Source: Rhizobium vallis (GTDB lineage Bacteria; Pseudomonadota; Alphaproteobacteria; Rhizobiales; Rhizobiaceae). From it: a DNA stretch of 64,000 nt. The notes under the pieces were generated by a model that worked only from the letters and a program-made list of their open reading frames with translations, ran no database searches and was not told the DNA's origin. Both the position numbers and the translations under genes were made by a program. Of this stretch, positions 1 to 64,000 are shown one piece after another (within the stretch, counting starts at the first letter, position 1; every line of letters begins with the position of its first letter). Where the stretch lies: assembly GCF_003985155.1 (NCBI RefSeq), contig NZ_ML133687.1:310001-374000 (forward strand), written 5' to 3'.

Positions 1-42
1 AGGCCGTGGGCAGGAAGATGGAAGCACGAAAGGGATATTCGA

Positions 43-648
43 ATGTCGGTCGCGCGCACCTATTTTCCTGCCTATAGTCACGCAAGAATGGAATCGCCTA
101 TTCATCAGGCGATTCCGAAGGATGCAAGACGGGCGGAGGCGGCCATCCCCAGCGAAGCGGATATCAGGAGCGGCCTGACGGAAAATCTGGCGCGGCTCTG
201 GCGTTATGGTCTCGTTCTCTCGCATCAGCGCGATGTCGCCGACGACCTGGTGCAGGCCACTTGCCTTCGCGCGCTGGAGCGCGCCGATCAATTCATGCCC
301 GGCACGCGGCTCGATCGCTGGCTGTTTTCGATCCTGCATTCGATCTGGCTGAACGAAATCCGTTCCCGCCGGGTGCGGCAGGGCCAAGGGTTCGTCGATG
401 CCGGGGAGGCGCTGACCTTCGACGGTGCCCACAACACCGAAACACATGTGATGGCGGGGCAGGTGCTGAAGCAGGTGAATGCACTGCCCGAGGCGCAGAG
501 GACAGCAGTTTTCCTCGCCTATGTGGAAGGACTTTCCTATCGCGAGGTTGCAGGCATATTGGATATCCCGATCGGAACCGTGATGAGCCGGCTCGCGGCT
601 GCCCGCGCCAAGCTCTCCGGCACCGGACCGGAAGGGGAACGGCAATGA
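43..648 (+). CDS. ECF-family RNA polymerase sigma factor
   Basis: A 201-residue extracytoplasmic-function sigma factor that would direct RNA polymerase to a stress or envelope regulon. Sigma-70 region 2 covers about residues 50-112 (DLVQATCLRAL, then RWLFSILHSIWLNE) and region 4 covers about 143-192, with the helix-turn-helix near LSYREVAGILDIPIGTVMSR. There is no region 3, as expected for ECF factors. The first 45 residues are an uncharacterised extension. The ATG at 43 is preceded by a GAAAGGG ribosome-binding site at 28-34. The stop overlaps the anti-sigma start by four bases (ATGA), so the two are translationally coupled. The left edge leaves too little upstream DNA to see an autoregulated promoter. 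Confidence 0.93.
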   Translation: MSVARTYFPAYSHARMESPIHQAIPKDARRAEAAIPSEADIRSGLTENLARLWRYGLVLSHQRDVADDLVQATCLRALERADQFMPGTRLDRWLFSILHSIWLNEIRSRRVRQGQGFVDAGEALTFDGAHNTETHVMAGQVLKQVNALPEAQRTAVFLAYVEGLSYREVAGILDIPIGTVMSRLAAARAKLSGTGPEGERQ

Positions 649-1442
649 ACACGAAATACACCATTCCCTCTGACGAAGAGCTGACCGCCTTCATCGACGG
701 CGAACTGACGGCCGAAGAGGCCGCGCGCATTCAAACCCTGGTAAACGAAGATCAAAGCGTTGCCGAACGGCTGGAATTTCTGGCCCGCGCCAATCTGCCG
801 TTCGAGCAGGCCTTCGCCCCGCTTCTCTCCGAGGCACCGCGCGCGAAATTGGAGGCGATGCTCGGCGCCATCCCGGCGCAGAACAGCGCAAGCTCCGCTT
901 CCGCATCACCAACCGCCACACGCCGCCGCTTCCTCGGCGCTCTCGCCGCTTCGCTCGTTGCCGGCATCGCCATCGACCGCGCCGTCATCGGGATCGGCAG
1001 AGGCCTTTCGGCAAAGGACGAAAACAGCGAATGGCGCGCCGTGGTGGCCGAATATATCTCGCTCTACTCCGCAGAAACGCTCGCCGGCCCCGTCCCTGCG
1101 AGAGAGGTGCAGGCCAGCCAACTCGCGAGCCTCGACGAAAAGCTCGGCCTCACGCTCTCCCCCGAAGCCGTCTCCCTTCCCGGCATCGATTTCAAACGCG
1201 CTCTGCTCCTGCAATATGACGGCAAACCGCTGGCCCAGATCGCCTACCTCGACCCCGAAACCGGCCCGATGGCGCTGTGTATCGTGCTGTCCGACGCGGG
1301 CCGCAAGGCGCCGGACCTCGAAAGCCGCAAGGGCATGAATGTGGTTTACTGGTCGAGCGAGACGCATGCTTTCATGCTGATCGGGCATGCTGCGGCGGAT
1401 AGGATGACGGCGATTGCGGATGGTGTGCGGGAGAGGGTGTGA
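645..1442 (+). CDS. anti-sigma factor, membrane-anchored
   Basis: 265 residues, starting at the ATG that overlaps the sigma stop; the frame is open further upstream, but that part only mirrors the sigma gene. The N-terminus (EELTAFIDGELTAEEAARI) is the typical short helical sigma-binding region of anti-sigma factors. No HxxxCxxC zinc motif is visible, so it is not a ZAS-type protein. A hydrophobic stretch after RRRFLGALAASLVAGIAI (about residues 93-112) should be a single membrane segment, with the remaining 150 residues on the outer side as a sensor. By family knowledge it would hold the neighbouring ECF factor inactive until a signal arrives. The signal cannot be read from the sequence. Confidence 0.85.
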   Translation: MNTKYTIPSDEELTAFIDGELTAEEAARIQTLVNEDQSVAERLEFLARANLPFEQAFAPLLSEAPRAKLEAMLGAIPAQNSASSASASPTATRRRFLGALAASLVAGIAIDRAVIGIGRGLSAKDENSEWRAVVAEYISLYSAETLAGPVPAREVQASQLASLDEKLGLTLSPEAVSLPGIDFKRALLLQYDGKPLAQIAYLDPETGPMALCIVLSDAGRKAPDLESRKGMNVVYWSSETHAFMLIGHAAADRMTAIADGVRERV

Positions 1443-1470
1443 GGGATTTGCGTAAATACCAGTTCCTGTT

Positions 1471-2442
1471 TTAGTACCGCAGAAAACGACGAAGCAGCTC
1501 TTTTAAAGCAAAAGGCAGATATTGCTGTGCCCAGCGCCTGCGAGTTACGTGCCGCGATGAGCGCAAACCGCCGGAAAATCCTGGAGTAATTTTTCGCACT
1601 CTCTCTAATGTTTGCATGAGCGCGCTTTCATAAGCGAGATAGACCTCGTTAGGTTCTGGGCAAATGGATGTGTAAAAGGTCGAGAGTCGATCGAAACCAC
1701 CATTATCAAGCAGTTGAAACTGATGGAAATGGTAAAAGATCAGCGGTGACGCATCAACAATAATGGCGCCGGTCGCATCCACGCTGAACGCGTGCTTCTC
1801 GTAATTCCACGGCGCAACGCCTGCACCTGGATGCTCTATAATATGACAGTTCTTATATCGGTCCGGCCACTCATCGAGATATTTCTGATCCCCCATTTTT
1901 CCGTCTTCGAGACGATAGTAGCACCATTCGATGCATTGATCGCGCCACCTGGAAAGACAGGCCATTCCTTCTTCGCTGCGTCGGAACGTAACCCACTCTA
2001 CGCAGAATCTACCGTTCACCTCACGATTGCGGAGCCGCGGCGCAAAGCGGTGTTCAATAATCGCAATGGAGCTGTCTCGGATCTCGTCAAAAATCGGCTG
2101 GGTCGGAGAATAAAAGAGAAGATCGGAATCGAGATAGGTAAGTAAATCTATTTCCGGATGGTTTTGGAATATATGCCAGGGAAGGGCGGGCGAAAGCGTC
2201 CAGCAATATTCCGCCACACCACGTGTCTTCTTTGCTTGCAGAAGTTCTTCGGTTTCAACCTCGGCAAGAGAAATGCATGTAACTCCCGCGATATCCAGGC
2301 GGTTCACTATTTCCTTGGTTTGCCGATCCATGCACAGCACGAAGACGTGAGAGCCAGGACTCTGACGCATGAGGCTGTCGATCATGGTAATCCCCTTGAT
2401 GAGGTAACCACTATCGAAGAGCGTGCAGAAGTACTTTGTCAT
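1471..2442 (-). CDS. glycosyltransferase, GT8-like (copy A)
   Basis: A 323-residue putative glycosyltransferase. It opens with YFCTLFDSGYLIKGITM, as GT-A enzymes of the GT8/LgtC type do, and has a metal-binding DSD at about 105-107 (LTYLDSDLLF). Conserved GDQKYLDEWP and APWNYE motifs follow. It is a paralogue of the gene at 12086-13045, sharing the xFCTLFD start, the EYCWT/EFCWT motif, the aspartate box and the GGGVAPWN region. The sugar donor is unknown. It is the last gene of the leftward cluster and converges with the anti-sigma gene. The ATG at 2442 has no clear Shine-Dalgarno sequence, and a run of nine G/C pairs lies just upstream (2460-2468). Confidence 0.8.
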   Translation of the reverse strand: MTKYFCTLFDSGYLIKGITMIDSLMRQSPGSHVFVLCMDRQTKEIVNRLDIAGVTCISLAEVETEELLQAKKTRGVAEYCWTLSPALPWHIFQNHPEIDLLTYLDSDLLFYSPTQPIFDEIRDSSIAIIEHRFAPRLRNREVNGRFCVEWVTFRRSEEGMACLSRWRDQCIEWCYYRLEDGKMGDQKYLDEWPDRYKNCHIIEHPGAGVAPWNYEKHAFSVDATGAIIVDASPLIFYHFHQFQLLDNGGFDRLSTFYTSICPEPNEVYLAYESALMQTLERVRKITPGFSGGLRSSRHVTRRRWAQQYLPFALKELLRRFLRY

Positions 2443-2459
2443 GGTCAGGTCGTCTTTTT

Positions 2460-2468
2460 GGGGGGGGG
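2460..2468. repeat. homopolymeric G9 (C9 on the minus strand) tract before GT8-like gene
   Basis: Nine consecutive G on the plus strand, 17-25 bases upstream of the start of the minus-strand glycosyltransferase that begins at 2442, and directly followed by an A5 run on that strand. It is the only long homopolymer noticed in a short intergenic position here. Tracts like this can slip during replication and alter promoter or leader spacing. Confidence 0.7.
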
Positions 2469-2561
2469 CGATCGGCGAGCCGGCGTTCGAAACACCGTCA
2501 AATAGCTCGCTCGGGAGTACCAGGCAATGTGAATTGTCCGTAGGCCAATGGCCCAGGCGTT

Positions 2562-3524
2562 TTAACCATAGGCGCGCATGGCGTATTCGCCGCCGAGAAA
2601 AGCACGATATGCGTCGGCGATTCCCTCATGGAGACTGATGCTCGGCTTCCAGTTGAAGGATCGCAGTTTTGCCGCACTCATGAGCTTTCGCGGCGTCCCG
2701 TCTGGCTTCGAGAGATCGTGAACAAACTCCCCGGGAAAGCCAACGACATCACAAATAAGCTTTGTCAGTTCCAGGATGGTGACGTCGTCGCCTGATCCGA
2801 CATTGATATGGCTGTCATCTGAATAGACCTTCATGAGATGCACGCACGCATCGGCGCAATCGTCGACGTGCAGGAATTCACGTCGGGGATTTCCTGTACC
2901 CCAGACGGTAATCGTAGGCTCGGCCGACATTTTGGCCTCATGTGCCTTTCGGATCAGCGCTGGCACGACATGGCTGGAGTTAAGATCGAAATTGTCGCCT
3001 GGCCCGTAGAGATTAGTGGGCATAGCCGATATGAAATCCGCACCGTGCTGGCGGCGATAGGCCTGACACAGTTTGATGCCCGCGATCTTTGCAATGGCAT
3101 ACCATTCATTGGTCGGTTCCAACATGCCGGTCAGCAACGCTTCCTCTACGATCGGCTGGTTGGCGAATTTGGGATAGATGCAACTTGAACCCAAAAACAG
3201 CAGCTTTTCTACTCCGGCTTTATATGCGCCATGGATGATGTTCGCTTCCATCATCAAATTGTCGTATAGAAAATCGGCAGGAAACTGGTCGTTGGCAAGG
3301 ATGCCGCCAACCTTGGCAGCCGCAAGAAAGACCGCCTGCGGGCGGAGCGACGTCATCCAGGCTTCGACCTGCGCTTGGCTGCGAAGATCGACATCCTTGC
3401 GATCCGTTGTCAATATTTCGCAACCTTCGCTCCGCAGCCGGCGGACAATGGCCGAACCCACCATGCCCTTATGACCGGCAATCCAGACTCGTTTACCCGC
3501 GAGGCTGTAGAGGATTTCAGACAT
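2562..3524 (-). CDS. fcl: GDP-L-fucose synthase (GDP-4-keto-6-deoxymannose 3,5-epimerase/4-reductase)
   Basis: A 320-residue extended short-chain dehydrogenase. The NAD(P)-binding glycine motif GHKGMVGS lies at about 17-24 and the catalytic YAIAK at 142-146. The GSSCIYP motif (Ser/Cys region) and the [11 protein letters not shown] stretch are characteristic of WcaG/Fcl. It converts the product of Gmd to GDP-L-fucose with NADPH. I start at the ATG at 3524, which overlaps the end of gmd by eight bases; a GTG at 3545 would add seven residues with no family support. It sits directly downstream of gmd, as usual. A different 4-reductase specificity cannot be excluded from sequence alone. Confidence 0.93.
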
Positions 3525-4620
3525 TGACCAAGCCCTTGTTGCCACCGTCGTCGAAATGCGTACGAGCCATGACCTTCAAGTCTTCGCGTACCATTTCCTC
3601 GACCAGCTGCTTGAGACCGATTTCATGTTTCCAGCCTAGCTTTTCTTGCGCCTTGCGGGGATCTCCAATCAGCAGCTCTACCTCCGTAGGGCGGAAATAG
3701 CGAGGATCGACTTCAACGATGGGGCGGCCGGTTGTGGTGTTGTATCCCTTTTCATTGACCCCTTCGCCCTTCCACTCGAGGGTAATCCCGACTTCAGCAA
3801 AAGATTTTTCAACGAAACTGCGTACCGTGTGGGTCTCGCCGGTTGCCAGAACATAATCGTCCGGCTGATCTTGCTGCAGCATAAGCCACATGCCGCGTAC
3901 ATATTCGCGAGCGTGTCCCCAGTCGCGCCTGGCATCCAGGTTGCCGAGATAAAGTTTGTCTTGAAGGCCCAGATATATTGCTGCTGCCGCGCGCGTAATC
4001 TTGCGCGTCACAAAGGTCTCACCGCGAATTGGACTTTCGTGGTTGAAGAGGATGCCGTTGGATGCATGAATTCCATAGGCTTCGCGATAGTTAACTACGA
4101 TCCAATATGCATATAATTTGGCGACTGCGTATGGGCTGCGTGGATAGAAAGGCGTCGTTTCGCTTTGGGGTACTTCCTGCACCTTTCCATAAAGCTCAGA
4201 TGTGGATGCTTGGTAAAAGCGCGTCTTCTTCGTTAGTCCCAGGAGACGAATCGCCTCGAGGGCACGCAGCGTGCCGATGCCGTCGGCGTTTGCAGTATAT
4301 TCTGGGGTCTCAAAACTGACCTGCACATGGCTCTGCGCTGCAAGGTTGTAGATCTCGTCCGGTTGGGTTTCCTGAATAATACGGATGAGGTTAGTCGAAT
4401 CCGTCAGGTCGCCGTAGTGTAGAATAAAGCGCGGGTCCTCTACATGCGGATCTTCGTAAAGATGCTCTATTCGAGACGTGTTGAATGACGAGGATCGGCG
4501 CTTGACGCCATGAACGATATAGTTTTTCTCTAGCAGAAGCTCAGAAAGATACGCCCCGTCCTGTCCGGTCACGCCCGTTATCAACGCCACCTTCTGATCG
4601 CCATGCCTCGTCTGTTTCAT
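3517..4620 (-). CDS. gmd: GDP-mannose 4,6-dehydratase
   Basis: A 367-residue extended SDR enzyme that makes GDP-4-dehydro-6-deoxy-D-mannose from GDP-mannose, the first step towards GDP-fucose. The nucleotide motif [10 protein letters not shown] starts at 17, followed by the family hallmark [21 protein letters not shown] and the catalytic YAVAK (164-168) are present, and [17 protein letters not shown] is diagnostic of Gmd. Length is normal. The ATG at 4620 is preferred over an in-frame TTG at 4641. The fcl gene follows with an eight-base overlap, so the pair is probably coupled. The 134 bases upstream (4621-4754) separate it from the next gene and could carry an internal promoter. Confidence 0.96.
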
Positions 4621-4754
4621 AAGTCTCGTTTCCCGATACAATAGATTTGCGGTTCAAGCGCGGACCGGTGCGTCATTAGCTTGTTGTGGCGACATAGCGT
4701 AAAATGCAATCATTGGCACCCCCGGAATGCTACGATAACGCATCCGGTATCAGC

Positions 4755-5552
4755 TCAGTCTCGATTTTCTTGCTTCTTTCGTAGAAATTGCTGCAGCCGG
4801 TTTAGAAGCTTAGGCACCCAGAATCCGAGCGGGGAGACTTTGAGGCCATGCACTGCCAACGCCTGGAGAACTTCGGTATTTTGCCGCAGAATGTTGCTGA
4901 AGTTCTTGTTCGTCGCTCCCCCCAGACGCATCTTTACCAATACCTTGGGAATATAGAGGGAGGTGATGCGAGCTTTTTCGAGAAATCGCATCATCAATTC
5001 GATATCAGCTCCTAGAGAATAGCGTAAATCGAAGCCGCCATATTGCGCGTAGACCGCGCGGCGGACATAAAAGGTCGGATGCGGCGGCGACCACCCTCGG
5101 CGGAAGGTCCCGATCTTAAACATGGAGGACTTCCAATAGCGAACCTGCCGAGTGGGATCTTGCTGCGAAACGTAGATCAGGTCGCCATAGCAGCAATCGA
5201 GTTCTTCACTCTCAAGTGCTTTGGCGATCGTTTCGAGCGTTCGATTGCCCGCGAACATATCGTCCGCATTGAGGAAACCGATGATGTCTCCCGACGCCCG
5301 CGCGATTCCCTTGTTCATTGCGTCATAGATGCCCTTATCGGGGCCCGAGAAAACGGTGCGGCCACCGGCTGCAGCGACGATCGCCAGGGTTGCATCCGTT
5401 GAACCACCATCGATGATCAGGTGTTCGAAGTCACGGAACGTCTGCGCGTCGATGGAGGCCAATGTGCTTGCTATGGTCTTTTCCGAATTCCAGCAGACAG
5501 TAATCAATGTGATGCGGGGGCGCGAAGCGCCAACGGGGCCGGCTATCATCAT
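4755..5552 (-). CDS. glycosyltransferase family 2 (WcaA/WcaE type)
   Basis: 265 residues of a GT-A fold family 2 enzyme. It begins with ITLITVCWNSEKTIASTL and has the nucleotide-binding IDGGSTDAT. GPDKGIYDAMNKG (about 70-82) and the metal-site FLNADD (93-98) follow. The GIYDAMNKG signature is shared with the colanic-acid WcaE and O-antigen WbbD-like branch of GT2. It would add one sugar to the growing glycan on the cytoplasmic face. Tandem ATG codons at 5552 and 5549 are both possible starts. It ends about 130 bases before gmd; this is one of the few real gaps in the cluster. Confidence 0.87.
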   Translation of the reverse strand: MMIAGPVGASRPRITLITVCWNSEKTIASTLASIDAQTFRDFEHLIIDGGSTDATLAIVAAAGGRTVFSGPDKGIYDAMNKGIARASGDIIGFLNADDMFAGNRTLETIAKALESEELDCCYGDLIYVSQQDPTRQVRYWKSSMFKIGTFRRGWSPPHPTFYVRRAVYAQYGGFDLRYSLGADIELMMRFLEKARITSLYIPKVLVKMRLGGATNKNFSNILRQNTEVLQALAVHGLKVSPLGFWVPKLLNRLQQFLRKKQENRD

Positions 5553-5591
5553 GAAAGTGTCGCAGCCATTATCGAAATAGCCAAGCGGTGG

Positions 5592-6404
5592 TCATACATG
5601 CGACGACTCCGATTTGCGGCAGAGGATACTGACGACTTCAGAAGGGCCGCGCGGTGTTTGCTCGGTCGACAGGGTCGCCGTTTGAATAATTTCGAGCCCA
5701 TGGTCGGCTGCCAGTCGATAGAACAATGTATCGGAAAGGTGAATTTCGATCGTCTCAATGCCGTAAGCCACCTTTGTGAAGACTTCGGTCGGCCTGCCAA
5801 TCACCAAGGGTGTGCGGTGAAATAGCACGAGGTCGCGCGCAACACGCGCCGTCTCGGCTATTGCCGTTGCATAGTCCGGAATGTGTAGCAGGCAGCAACC
5901 TGAGACAACGGTGTCGAAAGACGCATCAGGATAAGTCAGTTGCGTTGCATCTTCGACCCGGAAATCAAGTCTGGGATAAAGATTTCGTGCCATTTCTATG
6001 AAATAGGACGAATAGTCACATCCGCTGTAAGCGAAAGGAAGCCCGCGAAGTCTTAGGACGTCAGAATAGTATCCACTGGAACAGCCGATCTCGAGAAGGC
6101 TTCGCGACTGCCCCGCTGACGCGTGTGGTCTGAGCAAATCGACAAAGACATCGAAGGCTTGTACGGATTTGCCGGAGGCGAAATCCCACAACTGCTTGTC
6201 GACCAGTTGTCGCTGGCGAGCGGGAATGTTCTCGTCCGTCCAGGATTTCGCAAGCCGCTCGGCTTCCACCGAAACCTTGTTCCCAGCGACGAGGGAGTAT
6301 TGCGACGATACGCTAAACCGCGGGTCGACAAAACTCATCAGCAGTTTGGCAGCATCCCGCAACCGAGGGTGTCGCATCAGCAGATGACGTGCCATGTTTT
6401 TCAT
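5592..6404 (-). CDS. class I SAM-dependent methyltransferase
   Basis: 270 residues with a class I (Rossmann-like) methyltransferase core. Motif I is LLEIGCSSGYY at about 103-113; an acidic residue follows in YSGCDYSS, and the post-I and II regions include YPDASFDTVVSGCCLLHI. An N-terminal stretch of about 90 residues precedes the core. The target is unknown; the setting among glycosyltransferases suggests a sugar hydroxyl or amino group of the glycan. The start overlaps the stop of the preceding CgeB-like gene by four bases (ATGA), so the two are probably coupled. Confidence 0.8.
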   Translation of the reverse strand: MKNMARHLLMRHPRLRDAAKLLMSFVDPRFSVSSQYSLVAGNKVSVEAERLAKSWTDENIPARQRQLVDKQLWDFASGKSVQAFDVFVDLLRPHASAGQSRSLLEIGCSSGYYSDVLRLRGLPFAYSGCDYSSYFIEMARNLYPRLDFRVEDATQLTYPDASFDTVVSGCCLLHIPDYATAIAETARVARDLVLFHRTPLVIGRPTEVFTKVAYGIETIEIHLSDTLFYRLAADHGLEIIQTATLSTEQTPRGPSEVVSILCRKSESSHV

Positions 6405-7543
6405 GCATGCCTTCCCCGGCCGTCAATGTGACGACCGAGAATACCGATGAGCTCGTGCATGCGGTGCTCATAGGTATGTTCGCTGAATGTCCGCCGCTGG
6501 CCAGCCGCCGCAATTTGGTTGATCTCGTCATGCTCTAGCAGCAGTCGATTTATTTGTTTCACAGCATCGCGCGCATCCGAATAGGACACCACTTCCTGCC
6601 CTTCGACAAAAAGATCGCCGAGATTACTCTTGCTATCGGTCAGAAGGAGCGCGCCGACGCCTGTTGCTTCGTAGAGTCGCATATTGTTGGCATATTTTTC
6701 TGCGACCGCGATATGTCGGTTGATCGTAATACGGCTCCGCGCGAGCGCGCGATACATATCAAGGCCCCAGACTTCGCCCCGGTGAGCGGCAAGAATAGGC
6801 GAGCCTTGTGGCAGGTTATTTGCTCCATAACCGAAGAATGCGATATTCGTGTTGCGGGCGAGATGTTCGAGGATGGGGATTGCGTTCTTGTGATGAGCGC
6901 TGATGCCGCCAACGAACGAAATATCAATATCCTTCTCGACGGCGCCCAGTTCATCGAGAACCCGGCGCTCGAAAGCGATGCGAAAATATTCCGATCTGAT
7001 GCCTAGCGCCTGTATGCGCTCTACAAAATGTGGAAAGGAGGTGAGAATAAGGTCATAGCCGGAAAGAAAATCCGATGGTGGCAGGGGGGAGGCGATCTGA
7101 CCGACGATCAAGCGTATGTCGCTTTTCAACTCTTTCAGGACACGGCCTGGGAAAAAGCTGAGATCTTGGCAATAAAGGACATCGGGCTTCAATTTGCGGA
7201 TCTGAGCGACGGCAACGTCGAGCAGACCTGGCATAGAGGAGAGCAATGGACCGATCAGCGGCACTCGAAAGAAGCGATGCGGTATTTTCAGTGAAAACTC
7301 GCGAATGTGAAAGTCGTTCTCGCGAGCCCATGCCATTTGTAACGGCACACAATTACCGATCAGATCATGCGCCTCCCAGCCGAGATTATTGAGATGGCGG
7401 GAATAAAAATCCGATGTGCCGAAGAATTGCGAGAGCAAGTTGCGCCGCTGGTCCTCAAAGCTTCTATCGGCGAGCTTAGGGTTGGCGGCGTAATGTCGCG
7501 TGAGAAATTGCCGATAGTAGGTATCGAAAATGACAATCCGCAT
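6401..7543 (-). CDS. CgeB-like glycosyltransferase (copy A)
   Basis: A 380-residue putative GT-B glycosyltransferase of the group that includes spore-coat CgeB. The N-terminus MRIVIFDTYYRQFL and the C-terminal half resemble this family (SFVGGISAHHKNAIPILEHL, then RITINRHIAVAEKYANNMR and LYEATGVGALLLTD). It is a clear paralogue of the gene at 30487-31662; AEKYANNMRLYEATGVGALL matches AENFANNMRLYEATGMGALL almost exactly. The ATG at 7543 is chosen because homologous sequence starts there; the frame extends ten codons further upstream. The stop overlaps the next methyltransferase start by four bases. Donor and acceptor are unknown. Confidence 0.8.
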   Translation of the reverse strand: MRIVIFDTYYRQFLTRHYAANPKLADRSFEDQRRNLLSQFFGTSDFYSRHLNNLGWEAHDLIGNCVPLQMAWARENDFHIREFSLKIPHRFFRVPLIGPLLSSMPGLLDVAVAQIRKLKPDVLYCQDLSFFPGRVLKELKSDIRLIVGQIASPLPPSDFLSGYDLILTSFPHFVERIQALGIRSEYFRIAFERRVLDELGAVEKDIDISFVGGISAHHKNAIPILEHLARNTNIAFFGYGANNLPQGSPILAAHRGEVWGLDMYRALARSRITINRHIAVAEKYANNMRLYEATGVGALLLTDSKSNLGDLFVEGQEVVSYSDARDAVKQINRLLLEHDEINQIAAAGQRRTFSEHTYEHRMHELIGILGRHIDGRGRHA

Positions 7544-7615
7544 CCAAATGTTGCTTCCTTTGCTGCCGCCCACTTAGCCGATCGGCAGATCGTACGAGCT
7601 ATTGAAGCCTGGCAC

Positions 7616-8647
7616 TTAGTCTTGTTTATGCAGAACGACGAGAAGGCTGTCGCCGAGACCTAGGCGATCGACCAGCCTGTTGAGACGCGTCATCGTTCTG
7701 CCGGCTGTGCCGGAAACACGCGATGCGAAGCGGTTTTTCCACCGCATCGCGAATGAACTTGTTGAGGGAACCGAAGGGCCGCGTCCCGTCCATGCCGAAG
7801 ATGCCTGTCCTTCAGCGGTAACGTCACCGAATGCCCGCAACTGCAGGATCGTCCAGACATTTGGCGTGATCGTCCTCATGCTTGCCACCCGATAGCCGGT
7901 CTTGGCAGCAATGAGGCCGAAAGACTTCTTATTATAGTGGTGCAAATGGTAGGGGATATGCCAGTTTATCCATTTCCCACGGGAAACCTTGCGGTTCAGC
8001 GATCCCGTATTGGGAAATGCAAGAATGACCTTGCCACCCGGGGCAAGCCTCTCGCGCACGATGCGCAGAAGTGCCAGTGGTTCAGGCACATGTTCTATGA
8101 CCTGGTTGAGTACGATCAAATCAAAGGTGCGACCGGGAAAGGGATTGTCATGGATGCTGCCGATGTGCACATCGAGACCAAAATGCTCGGCGATCGCTCG
8201 AACATTCGGATCGGCCTCGATGCCAAACGCCGTACCGCCAAGATTGCGAACCTCAAGCAGTGAAACACATGAGCCGCAACCGATGTCGAGCACATTTTGA
8301 CCGGGAAGGACGGCGTAATGCCCTTGGTTGTCGGTGCCTTCGCGATACCGTTTCTCCGACGCCCCAGGCGCCAAGACCAGTGCCGCTTCTCGCTCGATCG
8401 CACCGAGATCGACATTGCCGCGTGGGTAGTAACGACTATAGAGACCGGGAAGATCATCTTCCGACAGGGGCGGAGAAGTGACCATTTGACCGCAATTTTC
8501 GCACTTCAAAACAGAGAATATTCCGGGGCTGCCATAACGATCATCCCAGATACGGTCGATGAGAGGCTCATTCTTACCGCCACACGCGATACATGCCCCG
8601 ATGTTACCTGCTGCCATGAAGATCCGTCTCGCTCTCAATATACTCAT
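7616..8647 (-). CDS. zinc-ribbon-containing class I methyltransferase
   Basis: 343 residues. The N-terminus carries two CxxC knuckles (C19/C22 in CIACGG and C49/C52 in CENCGQ), the zinc-binding domain seen in sugar C-methyltransferases and related enzymes. A SAM-binding core follows (NVLDIGCGSC, then LIVLNQVIEHVPEPLALL and LAPGGKVILAFPN). The HIPYHLHHYNKKSF stretch is typical of this methyltransferase group. The ATG at 8647 is chosen because it overlaps the stop of the upstream GT2 gene as ATGA. It could C- or O-methylate a nucleotide-linked sugar or a finished residue. The domain order is seen; the substrate is inferred only. Confidence 0.85.
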   Translation of the reverse strand: MSILRARRIFMAAGNIGACIACGGKNEPLIDRIWDDRYGSPGIFSVLKCENCGQMVTSPPLSEDDLPGLYSRYYPRGNVDLGAIEREAALVLAPGASEKRYREGTDNQGHYAVLPGQNVLDIGCGSCVSLLEVRNLGGTAFGIEADPNVRAIAEHFGLDVHIGSIHDNPFPGRTFDLIVLNQVIEHVPEPLALLRIVRERLAPGGKVILAFPNTGSLNRKVSRGKWINWHIPYHLHHYNKKSFGLIAAKTGYRVASMRTITPNVWTILQLRAFGDVTAEGQASSAWTGRGPSVPSTSSFAMRWKNRFASRVSGTAGRTMTRLNRLVDRLGLGDSLLVVLHKQD

Positions 8648-9492
8648 CGTCTGAGGCCCTGCCATATAGCTTTAGCAAGCAGCCGTAAAGGTGCAGTCAG
8701 ACGTTGCATCGGTGTCCCAACCAAGCAGAAAAATGTCAGAGTATGGCGCAGGTTTCTCGATGAGCGGATGCTAAAAAAACGCTGCCATAAGTTCATTCCC
8801 TCCGTTGAATTGCCGTAGACTGGAGGGGAAACGACAAAACCTTCGCGCGACACGACCAGACGCACTCCTGCGCGTCGAAAGCGCATCGACAATTCGTAAT
8901 CCGCAAAATAATGCGGCAAAAGTTTTGGCACCAAAGTTCCATATTGACCGAAAACACTGACCGGAAAGAGTGTGCCTCGGCCAGAAAGCGCATCTGGAAA
9001 ATAGAATGCAGCCGGATCTGCCCGCTCAATCGCCGAGAGTTCGTCGACGATATCTGTGACCCGCATACGAGCAACATCGATACGCGCCCCGATGCTGACA
9101 AGCGGTGGCTGGGCGCTCTCATCATGAATCATGCTGCCAACTGCGGCATCGCCATTCTCGCGACTCGATCGAACTAGAGCGTCGACATATCCGGGGGAAA
9201 AAGACGTGTCATTATTTAGAAATAGAATGTAGTCGCTCTTTGAGCAAAGTGGCAGCGTGTATTGCAAGCCGCGCTCCATTGCTCCACCCCAAAAAAGGGT
9301 TCCGTCACCTTTCAATTCAACCAGATCAGGTTGCTCGGCGAGGTATTCGGCCGTGCCGTCAGTTGATCCGTCGTTGATCACGACAATAACGAGCTTTGCC
9401 TCGGTTTCTTGAGCCCGCAGGCACTCTACCATCGCCTTGGTATGATGCAGCCTGTTGAAAACGGGAACGAGAGCAAAGACGCTAAAACTCAC
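8644..9492 (-). CDS. glycosyltransferase family 2 (rhamnosyltransferase-like)
   Basis: 282 residues of a GT2 enzyme: VFALVPVFNRLHHTKAMVEC, then VINDGSTDGT and the metal-site YILFLNNDT (about 109-117). The central DALSGRGTLFP and the HYFADYELSMRFRRAG region match dTDP-rhamnosyltransferase-like GT2 proteins. The start is GTG at 9492, overlapping the preceding ketoisomerase stop (GTGA). Being next to the dTDP-3-amino-sugar genes, it is a reasonable candidate to transfer that sugar, but this is inference from position only. Confidence 0.85.
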   Translation of the reverse strand: MSFSVFALVPVFNRLHHTKAMVECLRAQETEAKLVIVVINDGSTDGTAEYLAEQPDLVELKGDGTLFWGGAMERGLQYTLPLCSKSDYILFLNNDTSFSPGYVDALVRSSRENGDAAVGSMIHDESAQPPLVSIGARIDVARMRVTDIVDELSAIERADPAAFYFPDALSGRGTLFPVSVFGQYGTLVPKLLPHYFADYELSMRFRRAGVRLVVSREGFVVSPPVYGNSTEGMNLWQRFFSIRSSRNLRHTLTFFCLVGTPMQRLTAPLRLLAKAIWQGLRR

Positions 9493-9920
9493 GTGGATCC
9501 ATCCGAAAGGGGTGTATCTTTCATGAGGACGTCTGCGTCATAGATATAATCATCCGCTTCGTATGGACGGTCACAGAGCACTATCACCGTAGAATGCTCT
9601 TGAGGAAATGTCAGTGTTGCAAAAATGCCTGGAACGATGTTGGCATATTCACCTGCGGACAGCTTGATTTCCTCGTTCCGCGTGCCGTCGAAAGCGTCGA
9701 TCTCTACCTCCCCTCGTCCGCACACAATGAACTGGGTGCAGGCTTTGTGTGCATGCGCCCCACGTTTCCCACCTGCTGGTACGTCGTGGATCCAGAACAT
9801 TCGCACCGGCGCAAAAGGAATTTCTTTTGGGAAATCAAGGACACCGAGCGCTCCGCGCGCATCCTTAAACAAGCTCACCTTGCCGCGTGTCACCCTATCA
9901 AGAGCTGTGCTTGGTGTCAT
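9489..9920 (-). CDS. dTDP-6-deoxy-hexulose 3,4-ketoisomerase (FdtA/QdtA-like cupin)
   Basis: 143 residues of a small cupin of the WxcM/FdtA/QdtA family. FWIHDVPAGGKRGAHAHKAC carries the active-site histidines and is followed by GRGEVEIDAFDG and a C-terminal YEADDYI. The enzyme moves the keto group of dTDP-4-keto-6-deoxyglucose from C4 to C3, preparing it for the aminotransferase next door. Whether the product leads to Fuc3N (FdtA) or Qui3N (QdtA) cannot be decided here. The ATG at 9920 is chosen; it lies one base after the aminotransferase stop, and the upstream in-frame extension overlaps that gene. Confidence 0.92.
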   Translation of the reverse strand: MTPSTALDRVTRGKVSLFKDARGALGVLDFPKEIPFAPVRMFWIHDVPAGGKRGAHAHKACTQFIVCGRGEVEIDAFDGTRNEEIKLSAGEYANIVPGIFATLTFPQEHSTVIVLCDRPYEADDYIYDADVLMKDTPLSDGST

Positions 9921-9921
9921 C

Positions 9922-11052
9922 TCAATGCCCGCCGCGGAAGAAATCTTGGACAGCTCCAATGACCTTGTCGATCTCAGCATCTGTCATAGTGACGAAGAGC
10001 GGCAGGCTTAGAATTTTTGCTTGAAGGTCAAGCGTCACTGCAAGGGAGCCAGCCGTGCGTGTACCTTCGGAAAGACCTGGCTGAACGTGCGCGGGGAATG
10101 GATAATGAAGTCCCGTCATAATCCCGGATTTGGAGAGATGTTCGCGCAAGGGATCACGAAAATCCGTCTTGACTACAAACAGATGGTAGGCGTGGTAGGC
10201 TCCGGGACGTTCTACGGGTAGTTCAATCGGCAAATCGACAAGCCGGTCTTTATATATTTCAGCGACCCGCCGTCGGCTGTTGATGTCCGCGTCCAACAAC
10301 GGGAGCTTGACGTTGAGGAAGGCGGCCTGCATTTCATCAAGGCGGGAGCAGCGTCCGAGAGGCAGATCGGAGTATTGGGGTTCGCTCCAGCCATAGGTTC
10401 TCAGCTTGCGGACGATTTTCAGCCGTTCGGCGCTCCCGCTGACTGCGCCGCCATCACCAACGGCGCCCAGATTCTTCGTGGGATAAAAGGAGAAGCAGCC
10501 GAGATCGCCGATCGAGCCTACCGGCCGATCACGGAGTCGCGCACCCTGCGCTTGCGCGCAATCTTCGATGAGGATCAGACCGTGATGCGTTGCAATCGGC
10601 TTTAGCCGATCCATATCTGCCGGGTGGCCGTAAAGGTGAACGGCGAGAATGGCTTTGGTCTTCGACGATATGGCCTCTTCAACGCACTGGGGATCCAGGC
10701 AGGCCGTATCCGCTTCGACATCAACGAATACCGGTGTGGCAAGGATCGCGCGGATAGCGGCGACGCTGGGACCGGCCGTGTGCGACGGGACAATGACTTC
10801 GTCGCCGAGGCCGATACCGGCCGCGAGCAACGCCAGGATCAATGCATCCGTCCCGCTCCCGACGCCGACGACTGGCGATTCAAGCTGGAGCGTCCGTCCC
10901 ATCGCTTCTTCGAAAGAGCGCACTTCGGTTCCGTTGATGTAGAATCCGCTTGCAATGACGCGCCGTGCGGCGTCGACCAACTGATCTTCAAATCGGGCAA
11001 GGTCACGTTTCGGATCGGCAAGGCCGACTGTGCTTTCCATCAGTCCGCTCAC
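9922..11052 (-). CDS. DegT/DnrJ/EryC1/StrS sugar aminotransferase (FdtB/QdtB-like)
   Basis: 376 residues of a PLP-dependent sugar aminotransferase. Seen are GVGSGTDALILAL (phosphate site), EVIVPSHTAGPSVAAI, the PLP-contacting EDCAQAQGA (Asp164) and the Schiff-base lysine Lys193 in SFYPTKNLGAVGDGG. With the adjacent ketoisomerase and RmlA/RmlB it should convert dTDP-3-keto-6-deoxyhexose to dTDP-3-amino-3,6-dideoxyhexose using glutamate. A GTG at 11052 has an AAGGGG site about nine bases upstream; an ATG at 11040 is the alternative. No N-acetyltransferase or formyltransferase to finish the pathway was found in the window. Confidence 0.93.
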   Translation of the reverse strand: MSGLMESTVGLADPKRDLARFEDQLVDAARRVIASGFYINGTEVRSFEEAMGRTLQLESPVVGVGSGTDALILALLAAGIGLGDEVIVPSHTAGPSVAAIRAILATPVFVDVEADTACLDPQCVEEAISSKTKAILAVHLYGHPADMDRLKPIATHHGLILIEDCAQAQGARLRDRPVGSIGDLGCFSFYPTKNLGAVGDGGAVSGSAERLKIVRKLRTYGWSEPQYSDLPLGRCSRLDEMQAAFLNVKLPLLDADINSRRRVAEIYKDRLVDLPIELPVERPGAYHAYHLFVVKTDFRDPLREHLSKSGIMTGLHYPFPAHVQPGLSEGTRTAGSLAVTLDLQAKILSLPLFVTMTDAEIDKVIGAVQDFFRGGH

Positions 11053-11129
11053 GAGAAGAAATCCCCTTTCAAATCTTCAATTCTTATCGGCAAAACTTGT
11101 TCATCATCCTGGTAGCGCTAAGTCCGACC

Positions 11130-12038
11130 TCAGTGCGTTTTCTCAAATAGATAGCCTCTGTAAGTGCACTGCTCCGGCGCATTCGGCACAAAAGGGCGTT
11201 CGTCATTCAGAAATTCACGATCAAGCCGATAACCTTTCGCTTTCATAAAGTCGACAAATTTGAAGCGATTGAGAAACCAGCCGGTATACTCCGTGTTGTA
11301 GCCGTAACGGTGCGGGCGCTGTAGCACGACAAAATCGTGCGCATGATCGATGAACGGCATACGACAGACCATGATCCATCGGCTGCCGCTTTCTGCCATC
11401 TTCGACAGAAGACCATAGATATCTCGACTGTATTGCAGGGAACTGCTGGCAAAGATCAGATCGTAGGATTGTGACAGCGCCTCATCATCATCGCAAAGAA
11501 AGCTAACCTGCGGCAAAAGTGGCCTGCCTGCCTCCGCCAAGGTCTCAAGTTCGCGGATCACGTAGTCAAAATGTGCTCTGGGAAAGAGTTCACCCGCAAG
11601 TGACGCATAGTGGCCGATACCACCGCCCCAGTCGAGAAGTCGCGTTGGATCCCCATTTTGTTTTTCGGCAATGACCCTGCCGACGGCATAGCCAAACGTC
11701 ATCGTGATGTTGTGGGCGCTGACGTTGACCACCGCGCCGGGGTTTGCTTCGTGAGACTTGCCGAAGGGCTCAGGACACCGGATCGACTGCGAGAACTCTC
11801 GCCACTTTTCGATCTGGGTTGCAACGATCGAAGGATGAAGCCAGCCATTGCTCGCAGTCCATCGATCGGCTGGCACGGCTTCCCATTCGGACTTTTCCCC
11901 TGAGACGGCATTTCCCAAAGCTTCTTTAAGAGAATTGGCTTGTCTCGCACGATGCTTCACAGAACGCAGGAGATCGGCGAGAATTGGCGGTAGCAATCGA
12001 ACGAGCACTTGTCTTGCGTTGGCCATCTCACCTCTCAT
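11130..12038 (-). CDS. methyltransferase, TIGR04325/LIC12133-like
   Basis: 302 residues. The core has RLLDWGGGIGHYASLAGELF (SAM motif I, with the glycine triad), FDYVIRELETLAEAG and YDLIFASSSLQYSRDIYGLL, followed by WIMVCRMPFI and YNTEYTGWFLNR. These match the putative methyltransferase group found in O-antigen and polysaccharide loci (TIGR04325 by recollection, not searched). It probably methylates a glycan residue. Either the ATG at 12038 or the one at 12026 could be the start. Spacing to the aminotransferase is about 80 bases. Confidence 0.78.
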   Translation of the reverse strand: MRGEMANARQVLVRLLPPILADLLRSVKHRARQANSLKEALGNAVSGEKSEWEAVPADRWTASNGWLHPSIVATQIEKWREFSQSIRCPEPFGKSHEANPGAVVNVSAHNITMTFGYAVGRVIAEKQNGDPTRLLDWGGGIGHYASLAGELFPRAHFDYVIRELETLAEAGRPLLPQVSFLCDDDEALSQSYDLIFASSSLQYSRDIYGLLSKMAESGSRWIMVCRMPFIDHAHDFVVLQRPHRYGYNTEYTGWFLNRFKFVDFMKAKGYRLDREFLNDERPFVPNAPEQCTYRGYLFEKTH

Positions 12039-12085
12039 GTTTTCGCGGCAGGCCGTTAGGAGCTTGGTCTTTGACTGACTGCGAC

Positions 12086-13045
12086 CTAGATCGCCAGAAT
12101 AAGATTACCGCCTAACCAGGAACGGATTGCGTCCCTGAGCGGATGGCTCGTATCCGCTGCAGTCATGAATCCGGCTTTTCTGGCCTGGTAACTGATCTTC
12201 CGGAGCCGGCTTGCATAGTCGGCGAAAAGAAGGCGCTTCGCCGCATTTGAAAAATCATATCCCCATGCTGGAATGGCCGCGATGTGTGCGAGCCCTGCTA
12301 TGGAGACGGTCCGAAACGCATGATAGTGGAAAAACACGACGGGAGCGTCATCAATCACCGGCTGCGTCGCATCCCCGCTAACCGTATAGGTTACGAGGTT
12401 CCATGGTGCCACTCCTCCGCCAAGATTTTTGAGGATGCGCAGCCCAGGATAAAGCGACGGCCACTCGTTCAGATATCCTTGATCACCACAATAGCCGTTT
12501 TCCGGATCAAGGACACATTTGTCGAGAACCTGCTGGCGCCAGCGGTTCACGCAAGTTCGCGCCTCATCGCCGACGCGGAACGCGACGAATCCGACATTGA
12601 AGCGGCCGGAAGAAGGTTCGTAGTGCAAACGGTCGGCCGAATAGCGATGCTCGTGAATGAGAATGGCGCCTTCATCGGCGAGCTCATCCAGAAGGATCTG
12701 AGGGGATCGGAAGAAGAATAAATCGGCATCGACATATACAACGACGTCGCCGTCTGCACTTCGGTTGACCACGTGCGCTGAAAATGCTGGAGCGCACGTC
12801 CAGCAAAATTCCCGGTGCGGGCGGGTATTGCGGGCTTCCATTAGTCCGACGTCGCCCATCCGGTCGACAGTCAGGACTTTCCATTCTGCGCGGCCCATGG
12901 TTTGGATCAATGCCGGCACTCGATCATCCATCGCGAGAATGGTAACCGTCATGTCGCCCGTGAACTTGGCGTGGAGACTTTCAAGCATAGCCAACCCACG
13001 TGTCGCGTAGCGCATGTCGAACAGTGTGCAAAAATGAACGGTCAT
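12086..13045 (-). CDS. glycosyltransferase, GT8-like (copy B)
   Basis: 319 residues, a paralogue of the gene at 1471-2442. It starts HFCTLFDMRYATRGLAMLES, has the metal-binding DAD in VVVYVDADLFFF (about 103-114), and shares EFCWTCAPAF, the GDQGYLNEWPS motif and GGGVAPWNL. The family is inferred from the N-terminal layout and aspartate box; the overall resemblance to GT8 is distant. It lies 21 bases from rmlA and probably belongs to the same transcript. The substrate is unknown. Confidence 0.8.
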   Translation of the reverse strand: MTVHFCTLFDMRYATRGLAMLESLHAKFTGDMTVTILAMDDRVPALIQTMGRAEWKVLTVDRMGDVGLMEARNTRPHREFCWTCAPAFSAHVVNRSADGDVVVYVDADLFFFRSPQILLDELADEGAILIHEHRYSADRLHYEPSSGRFNVGFVAFRVGDEARTCVNRWRQQVLDKCVLDPENGYCGDQGYLNEWPSLYPGLRILKNLGGGVAPWNLVTYTVSGDATQPVIDDAPVVFFHYHAFRTVSIAGLAHIAAIPAWGYDFSNAAKRLLFADYASRLRKISYQARKAGFMTAADTSHPLRDAIRSWLGGNLILAI

Positions 13046-13066
13046 TACTCGGACGCTCGGTCTCTC

Positions 13067-13939
13067 TCAAACGAAATTGGGAAGTTCCAGCACATATTTT
13101 CCATACTCGCTGTTCTTGTAGCGTTCGGCATGAGAGAGCAAGTCGGTTTCGGAAATCCAGCCTTTTCGAAATGCAATTTCCTCAAGGCAGGCGATCCGCA
13201 ATCCCTGGCGACGTTGCAGTGTCGCGACAAAATTGGTTGCGTCGAGCATCGAGGTGAAAGTGCCCGTATCGAGCCAGGCGAACCCGCGGCCAAGCTGTTC
13301 GACGTAAAGATCGCCCATTTCGAGATAGCGCTTGTTGATGTCGGTTATCTCTAGCTCTCCACGCGCCGACGGCTTCTGTTCATGCGCGAACTGCACGACG
13401 CGCTCATCATAAAAGTAGAGTCCGACTACGGCAGAATTCGACTTTGGCTTTTCCGGCTTTTCCTCGATTGCCAAAGCCCGACCGTCCGCACCGAAGGAAA
13501 CGACTCCGAAATCCTTTGGGTTCTGAACTGGATAGCTGAAGACCGTCGCTCCCCGTGCCCGGCTTCCAGCTGTCATGAGATGATCCGAAAAACCTTCACC
13601 GTAGAACACGTTGTCGCCGAGGACCAATGCGCTTGATAAGCCATCCAGAAATTTCTCTCCGATGATGAAGGCTTCCGCTAGTCCGTTTGGATTTTCTTGA
13701 ACCGCATAATGCAGGCTAATTCCGAAGCGCGAGCCATCTCCGAGCAGGTGCTGAAACAGCGGAAGATCACGCGGGGTCGAAATGATCAGAATCTCTCGAA
13801 TGTCGCTCAATAATAGCGCCGAAAGCGAGTAATAGATCATAGGTTTATCGTAGATCGGCAGCAATTGTTTGCTTACGGCCGTCGTCAAGGGCGCCAGTCG
13901 GGTCCCACTGCCGCCGGCCAAAACAATGCCACGCCTCAT
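13067..13939 (-). CDS. rmlA: glucose-1-phosphate thymidylyltransferase
   Basis: 290 residues, the normal length for Rml[20 protein letters not shown] holds the nucleotide-binding GGSGTRL at 9-15. [28 protein letters not shown] (the metal aspartate) and [13 protein letters not shown] are all family hallmarks. It makes dTDP-glucose from dTTP and glucose-1-phosphate, feeding RmlB and then the 3-amino-sugar branch. The start overlaps the rmlB stop by four bases, so the two are coupled. No rmlC or rmlD was found, which fits use for an amino sugar rather than for rhamnose. Confidence 0.97.
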
Positions 13940-14985
13940 ATCTTGGCTCCCCCGATACGCTGGATGGAATATCCCCGATTGCGGATATAATCCATCCAGC
14001 TGCCATTTTCGAGATACCAGCGGACTGTCTTGGCGAGGCCCTCTTCAAAGGTGGTCTCAGGCTTCCACCCAAATAGATGCTCGACATTCTCGCTGCTCAT
14101 GGCATAGCGCGCATCGTGGCCCGGCCGATCCGCAACATGAGTCACGGATTCGGCGTAGGACACCTGCTTCGGAACGAGACCGTCGAGAATTGCGCAGATC
14201 GATTTGACGGTGTCGATATTTCGACGTTCCTGTCCGCCCGCGAAATTGTATATGCCCTCAGCCTTGCCTTGAGCGACAACGTGCTCGAGGCCTCGTGCAA
14301 CGTCGCCGACATACATCCAGTCGCGAACCTGGTCGCCAGCTCCATAAACGGGAAGCTGCTTACCAGCCAACGCCGAAGCAATCATATGAGGTATCAGTTT
14401 CTCTGGAAACTGACGTGGACCGTAAGTGTTGGAGGCATGCACGATTGCTGTTGGTAAACCGTAAGTTACGCGATAGCTTCGCGTAAGATGGTCGCCGGCG
14501 GCTTTGGATGCTGCGTATGGCGAATTGGGAGCATAATTGCTTTCCTCCGTGAACATACCTTCGCTGATCGAGCCATAGACCTCATCTGTAGACATTTGAA
14601 CGAAGAGAAATTCAGCCTTTTCGACAGCGGTCAGCTTGCGCCAATAACCAAGGCAAGTATCGAGAAGGCTGTGAACAGCGATGACGTTTGTCGTGAGGAA
14701 AGGTGTTGCGTTGTCGATCGAACGGTCCACATGGCTTTCCGCGGCCAAATTGAAAACCATATGCGGACGAAACTTGGAAAGAGTATCGGCAATCAGAGCG
14801 CTGTCGCCAATGTCGGCGTGCAAAAACGCATAGTTGTCCTCGTCCGCAAAACTCTGCGTATTGATAGGGTCGCCAGCATAGGTCAACGCGTCGATATTGA
14901 CGACGCGGTAACCCTTCTCAAGAAGAACCTCGATGAAATGGGAACCGATAAATCCACAGCCACCAGTAACAATTACAGTCTTCAT
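13936..14985 (-). CDS. rmlB: dTDP-glucose 4,6-dehydratase
   Basis: 349 residues of an extended SDR dehydratase: [20 protein letters not shown] with the NAD motif at 7-14, [11 protein letters not shown], the catalytic [10 protein letters not shown] region and [15 protein letters not shown], and [15 protein letters not shown]. It produces dTDP-4-keto-6-deoxyglucose. The ATG at 14985 gives the usual short N-terminus. An ATG at 15030, directly after the stop of the upstream gene (TAAATG), would add 15 residues and cannot be excluded if translation is coupled. Confidence 0.97.
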
Positions 14986-15030
14986 TCTGCTCTGCTTTCC
15001 GATATCCAAGTCGGCGCTACCTAATGGCAT

Positions 15031-16359
15031 TTACCGCACGTGCCAAGTTCTTATTGCCTCTCCGAGCACCATTTTCAACCGTTCGATCGAGCGCTCGCGA
15101 ACATAGGCTTGAAAATTTTCAGTGGGCCATTCGCGTTCTGCCGCCGTTATCAGAGCGGTCAGAATGAGGTCTGGGTTGCCTTCGGGCACGGCGATGCCGG
15201 TGTCGTATTCACGGATCAGCCGCCCCATCATGTAACGGTCGCTGACGAGAAGGGGAATATTGAACTCGGCCGCCTTCGTCAGGATATTGCTGGAACTCGG
15301 AAAATTTCGGTACACGGCATAGGCTATATCCGCTGAGGCAACAACTGAGTTGTAGTCGCGTTCATCATCGATGAAGCCATTGTACACCAGAACGTTCTCT
15401 GGAGGATTTGAGAAGAAGTCTCTGATCCGGTCGGCATCATCGCCGAAGGTCTCGTCATAGACCTTTCCGACGAAAGCGAAGAAGAAGCGTCGGGGGTCCG
15501 CTTTGGGGACTACCTCTAAGAGGTCGAGAATGCCCTTATGCGGAGTGAGCGTTCCGATCTGCAGGATGACTGTCCTGTCGCCTGCATTCGTGCGAATGCT
15601 CTGTGCAATCGCAGACGGTTTTTCGGCGGGCTCGAGATCGGCAACATCAGGAACGACGGCTATAGACAGGGTATCGCAAGCTGAGCGATAGTCCTCTGCC
15701 GCTTCCGGGACAAGAAATAGTGCGCCGCGCACGCGCGGTGTCAGGAGGTATTGCTCAGGCCCCTTGATCTTCAAGCACTCGCCGCTTCTTGGATGGAACA
15801 GGATGCCACCCCAAAACGGTACGTTGTCGCCATCCAGTGCGTCAAGGCTCTCCCGATCCTCCGCCATCATGTCCAGGTAGAGAAAAAAGATCAGCCCTTC
15901 GGGAAGGTTACTCCATTCACGGGCAAGATCGATCCTCGGCGGGAAGGGCGCAAAGGAGATACGGGGATTGCTTCGGCTCAATCCTAGAAATGTTCCCATT
16001 GTGGGGAATAATCGCATAACAATGCGGGATAAATATAGGTGAAGCCTGTCCTGAACGCCTGAAAGGCCTTCCTCCGCCAGAACCAATCGAGCGCGGGCAA
16101 GTGTGGTGAGATTGGCACGTGGACTGTTATTGCGCGAGCGCAGTTCATCATCGAGTGCATCGAATGAAAAGAAACGAAAATTCTTGACCATGGCGGGAAC
16201 GTTGCGCGCCAGATAAGCGGTTGTTCCGCCATCGGATGGCGCTACCAGGACGACCTGGTGGCCGAGCTCGGTGAGGGCGCGTGCATAGAGACGAGCATAG
16301 GCATCCAAATGCCCGTGACCAGAGATAGGATTGACAAGATAGATGGTGGAGACTGTCAC
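15031..16359 (-). CDS. glycosyltransferase family 4 (group 1)
   Basis: 442 residues with a GT-B layout. The N-terminal domain starts IYLVNPISGHGHLDAYARLY, and the C-terminal domain has VILQIGTLTPHKGILDLLEV and the nucleotide-site region ASADIAYAVYRNFPSSSNIL followed by KAAEFNIPLLVSDRYMMGRL. It would transfer a sugar from a nucleotide donor to the glycan intermediate. The start is GTG at 16359, overlapping the TAG stop of the small preceding frame by one base. The donor is unknown. Confidence 0.82.
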   Translation of the reverse strand: MTVSTIYLVNPISGHGHLDAYARLYARALTELGHQVVLVAPSDGGTTAYLARNVPAMVKNFRFFSFDALDDELRSRNNSPRANLTTLARARLVLAEEGLSGVQDRLHLYLSRIVMRLFPTMGTFLGLSRSNPRISFAPFPPRIDLAREWSNLPEGLIFFLYLDMMAEDRESLDALDGDNVPFWGGILFHPRSGECLKIKGPEQYLLTPRVRGALFLVPEAAEDYRSACDTLSIAVVPDVADLEPAEKPSAIAQSIRTNAGDRTVILQIGTLTPHKGILDLLEVVPKADPRRFFFAFVGKVYDETFGDDADRIRDFFSNPPENVLVYNGFIDDERDYNSVVASADIAYAVYRNFPSSSNILTKAAEFNIPLLVSDRYMMGRLIREYDTGIAVPEGNPDLILTALITAAEREWPTENFQAYVRERSIERLKMVLGEAIRTWHVR

Positions 16360-16664
16360 TAAGCCGACACTCCACTCTTTATGATATCTGTATCATTCAC
16401 GGATTTCAGGCAGATACAGTGGTCCAAGGAATAGGTGCCATTCGAGTGATGCTCAGCTATGTTCCGTTCCATTAGATTTAGTGCCGTCGAAACCTCGACT
16501 CCGACCGAAGCCAGCCGCTCGATAAAATCGCGTCGATATTGATGAACATGATCGTGGTGATGCCAATTACCGGAACAGTAATTCCTTTGCGCATCCGCTC
16601 GGCTGTCCCTTTCATGGATAATGACGGCAATCCGCCACGAAGGCGATCCGTTTGAGGCGTTCAT
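16359..16664 (-). pseudogene. C-terminal fragment of a SAM methyltransferase
   Basis: 101 residues without a SAM-binding motif. The segment HHHDHVHQYRRDFIERLASV resembles the end of a common class I methyltransferase group (typically ..HVRxYGRDFxERLxxAGF..), and the later YSLDHCICLKS looks like the usual final strand. The catalytic N-terminal two thirds are absent: the frame opens at an ATG that overlaps the previous stop (ATGA). It is therefore either a decayed remnant left in the operon or a small protein kept by translational coupling. I favour a remnant; the assignment is by pattern only. Confidence 0.5.
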
Positions 16665-18121
16665 GATCCCAGATTCACCGAGACAATTTTTTCAAACTGC
16701 AGTTTGAATGGGCCGCTGTCGGAAGCCTCAAGCATGCGCTTCAATTCCGGATAGGCAAAGAGTGCATCGAAGTCTTCATCCCACTGATTGAGCTCGTTGC
16801 GGCGATCGATGACAGCGATGTGTGCGCACGCACGCAGTTTTGCAAATCCGCCAAGTCCAAGCTGGATAGCCTGTAAAAATGCGATCTTCGCTGCCCCCAT
16901 TTCATCCACGGCGAAAGCATTCATGGCACGAAGATAGGAAGTGATAGCGGGGAGCGTTTGTTCTGCCTGTAAACTAAGAGCCTTTGCTCGATCTGAATAG
17001 GAAGATGAAAAGAATCCTCTAAGGTCGTTCAGAGCTAGTTGCGTGTCCTGGCTGATTCCGCCCGCGACGAAGCTTGCGCAAATATCCTTCAGATTCTCTC
17101 CGAGGCCAAATTGAATAAGGCAACCAAGAACGTCCAGTGTCTTTCCATCAAATTCGGTGTGGCCGGGGGCGGCTGACAGAACCATTTCATAGGGGATGGT
17201 ATTCAGCAGGCCCGTAGGAAAGGCCCGAAACATGTTCAACTCATTGATCTGGAAGCCAGATAGCGGGTAGTCCGATGGCTTCGATACCCCTGCTTTTCCG
17301 TGGGAATTGAAGGACAAAAATATGCCGCCAGGCGCCAATATGCCTGCTATCCAGGAAAAATAACCTTCTACGGTCGCAAGATCCATCTCCTGCAAACTGA
17401 AACTATTGATGACGACATCATATTTCTGGCCGAGAACGGGCAGGCAGCCCGGCAGGCCAAACGCAAGGGAGCCAGGCGCAATGCTGTCGATCTTCGGCTC
17501 GACCATTTTAAGCGGAACAAGGCGAATTCCCTGTGTTGCCGCCACATAGTTGGTTGAAAGAAAGAGATTTTCTGGAAGGTCGATGATCGCATAGCTGGCG
17601 ATATCGAGGAGTTGATACAAGAGATAAGAGACACAACCCCAGCCGGCGCCGATTTCCAGCACGTTGAGAGCCCGCGCTGGAGCAGGGTGGTGGTGCTGAA
17701 TGAGGTCACTTATGCGTAGGGCAGTTGTCGCATTCGTCCAGAAAGCAGCGCTACGCAAAGCGCCGAAATTCTCGAAGACGAAGGGAGCGCCGAGAGGGGA
17801 CTCATCCAATCCTGTAATCCGGTTAGGATCGATCGTCTGGCGAAATATTTCGCTGGTTCGACGGGCATGCTCCTCTTCACGGGCAAGCGCGCCTTGCCGT
17901 TCATCGGCCATGCCATATCCAAAATCTGCTCGCCGAAATGCAAGGAAATCAACCATCGACGGAAAATTGGACCGCTCGCTGAAGATGCCTTCCCAAAATT
18001 CGGACGTTCGCCCCCAAACGGTTGCGGCCGACTTCCCTGCGTCGGTGTCGATCAGATCTTGGACCAGGGAAAAATTGCTGTTCAGCTTCTGGATTGAAGT
18101 CATGCGCGGTGCCTGTTTCAT
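16661..18121 (-). CDS. putative sugar O-methyltransferase with C-terminal extension
   Basis: 486 residues. The N-terminal half contains FWEGIFSERSNFPSMVDFLA and the SAM core NVLEIGAGWGCVSYLLYQL. DVVINSFSLQEMDLATVEGY and LAPGGIFLSFNSHG follow. This resembles the putative sugar O-methyltransferase group TIGR04371, named from memory. The last 130 residues are helical and resemble a repeat-type extension (AFAVDEMGAAKIAFLQAIQLG). The ATG at 18121 has a strong AGGAGG site nine bases upstream; a TTG at 18139 is rejected. Probable role: O-methylation of a glycan residue. Confidence 0.8.
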   Translation of the reverse strand: MKQAPRMTSIQKLNSNFSLVQDLIDTDAGKSAATVWGRTSEFWEGIFSERSNFPSMVDFLAFRRADFGYGMADERQGALAREEEHARRTSEIFRQTIDPNRITGLDESPLGAPFVFENFGALRSAAFWTNATTALRISDLIQHHHPAPARALNVLEIGAGWGCVSYLLYQLLDIASYAIIDLPENLFLSTNYVAATQGIRLVPLKMVEPKIDSIAPGSLAFGLPGCLPVLGQKYDVVINSFSLQEMDLATVEGYFSWIAGILAPGGIFLSFNSHGKAGVSKPSDYPLSGFQINELNMFRAFPTGLLNTIPYEMVLSAAPGHTEFDGKTLDVLGCLIQFGLGENLKDICASFVAGGISQDTQLALNDLRGFFSSSYSDRAKALSLQAEQTLPAITSYLRAMNAFAVDEMGAAKIAFLQAIQLGLGGFAKLRACAHIAVIDRRNELNQWDEDFDALFAYPELKRMLEASDSGPFKLQFEKIVSVNLGS

Positions 18122-18157
18122 AGAATTCTGCCTCCTCAAAAGAGTAGGCTCACGAGT

Positions 18158-19024
18158 TTAGCCCGCGATCATGTCCGTGATACGCTCTGCCGTGCCGGGC
18201 ATCATCGGCGCAAATTTCTGCAGCATCGTGTCGCCAATCTGGAAATGGTGATAATAATAATTCGTCAACGCATAGCGACGGCCGCGGAGCAACGGTGTGC
18301 CTCGGTGAACACCCGTCGTATTTGCGAGGACGAGCGTTCCCGCCTTGCCGATGAACGTTCTGGCCGAGGCCGCACCGGAAGCGATCATCTTCTGCACCCG
18401 AGCGTCGTCAACCCGACTTTCCGGAGGAACCGGCAGCCGACCGAGCGCCGAATCTAGCACCACCCGCCATTCCTTGTGGCTGCGAGGAATGTATTGGAAC
18501 GGCCCGTTCTCCGACGTTACGTCGCAGAGATAGATAATCGCCTTGAATTGGAAGCCAAAGGCGTCGCGATGCCACCCGTCGCCCGATCCACGGTTGGTAT
18601 CCGTTGCATCAATTCGCGCACCGAGCGTGGCGAAATTGTAGAGTCCGCGGCCCCCAAGTAATTCCCCCATCGATCGAAGATATTTGTCCTCATGAAAAAG
18701 CCGGGCAGTTTCGCTGACCATTTCGACGCCAAACATGCGCATATCCGCGCCGCCGGAAAATTGCCGTACACAGTCCGGATAAGTCTCGATGACCCCGTCC
18801 ATTTCCGCAAGCGCTTTCGCGCATTGTTCGGCTGACCAGTAATTCTCGACAACAGCAACTCCCTCGGATGCAATACGCTCTACGATATCGACGGAATCCG
18901 AACGAATCGACATCAAATAGGCCGAGAGGTCGTCTGCCTTAACAGGCAGCGCGTGCTCGTGCTGCGACCTTAAGATCGATTTCCAATAATTCCTCGCGTC
19001 AATCCCATTCTTGATGCTCAACAT
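18158..19024 (-). CDS. phytanoyl-CoA dioxygenase-family (PhyH) oxygenase
   Basis: 288 residues of a non-haem Fe(II)/2-oxoglutarate oxygenase. The iron-binding HxD is visible in GDGWHRDAFGFQ. AIIYLCDVTSENGPFQYIPR and the distal histidine/arginine in NTTGVHRGTPLLRGRRYALT complete the site. Such enzymes hydroxylate small molecules or sugar-linked groups. In this glycan cluster it could modify a sugar or its substituent, which is inference. The ATG at 19024 lies two bases after the previous stop; upstream codons to 19078 overlap that gene. Confidence 0.85.
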   Translation of the reverse strand: MLSIKNGIDARNYWKSILRSQHEHALPVKADDLSAYLMSIRSDSVDIVERIASEGVAVVENYWSAEQCAKALAEMDGVIETYPDCVRQFSGGADMRMFGVEMVSETARLFHEDKYLRSMGELLGGRGLYNFATLGARIDATDTNRGSGDGWHRDAFGFQFKAIIYLCDVTSENGPFQYIPRSHKEWRVVLDSALGRLPVPPESRVDDARVQKMIASGAASARTFIGKAGTLVLANTTGVHRGTPLLRGRRYALTNYYYHHFQIGDTMLQKFAPMMPGTAERITDMIAG

Positions 19025-19026
19025 CG

Positions 19027-19836
19027 CTACACCTGTGGTTGTCTTAAAGGTTTTCTGAAAGCGTAAAACGTAAACCACGTCTCGCGCCAGGCGCCGAATG
19101 CATCCACTGGTACCAAGTCGTTAGCGTTGCCGCCACCTTGCCAGTTATTTCGGCGACCAAGAATATCATAGCCACTCAATACCTCCTCAACTGGCCCTGC
19201 ATTTTCAAACAGAGATGCTAAGCCGGCATGTGTGTACCGGAAATAATCGCCGGGCGATTCATGGTAGCGCTGCGAGAACGGGACAACTGTAATACACACA
19301 CCACCGGGCTTAAGAATGCGATAAGCATTCTCCGCTGCGATCCACGGTCGGCGAAGATGTTCGAATACGTTATTAGAATAGACGACAGCCGCAGACTCGG
19401 GCTGGCAGCCGGAACTCTGAAGGAATGACAGCGAGCAAATATCGCCACCGAAAATGTTCCGTTCCACGTCTCCCTCAAGATCATTGCCGCGATACTGGAA
19501 CTTCTGTTCGAAAAGTACTCGATTTTTTCTCCGTTCCTGTTCATCGAACTTGAAGTTACCTTGGATGCCAAGCAAATAAGTTAAATCACCGTCGCCGCTT
19601 CCGATTTCGAAAAAAAGGCCACTCGGTGTGTTCGCATCGAAAATGATCCGTCGTGCGTCGATTTCCTTGTTAATTTCAGTGTTAACTGCAACGTCTCGCT
19701 TTTCGAAAGTACCAAGACTAGCATGTTTGTCGTAAATGAGCCTCCCGTCCGCCCATTCGATGGATACGGCAGCGTCTGAACTGGCCTTCTGTCGTCGAAG
19801 GAAATGGACTGCTCGGAGAAGATCGACAAAGCTCAT
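19027..19836 (-). CDS. class I SAM-dependent methyltransferase
   Basis: 269 residues. Motif I is LFFEIGSGDGDLTYLLG at about 74-90. The later motifs include SAAVVYSNNVFEHLRRPWIA and ILKPGGVCITVVPFSQRYHE, followed by a DYFRYTHAGLASLFENAG stretch common in methyltransferases of polysaccharide loci. The start overlaps the preceding methyltransferase stop by four bases (ATGA). The target is unknown. Confidence 0.8.
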   Translation of the reverse strand: MSFVDLLRAVHFLRRQKASSDAAVSIEWADGRLIYDKHASLGTFEKRDVAVNTEINKEIDARRIIFDANTPSGLFFEIGSGDGDLTYLLGIQGNFKFDEQERRKNRVLFEQKFQYRGNDLEGDVERNIFGGDICSLSFLQSSGCQPESAAVVYSNNVFEHLRRPWIAAENAYRILKPGGVCITVVPFSQRYHESPGDYFRYTHAGLASLFENAGPVEEVLSGYDILGRRNNWQGGGNANDLVPVDAFGAWRETWFTFYAFRKPLRQPQV

Positions 19837-20684
19837 CGTTTCCGTGCTCCGAACTTGGAAAGAAGGGTCGAAATGGCATCATTTCTTTTCGGAGTTCCCG
19901 CCGATTTCGCAATAGTCCGATTTGGTTCGGGCATTTCACCGAATTTGAGAAAGAAGCGCGCCGCCATCTCTGCCGAAGCATCCGCATGCATTTGCGAATA
20001 ATACTCCTGCATTGATATCGGTCCCAGATTGCCGTCATGTGTCTTGCGGGCTGCGAAAATCAGGATCGCCTCGGGCGCCATCTCTGTGATGTATTTTCGA
20101 CCATGCGTTCGATAAAGATTTTGTTCTGCGGGCATAGCATACGGACTTTCCGCAAAGACAAACAGCGATGAGGTCAGGACTTCAAAGCCAGCCTTTTTGT
20201 AAAAGGTCCGATAAAGATCAGGACTGATTTGCCAAAACCCATGATCAAGAAAGCCATTACTTGGAGTCGCATGAACGACAACGCCTCCAATTCTTACAAG
20301 TTGTGCAATCGATCTCATTGCCGACGGTGCGTCGAATATATGTTCGAGCGTGCCGCTGTCGTAGACGACATCGAATTGCCTGCCGATTTTTTGGGGCAAA
20401 TCAGGATCGTTCAAATCTGCAATGATATCAGCCCCTTCGTAGTCAGAAATATCCAGGGCCGATATGTTGTCGAAACCTAGGTTGCGAAAAAAGCCAGCCG
20501 CCGTATCAAATGGCTGCTTGCCGATGGCCGCATCTTTTAAGTCGGGATGGGTGCTCCAGTGATGCAGAAAGTGTTCATCGCTGAAATTAAGTGTCGGCAC
20601 GCCAAGCGTTAGGCAGCTCTTTTTTTCCGCAGTCTCTTGCGCAATTCTGCTCAAGACCAATGCATCGTAAATTAACATTCCCAT
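19833..20684 (-). CDS. putative class I methyltransferase
   Basis: 283 residues. The core includes FDVVYDSGTLEHIFDAPSAM and IGGVVVHATPSNGFLDHGFW. The SAM-binding glycine motif is less canonical (SALDISDYEGADIIADLND), so binding of SAM is likely but less certain than in its neighbours. A 60-residue tail follows the core. The ATG at 20684 shares one base with the upstream stop (TGATG), indicating coupling; codons further upstream overlap the glycosyltransferase gene. Confidence 0.7.
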   Translation of the reverse strand: MGMLIYDALVLSRIAQETAEKKSCLTLGVPTLNFSDEHFLHHWSTHPDLKDAAIGKQPFDTAAGFFRNLGFDNISALDISDYEGADIIADLNDPDLPQKIGRQFDVVYDSGTLEHIFDAPSAMRSIAQLVRIGGVVVHATPSNGFLDHGFWQISPDLYRTFYKKAGFEVLTSSLFVFAESPYAMPAEQNLYRTHGRKYITEMAPEAILIFAARKTHDGNLGPISMQEYYSQMHADASAEMAARFFLKFGEMPEPNRTIAKSAGTPKRNDAISTLLSKFGARKR

Positions 20685-21985
20685 CAGCGTTTCCTCTTGG
20701 CTTCCAGCCACCGTCGAGAAGCGGCCCAGAATGCCCACCCCCCGGGGGATTGCTGCAACTCAGTTCTCTGTGCACCCGGCGGCAAATTTGTGTTTCGATC
20801 TGATGAGAAAGCCTTCGGCACTCCCGATACTGGAGTGTTGTTTGTCGCCTGTTCGGACCTGTTATCCACCGTTCGCGAGATACTCTCGAGGCATTGGCCG
20901 AGGGCGATCTCAGGATCAGGTTCAGATAGGGATTTGAGGAGAACATCGTCGGGCGAATTGATCAAAACGTCACAAAATCCCTCAATCGAATAGTCTAGGC
21001 GGTTACCGCCCACTGCCAGCAGATGATGCCGCCCAAGACGAATGTCGAGGCCTCTCGGAATAATGGCATGACGGGACATGATCCCACGGTCCGAGGTCGC
21101 GGCGATCTCGCCCAGCATCTTGTCGACCTTCTCAGCGGATATGATACTGGAGAATTCGCCCGATACAGCAGACCAATCGCTTTTGGTCGTTTCGCCATAT
21201 TGCAAAGCACGAGTTACAGCATCCGCAATATCAGACGGATTTTCATATTTGAAGAGGTAGGGCGGCGCGTGAAATCCAGCCGGAAGAATACTGGCGACAT
21301 GCTCGTTTGCAACGACCGACATACCACTGGCCCAAGCATAAGCCGCTGTCCTGCAACGACGCTCTTCCGGTGCCGGATGGAGAAAAACACGACTGTTTCT
21401 GTAGAAGAATGAGAGCGTTTCCAGATCCAGGGGAAATGGATAATCCCAATCCAACGTCAACAATGTGAAAAACTGGCGTTCCTTCGGTGTGAATGTTGCC
21501 TCAAAATGCTCTCGAAGATCGTTAATTCCGGGCAGCTCGATCTTTTTCGGCGTCGGGCATATAAAGAGGACCCGGTACATTTGTCCTGCATCGTAAAGCG
21601 CACGTACTGCGGCAAACAGCTCGGGAATACCCTTGAAAGCGACCGCGCGTGCAACGTACAAAATATCCCAAAACGGTTCAGCTGCTCGCGGCTGCAGAAA
21701 GAAATCCGGTGAGAAATTGCACGCATCTAACGGAATACGTGCAAACGGTGCGTTATCCGCCTCAATGAGATCACCATCGCCAGCCATGCTGAAATCAAAA
21801 AGCGGATCGTAGCGGAACGAATAATCGTGCCAATTATGATGCAAGCCTATGAGATAGCGCTTCTTCAGACGTTCCAAGGTGGCGCGGGTGCTAGGGGATC
21901 TGCGGACGAAATTGTCACGTTCCGGCGTGGTAAACACGACACAGCCCTTTGTGTCTCCTGCGGGTGCCTTCAGAAAACAAGCCAT
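20684..21985 (-). CDS. glycosyltransferase, group 1-like
   Basis: 433 residues. The central and C-terminal part looks like a GT-B glycosyltransferase: WDILYVARAVAFKGIPELFA, VLFICPTPKK, then FYRNSRVFLHPAPEERRCRT and AYAWASGMSVVANEHVAS. The last 80 residues are a low-complexity, proline- and polar-rich tail of unknown role. The ATG at 21985 is used; a TTG three codons upstream is unlikely. A weak GAGG site lies upstream, 15 bases after the preceding methyltransferase stop. Confidence 0.72.
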   Translation of the reverse strand: MACFLKAPAGDTKGCVVFTTPERDNFVRRSPSTRATLERLKKRYLIGLHHNWHDYSFRYDPLFDFSMAGDGDLIEADNAPFARIPLDACNFSPDFFLQPRAAEPFWDILYVARAVAFKGIPELFAAVRALYDAGQMYRVLFICPTPKKIELPGINDLREHFEATFTPKERQFFTLLTLDWDYPFPLDLETLSFFYRNSRVFLHPAPEERRCRTAAYAWASGMSVVANEHVASILPAGFHAPPYLFKYENPSDIADAVTRALQYGETTKSDWSAVSGEFSSIISAEKVDKMLGEIAATSDRGIMSRHAIIPRGLDIRLGRHHLLAVGGNRLDYSIEGFCDVLINSPDDVLLKSLSEPDPEIALGQCLESISRTVDNRSEQATNNTPVSGVPKAFSSDRNTNLPPGAQRTELQQSPGGWAFWAASRRWLEAKRKR

Positions 21986-22000
21986 ATGATTCAAAAGACC

Positions 22001-22636
22001 TCAGAAATTCAGAATATGAACCTGATCGACATCACCTGCCACCTGGTGCACATCAACTGATGTGCAGCCCGTCTTGCTCAGCAGAAGGTTATAGTGGTCG
22101 ATGGAGAAGGAACGACGTAGGTAAGGCACTTCCGCTTCACCATTTCCGACATCAAGCATACGTATTTCGACCAGATCGAAACCATCGGCCGGAGGTTGGA
22201 AGAAGCGGATCATGATCCGCGGTGCCATCTTTCGGGCAGCTGTGAGTGAGGCGCCTGGCGCCTCCAACATTTCAAGGACATGCGAATAAAGGACGATATC
22301 GGCATTGCCAAGATCGGCGGTCGGATCCTGAATATCTCGTTCGAGAAACGCGGCTTTATCGTCATCGGCGTAGCGTTCCCTTGCCGCCTCTAATAGAGAC
22401 GTCGAAAAATCGTAGCCTGTGTAACGAAGATTTAAGCCGCGTTCTCGAAAGAAGCGATAGAGATGGCCATTGCCACACCCAAAATCGGCAAGATGAAATT
22501 CCTTACCGCCAAAAATCTCGATCAATACACTAGCCATGAGATGCTTGGATCGATCCGAGGGGTGCCCAAAGCCGTCGAGATATATCTTCGCAATATTGGA
22601 ATCGAATGAAGACCAGCTTTCCTTGACGACAGACAT
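22001..22636 (-). CDS. class I SAM-dependent methyltransferase, short form
   Basis: 211 residues, consisting of little more than the methyltransferase fold. FHLADFGCGNGHLYRFFRER is motif I, YTGYDFSTSLLEAARERY supplies the acidic ribose-binding residue, and ADIVLYSHVLEMLEAPGASL follows. It starts three bases after the small frame at 22640-22888 ends. The target is unknown; the operon setting points to the glycan. Confidence 0.82.
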   Translation of the reverse strand: MSVVKESWSSFDSNIAKIYLDGFGHPSDRSKHLMASVLIEIFGGKEFHLADFGCGNGHLYRFFRERGLNLRYTGYDFSTSLLEAARERYADDDKAAFLERDIQDPTADLGNADIVLYSHVLEMLEAPGASLTAARKMAPRIMIRFFQPPADGFDLVEIRMLDVGNGEAEVPYLRRSFSIDHYNLLLSKTGCTSVDVHQVAGDVDQVHILNF

Positions 22637-22639
22637 TGG

Positions 22640-22888
22640 TTACCTCTCTTGACGTCCGGCAAGTTGCTTGAGCCTATTATATAGGCGGGTGCCGAAAATA
22701 AGACGGGCAGCACGAAACACCCATTGAGGTATTTCCAATCCGCTTGTCGTCTTGGCCGGTGTGGTCGACCCGGATACTATACGTTCGATAGGCGTTTCCC
22801 AACTGTGATACCGGAAAGACACCGGTGAAAAGATTGCGGCCGGCACCATTCTCGAGACGGTCACGTTGCCCTTTTCCGGTTCTTGCAC
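22640..22888 (-). CDS. small protein of unknown function in glycan operon
   Basis: 82 residues from a GTG at 22888, or 69 residues from an ATG at 22849. I do not recognise it. It is basic, with a C-terminal helix-like end (RLYNRLKQLAGRQER) and no clear membrane segment. It fills the only sizeable gap between the GT-B-like gene and the next methyltransferase, and ends three bases before that start, so it may be a real coupled gene or the tail of a decayed one. Confidence 0.38.
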   Translation of the reverse strand: MQEPEKGNVTVSRMVPAAIFSPVSFRYHSWETPIERIVSGSTTPAKTTSGLEIPQWVFRAARLIFGTRLYNRLKQLAGRQER

Positions 22889-22937
22889 TGTTTAGGCCTC
22901 CAGCTCAGATGGAATACCACCGCAGATTTATCGCCGA

Positions 22938-24434
22938 TTAATCGGACTTCTTAATCAGCCGAACGATATTGTCTAGTGCTGCGTCTCTCTGGGCGGCAAA
23001 AAAGCGGTTTATAATAACCGGAATGCGGTGCCGCATATGAGAAATCTCCCCGCCAAGAAGATTTTTGGTCGCGATTTTTGCGTGATCAAAATCGCAAACT
23101 TCTACAGCGACACCCATTGCTTCCAGATCGGGTGAGTAGCGGGGCGCACCCGTGATATTGACGATAAGCGGCACGACATGACGTCCTAGGGCTTCAATCA
23201 ACGTTGTCGAGAAGAATGAGACCGCCAGTTCGGACCGATCAAGAACCTCCTGCAGCGGCATCTCGCGGGCGGGGCAGAACACGATGTTCTCAAGATTACC
23301 GATCATCGCTGTTTCCTCAGCGGTGAGCGGTCCGGCGGGATGCTCCCGAACGAGAATCTCACGATCGGGCCAGGTGGTTGCACACCAGTGGACGAATTCG
23401 AGCATTCCGATCCAGGCGGCCTGCGTGATCAGAAGGGAATCCTTCTGAAGGAATACGGAAATCCCGCGCGCGACGGGATCAGCCTTTCTCTCCAAAGGTG
23501 CGATCATGTGGCTTCCTGTAACCGCGAAGGGCTGCCTCCGATTAAGAGGGCGGAGCATTCGCGCAAATTCCTCACCCCAAACACAAAACAGGTCGAACCG
23601 CATGCGACGGAAACCGTTGTGAACGACGGGCGACCAGCCCTGCTGAATGCAAATGCTCCGCACACCAGCCGATTGTGCCGCACGCGCTAGAATTTCATCG
23701 TCGGGATTGTTGCCTTCTGCGACGACAACCGTTGCTGCCGACAGCTTGCAAAGGACATCGAGGAAATGATCATACCGCCAGAGGTTTGCATCCCAGTTCG
23801 TCAGGGGGCCAAGAACTGGTGCTTGCGGCTTTATCTCGGGCGCGGTCGGAAAGCGCTCCACTCGTTTGCCCTGCGCGACGAGCTCATCTACCCAAGGCTG
23901 ATTATCGGGAACGAGCCATATCGGATCGTTGCTTGATAGTTGCATGATGGGCGAGAGATACAGGTAGAATCGTCGCGACAGGGCAAGCGCCACAACGGGA
24001 CTTTCTTCTTCGCGTCGAACATGTCTGTTCTGTTGTCGATATTGCTTCCGGCTGCCAGTGCGCCATTCATTGAGATGCTCACGAATATAGGATTTCCAAC
24101 CACTTAACGTTGTCAGCGGGTTGCGATAACGGCCCGACATGTGTTGAAACACCCAGTTCGCAACAGTCGAGATGGGTATGGCGTCGGGGTGGTCGGGCAA
24201 TGCCTCTCCGGCGGTCTGCCGATCAAAGGCCTTTCGCAGATCCGCGTCGTTGATCAGGCGGAAATAGAGTTCGATCGCGATTACCCGACCAAAATCAGCT
24301 CCCCTATACTGGAGAGCACGCAATCGGGTGCGCCTCAGAGCCGAAACATGTGCTTCGATTGCTTCAATCAGCGCCGATTGAAAACGATAGGCCGTTACAT
24401 CGACAACTTCATCACGCGCGGGCTTATCCCCCAC
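22938..24434 (-). CDS. putative GT-B capsule/nonulosonate-type glycosyltransferase
   Basis: 498 residues from the GTG at 24434, which has a GGAG site seven bases upstream; an ATG at 24458 and a GTG at 24473 would lengthen the overlap with the gmd-like gene. The C-terminal half resembles capsule or sialyl-type GT-B transferases: RSICIQQGWSPVVHNGFRRM, RFDLFCVWGEEFARML, REILVREHPAGPLTAEE and ELAVSFFSTTLIEALGRHVV. The HP motif and the serine/threonine-rich site near SFFSTTLIEA fit enzymes that use CMP-activated acids. As the cytidylyltransferase and NeuB-like genes lie just upstream, I suggest it transfers that sugar; this is inference. Confidence 0.62.
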   Translation of the reverse strand: MGDKPARDEVVDVTAYRFQSALIEAIEAHVSALRRTRLRALQYRGADFGRVIAIELYFRLINDADLRKAFDRQTAGEALPDHPDAIPISTVANWVFQHMSGRYRNPLTTLSGWKSYIREHLNEWRTGSRKQYRQQNRHVRREEESPVVALALSRRFYLYLSPIMQLSSNDPIWLVPDNQPWVDELVAQGKRVERFPTAPEIKPQAPVLGPLTNWDANLWRYDHFLDVLCKLSAATVVVAEGNNPDDEILARAAQSAGVRSICIQQGWSPVVHNGFRRMRFDLFCVWGEEFARMLRPLNRRQPFAVTGSHMIAPLERKADPVARGISVFLQKDSLLITQAAWIGMLEFVHWCATTWPDREILVREHPAGPLTAEETAMIGNLENIVFCPAREMPLQEVLDRSELAVSFFSTTLIEALGRHVVPLIVNITGAPRYSPDLEAMGVAVEVCDFDHAKIATKNLLGGEISHMRHRIPVIINRFFAAQRDAALDNIVRLIKKSD

Positions 24435-25404
24435 GTTTTTTCTCCGCGTCAATATCATGCAGAACCATTTCACGGATTAGTTCTTCAAACGATTTTCGGG
24501 CGCTCCATCCGATTTCTCGCTCGATAAAGCGCGGGTCGCCGCAGAGCGGTATGGGCTCCAGCGGCCGGAAGAATCGAGGATCCTGCTCGATGCAGCCCGC
24601 GGGGTCCAGATGGAGAACGGAGCAGGCCGTCTCGACCAATTGCCGAACGCTTCTCGCTTTGCCTGTGGCGACAACATAGTCTGCAGCAACACGATGCTGC
24701 AAGATGCTCCACATTGCTTCAACATAGTCCGGGGCATACCCCCAGTCTCGCAGGGCATCGAGGTTTCCAAGGCTGACATGCTGCTGTCGCCCGAGCGCCA
24801 CTCTTGCCAAGCCGCGCGTAACTTTGCGGGAGAGAAAAAATTGCTCCCGACGAGGTGATTCATGATTGAACAGAATGCCTGTGCAGGCGAAGCTGCCGAG
24901 AGCCGTGCGATACCGCGCGACAAGATCGGTTGCCGCAAGCTTCGCAAATCCGTAGAGAGAGCGCGGATTGCGAGCGCTCGATTCAGACTGTGGTGTCTGC
25001 AGGGGGGTGCCAAAGATCTCGGATGTGCCGGCAAGAAAGAAGCGGCTGCCGGGGCGATCAGTTAAAGCGTCGAGCAGCGCCTTGGTGCTGCCGAAGATCG
25101 CATGATAGACATCCGAGCTGCCTGTAACGTTGCTGTCAACGCGGCTGGGACCGCCGAGATGATAAGTTTCATCTGGCGCAACTGATCTGCATATACTGGA
25201 AATCTGTGTGCTGTCTCGCAGATCGGCGCCATGGACGACGATCCGCGACAGGAGCATTTGAAGATATTCCGGCATCAGCGCCTGATGTGCCAGGCGCTCA
25301 GGCCTGACAACGCCATGTACTTCGTAGCCCTTCCGCAAGAGCAGTTCAGCCAGATAGGAGCCGTCCTGACCGGTTACGCCCGTTACAAGTGCACGGATCG
25401 TCAT
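24424..25404 (-). CDS. GDP-mannose 4,6-dehydratase-like SDR (second copy)
   Basis: 326 residues of an extended SDR clearly related to Gmd but divergent. [20 protein letters not shown] is the nucleotide site, GTSEIFGTPLQTPQSES parallels the Gmd STSELYG region, YGFAKLAATDLVARY holds the catalytic Tyr/Lys, and FNHESPRREQFFLSRKVTRG matches Gmd. It lacks the RRSSSFNT stretch of the first copy and has VVRPERLAH instead, so its substrate may differ (GDP-mannose or another NDP-hexose). The ATG at 25404 lies 16 bases after the preceding stop; the long upstream open frame is not homologous. Confidence 0.82.
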   Translation of the reverse strand: MTIRALVTGVTGQDGSYLAELLLRKGYEVHGVVRPERLAHQALMPEYLQMLLSRIVVHGADLRDSTQISSICRSVAPDETYHLGGPSRVDSNVTGSSDVYHAIFGSTKALLDALTDRPGSRFFLAGTSEIFGTPLQTPQSESSARNPRSLYGFAKLAATDLVARYRTALGSFACTGILFNHESPRREQFFLSRKVTRGLARVALGRQQHVSLGNLDALRDWGYAPDYVEAMWSILQHRVAADYVVATGKARSVRQLVETACSVLHLDPAGCIEQDPRFFRPLEPIPLCGDPRFIEREIGWSARKSFEELIREMVLHDIDAEKKRGG

Positions 25405-25420
25405 GGCCAGTGTTCCCCGA

Positions 25421-27670
25421 TCACAGAGTTCCTTCCAGCCGGTCGAGCGCGATCCAGAAGCCCTCGCCGGCATTCTTGTGCCCCTGCCAGATCTCCGGAA
25501 TAAAGGAAATACCCGGGCTGAGTTCGGCCAGCCGCACACCGAGGCTGGTGAAATCAATTTCGCCTTCGCCAATCTGCAGACCTTCGCTATCCACGCCGGC
25601 CGCGTCGACGATATGCAGATGGCCGGTCACAGGCGCCAATAGCTCGACGTATTCGTCAAAAGAACGTCCCCGATGATTGGCCGCAAGTTTGGAATGCGAA
25701 ACATCGAAACAGATTCTAAGCCCGTTGGTTTTGGCAAAATCCAACGTATCTTCGGGGTCGACGAAGAGATTGCAATGCAGTTGCCCACCGAGATACCACG
25801 GGAATGGTGGCAATGTTTGCGGCATGATCTCCACGCCATCACTGTCGATGCGTAGGAGTGAGTCCGCGACGCGTTGGTAGAGCTCAGGAATACGATCCTT
25901 CGCGACGGCCTCATCGCGGGACATGCCGCCGAGACTTACAACAAGTGGTATTTTGCCTGCATTAGGAAACCAGCGCCTAAGGCTTCGTGCGGCGTCTATG
26001 GCCGATTGCAAGTGGCCTATCGAGATTTCCCGATATTCCTCGTCGTCGGCCGCCAGATTCAGAATATGATCATTTGCGAAGAGGTCTGGACTGTGGACCA
26101 CTAGCCCCGTCTGCACTTCGGCGTCAAAAAAACGATCGAGATCGGCTTCTATATCCTTGTATGAAAGATGGAATTCAATGAAATCCATCGGCAGCCCTTG
26201 ATGAAGCTGCCGCCAGTCGTGGTAACGAACGGGGATACCCCAGGGGCGTTTGAATGAAAACGCCCTCGGCCTTACGATCGCATCCTGCAAATCCGTCGGA
26301 TAGAAGAAATCGCCCACGTCGATCTGGCGGTTTGAAACTCGGCCAATAAGCTCGTTGATGCGATTGGGCTGGAGCCCTTTCCCGGGGCTGGTGATTGACA
26401 CCATCGACGCGTCAATCTTTGTACCTTCAGCTATGTCGCAAGAAGCAACGAGACTCTTGGCGAGCACTTCGCGATTCATCATTTCGCCGACGGAAGGCTC
26501 CCGAACCGCCGATGTTCCCAGAGCAGCTTCGATCTCGCGGATAGCCGTTACCATATCCTTGAACTCGCCCGGTTCGAGGCTGACCTTATGATCGTTTCCG
26601 ACCATGTTCCGATCCAGTGTGATATGCTTTTCAATGATAGAGGCACCGCGAGCGACTGCAGCAATCGGCACGGAATAGCCCCGCTCATGTCCCGAGTAGC
26701 CAACGATGGCGCCTGAGAGTTTTGCCAGCCGGTCCATATAACGAAGATGCACATCCTTGAAAGGCGCGGGATAAGTGGAATTGCAATGGAGAAGCGCAAA
26801 TTGCGCGCCTGCTCGACGCAATTCACCGACACTCTCCAGAATCTCGGCTTCGCGTGACATACCTGTCGACAAGATCATCGGCTTGCCGGTGGCCGCTACG
26901 GCGCGGAGCAACTGATGGTTGGTAAGATCAGCTGATGCAATCTTGAATGCCTCAACACCCCAAGCGGCAAGGTAGGCGACGCTACGCAGATCCCACGGGG
27001 TGCAAAGCGGTATGATGCCGCGCGAACGGGCGTAATCGAGAATCTCGCCCATTTGTTCATTCGTAAGATTGGACCGGGCGAGCACCTCAAGCGTATATTG
27101 CGCGCCGAGATCGGCGCTTGCATCGTCGGACTTGCCGCTATTTCGGTAAAGTGACTGCAGGTCCCGAAGCTGAAATTTGGCGCAATCGGCACCTGCCTCC
27201 ACCGCGCAGTCGACGAGCTGCTTTGCGATGTCTACGCTGCCATTATGGTTCACCCCGATCTCCGCGATAATGAAGCTGGGCTCGTCAGGACCAATTCTCC
27301 GTCCAGCGATTTCGAAGCCGTCATCGGTCTGCGCCAGGGCGATCGCCGTCACTTTTGCGTGCGCATCGACCAACGGTATGAATTTGACCTGACCGTTAAA
27401 CAATCCAACAAGCAGTTCGGTTGGACTGTCGTCACGCGCACTGACTGCCGAGCGATTGCAGATCGACAATACAGGTTGATCCAGCTCAATGCGCGGAGTT
27501 GCTGATATCCACCGCCGGAAATCGCCGTCCGTCAGGATACCATCCAGGTGGCCTGTGGGACTGAGGCAAAGAACAAAGCCCTTTTTGATCTTCGATATCT
27601 GGGCAAGCGCCTCGGTGATGGAGGCTTCTGAAAGCACTGCGTATTTAGAGATGTTCCGGTCGATGATCAT
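25421..27670 (-). CDS. CBS-NeuB-SAF-sugar isomerase fusion (nonulosonic acid synthase)
   Basis: 749 residues with four parts. Residues 1 to about 115 look like a CBS-domain pair (LDGILTDGDFRRW, KFIPLVDAHAKV). About 130-400 is a NeuB-type synthase that condenses phosphoenolpyruvate with an amino sugar (IIAEIGVNHNGSVDIAKQLV, FKIASADLTNHQLL, MILSTGMSREAEI, GYSGHERGYSVPIAAVARGA). About 405-465 is a SAF/antifreeze-like domain (REVLAKSLVASCDIAEG, ISPGKGLQP-type motif SITSPGKGLQPN). About 485-749 is a TIM barrel of the xylose-isomerase/AP-endonuclease-2 type (FCFDVSHSKL-like ICFDVSHSKL, GHLHIVDAAG, GEIDFTSLG). Ordinary NeuB is about 350 residues. The start overlaps the cytidylyltransferase stop (ATGA). 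Confidence 0.85.
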   Translation of the reverse strand: MIIDRNISKYAVLSEASITEALAQISKIKKGFVLCLSPTGHLDGILTDGDFRRWISATPRIELDQPVLSICNRSAVSARDDSPTELLVGLFNGQVKFIPLVDAHAKVTAIALAQTDDGFEIAGRRIGPDEPSFIIAEIGVNHNGSVDIAKQLVDCAVEAGADCAKFQLRDLQSLYRNSGKSDDASADLGAQYTLEVLARSNLTNEQMGEILDYARSRGIIPLCTPWDLRSVAYLAAWGVEAFKIASADLTNHQLLRAVAATGKPMILSTGMSREAEILESVGELRRAGAQFALLHCNSTYPAPFKDVHLRYMDRLAKLSGAIVGYSGHERGYSVPIAAVARGASIIEKHITLDRNMVGNDHKVSLEPGEFKDMVTAIREIEAALGTSAVREPSVGEMMNREVLAKSLVASCDIAEGTKIDASMVSITSPGKGLQPNRINELIGRVSNRQIDVGDFFYPTDLQDAIVRPRAFSFKRPWGIPVRYHDWRQLHQGLPMDFIEFHLSYKDIEADLDRFFDAEVQTGLVVHSPDLFANDHILNLAADDEEYREISIGHLQSAIDAARSLRRWFPNAGKIPLVVSLGGMSRDEAVAKDRIPELYQRVADSLLRIDSDGVEIMPQTLPPFPWYLGGQLHCNLFVDPEDTLDFAKTNGLRICFDVSHSKLAANHRGRSFDEYVELLAPVTGHLHIVDAAGVDSEGLQIGEGEIDFTSLGVRLAELSPGISFIPEIWQGHKNAGEGFWIALDRLEGTL

Positions 27671-28353
27671 AGCATACCTGTCGAGCGAAGCGCAGCTTCC
27701 GCGAGCGCAAGGTCGTCAATCGTATCGATGTCGACGCTTTCAATCGCAGACATCTGATAAATTCCAATCTTCCCACCGAGGCGACATTTGTCCCGCAGGA
27801 GAATTTCTGTGCGAGTTATATATATGGAACCGTTCTCTTCAAAGAGCCCATCCTCCTCTGCAACATCCTGACGGCGCGGCCGATTGCGAAAATCATAATG
27901 CGCGCGGGCGTCCGTGGGCCGTTGCCAAAGGAAGGGATGGATCTCTTTCGCCGATACGATGCTGTCGCTGGCAGTATTCAGAAGGGTCTGGATGGACTGC
28001 TCGACAGATCCCGGCTTGCGGATTGGGCAGGTGGGTTGAAGAAGAATAACAAAATCCGGACTATAGCCCGTCTTCGCCAACATCTCCACGGTGTGGATCA
28101 TCGCCTCCTCTGTTGAAGATGTATCGGTAGAAAGGTGGTCGGGTCGCAGGAAGGGTACGTCCGCGTTATATTGGCGTGCGACTTCGGCAATATCGGCGCC
28201 ATCCGTCGACACAACGACCCGATCGATCGAAGTTGCTTCCAGCGCTTGTTGGATGCTCCATGCAACCAGCGGCTTATTGCCTAGGGGCAGCAGATTTTTG
28301 CGAGGAATGCCCTTGGAGCCGGCGCGTGCCGGTATGACTGCAAGTATTTTCAC
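27667..28353 (-). CDS. CMP-nonulosonate (acylneuraminate) cytidylyltransferase
   Basis: 228 residues. ILAVIPARAGSKGIPRKNLL is the canonical CTP-binding N-terminus of NeuA/PseF-type enzymes. VVVSTDGADIAEVARQYNAD, FLRPDHLSTDTSSTEEAMIH and FVILLQPTCPIR follow, and SVDIDTIDDLALAE is the usual C-terminal metal region. It activates a nonulosonic acid as its CMP derivative, using the product of the NeuB-like fusion next to it. The start is GTG at 28353, giving the standard N-terminus 25 bases after the wzt stop; the frame opens further upstream only by running through wzt. Exact sugar specificity is unknown. Confidence 0.9.
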   Translation of the reverse strand: MKILAVIPARAGSKGIPRKNLLPLGNKPLVAWSIQQALEATSIDRVVVSTDGADIAEVARQYNADVPFLRPDHLSTDTSSTEEAMIHTVEMLAKTGYSPDFVILLQPTCPIRKPGSVEQSIQTLLNTASDSIVSAKEIHPFLWQRPTDARAHYDFRNRPRRQDVAEEDGLFEENGSIYITRTEILLRDKCRLGGKIGIYQMSAIESVDIDTIDDLALAEAALRSTGML

Positions 28354-28378
28354 GGCGGAACCCAGTCTGTCAGAAATA

Positions 28379-29608
28379 TCAGAGCTCAATTGTATCCCAG
28401 AGGCCGGGGGCAATGATATGGCCTAGCCGCTCTCTCTTATAACCTCGGTATGCTGTATTTTCAGAGAGTTCCTCAATTGTGAATTGTATGGAGGCCGGTA
28501 CCTCCAGCAGCAGGTCGCTTACGGTGCCAAGGTAGGTAGTAATCGAATAGCCGCCCGCCTTCAGGAAGCGCGGCGAAATATGAAATGATGCACGATATCT
28601 GCCGGGGTCACGGCGAATCAAAGGCATCTCCAAACCGTCCGTGTCGAAACTGGAAAACAATTCAATCATATTGCGAAGGGCAACAATGGTTAGCTGCAAT
28701 GTTTCAAGCGGCTTATGAACCTCGTATTCGAAAGTGAGAACGATCTCATCGTTGATATCGAAAACCGTTTCTGGCGTGCCATCTGGCCTAGCCACCGCGA
28801 CGCGATTCAAGCTCACACCATCACCATGATAACCCGCGTCGTTCTGGGTTGTGGAGCTGTCGGCGATGAGCTTGGTATATTCCTCGATAGTCTCGCTGAC
28901 ACCTCCGGATTTTACCATCTTTCCTTTGTGGAGAAGGACTGCCGAGTTGCACAGCTCGTTGATTGATCCGATATTGTGGCTAACGAAGAGGACTGTTCTG
29001 CCGCTCCGCATCAAATGGTTGATTTTCACCAGGCATTTCTTCTGGAAGGCCGCGTCGCCGACGGACAGAACCTCGTCGATGATTAGGATTTCCGGATCCA
29101 GATTAGCGGCAACCGAAAACGCCAACCGGGTGTACATGCCGCTGGAGTAACGCTTCACAGGCGTGTCTATGAAAACGCCGATTTCAGAAAATTCAACGAT
29201 CTCATCGAATTTCCTCTCGATCTCTCTTCGAGCCATCCCGAGGATCGAGCCGTTGAGGAAGACGTTCTCACGACCGGTCAGTTCAGGGTGGAAGCCGGTT
29301 CCCACCTCAAGTAGCGACCCAACGCGGCCGTGAATGGTGGCCGAGCCGCTGGTCGGGTCCGTTATGCGGGATAGAATTTTCAGCAGGGTACTTTTGCCCG
29401 CGCCGTTGCGGCCAATAATCCCCGTGACCTGTCCTCTTGGCACCTCGAACGAGACATCCTTCAGTGCCCAGAGGTCTCTCGTTGTTTGCGCCGTTGAGCG
29501 AGGCTTGAAAAGCGATGTCAAAGACGACATCACCCCGCCGGTCGAGGCGGTTTCGCCCAGTCGATAATACTTGGATAAGTTATCGACCGTGATAACTGGA
29601 TGCGACAT
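28379..29608 (-). CDS. wzt: polysaccharide ABC transporter ATPase with C-terminal substrate-binding domain (Wzt)
   Basis: 409 residues. The ATPase has Walker A GRNGAGKSTLL at 66-76, the signature YSSGMYTRLAFSVA and Walker B EILIIDEVLSVGD, followed by the H-loop FVSHN. After about residue 260 comes a beta-rich Wzt C-terminal domain (DINDEIVLTFEYEVHKPLET, then PGRYRASFHISPRFLKAGGY). In E. coli O8/O9a this domain recognises a methyl or methylphosphate cap on the finished chain. The ATG at 29608 lies 11 bases after wzm. With the many methyltransferases here, cap recognition is a plausible function. Confidence 0.94.
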   Translation of the reverse strand: MSHPVITVDNLSKYYRLGETASTGGVMSSLTSLFKPRSTAQTTRDLWALKDVSFEVPRGQVTGIIGRNGAGKSTLLKILSRITDPTSGSATIHGRVGSLLEVGTGFHPELTGRENVFLNGSILGMARREIERKFDEIVEFSEIGVFIDTPVKRYSSGMYTRLAFSVAANLDPEILIIDEVLSVGDAAFQKKCLVKINHLMRSGRTVLFVSHNIGSINELCNSAVLLHKGKMVKSGGVSETIEEYTKLIADSSTTQNDAGYHGDGVSLNRVAVARPDGTPETVFDINDEIVLTFEYEVHKPLETLQLTIVALRNMIELFSSFDTDGLEMPLIRRDPGRYRASFHISPRFLKAGGYSITTYLGTVSDLLLEVPASIQFTIEELSENTAYRGYKRERLGHIIAPGLWDTIEL

Positions 29609-29619
29609 TTTCGGAGGCC

Positions 29620-30459
29620 CTAGATATGATCGACGATCGTGCGTTCCAAACGCTGGAACAGCATCGCGCCGATCAGCAAAAGAACAATGATGACACAAGC
29701 GGAGTTGGCGACTGCCCAGGCCGGCGGTGCTGCGACATTCCCCCCGAGCAATGCCCAGCGGAACCCCTGCACCAATGGTGTCGTCGGGTTGAGGAGGTAG
29801 TAAACCTTGAATTTCTCTGGAACGAGTTCAATCGGGTAGATGATTGGAGACGCAAAATACCAAAGCTGCGTAACGAGCGCCAGTCCGTGACGCACGTCTC
29901 GGATCAAAGCGTCAAGTCCTGTAAGAATGAGTCCGACCGCAAGCGCTAAGAGACCAAGCAGTACCAGATAGCCGAAGGCGATAACCATGTTGAATGACGG
30001 CGGGACACCGAAAATCACCATCACGCAAAGGAGCATCAGAAAAAGCACTGCAAGGTCGGAAAGCGAACTCAGCAGAGCAGCGATCGGAGCGAGCAGCCGA
30101 GGGAAGTATATCTTGCTCAGAAGAGCTTGCTGATCGGCGAGACTCGTGCTGACGCTTGTCAGCGAGCGGCTGAAAAATTGCCAGCAGGTGATGCCTGCAA
30201 GAATATAAACTGGGTATGGCACGCCTTCCGACGGAAATCTGGCGAGATAGCCAAAGAACACGGAATAGATCACCATAGTTGCAAGCGGTTGCAACAAAAT
30301 CCAGATGATGCCGATGTAGGACTGCTTGTAGCGTGTCTTCACATCTCGCCAGACAAAGAGGTAAAGCAGATATCGGTATTCAAACAACTCAGCAAAATTC
30401 ACCGACGCGAAGCCCTTCCTCGGGTGAATTTTCACAATGTGTTCGTTTGTATGTTCCAT
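29620..30459 (-). CDS. wzm: polysaccharide ABC transporter permease (Wzm)
   Basis: 279 residues of an ABC-2 type permease. A cytoplasmic N-terminus (FEYRYLLYLFVWRDVKTRYK) and the family motif QSYIGIIWILLQPLATMVIY precede about six hydrophobic segments. The ASPIIYPIELVPEKFKVYYL and LNPTTPLVQGFRWALLG regions are hallmark C-terminal motifs. It pairs with Wzt to export the lipid-linked glycan across the inner membrane. The ATG at 30459 is clear. The gene lies 27 bases after the CgeB-like gene. Confidence 0.95.
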   Translation of the reverse strand: MEHTNEHIVKIHPRKGFASVNFAELFEYRYLLYLFVWRDVKTRYKQSYIGIIWILLQPLATMVIYSVFFGYLARFPSEGVPYPVYILAGITCWQFFSRSLTSVSTSLADQQALLSKIYFPRLLAPIAALLSSLSDLAVLFLMLLCVMVIFGVPPSFNMVIAFGYLVLLGLLALAVGLILTGLDALIRDVRHGLALVTQLWYFASPIIYPIELVPEKFKVYYLLNPTTPLVQGFRWALLGGNVAAPPAWAVANSACVIIVLLLIGAMLFQRLERTIVDHI

Positions 30460-30486
30460 GCGCCAAAGCCGTCCTTCAATTCGCTG

Positions 30487-31662
30487 CTAGGCAAACAGCT
30501 TCGATAGTTCTTGCGTTCGTATGTTGTAGTTGTGTTCATTGAGAGTTCGCCGTTGACCTGCTTGCGCGATCCGCTCCCGCTCGCGATCATTATGCTGGTA
30601 GAACCGTATCAGCTCAGCACATTCCTCTGCGCTTTCGTAGCATACGATTTCTTTTCCAGGCTCGAAGATCTCCGCAATATTCGATTTACGATCGGTCACG
30701 AGAAGCGCGCCCATGCCCGTCGCCTCGTAAAGCCGCATGTTGTTTGCGAAATTTTCAGCAATGCCGATATGGTTGTTCACCGTGATTTTGGACGAACCGA
30801 GAATACGGAACATATCCGAGCCCCAAGCTTCGCCTCTGTGTCGCGGCAGGATAGGCGAGGCATTGCTCAACTGGTCCCCGCCGCCGCCCCATATAGCGAT
30901 GTCGGTGTTTCTGGTCAAATATTCGAGCAGTATCGTTCGACCTGCATGCGCTTGAGAAACACTACCAACGAATGACACATCGACACTTCGTTCCAGCCGG
31001 CCGATTTTTTGGAGAACGCGCGGATCGAATCCGAGCCTGTTGAGATGCGCGGGAATACTTTTCTGTCTGAAATAGTCGACAAAATTCGGCAACGACGAGA
31101 TCATCATATCGTAAGCGGCATAGCTTTCATTGTCAGGCAACGGCGAAGCTATCTGGCCGACAAACTTTCCTGCATAAGGCTTCATCTTCAAAAGAAGATC
31201 TGAACCCACCTCGCTCACTGATTGATTGAGAACAATGTCGGGGCGGAATGCTTTGACCTGCTCAAGCAGCATTTCGGCCAAAGACCACCCTTCAATCGGT
31301 GTTGCTGAGCGAAGGGTGACGCTCGAGTCGATTAGTTGCCGGGCTTTCCCTGGGGGTAACAAACGTCTTGCCGCCCGGGCCCATAAGGAAGGTTTGGAAC
31401 GGGTGGTCGAGCGCGGAGGCACATAGCCGTTTTCCTTCATCCAGATCGTTTGCATCGAGCCATTGTTGGCATGAACCTCGATCGCCTCATGGCTGGAGTG
31501 ACGAAATCCGACTGAATAGGCGTCAAAGACACCAAAAAGGCTATCATTGCGCGCAGCCATTTGTTCAGCGTAGGAGGCCGAACCCAAAAGGGGGAGATCA
31601 GCATACAGCTTGCGAAGAAACACGGGGTAGTCGGTGTTGATAATGAAAACGCGCATGGCCAT
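30487..31662 (-). CDS. CgeB-like glycosyltransferase (copy B), first gene of the cluster
   Basis: 391 residues, a paralogue of 6401-7543 in length and motifs (MRVFIINTDYPVFLRKLYAD, SFVGSVSQAHAGRTILLEYL, then KITVNNHIGIAENFANNMR and the LYEATGMGALLVTDRKSNI block). It is expected to be a GT-B glycosyltransferase; donor and acceptor are unknown. ATG codons at 31662 and 31656 are both possible starts. Being the first gene of the leftward series, its upstream region (31663 onward) should carry the main cluster promoter, although no convincing -35/-10 pair could be picked out by eye. Confidence 0.8.
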   Translation of the reverse strand: MAMRVFIINTDYPVFLRKLYADLPLLGSASYAEQMAARNDSLFGVFDAYSVGFRHSSHEAIEVHANNGSMQTIWMKENGYVPPRSTTRSKPSLWARAARRLLPPGKARQLIDSSVTLRSATPIEGWSLAEMLLEQVKAFRPDIVLNQSVSEVGSDLLLKMKPYAGKFVGQIASPLPDNESYAAYDMMISSLPNFVDYFRQKSIPAHLNRLGFDPRVLQKIGRLERSVDVSFVGSVSQAHAGRTILLEYLTRNTDIAIWGGGGDQLSNASPILPRHRGEAWGSDMFRILGSSKITVNNHIGIAENFANNMRLYEATGMGALLVTDRKSNIAEIFEPGKEIVCYESAEECAELIRFYQHNDRERERIAQAGQRRTLNEHNYNIRTQELSKLFA

Positions 31663-32576
31663 ACTTTGAAAGCGTCCAATCGTCTATTTAATGTCTTCTT
31701 CCGATGCTATCTCAGCGGCATCTCAGCGACAGTTAAAAGGGTGCTGAAACCGAAAAGCACTCAGGATGGAACTGCGGGAGGAGCGAGCAGATCTTATAGC
31801 TCTCTCGCGTGCGGCGAAGCATTCTCCATCTCTGATAGCAAGCGCAGGTGACAGAGATCGCGCGAGCAGGACGACAATCGTTTGCCGGCAAATCGACCGA
31901 AGCCTGATATAAGTCTCGGATCGAAAATTCATCTGCTCCAGCCGTTGCTTCGACTTTGCCCGGCGAGTAGGAATCGCTGATGTCGGTTTATTTTTCTGCA
32001 CTATCGCAGTGAGGTTGATATGGCAACAAGGGCAATCCCTTACCGCGATCTAGAAGCGGTTGTCGACGGTCACTGAGTGACATGTTGAGAGCCTAGGTGA
32101 AGCAGCATCAGCGCGCAATCCGCCCAGAACATCTTCCGGCTTGGTTCTATCGATGTTTGGTTCTAGCGAAATCAATTGGCTGGGGAACCTGGATTCTCAC
32201 ATGATTTCAATAACTTAGCGAAATCGCCTTTGAATTCTCTATGTTTTCCCATCGCGAGCGACCGTGGATGCCACCTTTGTGCCCTGGCTTTGGGCATCAG
32301 TCAACAGGGCGGGCGAGCGGCAATAATTTCCGCTGTCTAATTTCGGATTGGCTGCCGGTCCGCCATAACTCGCCCCGCGATAGCACGTCCACCTGTCGGT
32401 AATACAGGGCGCTGCAACGGTCCGGATTAGGTATCGTCTTGGGCACGGCCCCGTCCACAGCGCGCCATGAAGCGGACGGCGCTACGCCTGGCTGCAGCGA
32501 GGTGGGAAGCGGACATCTGGTGGTCGATGGGCACCCATGTCTACGATCACAAACCAGCAAGTTTAGCTAAGCTCGC
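31663..32576. other. gene-poor boundary between glycan cluster and defence island
   Basis: About 910 bases with no convincing gene. Open frames of 80-92 codons exist on the minus strand, but their composition is not protein-like. The right part presumably carries the terminator of the Lamassu-like operon, and the left part the promoter of the glycan operon. Small direct repeats are visible: TTGGTTCTA at 32141-32149 and 32157-32165, and TAGCGAAATC at 32164-32173 and 32216-32225. A 17-base palindrome lies at 32317-32333, and a TGCCC/GGGCA stem at 32280-32296. Confidence 0.6.
32317..32333. repeat. 17-base palindrome, copy 1
   Basis: GCGGCAATAATTTCCGC is a palindrome with one mismatched pair around a single central base; one more base pair (A/T) extends it on each side. 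Its reverse complement differs at one position from the perfect palindrome at 39006-39022. The two copies flank the Lamassu-like operon. They could be recombination or insertion ends, or binding sites for one regulator. Confidence 0.6.
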
Positions 32577-35500
32577 TTATGCGGATACCACAAAGGGCGT
32601 CGCGCTTTCCCCCGTCCTGTAGGTCCATTCGACACCGTCTTGCCCGGTCCCCAGCAGATTGAGGACGGCGCAAGGCAGGTTTCGAGATGTCATCTTCCGC
32701 CGCAGAAACTCTGCCTGAGCGCGGTCGTGAGTTGATAAGAGCACCTGATATCCGCGGCTGGCCACAAGATTACAGACGAAATCCGCGAAAGCGGCAGCGT
32801 GGATAGTGTCGTTGTGCTGAAGCGGGTCATCCAGGACCAACCCCCGCCAGCGGGACCATGGGTAGGTTAGGCTGGCGGCACACAGCATACTGACTGACAA
32901 GGCTGCCATTTGGCCTTCGCTGTGTATCAACCGTGCATCTATGGACGCGATCTCAGGAGGGAGGGCCTGCCCCTCTTTTGTTGGCCGCTGTTCGACGCGG
33001 CGGTTCTTAACGTATGACTCCAAGCCCACCCTTGGATCGCCCATGATTGCCATGTTTATGGCCTTCATGAGGGTGTCGAGAGGCTGCATGTAGCTGGTGT
33101 TGAAATCCGCCAGTTCGTCGAGAATGTCTGAGCTCGCGGCCTGGGCGATGTCTTTTGTCTCTCGGGTTGCCTGCGTGAGTCTGACCTTGGCAGACACGCG
33201 ATCCTGCGCCTCCTTACGAAGCTGCAGTCTCTCGCTGTTCGGGGCGCCACTTACCGCGACCCGCAGCCGCTCCAACGCTGCCAGATGATTATCTACGAGA
33301 GCCTTGGCAGATCGACCGTCCCGCAGCCGCTTCATTAAATCATCGGCTTCTCTCAACCTCTCTCGCAGTCGGCCGATGGTCGTTGTCCACGGAGTGATCG
33401 CGTGCTTGTCGGGTACTTCCGATTGAGCGAAAGCAAGTCTCTGCCAAGTTTCCTCGGCGTAGACTTTTCGTCGCGTCACAGCGGCGACCTGATCAATAGC
33501 CTGTTGTTGACGCGTCCTTGCGGCCGGGAGTGCAACGTCAAGCGATGCCAGCCGCTGTTCAATCGACTGCCGCGCCTGCGTTGCTTGTCGGCTCTTCTCC
33601 TCAGCCGCAGAAAGTTCGCTCTGAGTTCCACGGATTGCTTCCGCCAACTGGGCCTCGCCGAGATCACCAACGATTTCCACGAGCTCTCGAACGGAGAACG
33701 CCGCGGCGTCGAATTCGGCTGCAGTAGTCGACTGTGTTTAGGTTGCGGCGTTCAGTTGAAGCTGAGCTTGGTCACGCCTCCTGATGGCAGCGGCCTGCTC
33801 GCCTCCGGGCGTGAAGAAATCGCCGTTCAAGCGGTTCCGCCAATACCACTTCCGCTGCCTCAGCCTCAATATTTCTTCGGCGCTCGTCGCCAGTTGTCGA
33901 TGACGCTCTTCAGCGACCACACGGTCAACTACAGCGTCGCCGAACACACCAATACCCACGTCAGTCCTTGCGCGTTCCTCGGATTGGAGCTCTTCAGTGA
34001 GCGTGGTCAGCTCTTGCTTGGCGGTCTTCAGTCGGTCGAGGCGGTTGGTGGCTGTCTCGGAGCGCTGCGACGCAGATTGAACGCGCTCCTCTTGCGCAAG
34101 AACCAGGGGAGCCAGCCTTGCTGCTGCACTTGCTGCCCGTTGTTGTAGTTCACCCTTAACCTCGAAGTGGGTCGCGCAAACAGGACAGTCGCATGCATCA
34201 TGCGGAAGGTTGGCGGCAACGCTAGCGACCGCGCTCGACATTTCCGAGACCGTCTTCCTTAACTCGATAAGGACGGCGTTCTGCTCATCAAGGAGTGTCT
34301 TCGCTTCTCGAGCCGAGACGTCCGCCTGCTCGATGTCCAAGTCTAGCGTGGGGAAGCGCAGTTGGGACGACTGTATCGACGCCTGCAGCTCCACAACCTT
34401 CGCATCGCGAGCAAGCCACAGATCCACATTATGCCTCTCGGTCTGGTCTAATCGGCTCCTTTCATCGAGCCGGCCAACATCACTTTCAATTCGACGCACG
34501 ATCTGCAGCCGACGTTCCAAGGCCTTCACGGTTAGGTTTTCGTCAGCGACTGCCTCGTAAGCCCCGACGAGGGCAGCGTCCGCCTCCTCCTTCCGAGTCT
34601 GCGCAACCGCCTGGGCAGTCTTTGCGTCCCGCAGGCCGGTCAGCAGACTGAAGACGTCTCGGTGCGCTTCTGCCAAGCTGGTCGCGCTGACCTCCTCGGC
34701 CTTGGCCTTCTCCAATGAGGCGGCGGTCTCCGCGTGTTGTGACGTCATAGTCACTACCTGCCCGTCAGCGATCGCCTTTGCAGCCTCATGCTCGAGCGCT
34801 TGCCGCGTCGCGCTCTCCCATTCCTCAAGTACAGACGTCGCCTCGGCCAGACCTTTTTCAAGGCTCCGCAGTCGTATCCGCTGCTCATTGAGGCGCTCGT
34901 CCAACGCCGAGATCGTGTTCTGATCGAAGCCAGCTACTGGCGTCTGAGACTTGTTGCCCGCCGCATCATCCAGTAGCCGCGAAATTGTATGGGTTGCCTC
35001 GGTGGCGGCAACGTCATCCAAGGCGCCAACTCCGGTCAGCCCGGACCAAAGATTCGCCTCTGTGTCGAGAATACCTTGGAGAGCGTCGACCTCGTCACTC
35101 AGCAGTTTGATCCGGCCGTTATAGGCTCGGGCGGCTTTCGTATTGCCCTTGCCATGAAGCGCATTCGCGACGTCTTCGATCTCTTTGCTTTCGGCTGCCT
35201 CCTTCAGGATATCGAACCGCTCACCCGGATCTCGGTTCGTGAGCCGGGACATCGTGGACTGTCCAAGGAAGTGGGTGAGTAGCAAATACCTCGACAGTCC
35301 GGAAATACTCCGGCCCCAGTTCTCGTCTTTTAAGAATTCCGTAATGTCGTCGATATTGCCGCCCGTGACCGACCTGGTAGCCTCGGAGGAAGACAGGGTG
35401 CGCGAAACACTTTTCTCCCCAGTGAAGTCCATGGTCACGGACGTGGGGCCAGGCGTTCCTTCGCGCCACCGGCAAAGATAGCTGCCAACCTTTTTGACCC

Positions 35501-35690
35501 CGTCGGCATCACGGAAGTGGTCAATCCTGTCTGTCAGCGCCCATTCGAGTCCATCGAATAGTGAGGACTTACCGATACCGTTGCTGCCCTGAACGATCAG
35601 CACGCCGGGACCGTCACGGAGGCGAATATCCAACTGCCTGAAGGTTCGGTACTGCTCTAGCCGGACGCGGGTAAGGTAAACGCTGCTCAT
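32577..35690 (-). pseudogene. SMC/Rad50-like ATPase of Lamassu type (LmuB-like), interrupted by an in-frame stop
   Basis: A single frame of 1,038 codons broken by TAA at 33738-33740; reading resumes in the same frame without a shift. The N-terminal half (650 residues from the ATG at 35690, which overlaps the previous stop as ATGA) has Walker A GSNGIGKSSLFDGLEWAL near residue 35 and a zinc-hook-like CDCPVC near 500, with coiled-coil sequence around it. The C-terminal part holds the ABC signature-like SEGQMAALSVSM, Walker B GLVLDDPLQHND and the H-loop LLSTHDR. A GTG at 33680, 19 codons after the stop, could restart translation and give two subunits. Otherwise the ATPase is inactive. Family knowledge: LmuB senses foreign DNA and activates the effector. 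Confidence 0.82.
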
Positions 35691-36334
35691 TTCGACGCCT
35701 CCCTTGTCAGGACAAGTTCTGTCACAAGGCTCTCTGGGTCGTCTATCAACTGCTGTGAGAGCGAAACCCACTGCTGAGCTACATCCTGATTGAGCCCGTG
35801 TTTCTCGAGAAGGCGCTGAGCCAATTCGTGTGTCTGATCGAGCGGTGCGTCACTCACCGCCGTCACATGCTCCCACGGCATCGACAGAAAAGTTCTCGCC
35901 AAGAAAACGTCGAACGACTCCTGCACCGCCGTCTGTTTCGGGATCCAAACCAGTTTCCGACAGACGGTCTCGTCACGTTCGATGAGGTCGACCAGCCGGG
36001 CCCAGTCCCCTGTCGGAGTAGGAGCGGTTGCGCATAGCAACAAATGTGCGTTTATGACCTCTCGCTCATACATATATGACCTGGCGACGACCATCTGGGC
36101 GTGCAGCTTTTTGAGTGCAGCCGTAACGCCCTCAACCGTATCGAGCGCTATAGGCGCGACGATCACCGGATACTGACCCAGGCGGAGACCAAACAGGCCA
36201 GGCATCGCCTTCGTCTCGGCTTCAGCCGGCCGGCTGCGAAACGTCGGTGAGGCGAAGTCTTTGACTTCGTCAGCTCTCCAACCCAGTTGCTCCGTCGCGG
36301 CGACCAACAGGAACTTCAAAACCTCAGGTGTCAT
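35687..36334 (-). CDS. Lamassu/ABC-3C middle component (LmuC-like)
   Basis: 215 residues between the effector and the SMC-like gene, overlapping both by four bases (ATGA). Recognisable stretches are VINAHLLLCATAPTPTGDWA, RLVDLIERDETVCRKLVWIP and LARTFLSMPW, which I associate with middle components of ABC three-component (Lamassu-type) systems; this is by recollection, not by search. No catalytic motif is visible. By family knowledge it bridges the ATPase dimer and the effector. The order effector, middle component, ATPase is the standard one. Confidence 0.72.
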   Translation of the reverse strand: MTPEVLKFLLVAATEQLGWRADEVKDFASPTFRSRPAEAETKAMPGLFGLRLGQYPVIVAPIALDTVEGVTAALKKLHAQMVVARSYMYEREVINAHLLLCATAPTPTGDWARLVDLIERDETVCRKLVWIPKQTAVQESFDVFLARTFLSMPWEHVTAVSDAPLDQTHELAQRLLEKHGLNQDVAQQWVSLSQQLIDDPESLVTELVLTREASK

Positions 36335-38721
36335 GTCAGTACCCTATCGCGATCGTTGTTCTGCCGCTCACGCCACGCCTGAAATTCTTCCTTCACCGCG
36401 GTTTTCCACGCAGGAAGCCCAGTCTTGAGTGCCGTGCGCCACGGCCCATCATTCCGAACGATCGCCGGCTTGGTACGTCGCGCTACATCAAGCCCGGTTC
36501 CGGGATCTCCGCCGTTCAGGATTGTGTCGTCAGGTCCTGTTACGAATACCTCGGAGCTGCGAGAGAGGATAAGGGCGTCGACGTCCCAATGTTCGGGCAA
36601 ACTCCATTCAGTGAGCAAGCCGCCATCGTCCAACTTGTCAGCGGATGAACCCAGTGCATGCCCGTTCTCGTCGAAGCTAAGATTTCCTCTGGGCACTGAT
36701 GCCGGCTGGAGTGGCTCACCGAGGTGGGTTGCAAGGATCAGCACCAATGCGCCCGCCATGCGCTCGAGCACAGTTACGTCGCCGCTCCATGGCTTTGCGC
36801 TCTCAGGGCCGATACTGCCCAACCAAGCAAGGAAATCACGGCGGAGGGCGGGTGACGCATCAAGTGTATGGCGCCATCCGGCCCAGGTGGCGAGAACCTC
36901 TGCAAAAACATCTGCTGCGACCTTTCCCAAAGTATCGCATGTACCAGCAGCCTGCGCTGCTACGAGCATGGCTTCCAATTGGCGGACGAGAGAGGCATCG
37001 ACATGCTCTCTGATATTGATCGCGCTTACCAACCGGTAGGGATAGCGTGACGCCGCAGTCATAGCGGTGGCGGCGTTGGGCAGCCTGGATTTCCACGCCT
37101 CTTGCACGGTTGCTCCAAGGCTGAGGGTGATCTTGCCTCCACTGGCTTTGCTCAAGCGAATCAAGTCATCAGCGTCGATTTTCTCCGGTGTCACCTCTAG
37201 TTGCACGACGACAGGTGTGGCCGCGGACTCGCACTGGGTCACCAGCTCCTCAAGCAAGACCTTGCCGCGCTGCACCAATGTCTGGGTCGCGACGTCCCAG
37301 GTGACTAAAATGGTGGAGGCCTCAAGGGCGGATCGCCCGGCGAGCTGCGATTTTCTGGCAGCGTCGGCAAGTCTATGCAGCCAGAGGTCGAAAAACACAG
37401 TATAAGTTTCGGCATCGAGGGTGGGCGGGACAAGCAGTTCGGGCTTCGCCTTGAACCGGTCCGTGGATACCCTCTGATACTCGTCGAACTGCTCTTTTGC
37501 TGGGAAATACCGCTCGTTCTTATCTGGGCCATGCCGCAGGATCACATGATGGAACCGCTTCACAAGGGCTGCCCCATTCAAGGTTATCCCTACAGGCTCA
37601 AGGCCATCTGCGTGCTCGATCACATCTTCGATCATACCGGAGCTGCGGCGGACGACGACACCTTTCTGCTGAGCTGCGTGCAGGACAGCGAAGACCATTG
37701 CTTGGTTGAGCTGAGCTGCCTTTCCCACTGAGAACAGCGGACCGCTGGAGTTGACGGTCAGAAGCCGATCGGCCCGGACTTGCGGCACCAGCCGATCTAG
37801 TATCCCCCGCTCACCAAAGGTCGTGAGCACGTCCTTCTCGAATATCGGCTCCAGATCAGCCTCCGGCGCGAGACCCTCGTACGCCTTCAGGACAGTAGTT
37901 CGCAGGATGTCTTGATTGAAATAGCCGAGGAAGGTCTCTGTAAACGGGACGTGCTCGAACCCATCGATAAGGAGGTTTAGGATGTCAGTTAGTGCGCCAT
38001 CGCCATTCCCGCTTACAAGATAGGTCGCAGGCGCAATGGCCTCGACCGCGGCTGTCCCGACGCCCCGCTCCTTCCAATAGTCATAGGTGTCAGCCGCCCC
38101 GACGGTCCGTTCGTCTCCAAAGCCCATGGCGAGGAAGACCTTCTGGACGATCTTTGACACGCCACCGGCGAACGTCATTCGCCATTCCGCACCGGACTTT
38201 TCCAGCTTCTCGAGGCGAGCTCCCTTATTCCAAATGAGCTTCGGGAGCATGGCGTTGTGGCTATGGAATTCGGCTGCTAGCCGCTTCGCGATCGGCTTGC
38301 CGGTATCCAGATCCCAGTCGAGGAACGGCAATCCGGCGCTCTTGTCGAGCGACCCTGGCGCTGGCCATTCGTAGATATGGGGATGGAGCAGGCGAGGCGA
38401 GGCGCTCTGAAGTTGAAGCACTTCTAGCGCGGGGTCGTACAGGCCGACGTCGTAGTCCAGAAGGCCCAGTGCCAATGCGCAAGTCACGCCCGCGGCGCCA
38501 CCACCGACAACGGCCACTGTATCGTTCGGCTTAAGCATGCCTCGCTCGTGCAGCGCTCTGACCAATCGGAATGCACGGACCTGCTGGGAATAGAATGTGA
38601 TGCGCCGCTCGAACGTGCCTAGAAAATATAGACCGTCGCTTCCCGGCAGCGTGCTTGCCGTAATCCAATCATTTAGCGGGTCCGAGATACCGATCATGCC
38701 TACTTTGCTCGGCGCGGGCAT
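36331..38721 (-). CDS. Lamassu-type effector with FAD/monooxygenase-like domain (LmuA-FMO-like)
   Basis: 796 residues. A Rossmann dinucleotide-binding motif, DTVAVVGGGAAGVTCALALG (glycines at 73-78), is followed by an acidic strand end (VGLYDPALE) and a second part typical of FAD/NAD(P) oxidoreductases (FLAMGFGDERTVG, then ATYLVSGNGDGALTDILNLL). The last 400 residues are unfamiliar and may be the conserved effector-coupling domain. Lamassu variants with an FMO effector are known, and this matches in neighbours and order. The effect would be depletion of NAD(P) or another redox toxicity; this is inference. The ATG at 38721 is preferred over a TTG at 38748; the ATG at 38697 is also possible. 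Confidence 0.74.
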   Translation of the reverse strand: MPAPSKVGMIGISDPLNDWITASTLPGSDGLYFLGTFERRITFYSQQVRAFRLVRALHERGMLKPNDTVAVVGGGAAGVTCALALGLLDYDVGLYDPALEVLQLQSASPRLLHPHIYEWPAPGSLDKSAGLPFLDWDLDTGKPIAKRLAAEFHSHNAMLPKLIWNKGARLEKLEKSGAEWRMTFAGGVSKIVQKVFLAMGFGDERTVGAADTYDYWKERGVGTAAVEAIAPATYLVSGNGDGALTDILNLLIDGFEHVPFTETFLGYFNQDILRTTVLKAYEGLAPEADLEPIFEKDVLTTFGERGILDRLVPQVRADRLLTVNSSGPLFSVGKAAQLNQAMVFAVLHAAQQKGVVVRRSSGMIEDVIEHADGLEPVGITLNGAALVKRFHHVILRHGPDKNERYFPAKEQFDEYQRVSTDRFKAKPELLVPPTLDAETYTVFFDLWLHRLADAARKSQLAGRSALEASTILVTWDVATQTLVQRGKVLLEELVTQCESAATPVVVQLEVTPEKIDADDLIRLSKASGGKITLSLGATVQEAWKSRLPNAATAMTAASRYPYRLVSAINIREHVDASLVRQLEAMLVAAQAAGTCDTLGKVAADVFAEVLATWAGWRHTLDASPALRRDFLAWLGSIGPESAKPWSGDVTVLERMAGALVLILATHLGEPLQPASVPRGNLSFDENGHALGSSADKLDDGGLLTEWSLPEHWDVDALILSRSSEVFVTGPDDTILNGGDPGTGLDVARRTKPAIVRNDGPWRTALKTGLPAWKTAVKEEFQAWRERQNNDRDRVLT

Positions 38722-39005
38722 CCTCGCGCACAGCGCGGCGCCGACCAATTGCTCCGAATTCGTTGTTTCCCCCAGCTCAGGATTTCCAAAGGAATCCGAA
38801 GCACCGGGTCAATCCTTGCCGGCAAAATCCGGCCCGCGCAATAGTCGATCTACGAAAGAACACCCCAAAAGGTTGAGTAGGTCGTTTTGGAGTGACGATT
38901 GGGGAGACCGTCCGCTTCTGGCAATCGGCCGAAGCAGCATTTACGACCGAGGCGCGTAGCCGCCGTGCCGCGGTGGTTGCCAGTAAGGTAGCTTCGGCGC
39001 TCAGC

Positions 39006-39022
39006 GCGGAAATTATTTCCGC
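39006..39022. repeat. 17-base perfect palindrome, copy 2
   Basis: GCGGAAATTATTTCCGC: two perfect eight-base arms around one central T. It differs by one base from the reverse complement of the copy at 32317-32333. It may be an operator for the divergent promoters or one end of a mobile unit that carries the Lamassu-like operon. Confidence 0.65.
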
Positions 39023-39193
39023 TTACGCCGCCGGTTGCCGCCACGCGAAGAACCCAGGCGCAAATCCCCTCTGTGAGGCATCAGGAGCAGTTAACAGTCG
39101 CCACGGTAGAGGGTCGTATTGTAGAACTGAGTTGGATAGGTGGCAATTTCGTAAAGTTCTTGTGTGGTACAAGTAGAACGTTGGCCTTTCGCC

Positions 39194-39234
39194 AATCACA
39201 CGACCGTGATCGCTAATCGTTTAGTCACGTGATT
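39194..39234. promoter_or_regulatory. imperfect inverted repeat next to the start of the exo-RecQ-UvrD gene
   Basis: Arms AATCACACGAC (39194-39204) and GTCACGTGATT (39224-39234) match at 9 of 11 positions and end 14 bases before the ATG at 39249. They could be a repressor site, or an RNA hairpin that covers the ribosome-binding region, which has no clear Shine-Dalgarno sequence. Confidence 0.4.
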
Positions 39235-39248
39235 AGAACTTGTTGCAA

Positions 39249-42200
39249 ATGGCTGAGCCTCTCCAACACTTCCTGCAGCGTTGCGTTTCGATCGACCTGG
39301 AAGTTGATCCTGCAACTGCTAGCATCTTCGCTTTTGCGGCAGTGAGCGATGATGCTCGTCTCTCGATCCTGGCAAAAAAACGCGATCTCGTGATGGCCCT
39401 CGACCGCCTGGAAGCAGAAGCAACCGAGGGCGTGCACCTGCTCGGCCACAACATACTTCGGCATGACTTGCCTCATCTGTTCGCGGTGCGGCCCGGGTTG
39501 GCGAATGTTCTTCGATCACCGATAGACACTCTATGGCTCAATCCCCTCGCATTTCCGCGCAATCCCTACCACCACCTGGTCAAACACTACCATGACGGGC
39601 GCCTGCAAGCGGGCCATGTCAACGATCCCGAACTGGATGCGCGACTGGTGTTTCAGGTAATGCGCAATCAACTGGCGGCTTTGAGGCAGCAGAACGCCGA
39701 CCAGCCCGATGCCGTTGCGGCCTTTCATTTCCTTGCTACGAGGATGGAGAACCCAGGTGGGTTCGACGCGGTGTTTCGGGAGGTTCGCGGAGCTCCCGCG
39801 CCCGATCCTCTTGCGGCACAAGAAGCGATTTCCCGGCTTCTGGCGAGGCGCGCCTGCGGGATGCGGCTCGAGCAGACGCTGAACCGCCTTTCTAATCCTC
39901 AGCTCGGTTGGCCGATGGCCTATGCTTTGTCCTGGATCCTGGTTGCGGGCGGGGATTCCGTCATGCCGCCCTGGGTACGGGCGCAGTTCCGCGAGGCTGC
40001 ACTGATCGTGCGGCATCTACGCGACGCTAATTGCAAAAGCCCGTATTGCGCCTGGTGTAGCGAGAAGAACGACCCGGTGCGCGCGCTGTCACGCTGGTTC
40101 GGGTTCGATGCCTTCCGCGCGGAGCCCGTGGATGATATGGGCCGCCCCCTACAGCAGCGGATCGTCGATGAGACGATGCGCGGGTCGAGCGCCCTCGGCA
40201 TTCTGCCGACCGGCACCGGCAAATCGGTCTGTTATCAGATTCCCGCCCTGTCGAGGTTCGACAAGACCGGAGCGCTGACAGTGGTGATCTCGCCGCTGGT
40301 CGCGTTGATGGCTGATCAGGTGCAGGGTATGGCGCGGGCAGGGATATCCTCTGCCGTGACCGTCAATGGAATGCTTTCGATGCCTGAGCGGCAGGATGCG
40401 CTGGATCGTGTCCGCATGGGAGAGGCCGCAATGCTCCTGATCTCACCCGAGCAATTGCGCAGCAACTCGGTTCGATCGGTTCTGGCACAGCGTGAGATCG
40501 GGCTCTGGGTGCTGGACGAAGCGCATTGTGTGTCGAAATGGGGACACGATTTCCGGCCTGATTACCGCTATGTCAGCCGCTTCATCAAGGAATCTTCGGG
40601 CGATGAAGCGCCTGCCCAGGTGCTCTGCCTAACCGCCACCGCCAAGCCAGAAGTGGTGCGGGACATCCGAGAGCATTTCAAGTCACAGATTGGACGCGAA
40701 CTTTTGCTGCTGGACGGTGGCGCAGTGCGCACCAATCTCAGCTTCGAGGTCCGGCCGACGCAGCGCGGCACCAAGCTGGCGGACATCCTCGATGTGATCG
40801 AGACCAAGCTACCACAGGAGGGCGCTTCGGGTGCCGTGGTTTATTGCGCCACCCGCAGCGAGACACAGCGAGTGGCCGAGTTCCTCAAGCAGCAGGGTCT
40901 GTCCGCGGAACGGTTCCACGCCGGGCTGACGTCCGAGGAGAAGCGTGACATTCAGGAACGATTTCGCATCGGAGATCTGCGAATTATTGCTGCGACCAAC
41001 GCCTTCGGCATGGGGATCGACAAGCCCGATATCCGATTGGTGGTCCATGGCGACATTCCCGGATCACTGGAGAACTATCTGCAGGAAGCGGGGCGAGCGG
41101 GCCGTGACCGTGCCCATGCCAACTGCGTGCTGCTCTTTGGCGAAGAGGACGTCGAGCGCCAGTTCTCGCTTTCGGCTCGCTCGCGCTTAGCCCGGCACGA
41201 AATCGGCGCGATCCTCAAGGCCCTGCGGCGTCTTGACGAGCGGACGAAAAAGACCGGCACCGTGGTCGCTACGTCGGGCGAAGTCGTGCGAGCTGAACGC
41301 GATCAGGAATTCGAGCGCGACACTAACACCGACGACACCAGGGTGAAGACCGCGGTATCATGGCTGGAGGAGGCCACGCTGCTGAGCCGCGAAGAGAACA
41401 AGGTTCAGGTCTTCCCCTCATCGCTCAGGATCCGCAACCTGGAGGAAGCCGAGGCGATTCTGGCCAGAGCCGCGATCACCGGCACCCGTCGCAAGCAGCT
41501 TCTGGATATCACGCGCCACTTGATGAACGCGCCGCCCGATCAGGGCATTTCCACCGACGAGCTGGCCGGGATCAGCGGATTGACAGGGGGTATGCTGAAC
41601 AAGGCGCTGGCCGATCTCGAGGCGCTCGGGATCGCCCGCAACGACGTCGTGGTCACGATATTTGTCCATGTTGCGGTGGACGGTCATTCGCAGCAGCGCC
41701 TGACGCAGGCCGCGCGACTTGAAACGGCGCTGATTGCCCTGATGCGGGAGGCCGCCCCAGATGCGGAAGGCGCAGGAGACGTTCCCTTGCATCTGGCTGA
41801 AACCTGCCAGGCGCTCCGCAATCAGGGGCACAGCGCAGTGCGGCCCGACATCGTGGAGAAGCTCTTGCGTAGCATGGGCCGCGACGGGCGCGATCAGGAT
41901 GGTGGTAAGGGAAATCTGCGGCTGCGCAAGGCTTCGCGCAACACGTTGATGGTCACGCTGCAACGGTCTTGGCAGGCGTTGGAACAGACAGCAATCCTGC
42001 GGCAGCAGGGGGCAGAACGATTGCTAGGGCACCTTCTGGGCAAGTTGCCGAAGGGTAGCCGCGGCAAGGACATCCAGGTCGAGACCACGATGGGTGACCT
42101 GCTCGCCACCCTGACAGGAGACGCGCTGCTGCGCGGCAGCGGCATTCAGGACATGACAAAACTGATGGAGCGCGCACTCCTGTGGCTGCACGAGCAGGAG

Positions 42201-44351
42201 GTTGTGACCCTCGGCAAGGGACTGACTATTTTCCGGCAGGCGATGACGGTTCATTTGAACCCTTCGGGCGGCCAGTTCACCGTAAAGGATTTCACACCCT
42301 TGGAGGATCACTACACGGAGCAGACCATTCAGACCCATGTGATGGCGGCCTATGCAGAAAAGGGCCTTGCCGCGATGGAGCAGGCGCTGCGGCTGTCCGA
42401 GGATTACTTTGTGCTGGAGCGCGACGCCTTTCTGCGCCGCTGGATGCCCGGCAAGGGTGGTGAGATCCGGCGTCAGACTACTGGCAGCTCTTGGAAGACG
42501 ATCGTAGAGGCGCTGAAGAATCCAGTCCAGCAGGAGATTGTCGCTGACGACCGCGAACAAACAAGCGTCCTGGTTCTTGCAGGACCGGGCTCGGGCAAGA
42601 CGCGCGTTCTGGTGCATCGCATCGCCTACATAATCCGTGTCCGCCGTGAGGACCCGCGCGGCATCCTCGTGCTGACCTACAACCGTCATGCCGCTGCCGA
42701 GATACGCATCCGGCTGCGGCATTTGATCGGCGATGATGCGGCTGCGGTGACCATATCCACTTGTCACGCACTTGCGATGCGACTGGTGGGCGCGAGCTTT
42801 GCCGGAACTGCAAACGAGACGTCCCACGACTTCGACGGGATCGTTCTGGAGGCAGTGCGCCAGTTGAACGGGGAAGGACTGAGCAAACCGGAGGCAGAGG
42901 CACAACGTGATACGCTGATTCAAGGCTACCGCTGGATCCTGGTAGACGAGTATCAGGACATTGGCCCCGAGGAATATGCTTTGATCTCGGCCGTCGCAGG
43001 CCGCTCGCTGGACGATAAGGAGCTTCGGCTCAGCCTGTTTGCGGTAGGCGACGATGATCAGAATATCTACGCTTTCGCTGGGGCGTCCATCCGCTTCATC
43101 CGCCAGTTCGAGGCCGACTATAGCGCACGACCGATGTTTCTTGTCGAGAACTACCGCTCGACTGGGCATATCATTACCGCCGCCAACGCAGTCATAGCGC
43201 CAGCCGTGGCCCGCATGAAAGCCGGCCATGACATTGCCATAGATCGCAAACGCATCAAGGCTCCGCCCGGAGGAGATATGGCGGCGCTCGATCCGGTAGC
43301 CCATGGGAGGGTGCAGGTGTTGGACTGCCCGCCCGGCGATGTGGCGCAGGCGATGACCGCGGTTGATGAACTCGTCCGACTATCACGCCTCGATCCGGAG
43401 TGGAGCTGGTCGCGCGCGGCGGTCATAGCTCGCGACTGGCGGCGGTTGGCCCCAGTGCGCGCCTATGCCGAAAAGCTTGGCATTCCGGTGGAGATGGCAA
43501 ATGAGAGCCTGCCAAGCATCTGGCGTTTGCGTGAGATGCAGCAGTTTATCGATGTCCTGCGCCGCGATTCGACACGTCTGCTGGGCGTGCGTGATCTGGT
43601 GGGCGTGCTGAATGCGATACAGTCCAATCGCTGGACGGATCTGATCGGCGAAGGCATCGCCGCGCTGGCCAAGGAGCTTGCGAACAAGACCATGCCCGTA
43701 CCTGACCTCGTCGAGTGGTTCGCTGAGTGGGCCCACGATGCGCGCAGCGATCAGCGCGCACTCCTGCTACTGACAGCGCATCGATCGAAGGGCTTGGAAT
43801 TCGACGACGTCGTCATCCTGAATGGCGGTTGGGACAAGCCTTCTAGGGGCGAGGATTCTGATGCGCCGCGCCGGCTTTTCTATGTCGCCATGACCAGAGC
43901 GCGACGTAGCCTTGCCATCATTGCCGAAGGACAGCATCCGTTCGTCCCGCACGGCGAAGAGCATGTGCTGCGCCGCGCCGCGCCAACCATCTCTGCTGCG
44001 GCCGATTTTCCCGCTGCGCTATACCAGGTGCCGAACCTCAAGACCGTGGACCTGTCGTGGGCCGGACGCCTCGGCCCCGGTCATCCCTCGCTTACCGCAA
44101 TCTCGGCGGCAAAGGCAGGGGACCCACTTCAGATCGTGCGCGATGGCCCTACTTGGATGATGCAAGATTCTCGGGGGCAAACTCTCGGACGCATGGCCAA
44201 AAGCTGGTCGCCTCCTGAGGGTCTCAAGTTCCTCCGCGGCGAGGTCGGTGCCATCGTGCGCTGGCGCAGGGCCGACAACCAGGAAGAGTTCCGGGTGCAC
44301 CTTCGCCGAGATGTTTGGGAGGCGGTCGTGCCTGAGCTCGTCTTCGGATAA
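39249..44351 (+). CDS. DEDD exonuclease-RecQ helicase-UvrD helicase fusion
   Basis: 1,700 residues. Residues 1 to about 180 look like a DnaQ-type DEDD 3'-5' exonuclease (CVSIDLEVD, LLGHNILRHDLPHLF, NDPELDARLVFQVM). About 290-750 is a RecQ-like SF2 helicase: Walker A GILPTGTGKSVCYQIP near 318, VLDEAHCVSKWGHDFRPDYR near 421 and QEAGRAGRDR near 611. About 1090 to 1580 is a UvrD/Rep SF1A helicase: LVLAGPGSGKTRVLVHRIAY near 1107, WILVDEYQDIGPEEY near 1228, GDDDQNIYAFAGAS, TAHRSKGLEFDDVV and FYVAMTRARRS. The ATG at 39249 is preferred over a TTG at 39240. Likely role: unwinding and degrading DNA, either in repair or in defence. The next gene is convergent. Confidence 0.9.
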   Translation: MAEPLQHFLQRCVSIDLEVDPATASIFAFAAVSDDARLSILAKKRDLVMALDRLEAEATEGVHLLGHNILRHDLPHLFAVRPGLANVLRSPIDTLWLNPLAFPRNPYHHLVKHYHDGRLQAGHVNDPELDARLVFQVMRNQLAALRQQNADQPDAVAAFHFLATRMENPGGFDAVFREVRGAPAPDPLAAQEAISRLLARRACGMRLEQTLNRLSNPQLGWPMAYALSWILVAGGDSVMPPWVRAQFREAALIVRHLRDANCKSPYCAWCSEKNDPVRALSRWFGFDAFRAEPVDDMGRPLQQRIVDETMRGSSALGILPTGTGKSVCYQIPALSRFDKTGALTVVISPLVALMADQVQGMARAGISSAVTVNGMLSMPERQDALDRVRMGEAAMLLISPEQLRSNSVRSVLAQREIGLWVLDEAHCVSKWGHDFRPDYRYVSRFIKESSGDEAPAQVLCLTATAKPEVVRDIREHFKSQIGRELLLLDGGAVRTNLSFEVRPTQRGTKLADILDVIETKLPQEGASGAVVYCATRSETQRVAEFLKQQGLSAERFHAGLTSEEKRDIQERFRIGDLRIIAATNAFGMGIDKPDIRLVVHGDIPGSLENYLQEAGRAGRDRAHANCVLLFGEEDVERQFSLSARSRLARHEIGAILKALRRLDERTKKTGTVVATSGEVVRAERDQEFERDTNTDDTRVKTAVSWLEEATLLSREENKVQVFPSSLRIRNLEEAEAILARAAITGTRRKQLLDITRHLMNAPPDQGISTDELAGISGLTGGMLNKALADLEALGIARNDVVVTIFVHVAVDGHSQQRLTQAARLETALIALMREAAPDAEGAGDVPLHLAETCQALRNQGHSAVRPDIVEKLLRSMGRDGRDQDGGKGNLRLRKASRNTLMVTLQRSWQALEQTAILRQQGAERLLGHLLGKLPKGSRGKDIQVETTMGDLLATLTGDALLRGSGIQDMTKLMERALLWLHEQEVVTLGKGLTIFRQAMTVHLNPSGGQFTVKDFTPLEDHYTEQTIQTHVMAAYAEKGLAAMEQALRLSEDYFVLERDAFLRRWMPGKGGEIRRQTTGSSWKTIVEALKNPVQQEIVADDREQTSVLVLAGPGSGKTRVLVHRIAYIIRVRREDPRGILVLTYNRHAAAEIRIRLRHLIGDDAAAVTISTCHALAMRLVGASFAGTANETSHDFDGIVLEAVRQLNGEGLSKPEAEAQRDTLIQGYRWILVDEYQDIGPEEYALISAVAGRSLDDKELRLSLFAVGDDDQNIYAFAGASIRFIRQFEADYSARPMFLVENYRSTGHIITAANAVIAPAVARMKAGHDIAIDRKRIKAPPGGDMAALDPVAHGRVQVLDCPPGDVAQAMTAVDELVRLSRLDPEWSWSRAAVIARDWRRLAPVRAYAEKLGIPVEMANESLPSIWRLREMQQFIDVLRRDSTRLLGVRDLVGVLNAIQSNRWTDLIGEGIAALAKELANKTMPVPDLVEWFAEWAHDARSDQRALLLLTAHRSKGLEFDDVVILNGGWDKPSRGEDSDAPRRLFYVAMTRARRSLAIIAEGQHPFVPHGEEHVLRRAAPTISAAADFPAALYQVPNLKTVDLSWAGRLGPGHPSLTAISAAKAGDPLQIVRDGPTWMMQDSRGQTLGRMAKSWSPPEGLKFLRGEVGAIVRWRRADNQEEFRVHLRRDVWEAVVPELVFG

Positions 44352-44679
44352 GAGATCAGGCTTGAGCCCGTTTGAGACCTTTGCAGTTGCAGAAACGTCT
44401 GCTTCCCGCGCGGTAACACTCGAGCCGTCAGGCGTTGGAAACGGGAGGCTTCCGGCTGACCCATTGCACTAGAAGGACAGGAACCTTGGCTTAGAGACTT
44501 GATCGGATCCGCTAGTTGTCGAAGACTATCTGGTCTCGCAGGTGACATTTCTGCTGCCGGACAATCCTCGCCGTTCCGAAACCGAGGCTTGATGTCTGCT
44601 TACGCTGCCAACTCACCGAGCTAGGCATCATCGTCGCACTTGCCGACGGAGATGTTCGAGATCAGCCCACAGTTGAGCC
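44352..44679. other. intergenic region between convergent helicase genes
   Basis: About 330 bases between the stops of two convergent genes. I see no gene and no strong stem with a U-tract; terminators for both genes should lie here. Confidence 0.5.
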
Positions 44680-47600
44680 TTAGCCGCCGAACAAGGTGTC
44701 GGCCAACCGCGCGATCGAGCCGCTGTCGATGCCCCCGGCGAGATTGTCTTCGGTCACGACGAGCCGTCCTGTCGGGTTTGCGGGGCTCCATTCTGTGATG
44801 CCTTGTGCGGCATACCACTGTTTCTTTCGCGCCCACCGCTCGCGGTATTGCGGCTGCCCCATCAAACCGCAATGCTCCCAATACCAGACGTCCTGACCCT
44901 TCTCGATCGTGAAGTCTGGCCACCGGGTTGCACCAGCCGCGTCGGTCAAAGGCTTCTCGAAGCTGTATCGGATACGTTGTCGCTGTTCGAAGTCATTGAG
45001 GATGTCGGCGATCACAAGCTCTGACTTCGAGCTCACAAGGTCGCCGCGCCGAGTCGCGTGGATCAGCTTCGCTGCGAGCCAGCCCGTCCGAAGGCCGCCG
45101 GTCGCGACAACCGACATTTCCTGCATCACTGTCAGCCCGAAGAGGTTGGTCGAACGCCGTTTAGTTTCGGAGAAGAAGTCTGATCGCAGGCGAAGCAGAT
45201 TTCCCAAGCTCCCTTGATGCAGCACCCAAACGCGGTTCTTCTGCCTCGTGAGAGCGGTGTAGAGCATCTCTCTTGACAGAAGCCGGCTGTTCTCCGGCAT
45301 CACGAGTATGACCGTCCCGAACTCTGATCCCTGTGCCTTGTGCACGGTGACGGAATAGGCCAATTCAAGATAGGGGCTTCCTTCATCAGAGAAGTCCTTT
45401 CGAGAAAAGCCGTACGTTTCTCCGAGCTGGGACGCAAACTCGACATTGGTGTAGACGAGCCGGTGCTCACCCGAATCACCGTGGACCATCCCAATCTCGC
45501 CGTTTGCGAGATATCCTCTCTGGCGGCCCTCTTGTTTGCTCCAGCAGCCGCGCGAGTGGTTGCGGAGGCAGATCACTTTGTCGCCGTAGGTGATCTGATC
45601 GGAGCCACGGGGCTCGATCATTCGCCAACCGCGGCCTCGACGACGGGCCTCATGCAGGCGGGCCGCCCGAACGGTCTGCTTCATGAAGCGGTTGAGCTCG
45701 GCCGATCCGCTGGCCATGTTTCGATGGGCGGAAAGTATCTGCCAGCTTTCCGCCTTCGTTCCGCAGCCACGATTGAAATAGATGAACTCCCCATTGCGAG
45801 TTCCGCCTAGGGAGAGTTCGAGCCCAGCCTCCAGCTCACCGTCCCGAGCTCCGAACTCGAGAGCAAGCACATCTAAAAGCCGCTCTCGCAGAGTCGCGGG
45901 TGTATCCCAGGTCAGCAGCTTGAGGCGCTCGTTGTCCTGCCGCAGAGCCTCGCACGTGATCTCGTCCTCCCCCGGTTCGGAAGGGCGCCCGGAGAAGACA
46001 TTGGCGAGCTGGACGTCGGGCAGCGAAAGTGCTGGAACGAGTTCATCGCCAGCCTGCCGCCGGCTCACCGTCAGGTCCGCGAGACCCGCGCCTGCATGTT
46101 CGTCCCGCAAATGGGCAATGATGTCGACGAACGGTCGGCCAGCACCGATGGGCGGCAATTGCTGAGGATCGCCCACTAGAACCAATCGTGCCGAGATTGG
46201 CAGCGCACTGCAGAGAGCCGCCAGTTGGTCCTCGGTGAGCATTGAGCATTCGTCGACGACACATGTGGATACGGCGGCCGTTGCCCCATCCGAGACGGCA
46301 ACATACCGACCCGTGTCCGCATCGTAGCGGCCATGCTCGAGAAGGAACTGCGCGAGCGTGCGGGCCTGGTCCGGCCGCTTCGTCTGCTGGCCCAGTCGCA
46401 CTCGCGCCTTGCCCGTCGGAGCGAGCAACAGCACGTCGCTGCCGACGATCTTCTTCTGATCGAGAAAGAGCTTGAGGAGCGTCGTCTTTCCGGTGCCGGC
46501 TGGTCCGGTTAGCACGCCGATTCGACTGGTCTCTAGCATCTCCAGCGCTCGGACCTTCTCTTCCTGCGCGGCGATCTCGTCTGCGTCAGCTCTGGCAGGC
46601 GCTCCAAACTCCCTTTCGACGAGTGGGCGCCATTGGATCGCGGGCTTTGCCACTCCGATCCGTTCGCCGACGTGTCGGGCTATGATCTCGCCAGCTTCGA
46701 CGTAACGGACCAACTGAGCGAACACGGCACCGTCTTGCAATGTGACGGCCACCTCGGGCGCGAAGTCGTCGGCGCAAATCTCGAGGGCTGTCTCATCCGC
46801 CGATGCGGGCGCTGAAAGCGGCAAAGCCTCAACGATGCTGGTCAGGCGCTTGGCGGAAAGAATTGTATCGCCGTCGGCCGCAGCCTTCTCAAGGGCCGCG
46901 ATGACGAGAGCCCGCAGCCGAAGTGGGTGCTCCGGTTCTTCTAGGTCGATCGACATGCCTTCGGGAAGGCCCGGTCGGACCGTCGCCGCATCCATCGGGA
47001 ACATGCTGCGGTCGACTGTACCCAGAGCAACAGGATCGGCGGTATTTCTCGATAGCTCATAAAGTCGGTAGGGGTTGTCGAGGATCGTCTCGACGTCGTC
47101 GCCATCGAACGCCGTCTTCGCTTGGTCGCGGGTCAGCTCGAAGCAGGCGAGGAGGCGCATGAGCCGCATGCCCTCGGGATCCGTTCGGTGAAGGTGCTGC
47201 CAGCGCTTCCGCTGCATCGTCGTGACGCGCGGCGCGCCAGTTGGTGGCTTGCGCCGATCGGCGAAGATTTCCTCGACGATCGGCCAAGGGTCCGTCCCAT
47301 CCGCCAGCTCACCCGCTAAGGCGTGGGCAAAAAGGGTGCCGTTGAAGTGCGGGTCGAAGCAGGACAATGCGCTACCCAAGCCCGGTGCCGGACCCTGCAT
47401 TGACCAGAGTTCGCTTAGTTCCCGATCGATCCATTCAATATAGCGCGCCCAGGGTCCGGAAATGATGCTCGAGACAGCTTCGAGAGAGGCGCGGACCGAC
47501 TGTAGCGCGCTGATAGCGCTGCCGTGCGTGATGTGGTCGGTGCCGTAGAGGAACTGATCGTAGGCGTCATCGGGCACTTCGGCAGCCAGGCCGGACACAT

Positions 47601-48396
47601 CAAGATCGTCACGAGTCGCGGCCCGAGCGATCAGAGCGTGGTAAGGAAGCACGACGCCGCCGAGCCACGCTCCCTCTTCATCCGGATCTGGTCTAAGCGT
47701 GTGCTGAAAAGGCCGCTCCCAGATCATCGACCGGATGCGCCCGTCCGCGCCGCCCCCCTCGTATGGATATTCAAAGACCTTTCCGAGTGTCGCCAACTTC
47801 GCGACCGCGACGATCTGACGTCGGGCCGAGTCCGTTAGCGGAGTCTGCTTCGCGTAGAAGAAGATCAGCGAGCTCGTTTCCGACAGGCTGTCGGCGAAAC
47901 CTTCAAGGAGAGCAGCCTGGTTGTCGCAGTCCTGCACCCATGCGGTATCTACGATCAGGTCAGGGGCTTCACCTTTTTTTGGTTCGTTGCCCTCGCTCGC
48001 CTCGATGCCGTAGGCGTCAGCGAGCTTCCAGGCATGCTCGCGCAGCATCCATCTGTAAGGAGTAAGCACGCCCCCGTAGGCCGGCACATGAACAGATTGA
48101 GGAAGGATGTGGCGGTGGTCGGCGCTGTAGTCGGCGTAATCGAGTTTGGTAGGCAAGGAGACCGGGAACGGAGATAGAAAGCCTCCCCGCTCGGATAAAC
48201 ACGGCGGAGCTTGCTCCATGTCGTCAAATCGGGTTCCGGCGCATGAAGCCTCGTAGGCGTCGTTCCGATTTTCGGCCGTGCGCTTCAAAGCAAGGCAAGC
48301 AGAATTAGCTCGGGCGTCTTGGCATACGCGACCGTTCCACATTGAGTCATGCCAAGGCACGCGGACCGACAGGTGACGCACATTTCCTCGACCCAC
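44680..48396 (-). CDS. RecD-like SF1B helicase with C-terminal PD-(D/E)XK-like nuclease
   Basis: 1,238 residues. The N-terminus carries a Cys/His/Trp-rich motif (VPWHDSMWNG, then VC and NSAC, residues 14-34) that I recall from the starts of other large RecD-like ATPases; this supports the GTG at 48396. An uncharacterised middle follows. The SF1B core has LTGPAGTGKTTLLKLF near 635, CVVDECSMLTEDQL near 713, LVGDPQQLPPIGAG near 740, AYSVTVHKAQGSEFGTVILV near 1013 and YTALTRQKN. The last 120 residues read like a PD-(D/E)XK nuclease: SKSELVIADIL (glutamate), RWPDFTI (aspartate), then VWYWEHCGL and a lysine-rich helix. It would unwind and cut DNA. It diverges from the GHKL-helicase gene, with 111 bases between. 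Confidence 0.85.
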   Translation of the reverse strand: MGRGNVRHLSVRVPWHDSMWNGRVCQDARANSACLALKRTAENRNDAYEASCAGTRFDDMEQAPPCLSERGGFLSPFPVSLPTKLDYADYSADHRHILPQSVHVPAYGGVLTPYRWMLREHAWKLADAYGIEASEGNEPKKGEAPDLIVDTAWVQDCDNQAALLEGFADSLSETSSLIFFYAKQTPLTDSARRQIVAVAKLATLGKVFEYPYEGGGADGRIRSMIWERPFQHTLRPDPDEEGAWLGGVVLPYHALIARAATRDDLDVSGLAAEVPDDAYDQFLYGTDHITHGSAISALQSVRASLEAVSSIISGPWARYIEWIDRELSELWSMQGPAPGLGSALSCFDPHFNGTLFAHALAGELADGTDPWPIVEEIFADRRKPPTGAPRVTTMQRKRWQHLHRTDPEGMRLMRLLACFELTRDQAKTAFDGDDVETILDNPYRLYELSRNTADPVALGTVDRSMFPMDAATVRPGLPEGMSIDLEEPEHPLRLRALVIAALEKAAADGDTILSAKRLTSIVEALPLSAPASADETALEICADDFAPEVAVTLQDGAVFAQLVRYVEAGEIIARHVGERIGVAKPAIQWRPLVEREFGAPARADADEIAAQEEKVRALEMLETSRIGVLTGPAGTGKTTLLKLFLDQKKIVGSDVLLLAPTGKARVRLGQQTKRPDQARTLAQFLLEHGRYDADTGRYVAVSDGATAAVSTCVVDECSMLTEDQLAALCSALPISARLVLVGDPQQLPPIGAGRPFVDIIAHLRDEHAGAGLADLTVSRRQAGDELVPALSLPDVQLANVFSGRPSEPGEDEITCEALRQDNERLKLLTWDTPATLRERLLDVLALEFGARDGELEAGLELSLGGTRNGEFIYFNRGCGTKAESWQILSAHRNMASGSAELNRFMKQTVRAARLHEARRRGRGWRMIEPRGSDQITYGDKVICLRNHSRGCWSKQEGRQRGYLANGEIGMVHGDSGEHRLVYTNVEFASQLGETYGFSRKDFSDEGSPYLELAYSVTVHKAQGSEFGTVILVMPENSRLLSREMLYTALTRQKNRVWVLHQGSLGNLLRLRSDFFSETKRRSTNLFGLTVMQEMSVVATGGLRTGWLAAKLIHATRRGDLVSSKSELVIADILNDFEQRQRIRYSFEKPLTDAAGATRWPDFTIEKGQDVWYWEHCGLMGQPQYRERWARKKQWYAAQGITEWSPANPTGRLVVTEDNLAGGIDSGSIARLADTLFGG

Positions 48397-48507
48397 AGTA
48401 AACTCCCGACTGATTCTACGTTTCAGCTCAGGCTATCGAGGGCATCTTACCTTAACAACTCGATTAATTTTGTTCACGTAGATTAGGATCGTCTGCAAGG
48501 GGGAGCA
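48397..48507. promoter_or_regulatory. divergent promoter region of the two helicase genes
   Basis: 111 bases between two GTG starts pointing outward. The part at 48451-48487 is AT-rich (TTAACAACTCGATTAATTTT, then a TAGATTAGGAT stretch) and should contain the rightward promoter. AAGGGGGAG at 48498-48506 is a strong ribosome-binding site for the rightward gene. Sharing this short region suggests the two genes are expressed together. Confidence 0.5.
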
Positions 48508-51500
48508 GTGGTGACAACAAAAATTGCAGTGGCGAACAGTAATGACAACGACTTCGGTTCTCTGAAAGCTTTTGTTGCAGAGGAGTGCGATCGTCGGCTC
48601 CGGGCGTACAGCGCGCAGCCGCGAGACGCGAACGAGCACTATGAAACTGAGATCGAGGTGCTGTCGGGCGGCTACGCCTATCGTCAACTCTTCGAGCTTG
48701 TCCAAAACGCCGCCGACGCTATCGGCGAGGGAGGAGAGGGCCACGGCCGCATCCATGTCCGACTGGACCGCTCTCACTTGATGGCGGCGAACACGGGGGC
48801 GGCCCTCGACCGGGACGGTGTCGTCGCGCTACTCAATGCTCGAAGCTCGTCAAAACGGGCCGGGCAGATAGGCCGGTTCGGAATCGGGTTCAAGTCGCTC
48901 CTTAAGCTCGGTGGAAGCGTGGAACTCGTCAGCCGCTCGATAGGCCTCCGCTTCGACCCAGAATGGTGCCGTGCAGCGATCCGTGCCCATCTAAGTCTCG
49001 GAGCGGACGCACGCGCGCCGGGAATGAGGCTGGCGAAGGTTCTGGACCCTGCCAGCCAGGGCAGCCCGCTGTGGAAGTATGATGGCTTCGAGTGGGCGAC
49101 GACCGTGGTCACGGCGGAGATCGTCGAAGCAGGGGTCTATGACCGTCTCGCGGACGAGATGGTCGCGTTCCCCGCTGAATTCGTACTATTCCTCGAAGCG
49201 GACATCGAACTCATCCTTGAGGGGGGCGCGGGCGTCACGCGCACGATCAGACGTCACCGGGATGGTGACGTGTTCGTCGTCGATGACGGCACGATGGTGA
49301 GTCGCTGGCGCCTCTTCCAGACGAAGGTCCGGATCACGGACGCGTCGGCTAAAGCGGACGCCCAGCATCTCCAGGCCCGGGACGAAGTCCCGCTTGCGTG
49401 GGCGGTGCCGCTGGGCGCGCGCGAGGTCGCAGGTCGCTTCTGGGCGTTCTTTCCGACGCAAAGCGAGACGCTGGCTTCGGGCATCCTGAACGCACCCTGG
49501 AAGCTGAACAGCGACCGCACCAATGTGATCGCTGGCCCGTGGAATTCGGCTCTCATGAGGGAGGCGGCGCGCCTCATCGCAGACAACATCACCGCACTTT
49601 CGACACCGGAAGATCCGGGCGCCCCCGTGTCCGCCCTTCCGCGGCAGCTCGAACGGAAGGACGAGCTGGCCGCCGCGCTCATCGATCCACTCTGGGACCT
49701 CCTCGTCGGCCGGGCGATCCTCGCCGACGGCGCCGGCCGGCTCAGGGGTGCTTATGAGTTGGGTCGCCATCCGGTCGAGGATGGGGAGGCGCTCAAGTGG
49801 TGGTCAGCCTTCGCCGATGAAACGGTAAAGCGCAGGCTCGTCCATCCGAGCTGCCAGTCGGGGCGGCGGCGCGCTTCGAGGCTTGAGGCGTATGCCCGCG
49901 AATCGGGGGCGCGTGCGCCCAAGGACGCCGCGCCGGCTCTGACCCAGTGGAACGAGGGCGCCTGGCTGGAGGCGGCAGCGGCAGCGGAGCCGAGTGCGGC
50001 GATTCCCTTCCTCCACTTCGTCGACGAGGTGGTGAACACCGGGAAGCTCATCGCGCAGCAGCGGATCCGACAAGCACAGATAGTACCGTCGCAGGAAGTT
50101 TCGCTGATCCGTCCTCATGATGCGATCATCGCGCCTCTCAATCTAGTCCCGTCTGGACTTACGGCCGTCTCGCTCGCCGTGGCCAGGGATGAGCGTGCCA
50201 ACCGCTTCCTTACCGAGACGCTGGCTGTGAAGGAGCTCACCCCAGACGTCTGGCAGACTGTGCTTACGGAGTCGCTGATGAACGCGGTTTCCATTGATGA
50301 TGAGAAGAGTTGGACCATCTTCTGGGCGAACCTATCCGAGGCTCCCGGCGAAGCGGTCGACAAGTTTCTCGAAGACAACGAGATCACCGAGCTGCGATAC
50401 CGAAACGCGGAGGGCGAATTCTGCCCGCGTGACGAGCTGATCGCAGTAAGCCAGGAGGATGAGGCTGGCGTCTTGCCCCAACTGAAGCTGGATCTTGAGT
50501 TTCATGCCCCCCATCGTAGTCGGCTGCCCGACGAGATATGGCAGACCTATCCGCCTCTGGCGTACAACGCTGTTGCCGAATGGGACGGCCTGAGTTCGGA
50601 GCGGATACAACCCTACTTCGACAAGGTTTGCCAGCTCGGTTTTCGCAAAATGACAGGCAACCCGCAATACGGGAAGCTTGGAATTCTGGATCGTGACCAG
50701 ATCCTCATGCCTTCCGGTTGGCGTCTACTTCCCCTCCTGCCGGCAGCACATCAGGCCGAGCTCACACTGCGCCTCATCCAAGCTACAGAGCGCACCCGTT
50801 GGGGTATAGCCACGAACGGCACGCCGCCGATGCTTCCGCAGATCATCTATGGCCACTTCACTAGGCGGGACCGGTACCAGGCCCTTTCGGCGGCCCACCC
50901 GCTAATCTTCTGGCTGATACGATACGGCGTGCTTGCGGTTGGATCTGCGTTGGTCCGCCTGCAAAGTCTTCCGGGCGAGGTCGCCCACGCGCTAGCTGAC
51001 CTTGGACATGCCGGGGGTCAGAGGGTTCAAGCTGTGCTCCTCGCACACGCAGCTCAGACGAACATCCGTGTCGGGCGCGATGTCGACAATCTCAATCCTG
51101 AGCTGAAGTCCGGCTTCTGGGCGTCAGTCTTTTCGGAGGTTGCCGTGGCGCGAGAGAACCTTCCCAAACTCAGGCCTCTCTGGGAGCGAGCGGCGTCCGA
51201 CGAGGAGACACCCACCTTGGTGCCCACATCGGCGGGACCGATGGCGATCGGCGAGATTTTCGTCGGCATCGACGGGCAAGCGGCGGCAGCGAACATCGAC
51301 GACGGCCGCATCGTGATACTCTCAGGGGCTGCTGCCGAAAGCTGGGAGGCAGCAGGGGCGAAGCCCCTTTTGGAAAATAGTGACGTGGAGGCAGATGAGC
51401 AGCTAGGGGATCCGCTGCGTCTACGCGACATCTTTCCTGAGTTGGCATTGGTGTTGAAGACGCGGGCGGCAAAGCGAGCGGACGCCGTATGGGTGCGTGG

Positions 51501-53280
51501 CCTCGTTGAACGCGCAGGGCACAGAGTCACGACACCGGTGATCGCACGCGACAGCACCGGCCTCATCATGATCGATCGGGACAGGTTCCGCCTGCTCGGA
51601 TGGCTCAAGGGCAGGCGGCAAATCCTTGACGCGCTGATCTCGTTCGGTCTGCTGGAAGGCGACGCCGGCAACCTCGTCGAGGAACTGGCAGCATCGCGCG
51701 CGCTGGAGGCGCGGGCAAAAGTGAGGGAGGCGAACGGTCTTCCAGCAAGGCTGCTCAGAGCCATTGGAGAGACGCCTCATCCGTTGATTTCTATCCTCCC
51801 GGAACCGGTCGTCGAAGCAATCGATGGCACACTTCCTGATGAGAGCGTGGCCGAGCTCGCCCTTGCGGTGCACGGTCCGACGATCCTGACGAAGCTAATC
51901 AGCGTCCTGGAGGCGGAGGGGCTTCAGCCGCCGGGACGCTGGGGCGGCGAGGCGGCACGGCAGTTCGTGGTCGAACTCGGCTTCCCGATAGAATTCGCCA
52001 CCAGCGCCTCCGTCCGCCGAGACGCCGAGTTGCTCGTGAGCGGTCCGATCGTGCTTCCCGAGCTTCACGACTATCAGAAGGGCATCCTCGACCAACTCGA
52101 AGATCTACTGTCGTCCGGAGCCGGCCGGCGGCGCGCCGTAGTCAGCCTGCCGACCGGCGGCGGCAAGACGCGCGTCGCCGCGGAGGCAGTGGTGCGCCTC
52201 GTGCTAAACGGACAAGAAGCCAGGAGTGCGTTGTGGATCGCGCAGACCGACGAGCTCTGCGAGCAGGCAGTGCAATGCTTCCGGCAGCTATGGTCAAACC
52301 TGGGGGCCGAAGGCGAGGAGCTACGCATAGTCCGCCTATGGGGCGGACAAACGAACCCCACCCCGCCGGAAGCCGGCGAGGCGATCGTCGTCGTGGCGAG
52401 CATCCAGACCCTGAATGCAAGGATGGAGCACGAGGGCCTCGACTGGCTGAGCCGGCCTGGAATCGTCGTCATCGACGAGTGTCACCATGCGATAGCACCC
52501 AGCTACAGCTCCTTGCTGCGGTGGCTCGATGTGCAGACCGGCGGGGAGGGCGAGCGTGATCGCGAACCACCGGTGCTCGGTCTCAGCGCGACGCCATGGC
52601 GTGGCCGTGACAACGACGAATCGGCTAGGCTTGCCAGCCGCTTCGACCGTCGATGGCTGCCAGCCGACCAGGAGGGGCTGCATCAGGAGCTCAAGCGCCG
52701 GAAGGTGCTATCCGAGCTCCATTACAGCCCCATCCAGTACGACCGTCCGGTGTACCTGTCACCATCCGACGTCAGGCACTTCGAGCAGTATGGCGAGCTG
52801 CCCGAGTCGGTCGTCGAGGAACTTGGCTCGGATCCGGACCGGAACAAGCGCATCCTGGACCGCGTGCTGTCGAGCAACGCCTCGTCCATCCTCCTGTTCG
52901 CGAATTCGGTGAAACACGCGCAATACCTTGCTGCGCGTCTGCATGTCGCCGGCTGCCCCGCTGCCGCGGTGAGCGGGGAGACGGATAGGCTGGCTCGTCA
53001 ACACTTCATCCGGCGCTTCCGATCGGGCGAGATCCGCGTGCTATGCAACCACAGCGTCCTGACGACAGGCTTTGATGCCCCTAGATCTGACATGGTCCTG
53101 ATCTCTCGACCGGTATTCAGCCCGGTCCGATACATGCAGATGGTGGGGCGCGGGCTGCGCGGTCCCGCCAACGGCGGAACTGAGACGTGCGAAGTCGCGA
53201 CGGTCGAGGACAACATCCTCAGCTACCGGGACAAGCTCGCCTACCACTACTGCCGGATGTTTTTCGATGTGGCCAAATAG
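48508..53280 (+). CDS. sacsin-type GHKL ATPase fused to an SF2 helicase
   Basis: 1,590 residues. The N-terminus is a GHKL (HSP90/sacsin-like) ATP-binding domain: RQLFELVQNAADAIGEGG near 60-77 (N-box, Asn), DRDGVVALLNARSSSKR and GRFGIGFKSLLKL near 123 (glycine lid). About 1,000 residues without recognised motifs follow. The C-terminal 400 residues are a DEAD/DEAH-type helicase: VSLPTGGGKTRVAAEAVV near 1214, IVVIDECHHAIAPSYSSLL near 1321, LGLSATPWRGRDND, TTGFDAPRSDMVLISRP and MQMVGRGLRGP. Start GTG at 48508 or 48511, both with a strong AAGGGGGAG site. Probable role: nucleic-acid remodelling in defence; the GHKL part may be a sensor or clamp. It converges with the BREX unit. Confidence 0.85.
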   Translation: MVTTKIAVANSNDNDFGSLKAFVAEECDRRLRAYSAQPRDANEHYETEIEVLSGGYAYRQLFELVQNAADAIGEGGEGHGRIHVRLDRSHLMAANTGAALDRDGVVALLNARSSSKRAGQIGRFGIGFKSLLKLGGSVELVSRSIGLRFDPEWCRAAIRAHLSLGADARAPGMRLAKVLDPASQGSPLWKYDGFEWATTVVTAEIVEAGVYDRLADEMVAFPAEFVLFLEADIELILEGGAGVTRTIRRHRDGDVFVVDDGTMVSRWRLFQTKVRITDASAKADAQHLQARDEVPLAWAVPLGAREVAGRFWAFFPTQSETLASGILNAPWKLNSDRTNVIAGPWNSALMREAARLIADNITALSTPEDPGAPVSALPRQLERKDELAAALIDPLWDLLVGRAILADGAGRLRGAYELGRHPVEDGEALKWWSAFADETVKRRLVHPSCQSGRRRASRLEAYARESGARAPKDAAPALTQWNEGAWLEAAAAAEPSAAIPFLHFVDEVVNTGKLIAQQRIRQAQIVPSQEVSLIRPHDAIIAPLNLVPSGLTAVSLAVARDERANRFLTETLAVKELTPDVWQTVLTESLMNAVSIDDEKSWTIFWANLSEAPGEAVDKFLEDNEITELRYRNAEGEFCPRDELIAVSQEDEAGVLPQLKLDLEFHAPHRSRLPDEIWQTYPPLAYNAVAEWDGLSSERIQPYFDKVCQLGFRKMTGNPQYGKLGILDRDQILMPSGWRLLPLLPAAHQAELTLRLIQATERTRWGIATNGTPPMLPQIIYGHFTRRDRYQALSAAHPLIFWLIRYGVLAVGSALVRLQSLPGEVAHALADLGHAGGQRVQAVLLAHAAQTNIRVGRDVDNLNPELKSGFWASVFSEVAVARENLPKLRPLWERAASDEETPTLVPTSAGPMAIGEIFVGIDGQAAAANIDDGRIVILSGAAAESWEAAGAKPLLENSDVEADEQLGDPLRLRDIFPELALVLKTRAAKRADAVWVRGLVERAGHRVTTPVIARDSTGLIMIDRDRFRLLGWLKGRRQILDALISFGLLEGDAGNLVEELAASRALEARAKVREANGLPARLLRAIGETPHPLISILPEPVVEAIDGTLPDESVAELALAVHGPTILTKLISVLEAEGLQPPGRWGGEAARQFVVELGFPIEFATSASVRRDAELLVSGPIVLPELHDYQKGILDQLEDLLSSGAGRRRAVVSLPTGGGKTRVAAEAVVRLVLNGQEARSALWIAQTDELCEQAVQCFRQLWSNLGAEGEELRIVRLWGGQTNPTPPEAGEAIVVVASIQTLNARMEHEGLDWLSRPGIVVIDECHHAIAPSYSSLLRWLDVQTGGEGERDREPPVLGLSATPWRGRDNDESARLASRFDRRWLPADQEGLHQELKRRKVLSELHYSPIQYDRPVYLSPSDVRHFEQYGELPESVVEELGSDPDRNKRILDRVLSSNASSILLFANSVKHAQYLAARLHVAGCPAAAVSGETDRLARQHFIRRFRSGEIRVLCNHSVLTTGFDAPRSDMVLISRPVFSPVRYMQMVGRGLRGPANGGTETCEVATVEDNILSYRDKLAYHYCRMFFDVAK

Positions 53281-53473
53281 GACCGTCCCATGCGCGGTCT
53301 GCTGCCGATCGTCTGCGGTGGTGTTGGGTGGCGCGCGCGCCTCCGCGGAAACAGGACAGTGTAATACTGAACAGCGCCGGGTTTGCCGGAGGCCATTTCG
53401 TTTAAGTTACGCAGCCATGGTTCGTTCGGCCAACATGGCGTAACGTTGCTCCTCGGCTTTGGCAGGGCAAAGG
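53281..53473. other. intergenic region with possible remnant of an insertion element
   Basis: About 190 bases between convergent genes. On the minus strand a short frame ends at 53407 with a tail reading AEEQRYAMLAERTMAA, which has the look of the C-terminus of a transposase or its accessory protein but has no body upstream. I cannot confirm this. No clear terminator hairpin was identified. Confidence 0.3.
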
Positions 53474-53860
53474 TTAACTCTTGGTTGTCCAGACATAGTC
53501 ATAGGCCAGGCCGATGATACTGCCTTTGCGAACCTTGGCCATTAGCCCCTGGTCGGAAACCGACGCTGCGACTACCGCCACATCATAGGCTTTCAGATAA
53601 GGCGAACCGTGCGGCCGCCCGTCGAGTGTCTTTTGGCAGACCTTGACGGTTGCCATGAAGCGTGTGCCGATTGGGAACATCTCGCGCAATGCCCGGGGAA
53701 ATTCGACGCGAACATCGGGTGAGAAGGAACCAGTCGGACGAACGCGCGGCCGCGAGATATCAGCATCGCGGCAGGTCTCAAGTTCGATATGTCCGAAGAA
53801 GCGGCCGACCAACATCTCCAAGTCAGCAATCTTTTTCGCGTTTCCGATCGTTCCCTTCAC
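53474..53860 (-). CDS. small protein of unknown function downstream of brxL
   Basis: 128 residues from a GTG at 53860, which has a GGAGG site five bases upstream; the upstream TTG at 53884 is a poor alternative. I do not recognise the family. The sequence looks like a compact mixed beta protein (EFPRALREMFPIGTRFMATV, then YLKAYDVAVVAASVS and a C-terminal GLAYDYVWT), without membrane segments or catalytic motifs. It follows brxL by 115 bases on the same strand, so it may be the last gene of the BREX transcript or an unrelated gene with its own promoter. Confidence 0.7.
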   Translation of the reverse strand: MKGTIGNAKKIADLEMLVGRFFGHIELETCRDADISRPRVRPTGSFSPDVRVEFPRALREMFPIGTRFMATVKVCQKTLDGRPHGSPYLKAYDVAVVAASVSDQGLMAKVRKGSIIGLAYDYVWTTKS

Positions 53861-53975
53861 TTTTCCTCCCACAATCCAGCCCAAAGATCGAGACTGTCCT
53901 GGCCCAAGCCTCTCACGAATCCTGTAAGTATTCGTTTCGCTTTCCGTGTTGTGTGTCCTAGCAGCGGACGATCTG

Positions 53976-56117
53976 TCACCGGCCCCATTGCTCTCCCGCG
54001 GCAGGGTCGATGGTCTTGCTTGTCTCAGCCGCCAATTTTACGTAGGTTACGTAGAACCCTTTGATCACTCGATGATCCTGCAAACGATCCCCCAGAGAAA
54101 AGCCCTCTGTCTTGATAGGCGACTGGAAGATGTCGAGTCCGCGATCGAGCACGATCTTCCAGCCAGTGTCCGTGACGATGTCGCGAGCGTGCGCTGTTCC
54201 AGACGTGTCGAAGGCCCAGCTAAATTCCACCACTGAGCCAGTGCAGGCAGCCGTGATCGAGTCGAGAAGTTCCCGCTGACGCGACACATTGCCCTCATCG
54301 GGTGCCGTAACGAGATGTATTTTGACCTGATCCTCGGGCGGTTTGCGACGGATCATCATCTCGACGAATTCCATCATGTTCCGGATCTGGTAGAAGAGCC
54401 GGATGTATGGATCTGTCACGACTATGAGAGACGCGCCATCAAGGTAGTCCCCAAAGAGCTTATCGTAACTGACGCCCTTGCGGTTTTCAGCATACACAAA
54501 GTGGCCTTCTGCGAGCGCTGGAGCGATTTTGCTCGCTGGCAGAACTGACACCGTGGTTGGGACAACTCGCTCCTTCGTGTCATGCGGAGAAGGAGCTACC
54601 GCAGGTTCAATCGGAACTTCTTCATGGCCCTCCGGATCTGCCGCACCTCTCGTGTGGTAGAACTGCGGATATTCCTCTTCCTCCACGGTGGTCACGCCAC
54701 GCTTAAAGCCATCGGAGCCGATGTAGTGGAAATCCACCTCAGGGTAGGTGCTGTCGATGCGGGCAAGCTGGTCCTTCACCCGCTTGCGGCTCTCCATGGC
54801 AAGCCGTAGCAGTTCCTCGACCTCAGCGTCCGTCTGGCTTCCATCCGGAAAAATCAGTTTAAGAAGACCGGACATTGTCTTGGAGATCGCGGTGCGATCC
54901 CGTTCTGAAATCTTTTCGCTGACCTTGAAGAACTGGTGGACCCGGTTTGAGAAATCCTCCGAACGCAAATGACGCAAGATCTCGGCGAGGTAGTCGACAA
55001 TGAAGCCGTAGCCCTTCGTGAACATCTCGCCGCGTATGACATCGATCTCCCAGCCCGGAAGATAGGCATGCAAACGGTCGATGAAGGCAGAGTCATGGAA
55101 TTGTCTTGGCAGTGCTTCGAACAGGTCGCTGTTCTTCAGCATATAGGGAACGTTGTGATCAGTGTTGCCCACGAAGGAGAAGCTGGCCTCGGCCCCCATG
55201 GGATTGATCCCCCGCGAGAAGCTCTTGTTGGCCATGTAGTTCTTCATGATGTCGACCAACGCCTTGTTCGCGGTCTTTTCGCGTCCGGCAAACTCGTCAA
55301 AAGCAACGACGTCCCAGTAGCCGACGAGGCCGATACGACCGTTCGAATTGTTCACGAAGAGCTTCGGTATCGTGACCTCGCCCCCTGAAATCAACTGACC
55401 GTGCGGCGAGAACTCGGAATAGACGTGCGACTTGCCTGTTCCCTTGGGGCCGAGCTCAATGAGGTTGTAGTTGCGCTCCACGAACGGGATGAGGCGCAGC
55501 AATTGTAGCAGCTTGCTACGCCTGCCGAAGGCCTCTGGCCGGAACCCGATGCTCTGCATCAGCAGGTCGATCCATTCATCGCTCGTGAAAGCCCGGCGGA
55601 CGTCGCGATACTGTTCGTAGTCAACCTTGGCGATCTGGATCGGCTTGATTGATTCCAGAATCCACGGCGAAACCCTTGCTTCTTCCGTGAACTCGTACTG
55701 GACGTCGGCGATGCACCAGACACCCGTCACCAGCAGTTTTGGATGCGCCTTGACCGTGTTACTATCGACGGCCACCTTTTTGATCCCGAGGTTCTCGAAC
55801 ACCGCCTCATAGCTGTCAGTCTTCTCGTTGAGCGAGACGCTGATCTGGTCAATGACCTTGTAACGGCCGCGTTCCCGGATGGTCGACTGGATGAGACCTG
55901 CCTCGCTGCGGTGAACATAGTGCTTGCGCAGGATGTCCTTCACGATCTCGATACCCGCCTGGATAGTTGCCTCATCATCCGTCGCGCAATACTGCCCCAA
56001 CAGATATTCAAGCACGTAGGTCGGGACGATTGCGTTGCCCTTCACGGCTTTGACAAGGTCTTTCCGGACAACAAAGCCCGCAAAGTGTTCGTTGATCTTG
56101 CTGTCGAGATCGCTCAT
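53976..56117 (-). CDS. brxL: BREX system Lon protease-like AAA+ protein BrxL
   Basis: 713 residues. The AAA+ part has Walker A NLIELGPKGTGKSHVYSEFS near 222, followed by LVGYWDVVAFDEFAG (Walker B). The C-terminal 200 residues match the Lon-like domain of BrxL (FVYAENRKGVSYDKLFGDYL, then MVEMMIRRKPP-like VEMMIRRKPPEDQVKIHLVT and GDRLQDHRVIKGFY). The N-terminus MSDLDSKINEHFAGFVVRKD is typical. The ATG at 56117 has a GAGGA site eight bases upstream and follows pglZ by ten bases. BrxL is a DNA-binding hexamer needed for phage exclusion in type I BREX. Confidence 0.96.
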   Translation of the reverse strand: MSDLDSKINEHFAGFVVRKDLVKAVKGNAIVPTYVLEYLLGQYCATDDEATIQAGIEIVKDILRKHYVHRSEAGLIQSTIRERGRYKVIDQISVSLNEKTDSYEAVFENLGIKKVAVDSNTVKAHPKLLVTGVWCIADVQYEFTEEARVSPWILESIKPIQIAKVDYEQYRDVRRAFTSDEWIDLLMQSIGFRPEAFGRRSKLLQLLRLIPFVERNYNLIELGPKGTGKSHVYSEFSPHGQLISGGEVTIPKLFVNNSNGRIGLVGYWDVVAFDEFAGREKTANKALVDIMKNYMANKSFSRGINPMGAEASFSFVGNTDHNVPYMLKNSDLFEALPRQFHDSAFIDRLHAYLPGWEIDVIRGEMFTKGYGFIVDYLAEILRHLRSEDFSNRVHQFFKVSEKISERDRTAISKTMSGLLKLIFPDGSQTDAEVEELLRLAMESRKRVKDQLARIDSTYPEVDFHYIGSDGFKRGVTTVEEEEYPQFYHTRGAADPEGHEEVPIEPAVAPSPHDTKERVVPTTVSVLPASKIAPALAEGHFVYAENRKGVSYDKLFGDYLDGASLIVVTDPYIRLFYQIRNMMEFVEMMIRRKPPEDQVKIHLVTAPDEGNVSRQRELLDSITAACTGSVVEFSWAFDTSGTAHARDIVTDTGWKIVLDRGLDIFQSPIKTEGFSLGDRLQDHRVIKGFYVTYVKLAAETSKTIDPAAGEQWGR

Positions 56118-56127
56118 CCGCAGGTCC

Positions 56128-58629
56128 TCAGAAATCAAAGTCGGTGGTCATGCCGCGTCGCAACTGGAAACGATGGTTGGCATAATCCTGATAGAGGCTG
56201 GTTTTGCCAACGCGTTCTCGCAGCTTCAGGATGACATCCTGGTTGTTGAAGCGGTCCGCTTCCCGAGAAAGCAGGAACTTGCGGGGCATTTCCCGCTCAC
56301 GAGGGTTCTCGGAGCTGAAGTCGAAGAGCAGCGTATGTTCGTCGGAGATCAGCGTCCCATCGCTGGCGTAGATACCCGCCAACACCTCGCGCGGCCGCAT
56401 CTTTTCGGACATAGGCTGCACCTGATACAGCGTGACCGCCGTCTGGCCAGAAGAGATCAGGCTGCGACCGGAAACAAGGATCTGGACTTCGACCTGACCG
56501 ATGTCGGCTTCACGCTGCTTGCCGACCCGGATGACGGGAATGACGACTTCCTGCAGGCTCGCGCCGCCATGAACGAAGCGACTGCCAGCACCTTTCACCC
56601 GCATGCGGTTGATCGAGTTCGGGATCAGAACATCCAACTCGCCGGAAAGCCCCAGGTGGGGGGCTGTGAAATGTTTCATCCCGGCGGTTGAGGCAAGGCC
56701 CCGGCCAATAACGAAGCGCCGATTGCGGAACAGAATTTCATCGCCTCTCGGATCGGCGATGGCAAAGTCGCTCTCATCGAGGGCGCGATGTTGATAGAGG
56801 AAGCCGTGGTCCGCAGTAATCAGGATATTGGAGAAGTTGGCTGACGTCAGCTTGCGCACCAGCTTGGTCAGATCCTCGATGGCATCCTCGGCGGCTTCGG
56901 GCAGCAGCTCTTCCGTCTGCAGCTTGTCGCCAATTGCGTCGATGCGGTTGTGATAGATGTAGAGGATGTGATTGTCGCGGAAGAGGGCCTTTCCTTCGTC
57001 GACGCGCATGTTCATGACGTCTTCGAATTTCAGCGCCTTGGCGCTGTCGCCGTTGCGGCCGGCGGCCAGCAGCTTTTCCCGTGCCGCCAGGCCTCTGGTG
57101 TTTTCACCACCCGAGAGAATATCGCCGCTGCCGTCCTCGGCCATTGCAAGCCCGTTGTGAGGCAGGAGTGCGGCCATGCCGAGCTGGGTATAGCTCGGCA
57201 GCGAACTGATCATCGGCTTCAGGTCGGCGTCGAACCGATCCAGTGCCCGGATCCGGCGCAGGCATTCCTCGGCGACCTCAAAACGCAGTGCATCGGAAAT
57301 AATTACCGCTACCTTCTGATCCTTGCGGCGATACTCCGCCGCCTGCTCCCGGTAGAAATCGGCCTGCGATGCGTAGCCGGGGATCTTCCAGTCGCTCAAT
57401 CGCGCAATCTGATCCTGCCAGGCGTCGTTGACGGCCAGAACATAGCTGTTGGTGTAGCGGTTTTCGACCGACTCGTAGAGATCTGCCAGCAGTTGCGCCT
57501 GACCGCTCTTCTGCATGTGGTAGATGAATTTGCGATAGAGCTGGTCTAGCCGGTACCAGGTGCTGACATAGCGCTGCACGCCCTCGGAGGCACTGGTCAT
57601 GCCGAGATGGGTTTCCGCCAGCGCCTGCTGGAACTCGGTGGCAAAACCGATGGCCTGATAGATATCCTCGTATTTCGAATACCAGTGGCTCTGCCGCCGT
57701 TCGCGCACCCAGGTCAGAACCTCCGGCGCGCCAACAGCCTGCGCAGAAAGAGCCTGTACGATCTGTCGGATGATCTCGCGGTCGATTTCCTCGAAATGGT
57801 CGATGGTGACGAAGGTGCGGAAATCACGCTTGTTCAAGTCGGCGGGAATGGCCAGCAGAGCCTGATGGCGGGCGGAGAGTGTCTCAAAGGCTGCCGCCCA
57901 GTGTCGGTTGTTCTTCCAGCGGCGGAAAACGAGCAGTGCCTCGGCATTCAGCGCCCCATCCTCGCCCAGCACGCGGGCATAGGCGGATTGGAAGAGGGAG
58001 ATCGCGAAGTCCTCGAAATCCGGCTCGCCCGGTTTGTAGCCGTAGGCTTGTCCAACCTGCGTCCAGAAGAATTCCGTCAGGCCGGAGCGCTCGATCAGCC
58101 GCAGCCCGTCATCCTTGCCAGCGGCAAGATCTCCCAGCAGAGCTTCGATCACCGTATCCAGGCCGCCCTCGGCGCCCACGCAGACGGCAAGCATTTTAAG
58201 GCGCATCTGGGTCTGGGTATCGGACGTGTGCAGCAGCTTTTTTAGTACCTCGACACGAGGCTTGGCGCCGAAGAAACCGATATGCGCGCGCACGACATTT
58301 TCGAATTGCAGCGGCAGGCCCAGCTCCGCAACCCAGATGGCGGCCTGATCCGCCTTGAACACGGTCGTTGCCAGTTGCACATCCAGCAGCCAGTTTTCTG
58401 CCATCGGCGGCTCAGGCCCGTCCTTGAACAGCAGGAAACGACCGTCCGGCTCCTGCCGCAGGATGCGGTATTTCAAGCCAAACTCGTTGTTGGCAATGTC
58501 CAGCTTGGTCACACCGGAAAGCTCGAGCGCGTCAAATTCCTCCCGCATGTCACGGTCGGTATCGTACCAGAAGACGATTCGGTGTTCTTCGAAGAGACGC
58601 CGCAGGCTGGCGGCGATGCGATCACTCAT
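56128..58629 (-). CDS. pglZ: BREX type I alkaline-phosphatase-superfamily protein PglZ
   Basis: 833 residues, normal for type I PglZ. The N-terminus MSDRIAASLRRLFEEHRIVF, then WYDTDRDMREEF, is characteristic. The central PglZ domain has VAVIISDALRFEVAEECLRR (metal-binding aspartate of the alkaline phosphatase superfamily), MISSLPSYTQLGMAALLPH and NILITADHGFLYQHR. It overlaps pglX by eight bases, so the pair is coupled. Its exact biochemical role in BREX is not settled; it is essential for both methylation and defence in studied systems. Confidence 0.96.
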   Translation of the reverse strand: MSDRIAASLRRLFEEHRIVFWYDTDRDMREEFDALELSGVTKLDIANNEFGLKYRILRQEPDGRFLLFKDGPEPPMAENWLLDVQLATTVFKADQAAIWVAELGLPLQFENVVRAHIGFFGAKPRVEVLKKLLHTSDTQTQMRLKMLAVCVGAEGGLDTVIEALLGDLAAGKDDGLRLIERSGLTEFFWTQVGQAYGYKPGEPDFEDFAISLFQSAYARVLGEDGALNAEALLVFRRWKNNRHWAAAFETLSARHQALLAIPADLNKRDFRTFVTIDHFEEIDREIIRQIVQALSAQAVGAPEVLTWVRERRQSHWYSKYEDIYQAIGFATEFQQALAETHLGMTSASEGVQRYVSTWYRLDQLYRKFIYHMQKSGQAQLLADLYESVENRYTNSYVLAVNDAWQDQIARLSDWKIPGYASQADFYREQAAEYRRKDQKVAVIISDALRFEVAEECLRRIRALDRFDADLKPMISSLPSYTQLGMAALLPHNGLAMAEDGSGDILSGGENTRGLAAREKLLAAGRNGDSAKALKFEDVMNMRVDEGKALFRDNHILYIYHNRIDAIGDKLQTEELLPEAAEDAIEDLTKLVRKLTSANFSNILITADHGFLYQHRALDESDFAIADPRGDEILFRNRRFVIGRGLASTAGMKHFTAPHLGLSGELDVLIPNSINRMRVKGAGSRFVHGGASLQEVVIPVIRVGKQREADIGQVEVQILVSGRSLISSGQTAVTLYQVQPMSEKMRPREVLAGIYASDGTLISDEHTLLFDFSSENPREREMPRKFLLSREADRFNNQDVILKLRERVGKTSLYQDYANHRFQLRRGMTTDFDF

Positions 58630-61600
58630 CCGCCGCCTCCAGCCCCTTGATGGGCTTCAGCGCCGCGCCGAACAGCGGATAGTTGCGCTTCACGCCATCA
58701 TCCAGATCGATCTCGATCTTCTTCTGCGCCAGCGGGAAGATGACATCGCGCTCCCATTCCTCCAGCTCGGCGATCTGCTTAGCGACAGTGCCGACATCCT
58801 TGAGGGCGCGGGTGCGAACGTTCTGGGCCGCCGATGGATCATCGGAGAGCTTGTCCAGCCGGGCACGCTCGGCTTCCAGCTTGCGGATGAACTCGCGCAG
58901 ATAGTCATTCAGCAGCACGGAAACCGTGTCAGGCCGGTAGCGGTGCATATAGATCAGCGCCTGGAAGGTGCCCTTGGGGCTTGAGAACATCCAGTAGATC
59001 GGCCGCTTCTTGTAGCGCTTCAGATGGTCTTCATAGAAGGTTTTGGTGAAGTATTTGCGGATGTCGCCGATCTGCGCCTCGATGAAGGCGAGGTTTTCGC
59101 GGAAATGCTCTTCACCAAAGGTCACGCGCAGAAACTTGCGGAACCGGTCCACAATGTCATCCGGGAACCAGTCACCATCCAGCACGGGGATTACATTGTC
59201 CGCATCCGGCAGGAAGCTCGGCTCCGCCACGCCCTTCTCTTGCAGCGTGGCCAGATAATCGGCAAGCGTTTCGCCCTGATTGGCAAGGATCAGTCCCGGC
59301 GCATCGAGGCTGTAGCGGCCGAACATGCAGCCCACGGCATAGGAGAGAAATTCGGCCATGGTGTCAGCCTTGAGCCGCGCTTCCCGCTCTTCCGCCGTGC
59401 CCTTCACGCCATAGCGATAGGCCGGGTTGCAGGTCAGCGTTATTTCCTCGATCGGCACATCGGGTGTCAGCTCGTCAGACAAACCATAGGCGTCGATGAA
59501 GATGCGGTTGTTCTCTTCCTCCAGCCGCTGCATTTCATCTGTCATCCTTCGCCAGTGAGCGCGCAGGCAAGCGTACGTTTCTTCAATCGTCTGGTCTACG
59601 TAATCGGGAGAGAGCAGCGGAAAAGCGGTGAAATCCCAAGAAGTCTCGTAGGCGTCCCAGTCGGATCTGGCCAATTCAACTGCCTCAGACCTCAATTGGT
59701 CAGTGTGGGCCTGTGGTACCTTAACAAATGGTGTGTCCATAAAGTTTGCGGAATGAAAATGGACTGTCGGATTAATCACTGTGGCGATTATTTCGAATGC
59801 CTTTGAATTCCCGAAACACAGCGCTGCGGAAAGGTCGCCGTTATGCTCCGAAAATGCAGAATGGGCACTCGTATCAAACACATATCCCACCGGATACGTT
59901 CTGAAAGAATTTCGCGAAACGGTGTAGCTCAACCAGCTAACGCTTTCACGAAAGTAGTGTGTTGGACTGCGCATCACTGATTTCGGCTTGAGGCTCGAAA
60001 GTGTTTCCCCGTCATTCTTCCAAAATAGAACGTGTTCAATGTTTCCGTACCATCGGCGAAACTCACCGCCTTTGTTGTAGGGTGCCCAGTGCAGCGACCC
60101 GTCCGCATAATCTTCTCTTTGAAGTCCAACAGATCCGCGTTTTTGGTTTTCCACCTCCCACCATTGACGGATAAACCTTGGGTTATCTGAAGTCGAAAGA
60201 CCTTGGCGCGCGTCAACGATGGCCTCTAAGCGCGGTGCGGATTTGAAAACAGCGCGCAACCCCGGAGAGATCCAATAGGCTATTGGACTACCAGGGATCG
60301 ACAAAAAGTCATCTTGATTTGCTAGGTATCTCCGGTAACTCTTGTCGAGAAAAAGGGTTTCGATTGCTTCAGGAGTACGAACATCGACCTGTTTTTCGAA
60401 GAGCCGTCGGTAGACTGCTTTCGGTGTACCTGAACGCTTCGTTTTATTGATAACGAACGCTACCGCACCGAAGTCTGGGCCGAATAGCCCGCGACCCGCG
60501 TGGACCAAGCTTGCAACAAATTGATTTGATAGGATGTTTTGGCGGAGCTTCTCGAAGGTCGCTAGAAACATCCATGTCGGAATATTGATCATTGCCCAAT
60601 ATCCGTTAGGAGCAGTGAGCCGCTCGGACCTCTCCATGAAACACGTCATGAGATCAGCTTTGCTGTCAGGAAAGTGCTCCTTTAAATATTCAGACAACCT
60701 TCCGTTCATGCCAGTTCCGCCCATATAGGGCGGGTTTGCTACTACCACGTGATACTTCGGCGCGAGAGCCTCAGCCATGCACAGCAAGTTGACGACCCGC
60801 GCCTGCATTTCCTTCAGCAACATGTCGGAGCTGAAATCCCGTGCCTCCACTGCTCGTAGCGTCTCTACTGGGTCACGCAGCTTCGGCACAATCAGCGAAC
60901 CGAAATTCTTCGCTTGCTCGAACTGTGTCAGGGTTTCGTGAAGTTCGTCCGTGAAAAGATCCTTGCCCACCACGGCGGCCACATCCGTCAGTTCGGCGTG
61001 TGTGAAAGTGACGTTTTGCAGCACGACGATATCCGGCTTCACCTCCATGCGCAGGAAGCGGCGGCGGCCCAGTTTCGCCGCCGCCTTCATGGAAAGCGCG
61101 AAGGCCGCCAATGCGCCTGCGCGGTCATCGATCTCGATGCCGGTAAGATTGTGCTTCAGGATCAGCGCCGGGATCTCGGCGGGATCATAGCCTTCTTCTT
61201 CGTAGATCGCGTGGAGTAAATCGAAGGCATAGGTCAGCATATGGCCGGAGCCGCAGGCCGGATCGCAGATCTTGATCTCTTCCGGCTTGCCGATCTTCAG
61301 GAAATCCGTTTCCGGCTCTTCCGGCGCGATGTAATAGTCCATCTGCGCGGCCAGCTTCGAGCCCGGCCTGTTGGGCAGCCACAGCCGCCCCAGCGAGTTT
61401 TCCACGAGGTAACGGACAATCCAGTGCGGGGTAAAAAGCTGGGTGGCGGCGGGTATGTTTTCCGCCGTGATCTTGATGTTCTTCTTCAGCTCGGCAAAGA
61501 CCTGATCCTTCTTTTCCGAGATGTAGAACTGGTAGAGCCAGCCGATGATTTCCACATCCGCACAGGCATCCTCCGCCATCGCTTCCCGCAGCCTTGCGAG

Positions 61601-62119
61601 AATGGATGTGGGCGACAGCAGATCCTCCGGCATCAGCAGTTCGGTGTAATCGCCCACCTTCTCAAACAGGAAGGGCATGGCCCCATGCCAGCCATTGCAG
61701 GCATGCACCAAGAGCAGCCGGTAGGCTTCCGCCTGCGGATCGTTGGAGGGATTGCGGCCTTCAAGCAAGGCCGAGATCGCGGCAGGTGCCTTCTCCGGCA
61801 GATTGCCCGCCAGGGCTTCCGCCAGAATTTCCGGCCGCGTCGTGCCTTCCGCGGGGGAAACCACGCGCGGATTTGTGTAGCCGTTCACATCCATGAAGCG
61901 CAGCGCCGTGAAGCGGTTGAACCAGGTATAGGCCACCTGTTCGATCACCTCCCGCTCGCTGGTCTCCCGGATCGCGCTTTCCAGTGCCTTGACCGCCGCC
62001 GGCTGTTCACGCCGCGCTGCAGAGGCGGCATCCAAGACCACAGCCAGCTTTGCGGTCACCTGATCGATCAACAGATTGCGGGCGCTCTGCGCGAATTTCT
62101 TCAGGGCATTGGTATCCAT
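58622..62119 (-). CDS. pglX: BREX type I adenine-specific DNA methyltransferase PglX
   Basis: 1,165 residues. SAM motif I is ICDPACGSGHMLTYAFDLLH near 282 and the catalytic motif IV is VVVANPPYMGGTGMNG near 456, so it is an N6-adenine methyltransferase. MDTNALKKFAQSARNLLIDQ is the usual PglX start. The later part (from about 550) carries target recognition, with the GC-poorer stretch near 59.7-60.7 kb matching the region that varies most between PglX proteins. It starts one base inside the brxC stop (TGATG). It marks host DNA at a non-palindromic site; the site cannot be predicted from sequence. Confidence 0.97.
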   Translation of the reverse strand: MDTNALKKFAQSARNLLIDQVTAKLAVVLDAASAARREQPAAVKALESAIRETSEREVIEQVAYTWFNRFTALRFMDVNGYTNPRVVSPAEGTTRPEILAEALAGNLPEKAPAAISALLEGRNPSNDPQAEAYRLLLVHACNGWHGAMPFLFEKVGDYTELLMPEDLLSPTSILARLREAMAEDACADVEIIGWLYQFYISEKKDQVFAELKKNIKITAENIPAATQLFTPHWIVRYLVENSLGRLWLPNRPGSKLAAQMDYYIAPEEPETDFLKIGKPEEIKICDPACGSGHMLTYAFDLLHAIYEEEGYDPAEIPALILKHNLTGIEIDDRAGALAAFALSMKAAAKLGRRRFLRMEVKPDIVVLQNVTFTHAELTDVAAVVGKDLFTDELHETLTQFEQAKNFGSLIVPKLRDPVETLRAVEARDFSSDMLLKEMQARVVNLLCMAEALAPKYHVVVANPPYMGGTGMNGRLSEYLKEHFPDSKADLMTCFMERSERLTAPNGYWAMINIPTWMFLATFEKLRQNILSNQFVASLVHAGRGLFGPDFGAVAFVINKTKRSGTPKAVYRRLFEKQVDVRTPEAIETLFLDKSYRRYLANQDDFLSIPGSPIAYWISPGLRAVFKSAPRLEAIVDARQGLSTSDNPRFIRQWWEVENQKRGSVGLQREDYADGSLHWAPYNKGGEFRRWYGNIEHVLFWKNDGETLSSLKPKSVMRSPTHYFRESVSWLSYTVSRNSFRTYPVGYVFDTSAHSAFSEHNGDLSAALCFGNSKAFEIIATVINPTVHFHSANFMDTPFVKVPQAHTDQLRSEAVELARSDWDAYETSWDFTAFPLLSPDYVDQTIEETYACLRAHWRRMTDEMQRLEEENNRIFIDAYGLSDELTPDVPIEEITLTCNPAYRYGVKGTAEEREARLKADTMAEFLSYAVGCMFGRYSLDAPGLILANQGETLADYLATLQEKGVAEPSFLPDADNVIPVLDGDWFPDDIVDRFRKFLRVTFGEEHFRENLAFIEAQIGDIRKYFTKTFYEDHLKRYKKRPIYWMFSSPKGTFQALIYMHRYRPDTVSVLLNDYLREFIRKLEAERARLDKLSDDPSAAQNVRTRALKDVGTVAKQIAELEEWERDVIFPLAQKKIEIDLDDGVKRNYPLFGAALKPIKGLEAADE

Positions 62120-64000
62120 CAGACGATCACTTTCTTGCCTGCTGCGATCTCGGCCAGCAGGGTCTTGCGCAGTTCATTGACGTATTGCTCTACATCCGCC
62201 GCTTCGGCGAGATAGGTGCGTGGATAGGACACCTTGATCTCAGAGGCATTGATATAGGTTGGTGGCTGTATTGGCGGCGTTGGTCGCTCGGACATTCCCG
62301 GTGTCGTGGGCTCGGGTTTTGCAACAGGAGGAGGCGCCATCCGAGCAATCTCTGCCAGGATCTGCTGCATCAGGCTGGAGCGGGCACCATTCGCCCTGTC
62401 GCGCAGGATCGGGATCATGCTGACCGCATCTACGCCAGCTTTGTGGATTTCGATATCGCGACGGATCTTCTCCTGTTGCTCCGGGGCAAGCGCCAGAAAC
62501 TCCGGCGTCTGGACTATCTTTGCGGCACAATCATCCACAGCGGCGATTACGGCCTTACGCTCCTTCAGGACATCTAGTTCCACCTTGTCCTTCAAGGCGT
62601 AAAGGTCTGCCTTGAGCGACTGGATGGCATTGCCCTGGTAGCAATCGGGATCGTTCAGCGCCGCTAGCAGCTTTTCCCCCGCGTTCACATCCACATAACT
62701 GATATTGGCCTGCTGAGACTGCACGAAGGTGCGGACATCGCCGTAGATCTCTCGCTGCGCGCCAGCCATGAAGCTGCGGATCTTGTCGAGTATGCCTTCC
62801 TTCGCATCGAGCAGGGCGTCTTCCTGCTTCACCGGCTCGGTGATGTACCAGGCGGGGGGCTTGCCCGTCATCTCCACGATGCGGTCCCGCAGCGGTTCGA
62901 GGGCTACGAGGAAGGGATAGTTGTGCCTGTCAGCCAGCAGCTTGTTCACCTCGTCCGCCAGCTTGCGTGCGCTCTCCGCCCACTCGCCGCCAAGTACGCG
63001 TGCATCGGATCCATCGGCAGGTTGCCCAAACAGTTCGCGATACAGATCCTTCGCTGCGCGGATCTGGGAGGAGGTGAACTCCAGTTGCGGGGTGAGAAGG
63101 ATATTGCCCAGGACATGACTGTTATTGAGTGCACGAGCGAGATTTGCCCCCTCCAGCGGCGCGCCATCCGATCGGGCTTCACATTTGCCCTTGGTGACAA
63201 GGCTGGCGGTCAGGCAGAGTGTTGCCACCGTGGGCCAGCCATAGGGCTTAGCTCCAAACCGCTCGGTCAGGCTTTTGACCGAAACCTTCACGCCGTTGCG
63301 TGCCTGCCCCTGGACATGGTTCAGGACTTCGAGTTCCTCCTCTCTCAGTCCGGAATCTCCGAAGAGGCCACCGTTCGGGAGCGTTGCCTTGGCAATGTCT
63401 GCCTCGTGGTAGTTCACGCCTCGAAGCATCGGCAAGTTCACGTAGACCTTGTCGACAAGAGATTGAAACGCCTTGACAATACGGTCCTGCGGCTCGTCAC
63501 CGCCAATGTCCAGTTCGTCCCCGCGCACAAAGAGACGTCCGTCCGCCATCAACTTTCGCAGCCGAAGTTCCAGATCTTTGGCGCGGCGCCCATTCTGCTC
63601 GCCTTTCTCGAGGACGATCCTGTCACGGCCTGGCTGCGGCGAACCGCTACGCGACTGCCTGATGAACTTGTCGGTCTGGCGGAAAAGCGTCAGGTCCCTG
63701 ATGAATCGGACGTCTGGCTGCAACACAATCGCCAGCTCTTCGCGCCCCAAATTCCGCATCCGCACGGCTTCCGGCGCTGCGACGTCGTCGCTGAAAGGGC
63801 TGATGATGTTTATAGACAATTCATACTCACGCCCGAGGAGGTGGTCGTCCAACTTGCGGCTGAATGAATATTCATAGCCGGTCGTCAGATGCTTGATCTT
63901 GCGATGTCGCAGGATGGTATCGAATGCCAGGGTTTCGAGTTCTTTGGTGATCTCAGCCGGATCGACGTCCAGCGCCTTGATTTCGGCCTCGACGTCTTTC
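62119..64000 (-). CDS. brxC: BREX type I ATPase BrxC, 5' part beyond the window
   Basis: The frame stays open to the right edge, so only the C-terminal 626 or so residues are seen of a protein that is normally about 1,200; the P-loop half lies outside. Visible stretches include LGREYELSINIISPF, RNLGREELAIVLQP, FIRDLTLFRQTDKFIRQSRS, GLREEELEVLNHVQGQARNG and RFGAKPYGWPTVATLCLTA, typical of BrxC/PglY. The end of the protein is proline-rich and finishes with a KVSYPRTYLAEAADVEQYVN helix region. A TTG at 63852 is not a real start. brxA and brxB are expected to the right. Confidence 0.93.
   Translation of the reverse strand, partial: KDVEAEIKALDVDPAEITKELETLAFDTILRHRKIKHLTTGYEYSFSRKLDDHLLGREYELSINIISPFSDDVAAPEAVRMRNLGREELAIVLQPDVRFIRDLTLFRQTDKFIRQSRSGSPQPGRDRIVLEKGEQNGRRAKDLELRLRKLMADGRLFVRGDELDIGGDEPQDRIVKAFQSLVDKVYVNLPMLRGVNYHEADIAKATLPNGGLFGDSGLREEELEVLNHVQGQARNGVKVSVKSLTERFGAKPYGWPTVATLCLTASLVTKGKCEARSDGAPLEGANLARALNNSHVLGNILLTPQLEFTSSQIRAAKDLYRELFGQPADGSDARVLGGEWAESARKLADEVNKLLADRHNYPFLVALEPLRDRIVEMTGKPPAWYITEPVKQEDALLDAKEGILDKIRSFMAGAQREIYGDVRTFVQSQQANISYVDVNAGEKLLAALNDPDCYQGNAIQSLKADLYALKDKVELDVLKERKAVIAAVDDCAAKIVQTPEFLALAPEQQEKIRRDIEIHKAGVDAVSMIPILRDRANGARSSLMQQILAEIARMAPPPVAKPEPTTPGMSERPTPPIQPPTYINASEIKVSYPRTYLAEAADVEQYVNELRKTLLAEIAAGKKVIV

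What the first reader, a model, noticed from the sequence alone, without database searches (positions are those of the whole stretch)
39249..53280. Three giant helicase proteins in a back-to-back group: candidate undescribed defence system
Seen: an exonuclease-RecQ-UvrD fusion (1,700 aa), a RecD-like helicase with a PD-(D/E)XK-like tail (1,238 aa) and a sacsin-type GHKL ATPase-SF2 helicase fusion (1,590 aa) sit side by side with no other genes. They lie between a Lamassu-like operon and a BREX operon. Known: defence systems cluster, and helicase-nuclease and GHKL-helicase combinations are frequent in them. I could not match this trio to Druantia, Zorya, DISARM, Gabija, Hachiman or other named systems. 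Inference: the three proteins cooperate, with the GHKL protein as sensor or clamp and the other two as DNA-processing machines.
Basis: partly seen in the sequence, partly recalled or inferred. Interest (0 to 1): 0.78.

Follow-up and report, generated by a model that had tools for sequence, protein, structure and literature searches.

The report
Two-gene clamp-helicase and helicase-nuclease cassette
Two of the three giant genes form a portable pair that recurs side by side in distant bacteria and likely acts as an anti-virus machine, predicted to clamp, pump and cut foreign DNA; the third giant gene is found without them elsewhere and is likely only a neighbour here.

Summary
The three open frames are real and intact, but they belong to two modules, not one system. 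P1 (39249-44351, RecQ-UvrD) has no P3 in 30 P1 loci examined, and a P2 nearby in one. P2 (44680-48396, RecD-like helicase with a PD-(D/E)XK tail, full-length PADLOC PDC-S68) and P3 (48508-53280, GHKL clamp fused to a RadD-like SF2 helicase) recur as a pair: P2 lies directly beside P3 in 8 of 61 P3 loci, P1 in 0 of 59. In Komagataeibacter the P2-P3 block matches at 86% in DNA without P1; in G295 the Lamassu-P1 block matches at 99% without P3. The pairing is optional: P3 also sits in DISARM-like (11), type I RM (4) and BREX (2) loci of 59, and P2 near RM or SNF2 genes in 7 of 14. In two P2 loci a GHKL protein and an SF2 motor are separate genes, so P3 looks like their fusion. Best reading: a mobile GHKL-SF2 plus helicase-nuclease antiviral module, free-standing or plugged into methylation-based defences. 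Function is untested.

The parts
44680..48396 (-). P2: RecD-like SF1B helicase with C-terminal PD-(D/E)XK-type nuclease domain, 1238 aa (PADLOC PDC-S68)
   Evidence: 1381 bits over residues 5-1236; RecD/RecD2 structures by sequence
45217..46581 (-). P2 residues 606-1060: SF1B motor; Walker A G634-x-G636-K637-T638 and D715-E716 invariant in 28 aligned sequences
44683..45066 (-). P2 residues 1111-1238: PD-(D/E)XK-type nuclease fold; E1126, D1161, E1174, K1191 invariant
48508..53280 (+). P3: GHKL (sacsin/Hsp90/TopoVI-B-type) ATPase clamp fused to RadD-like SF2 helicase, 1590 aa
48610..49602 (+). P3 residues 35-365: GHKL plus transducer fold; N67, D70, G97, G122, G125, G127 invariant in 32 aligned rows
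52045..53163 (+). P3 residues 1180-1552: SF2 helicase of RadD/XPB/ResIII type; GKT 1219-1221 and DECH 1323-1326 invariant in 30 aligned rows
   Evidence: numbered one lower there; RadD structure 6jde, 90 bits
48397..48507 (.). 111-bp divergent intergenic region between P2 and P3 (shared control region, inferred)
   Evidence: no sigma-70 consensus found there
44610..53367 (.). P2-P3 cassette: 86.3% DNA identity to Komagataeibacter locus L029; ends 70 bp and 87 bp outside the two stop codons (L029's contig goes on 2.0 kb on the P2 side, only 312 bp on the P3 side)
39249..44351 (+). P1: RecQ-UvrD fusion with DEDD-like N-terminus, 1700 aa; neighbour, NOT part of the pair
32176..44347 (.). Lamassu + P1 block, 99.1% identical to genome G295 (L015); similarity ends at the end of P1

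Best explanation
P2 and P3 are a mobile two-gene cassette that recurs side by side in distant bacteria and likely works as an antiviral DNA-processing machine: P3 is predicted to close its GHKL clamp on invading DNA and pump it with its SF2 motor, and P2 would unwind and cut that DNA. Shown here: both frames are intact, with invariant ATPase, helicase and nuclease-type residues; the P2-P3 block matches another genus as a unit and the pair recurs in three gene arrangements; P1 does not go with it. Inferred: the two proteins form one complex or act in one pathway; P3 is the DNA-gripping, switchable component (as TopoVI-B, MutL, MORC and Hsp90 modules are) and P2 the helicase-nuclease effector; the pair works alone or as an add-on to methylation-based systems (BREX, DISARM, type I RM), whose marks would tell self from foreign. 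Untested: any antiviral effect, any binding between the two, and the DNA signal recognised.
For: P2 lies directly beside P3 in 8 of 61 P3 loci from named genome records: seven Alphaproteobacteria and one Opitutales MAG. Gaps between the longest ORFs are -26 to +68 bp; three are same-strand P3-P2 overlaps of 4 bp, with an ATG start in Opitutales L044 and with TTG starts in Roseibium L047 and Tabrizicola L042, where later ATGs would leave 29-35 bp or, in L042, a 1-bp overlap. P1, about as common as P2 in the own order (3 against 4 of 297) and commoner in the own class (10 against 2 of 385; E limits differ), lies beside P3 in 0 of 59. On a 40-row P3 tree the P2 label needs 6 changes, at least 4 forced by supported branches. 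In L032 the partner is a distant P2 subfamily (27% identity) although its P3 is 55% identical: an independent pairing. DNA block boundaries. The same three activities occur as separate genes in L101 (DrmD-type SNF2 + TmtA-type GHKL + P2) and L021 (P2 + SACS-domain protein + 799 aa + DrmD-type SNF2). P3 lies near DISARM-like, BREX or type I RM genes in 17 of 59 loci; in L034 the order is HsdM-P2-P3-HsdS. Folds.
Against: The pairing is optional: 53 of 61 P3 loci show no P2 (many contigs are short, but so do 28 of the 33 with at least 3 kb on both sides), and 0 of 14 P2 loci found without P3 as bait have a P3. Some P3 loci are fragments from one genome bin, so 61 is not an independent count. P2 and P3 identities are only partly congruent (r = 0.81 over 28 comparisons of 8 loci, window and near-copies included; L034/L044 disagree). 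The clustering of the P2 label on the P3 tree is weak (39 of 500 shuffles as low). 7 of the 14 P2 loci lie with RM or SNF2 genes instead, so each protein may be a separate accessory that ends up in the same islands. No function was tested, and no complex was modelled.
Confidence: 0.52

Rival explanations
1. P2 and P3 are two independent single-gene accessories that are separately recruited into defence islands; their adjacency reflects shared habitat, not a shared mechanism.
For: PADLOC lists P2 as PDC-S68 ('S' for single gene is recalled). 0 of 14 P2 loci outside the P3 scan have P3. P3 stands with DISARM-like genes more often (11 of 59) than beside P2 (8 of 59).
Against: Touching or overlapping genes in several lineages, both same-strand orders plus the divergent one, repeated pairing on the P3 tree, the cassette-sized DNA match, and P1 absent as a control of similar frequency.
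Confidence: 0.3
2. The three giant proteins P1, P2 and P3 are one three-gene defence system.
For: They are neighbours in the window; G295 has P1 with a distant P2 about 5 kb away.
Against: No P3 in 30 P1 loci; no P1 in 59 P3 loci; separate DNA blocks with matches in different genomes; no P2, P3 or constant neighbour beside P1 on five annotated plasmids.
Confidence: 0.03
3. P3 (with or without P2) is a BREX accessory: in this island it serves the adjacent BREX operon.
For: P3 follows brxL on the same strand, 109 and 71 bp away, in Stakelama L025 and Sphingobium L026; in the window BrxL's end lies 695 bp from P3's end.
Against: Only 2 of 59 P3 loci have BREX, and 35 of 59 have none of the four partner types scored. 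In the window P3 and brxL converge and a small ORF lies between.
Confidence: 0.12
4. The pair is a repair or recombination machine of mobile elements rather than an antiviral one.
For: RadD, RecD2 and XPB-Bax1 relatives act in repair (recalled); one P3 and five P2 relatives (one partial) lie on contigs classed as viral (L181, L101-L105; one search was capped).
Against: Patchy distribution (1 of 297 genomes for P3) and repeated placement with RM, DISARM-like and BREX genes.
Confidence: 0.08

Closest known systems
PADLOC PDC-S68 (phage-defence candidate)
   Same: P2 matches the whole model, 1381 bits
   Different: The model concerns P2 alone; P3 matches no PDC model
Tiamat (TmtA)
   Same: P3 residues 18-368 match TmtA's N-terminal part, 149 bits
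   Different: The best model does not match beyond the N-terminal quarter; P3 ends in an SF2 helicase
MORC/paraMORC GHKL proteins of RM operons (PMC2292703; abstract and passages seen)
   Same: GHKL+S5 ATPase working with SF2 helicases and endonucleases in RM operons; that paper proposes DNA looping between recognition and cut site
   Different: The words sacsin and RecD do not occur in its main text; here GHKL and SF2 are fused and the nuclease sits on an SF1B helicase
DISARM (DrmA, DrmB, DrmD, methylase)
   Same: P3 relatives sit in DISARM-like loci (11 of 59); P2 is in the same run of genes as DrmD-type SNF2 in L016, L021, L101
   Different: The window pair has no drm gene
RadD (YejH)
   Same: P3's helicase domain, 97 bits to NF053632
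   Different: RadD (586-residue chain) lacks the long GHKL and middle region
RecD2 / RecD
   Same: P2's motor, 191 bits to TIGR01448; best PDB-sequence matches are RecD (1w36, 5ld2) and RecD2-type 3e1s
   Different: P2 has about 480 extra N-terminal residues and a nuclease tail
XPB-Bax1
   Different: Other helicase class on the nuclease; no GHKL domain; analogy only

Membership tests
PADLOC PDC-S68 | Full-length match to the PDC-S68 profile | tested here: met
   P2 5-1236 against 4-1219/1221, 1381 bits
Tiamat | Match over the whole TmtA protein | tested here: not met
   best model matches P3 only at 18-368 (8-358 of 1538)
DISARM | DrmA and DrmB with a methylase in the same operon | tested here: not met
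   No DrmA/DrmB match in the hits shown for P1 (25 of 81), P2 (15 of 15) and P3 (20 of 20), nor a DrmA/DrmB hit in those shown for the 13 other window proteins scanned; PglX also hits DrmMI (737 bits) but scores higher as PglX (1407)
BREX | Protein is one of the BREX core or accessory profiles | tested here: not met
   P2 (15 families) and P3 (20 families) match no Brx/Pgl profile; the adjacent operon does
Gabija | GajA (OLD) plus GajB (UvrD) pair | tested here: not met
   P1's UvrD part hits GajB in pieces (180 bits, 3 stretches); the only GajA hits nearby are weak ones to LmuB (at most 21 bits)
Dpd | Full-length DpdF with other Dpd genes | tested here: not met
   the best DpdF match is P1 275-669 (376 bits), the generic RecQ core
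RM-associated GHKL (MORC/paraMORC) systems | GHKL + S5/transducer ATPase module | tested here: met
   [not shown]
RM-associated GHKL (MORC/paraMORC) systems | SF2 helicase in the same operon | tested here: met
   Fused in P3; separate genes in L101, L021
RM-associated GHKL (MORC/paraMORC) systems | MORC-specific GhXhhpXXRhl motif in the S5 domain | not tested
   motif named in PMC2292703; not scored
RecD2 | NCBIfam equivalog cut-off (500 bits, TIGR01448) | tested here: not met
   190.7 bits; works like, but is not, RecD2
RadD | NCBIfam equivalog cut-off (720 bits, NF053632) | tested here: not met
   96.7 bits
PD-(D/E)XK nuclease superfamily | PD-(D/E)XK fold with conserved acidic residues and lysine | tested here: met
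   [not shown]
Any named antiviral system | Protection against phage | not testable with these tools
   needs phage challenge

The most novel reading that the evidence does not exclude
P2-P3 is an undescribed stand-alone two-gene antiviral system and at the same time a universal plug-in: an ATP-gated GHKL clamp welded to an SF2 motor that loads foreign DNA into a RecD-type helicase-nuclease, and that can be swapped between BREX, DISARM and type I restriction operons to read their different methylation marks, with SF1 helicase-nucleases (P2, or the UvrD/NERD-UvrD pair of the DISARM-like loci) as exchangeable blades.
Probability: 0.3. Interest if true: 0.76.

Novelty: new variant of a known kind. 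Interest (0 to 1): 0.52.

Why it matters
PADLOC carries P2 as a candidate of its own and has no full-length model for P3. Showing that they recur as an adjacent pair, with the same three activities found as separate genes elsewhere, turns two orphans into one testable machine and suggests that BREX, DISARM and type I RM share an exchangeable clamp-motor-nuclease accessory. It also removes P1 from the hypothesis, which spares a misdirected three-gene experiment.

Tried and rejected
Three-gene system: rejected. P1-Lamassu as a standing pair: seen only in the window and in G295 (one 99% block); no LmuA-like hit in L221-L229, L230-L235 or L240-L253. MADS at 28-30 kb: the mad3-like ATPase is an ABC transporter ATPase in a polysaccharide cluster. 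P1 N-terminus as a known exonuclease: no PDB-sequence match and only a sub-threshold, irrelevant Pfam hit; D16 is D in 105 of 114 rows, gaps in the other 9. Promoter and terminator scan: no more sites than in shuffles. E. coli genomes: no match. Phages: 0 of 1514 records cover 80% of P3, and the eight best listed match its helicase domain only. Plasmids, P3: 0 of 20 over 80%. Literature; PDC-S68 is in 0 papers. No title that these calls listed described a sacsin-SF2 plus RecD pair; each listed only its top 3-20 papers, and the library lacks most subscription journals. PMC12458937 (ARMADA; abstract, outline and passages) has no sacsin, HATPase or RecD in its main text. PMC3710099 (passages) treats sacsin as an animal and slime-mould protein in the passages shown. 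One P2 locus, L239, shows P2 in two separated pieces (1207 + 154 aa, another ORF between); L003/L021 shows it in pieces too, three in L021. The middle of P3 (about 365-1170) stayed without an assignment: the listed structural matches span mainly 35-365.

Full report
WHAT IS THERE. The window holds three long intact frames: P1 39249-44351 (+), P2 44680-48396 (-) and P3 48508-53280 (+), between a Lamassu operon (LmuB is in two pieces) and a BREX operon. P1 carries RecQ-type and UvrD helicase domains; P2 is RecD-like; P3 has a sacsin-type ATP-binding domain and an SF2 helicase. PADLOC matches P2 over its whole length to PDC-S68 (1381 bits). For P3 the best PADLOC match is TmtA over residues 18-368 only (149 bits); for P1 the best hits are partial helicase matches.

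P1 IS A NEIGHBOUR, NOT A PARTNER. Window 32176-44347 is 99.1% identical to genome G295, and the match ends at P1's last codons; beyond it G295 has a DrmD-type SNF2 gene, a 537-aa gene and a distant P2 (38% identity), and no P3. Window 44610-53367 is 86.3% identical to Komagataeibacter saccharivorans L029; that contig goes on for 2.0 kb on the P2 side without a match and for only 312 bp on the P3 side. I looked at 30 P1 loci: L015/L016 (G295), L018 (G247), L221-L229, L230-L235 and L240-L252; some are partial genes or have short flanks. None has P3; one (G295) has P2. On the five annotated plasmids P1 has no P2, P3 or constant neighbour (in L235 type I-D CRISPR genes lie about 4 kb away). Two genomes of one genus share a P1 flank (L223, L224). 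Conserved D16, D73 and D130 suggest a DEDD exonuclease, unproven.

P2 AND P3 ARE A RECURRENT PAIR. A scan of the 84,980-species collection with a P3 alignment, by two exact peptide patterns, gave 69 distinct loci (best 80 stretches kept); 61 hold P3 above 200 bits. P2 is adjacent in 8: Sphingomonas jatrophae L022 and Komagataeibacter L029 (divergent, as in the window), Roseibium L047, Tabrizicola L042 and Opitutales L044 (P3 then P2, same strand), Mesorhizobium L032 and Devosia L034 (P2 then P3), and a shortened Cereibacter copy L062. Gaps between the longest ORFs are -26 to +68 bp and depend on the start codon chosen. In L044 P2's ATG overlaps P3's stop by 4 bp; in L042 and L047 the same overlap holds only if TTG is the start, and later ATGs would give a 1-bp overlap (L042) or 29-35 bp gaps. 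Of 33 loci with at least 3 kb on both sides, 5 have P2. With non-overlapping ORFs the count is 8 of 59 for P2 and 0 of 59 for P1; the crude Fisher p of 0.006 in that call compares 8/61 with 0/61, and the loci are not independent. P1 is a fair control: in the own order it was found in 3 of 297 genomes against 4 of 297 for P2, in the own class in 10 of 385 against 2 of 385, own genome included, at different E limits. On the P3 tree (40 rows, quick method) the P2 label needs 6 changes, with at least 4 forced by supported branches; 39 of 500 shuffles were as low. Closely related P3 proteins sit beside P2 (L042, L047), DISARM-like genes (L030, L031) or a type I RM set (L181), so P3 changes partners quickly. 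In L032 the P2 is a distant subfamily (27%) while its P3 is 55% identical to the window's. Four further pairs are inferred only from equal contig lengths (10133, 15582, 28945 and 29370 bases).

CONTRARY COUNTS. 53 of 61 P3 loci show no P2, many because the contig ends. Among 14 P2 loci found by P2 itself (plasmids L003, L004, L005, L006, L007, L239; genomes L016, L019, L020; viral contigs L101-L105, one of them partial), none has P3; 7 of 14 lie in a run of genes with RM or SNF2-helicase genes (L003, L007, L016, L101, L102, L103, L105). The pair is therefore optional and each member has other partners. The correlation of P2 and P3 identities over the 28 comparisons of 8 loci is 0.81, near-copies included, and L034/L044 disagree.

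THE WIDER THEME. P3 lies with DISARM-like genes in 11, type I RM genes in 4 and BREX in 2 of 59 loci; P2 and DISARM-like genes never occur together (0 of 59); 24 of 59 have at least one of the four and 35 have none, against 20 of 33 with good flanks. In L034 the order is HsdM-P2-P3-HsdS, with PADLOC type I methylase and specificity matches. In L025 and L026, P3 follows brxL on the same strand. Two P2 loci show the parts unfused: L101 has a DrmD-type SNF2 (393 bits), a TmtA-type protein (329 bits) and P2; L021 has P2 (in pieces), a SACS-domain protein (55 bits), a 799-aa protein and a DrmD-type SNF2 (759 bits). P3 is thus plausibly the fused form of a GHKL protein and an SF2 motor that cooperate with P2.

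MECHANISM. GHKL-transducer proteins are ATP-gated clamps (recalled); Iyer and colleagues proposed that their relatives in RM operons loop DNA, with SF2 helicases and endonucleases as partners (PMC2292703, abstract and passages). By that logic P3 would clamp and translocate on incoming DNA and P2 would unwind and cut it. Clamp, motor and nuclease are predicted from sequence and fold; the link between them is inferred from gene context; antiviral action is inferred from island context. None was tested.

NOVELTY. The kind (GHKL + SF2 + nuclease in RM islands) is known. The fused sacsin-SF2 protein coupled to a RecD-type helicase-nuclease was not found as a system among the PADLOC-DB 2.0.0 matches or in the titles listed by the paper searches, which do not cover most subscription journals. 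I file it as a new variant of a known kind.

Noticed in passing
window 32577-35771: LmuB of the Lamassu operon is split into two ORFs (33738-35771 and 32577-33680); the 99%-identical block in G295 (L015:6427-9621) has one 1064-aa ORF there. The window copy is broken or carries a sequence error.
   Followed up: partly
window 32176-44347: 12.2-kb Lamassu + P1 block shared at 99.1% with a genome of another genus of the same family (G295): recent transfer, with a sharp end at P1's stop.
   Followed up: partly
L023, L024, L027, L030, L031, L045, L061, L064, L075, L076, L082: DISARM-like loci with DrmA (11 of 11) and DrmB (10 of 11), a UvrD-like gene (9's cluster) and a NERD-UvrD gene (8), some with a C5 methylase, and a P3 relative: possibly a DISARM variant.
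   Followed up: partly
L101:2896-13714: Contig classed as viral carries DrmD-type SNF2, a Tiamat-type TmtA protein and P2 in a row: a candidate three-gene relative of the pair.
   Followed up: partly
[not shown]
   Followed up: no
L236:8680-10365 and L237:8539-10158: Stand-alone 561- and 539-aa helicases related to P3's SF2 domain; a PAPS-reductase-family gene, of the kind seen in DNA phosphorothioation systems (recalled link), lies within about 8 kb.
   Followed up: no
window 53474-53884 (-): 136-aa ORF between P3 and brxL on the BREX strand, not assigned.
   Followed up: no
window 22938-31662: Surface polysaccharide cluster (NeuB, cytidylyltransferase, GDP-mannose dehydratase, ABC exporter with a weak Wzt-type match, glycosyltransferase); its ABC ATPase gives a misleading mad3 hit.
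   Followed up: yes
L223, L224: P1 relatives share one flank in two genomes of one genus, as if P1 were resident there rather than mobile.
   Followed up: no
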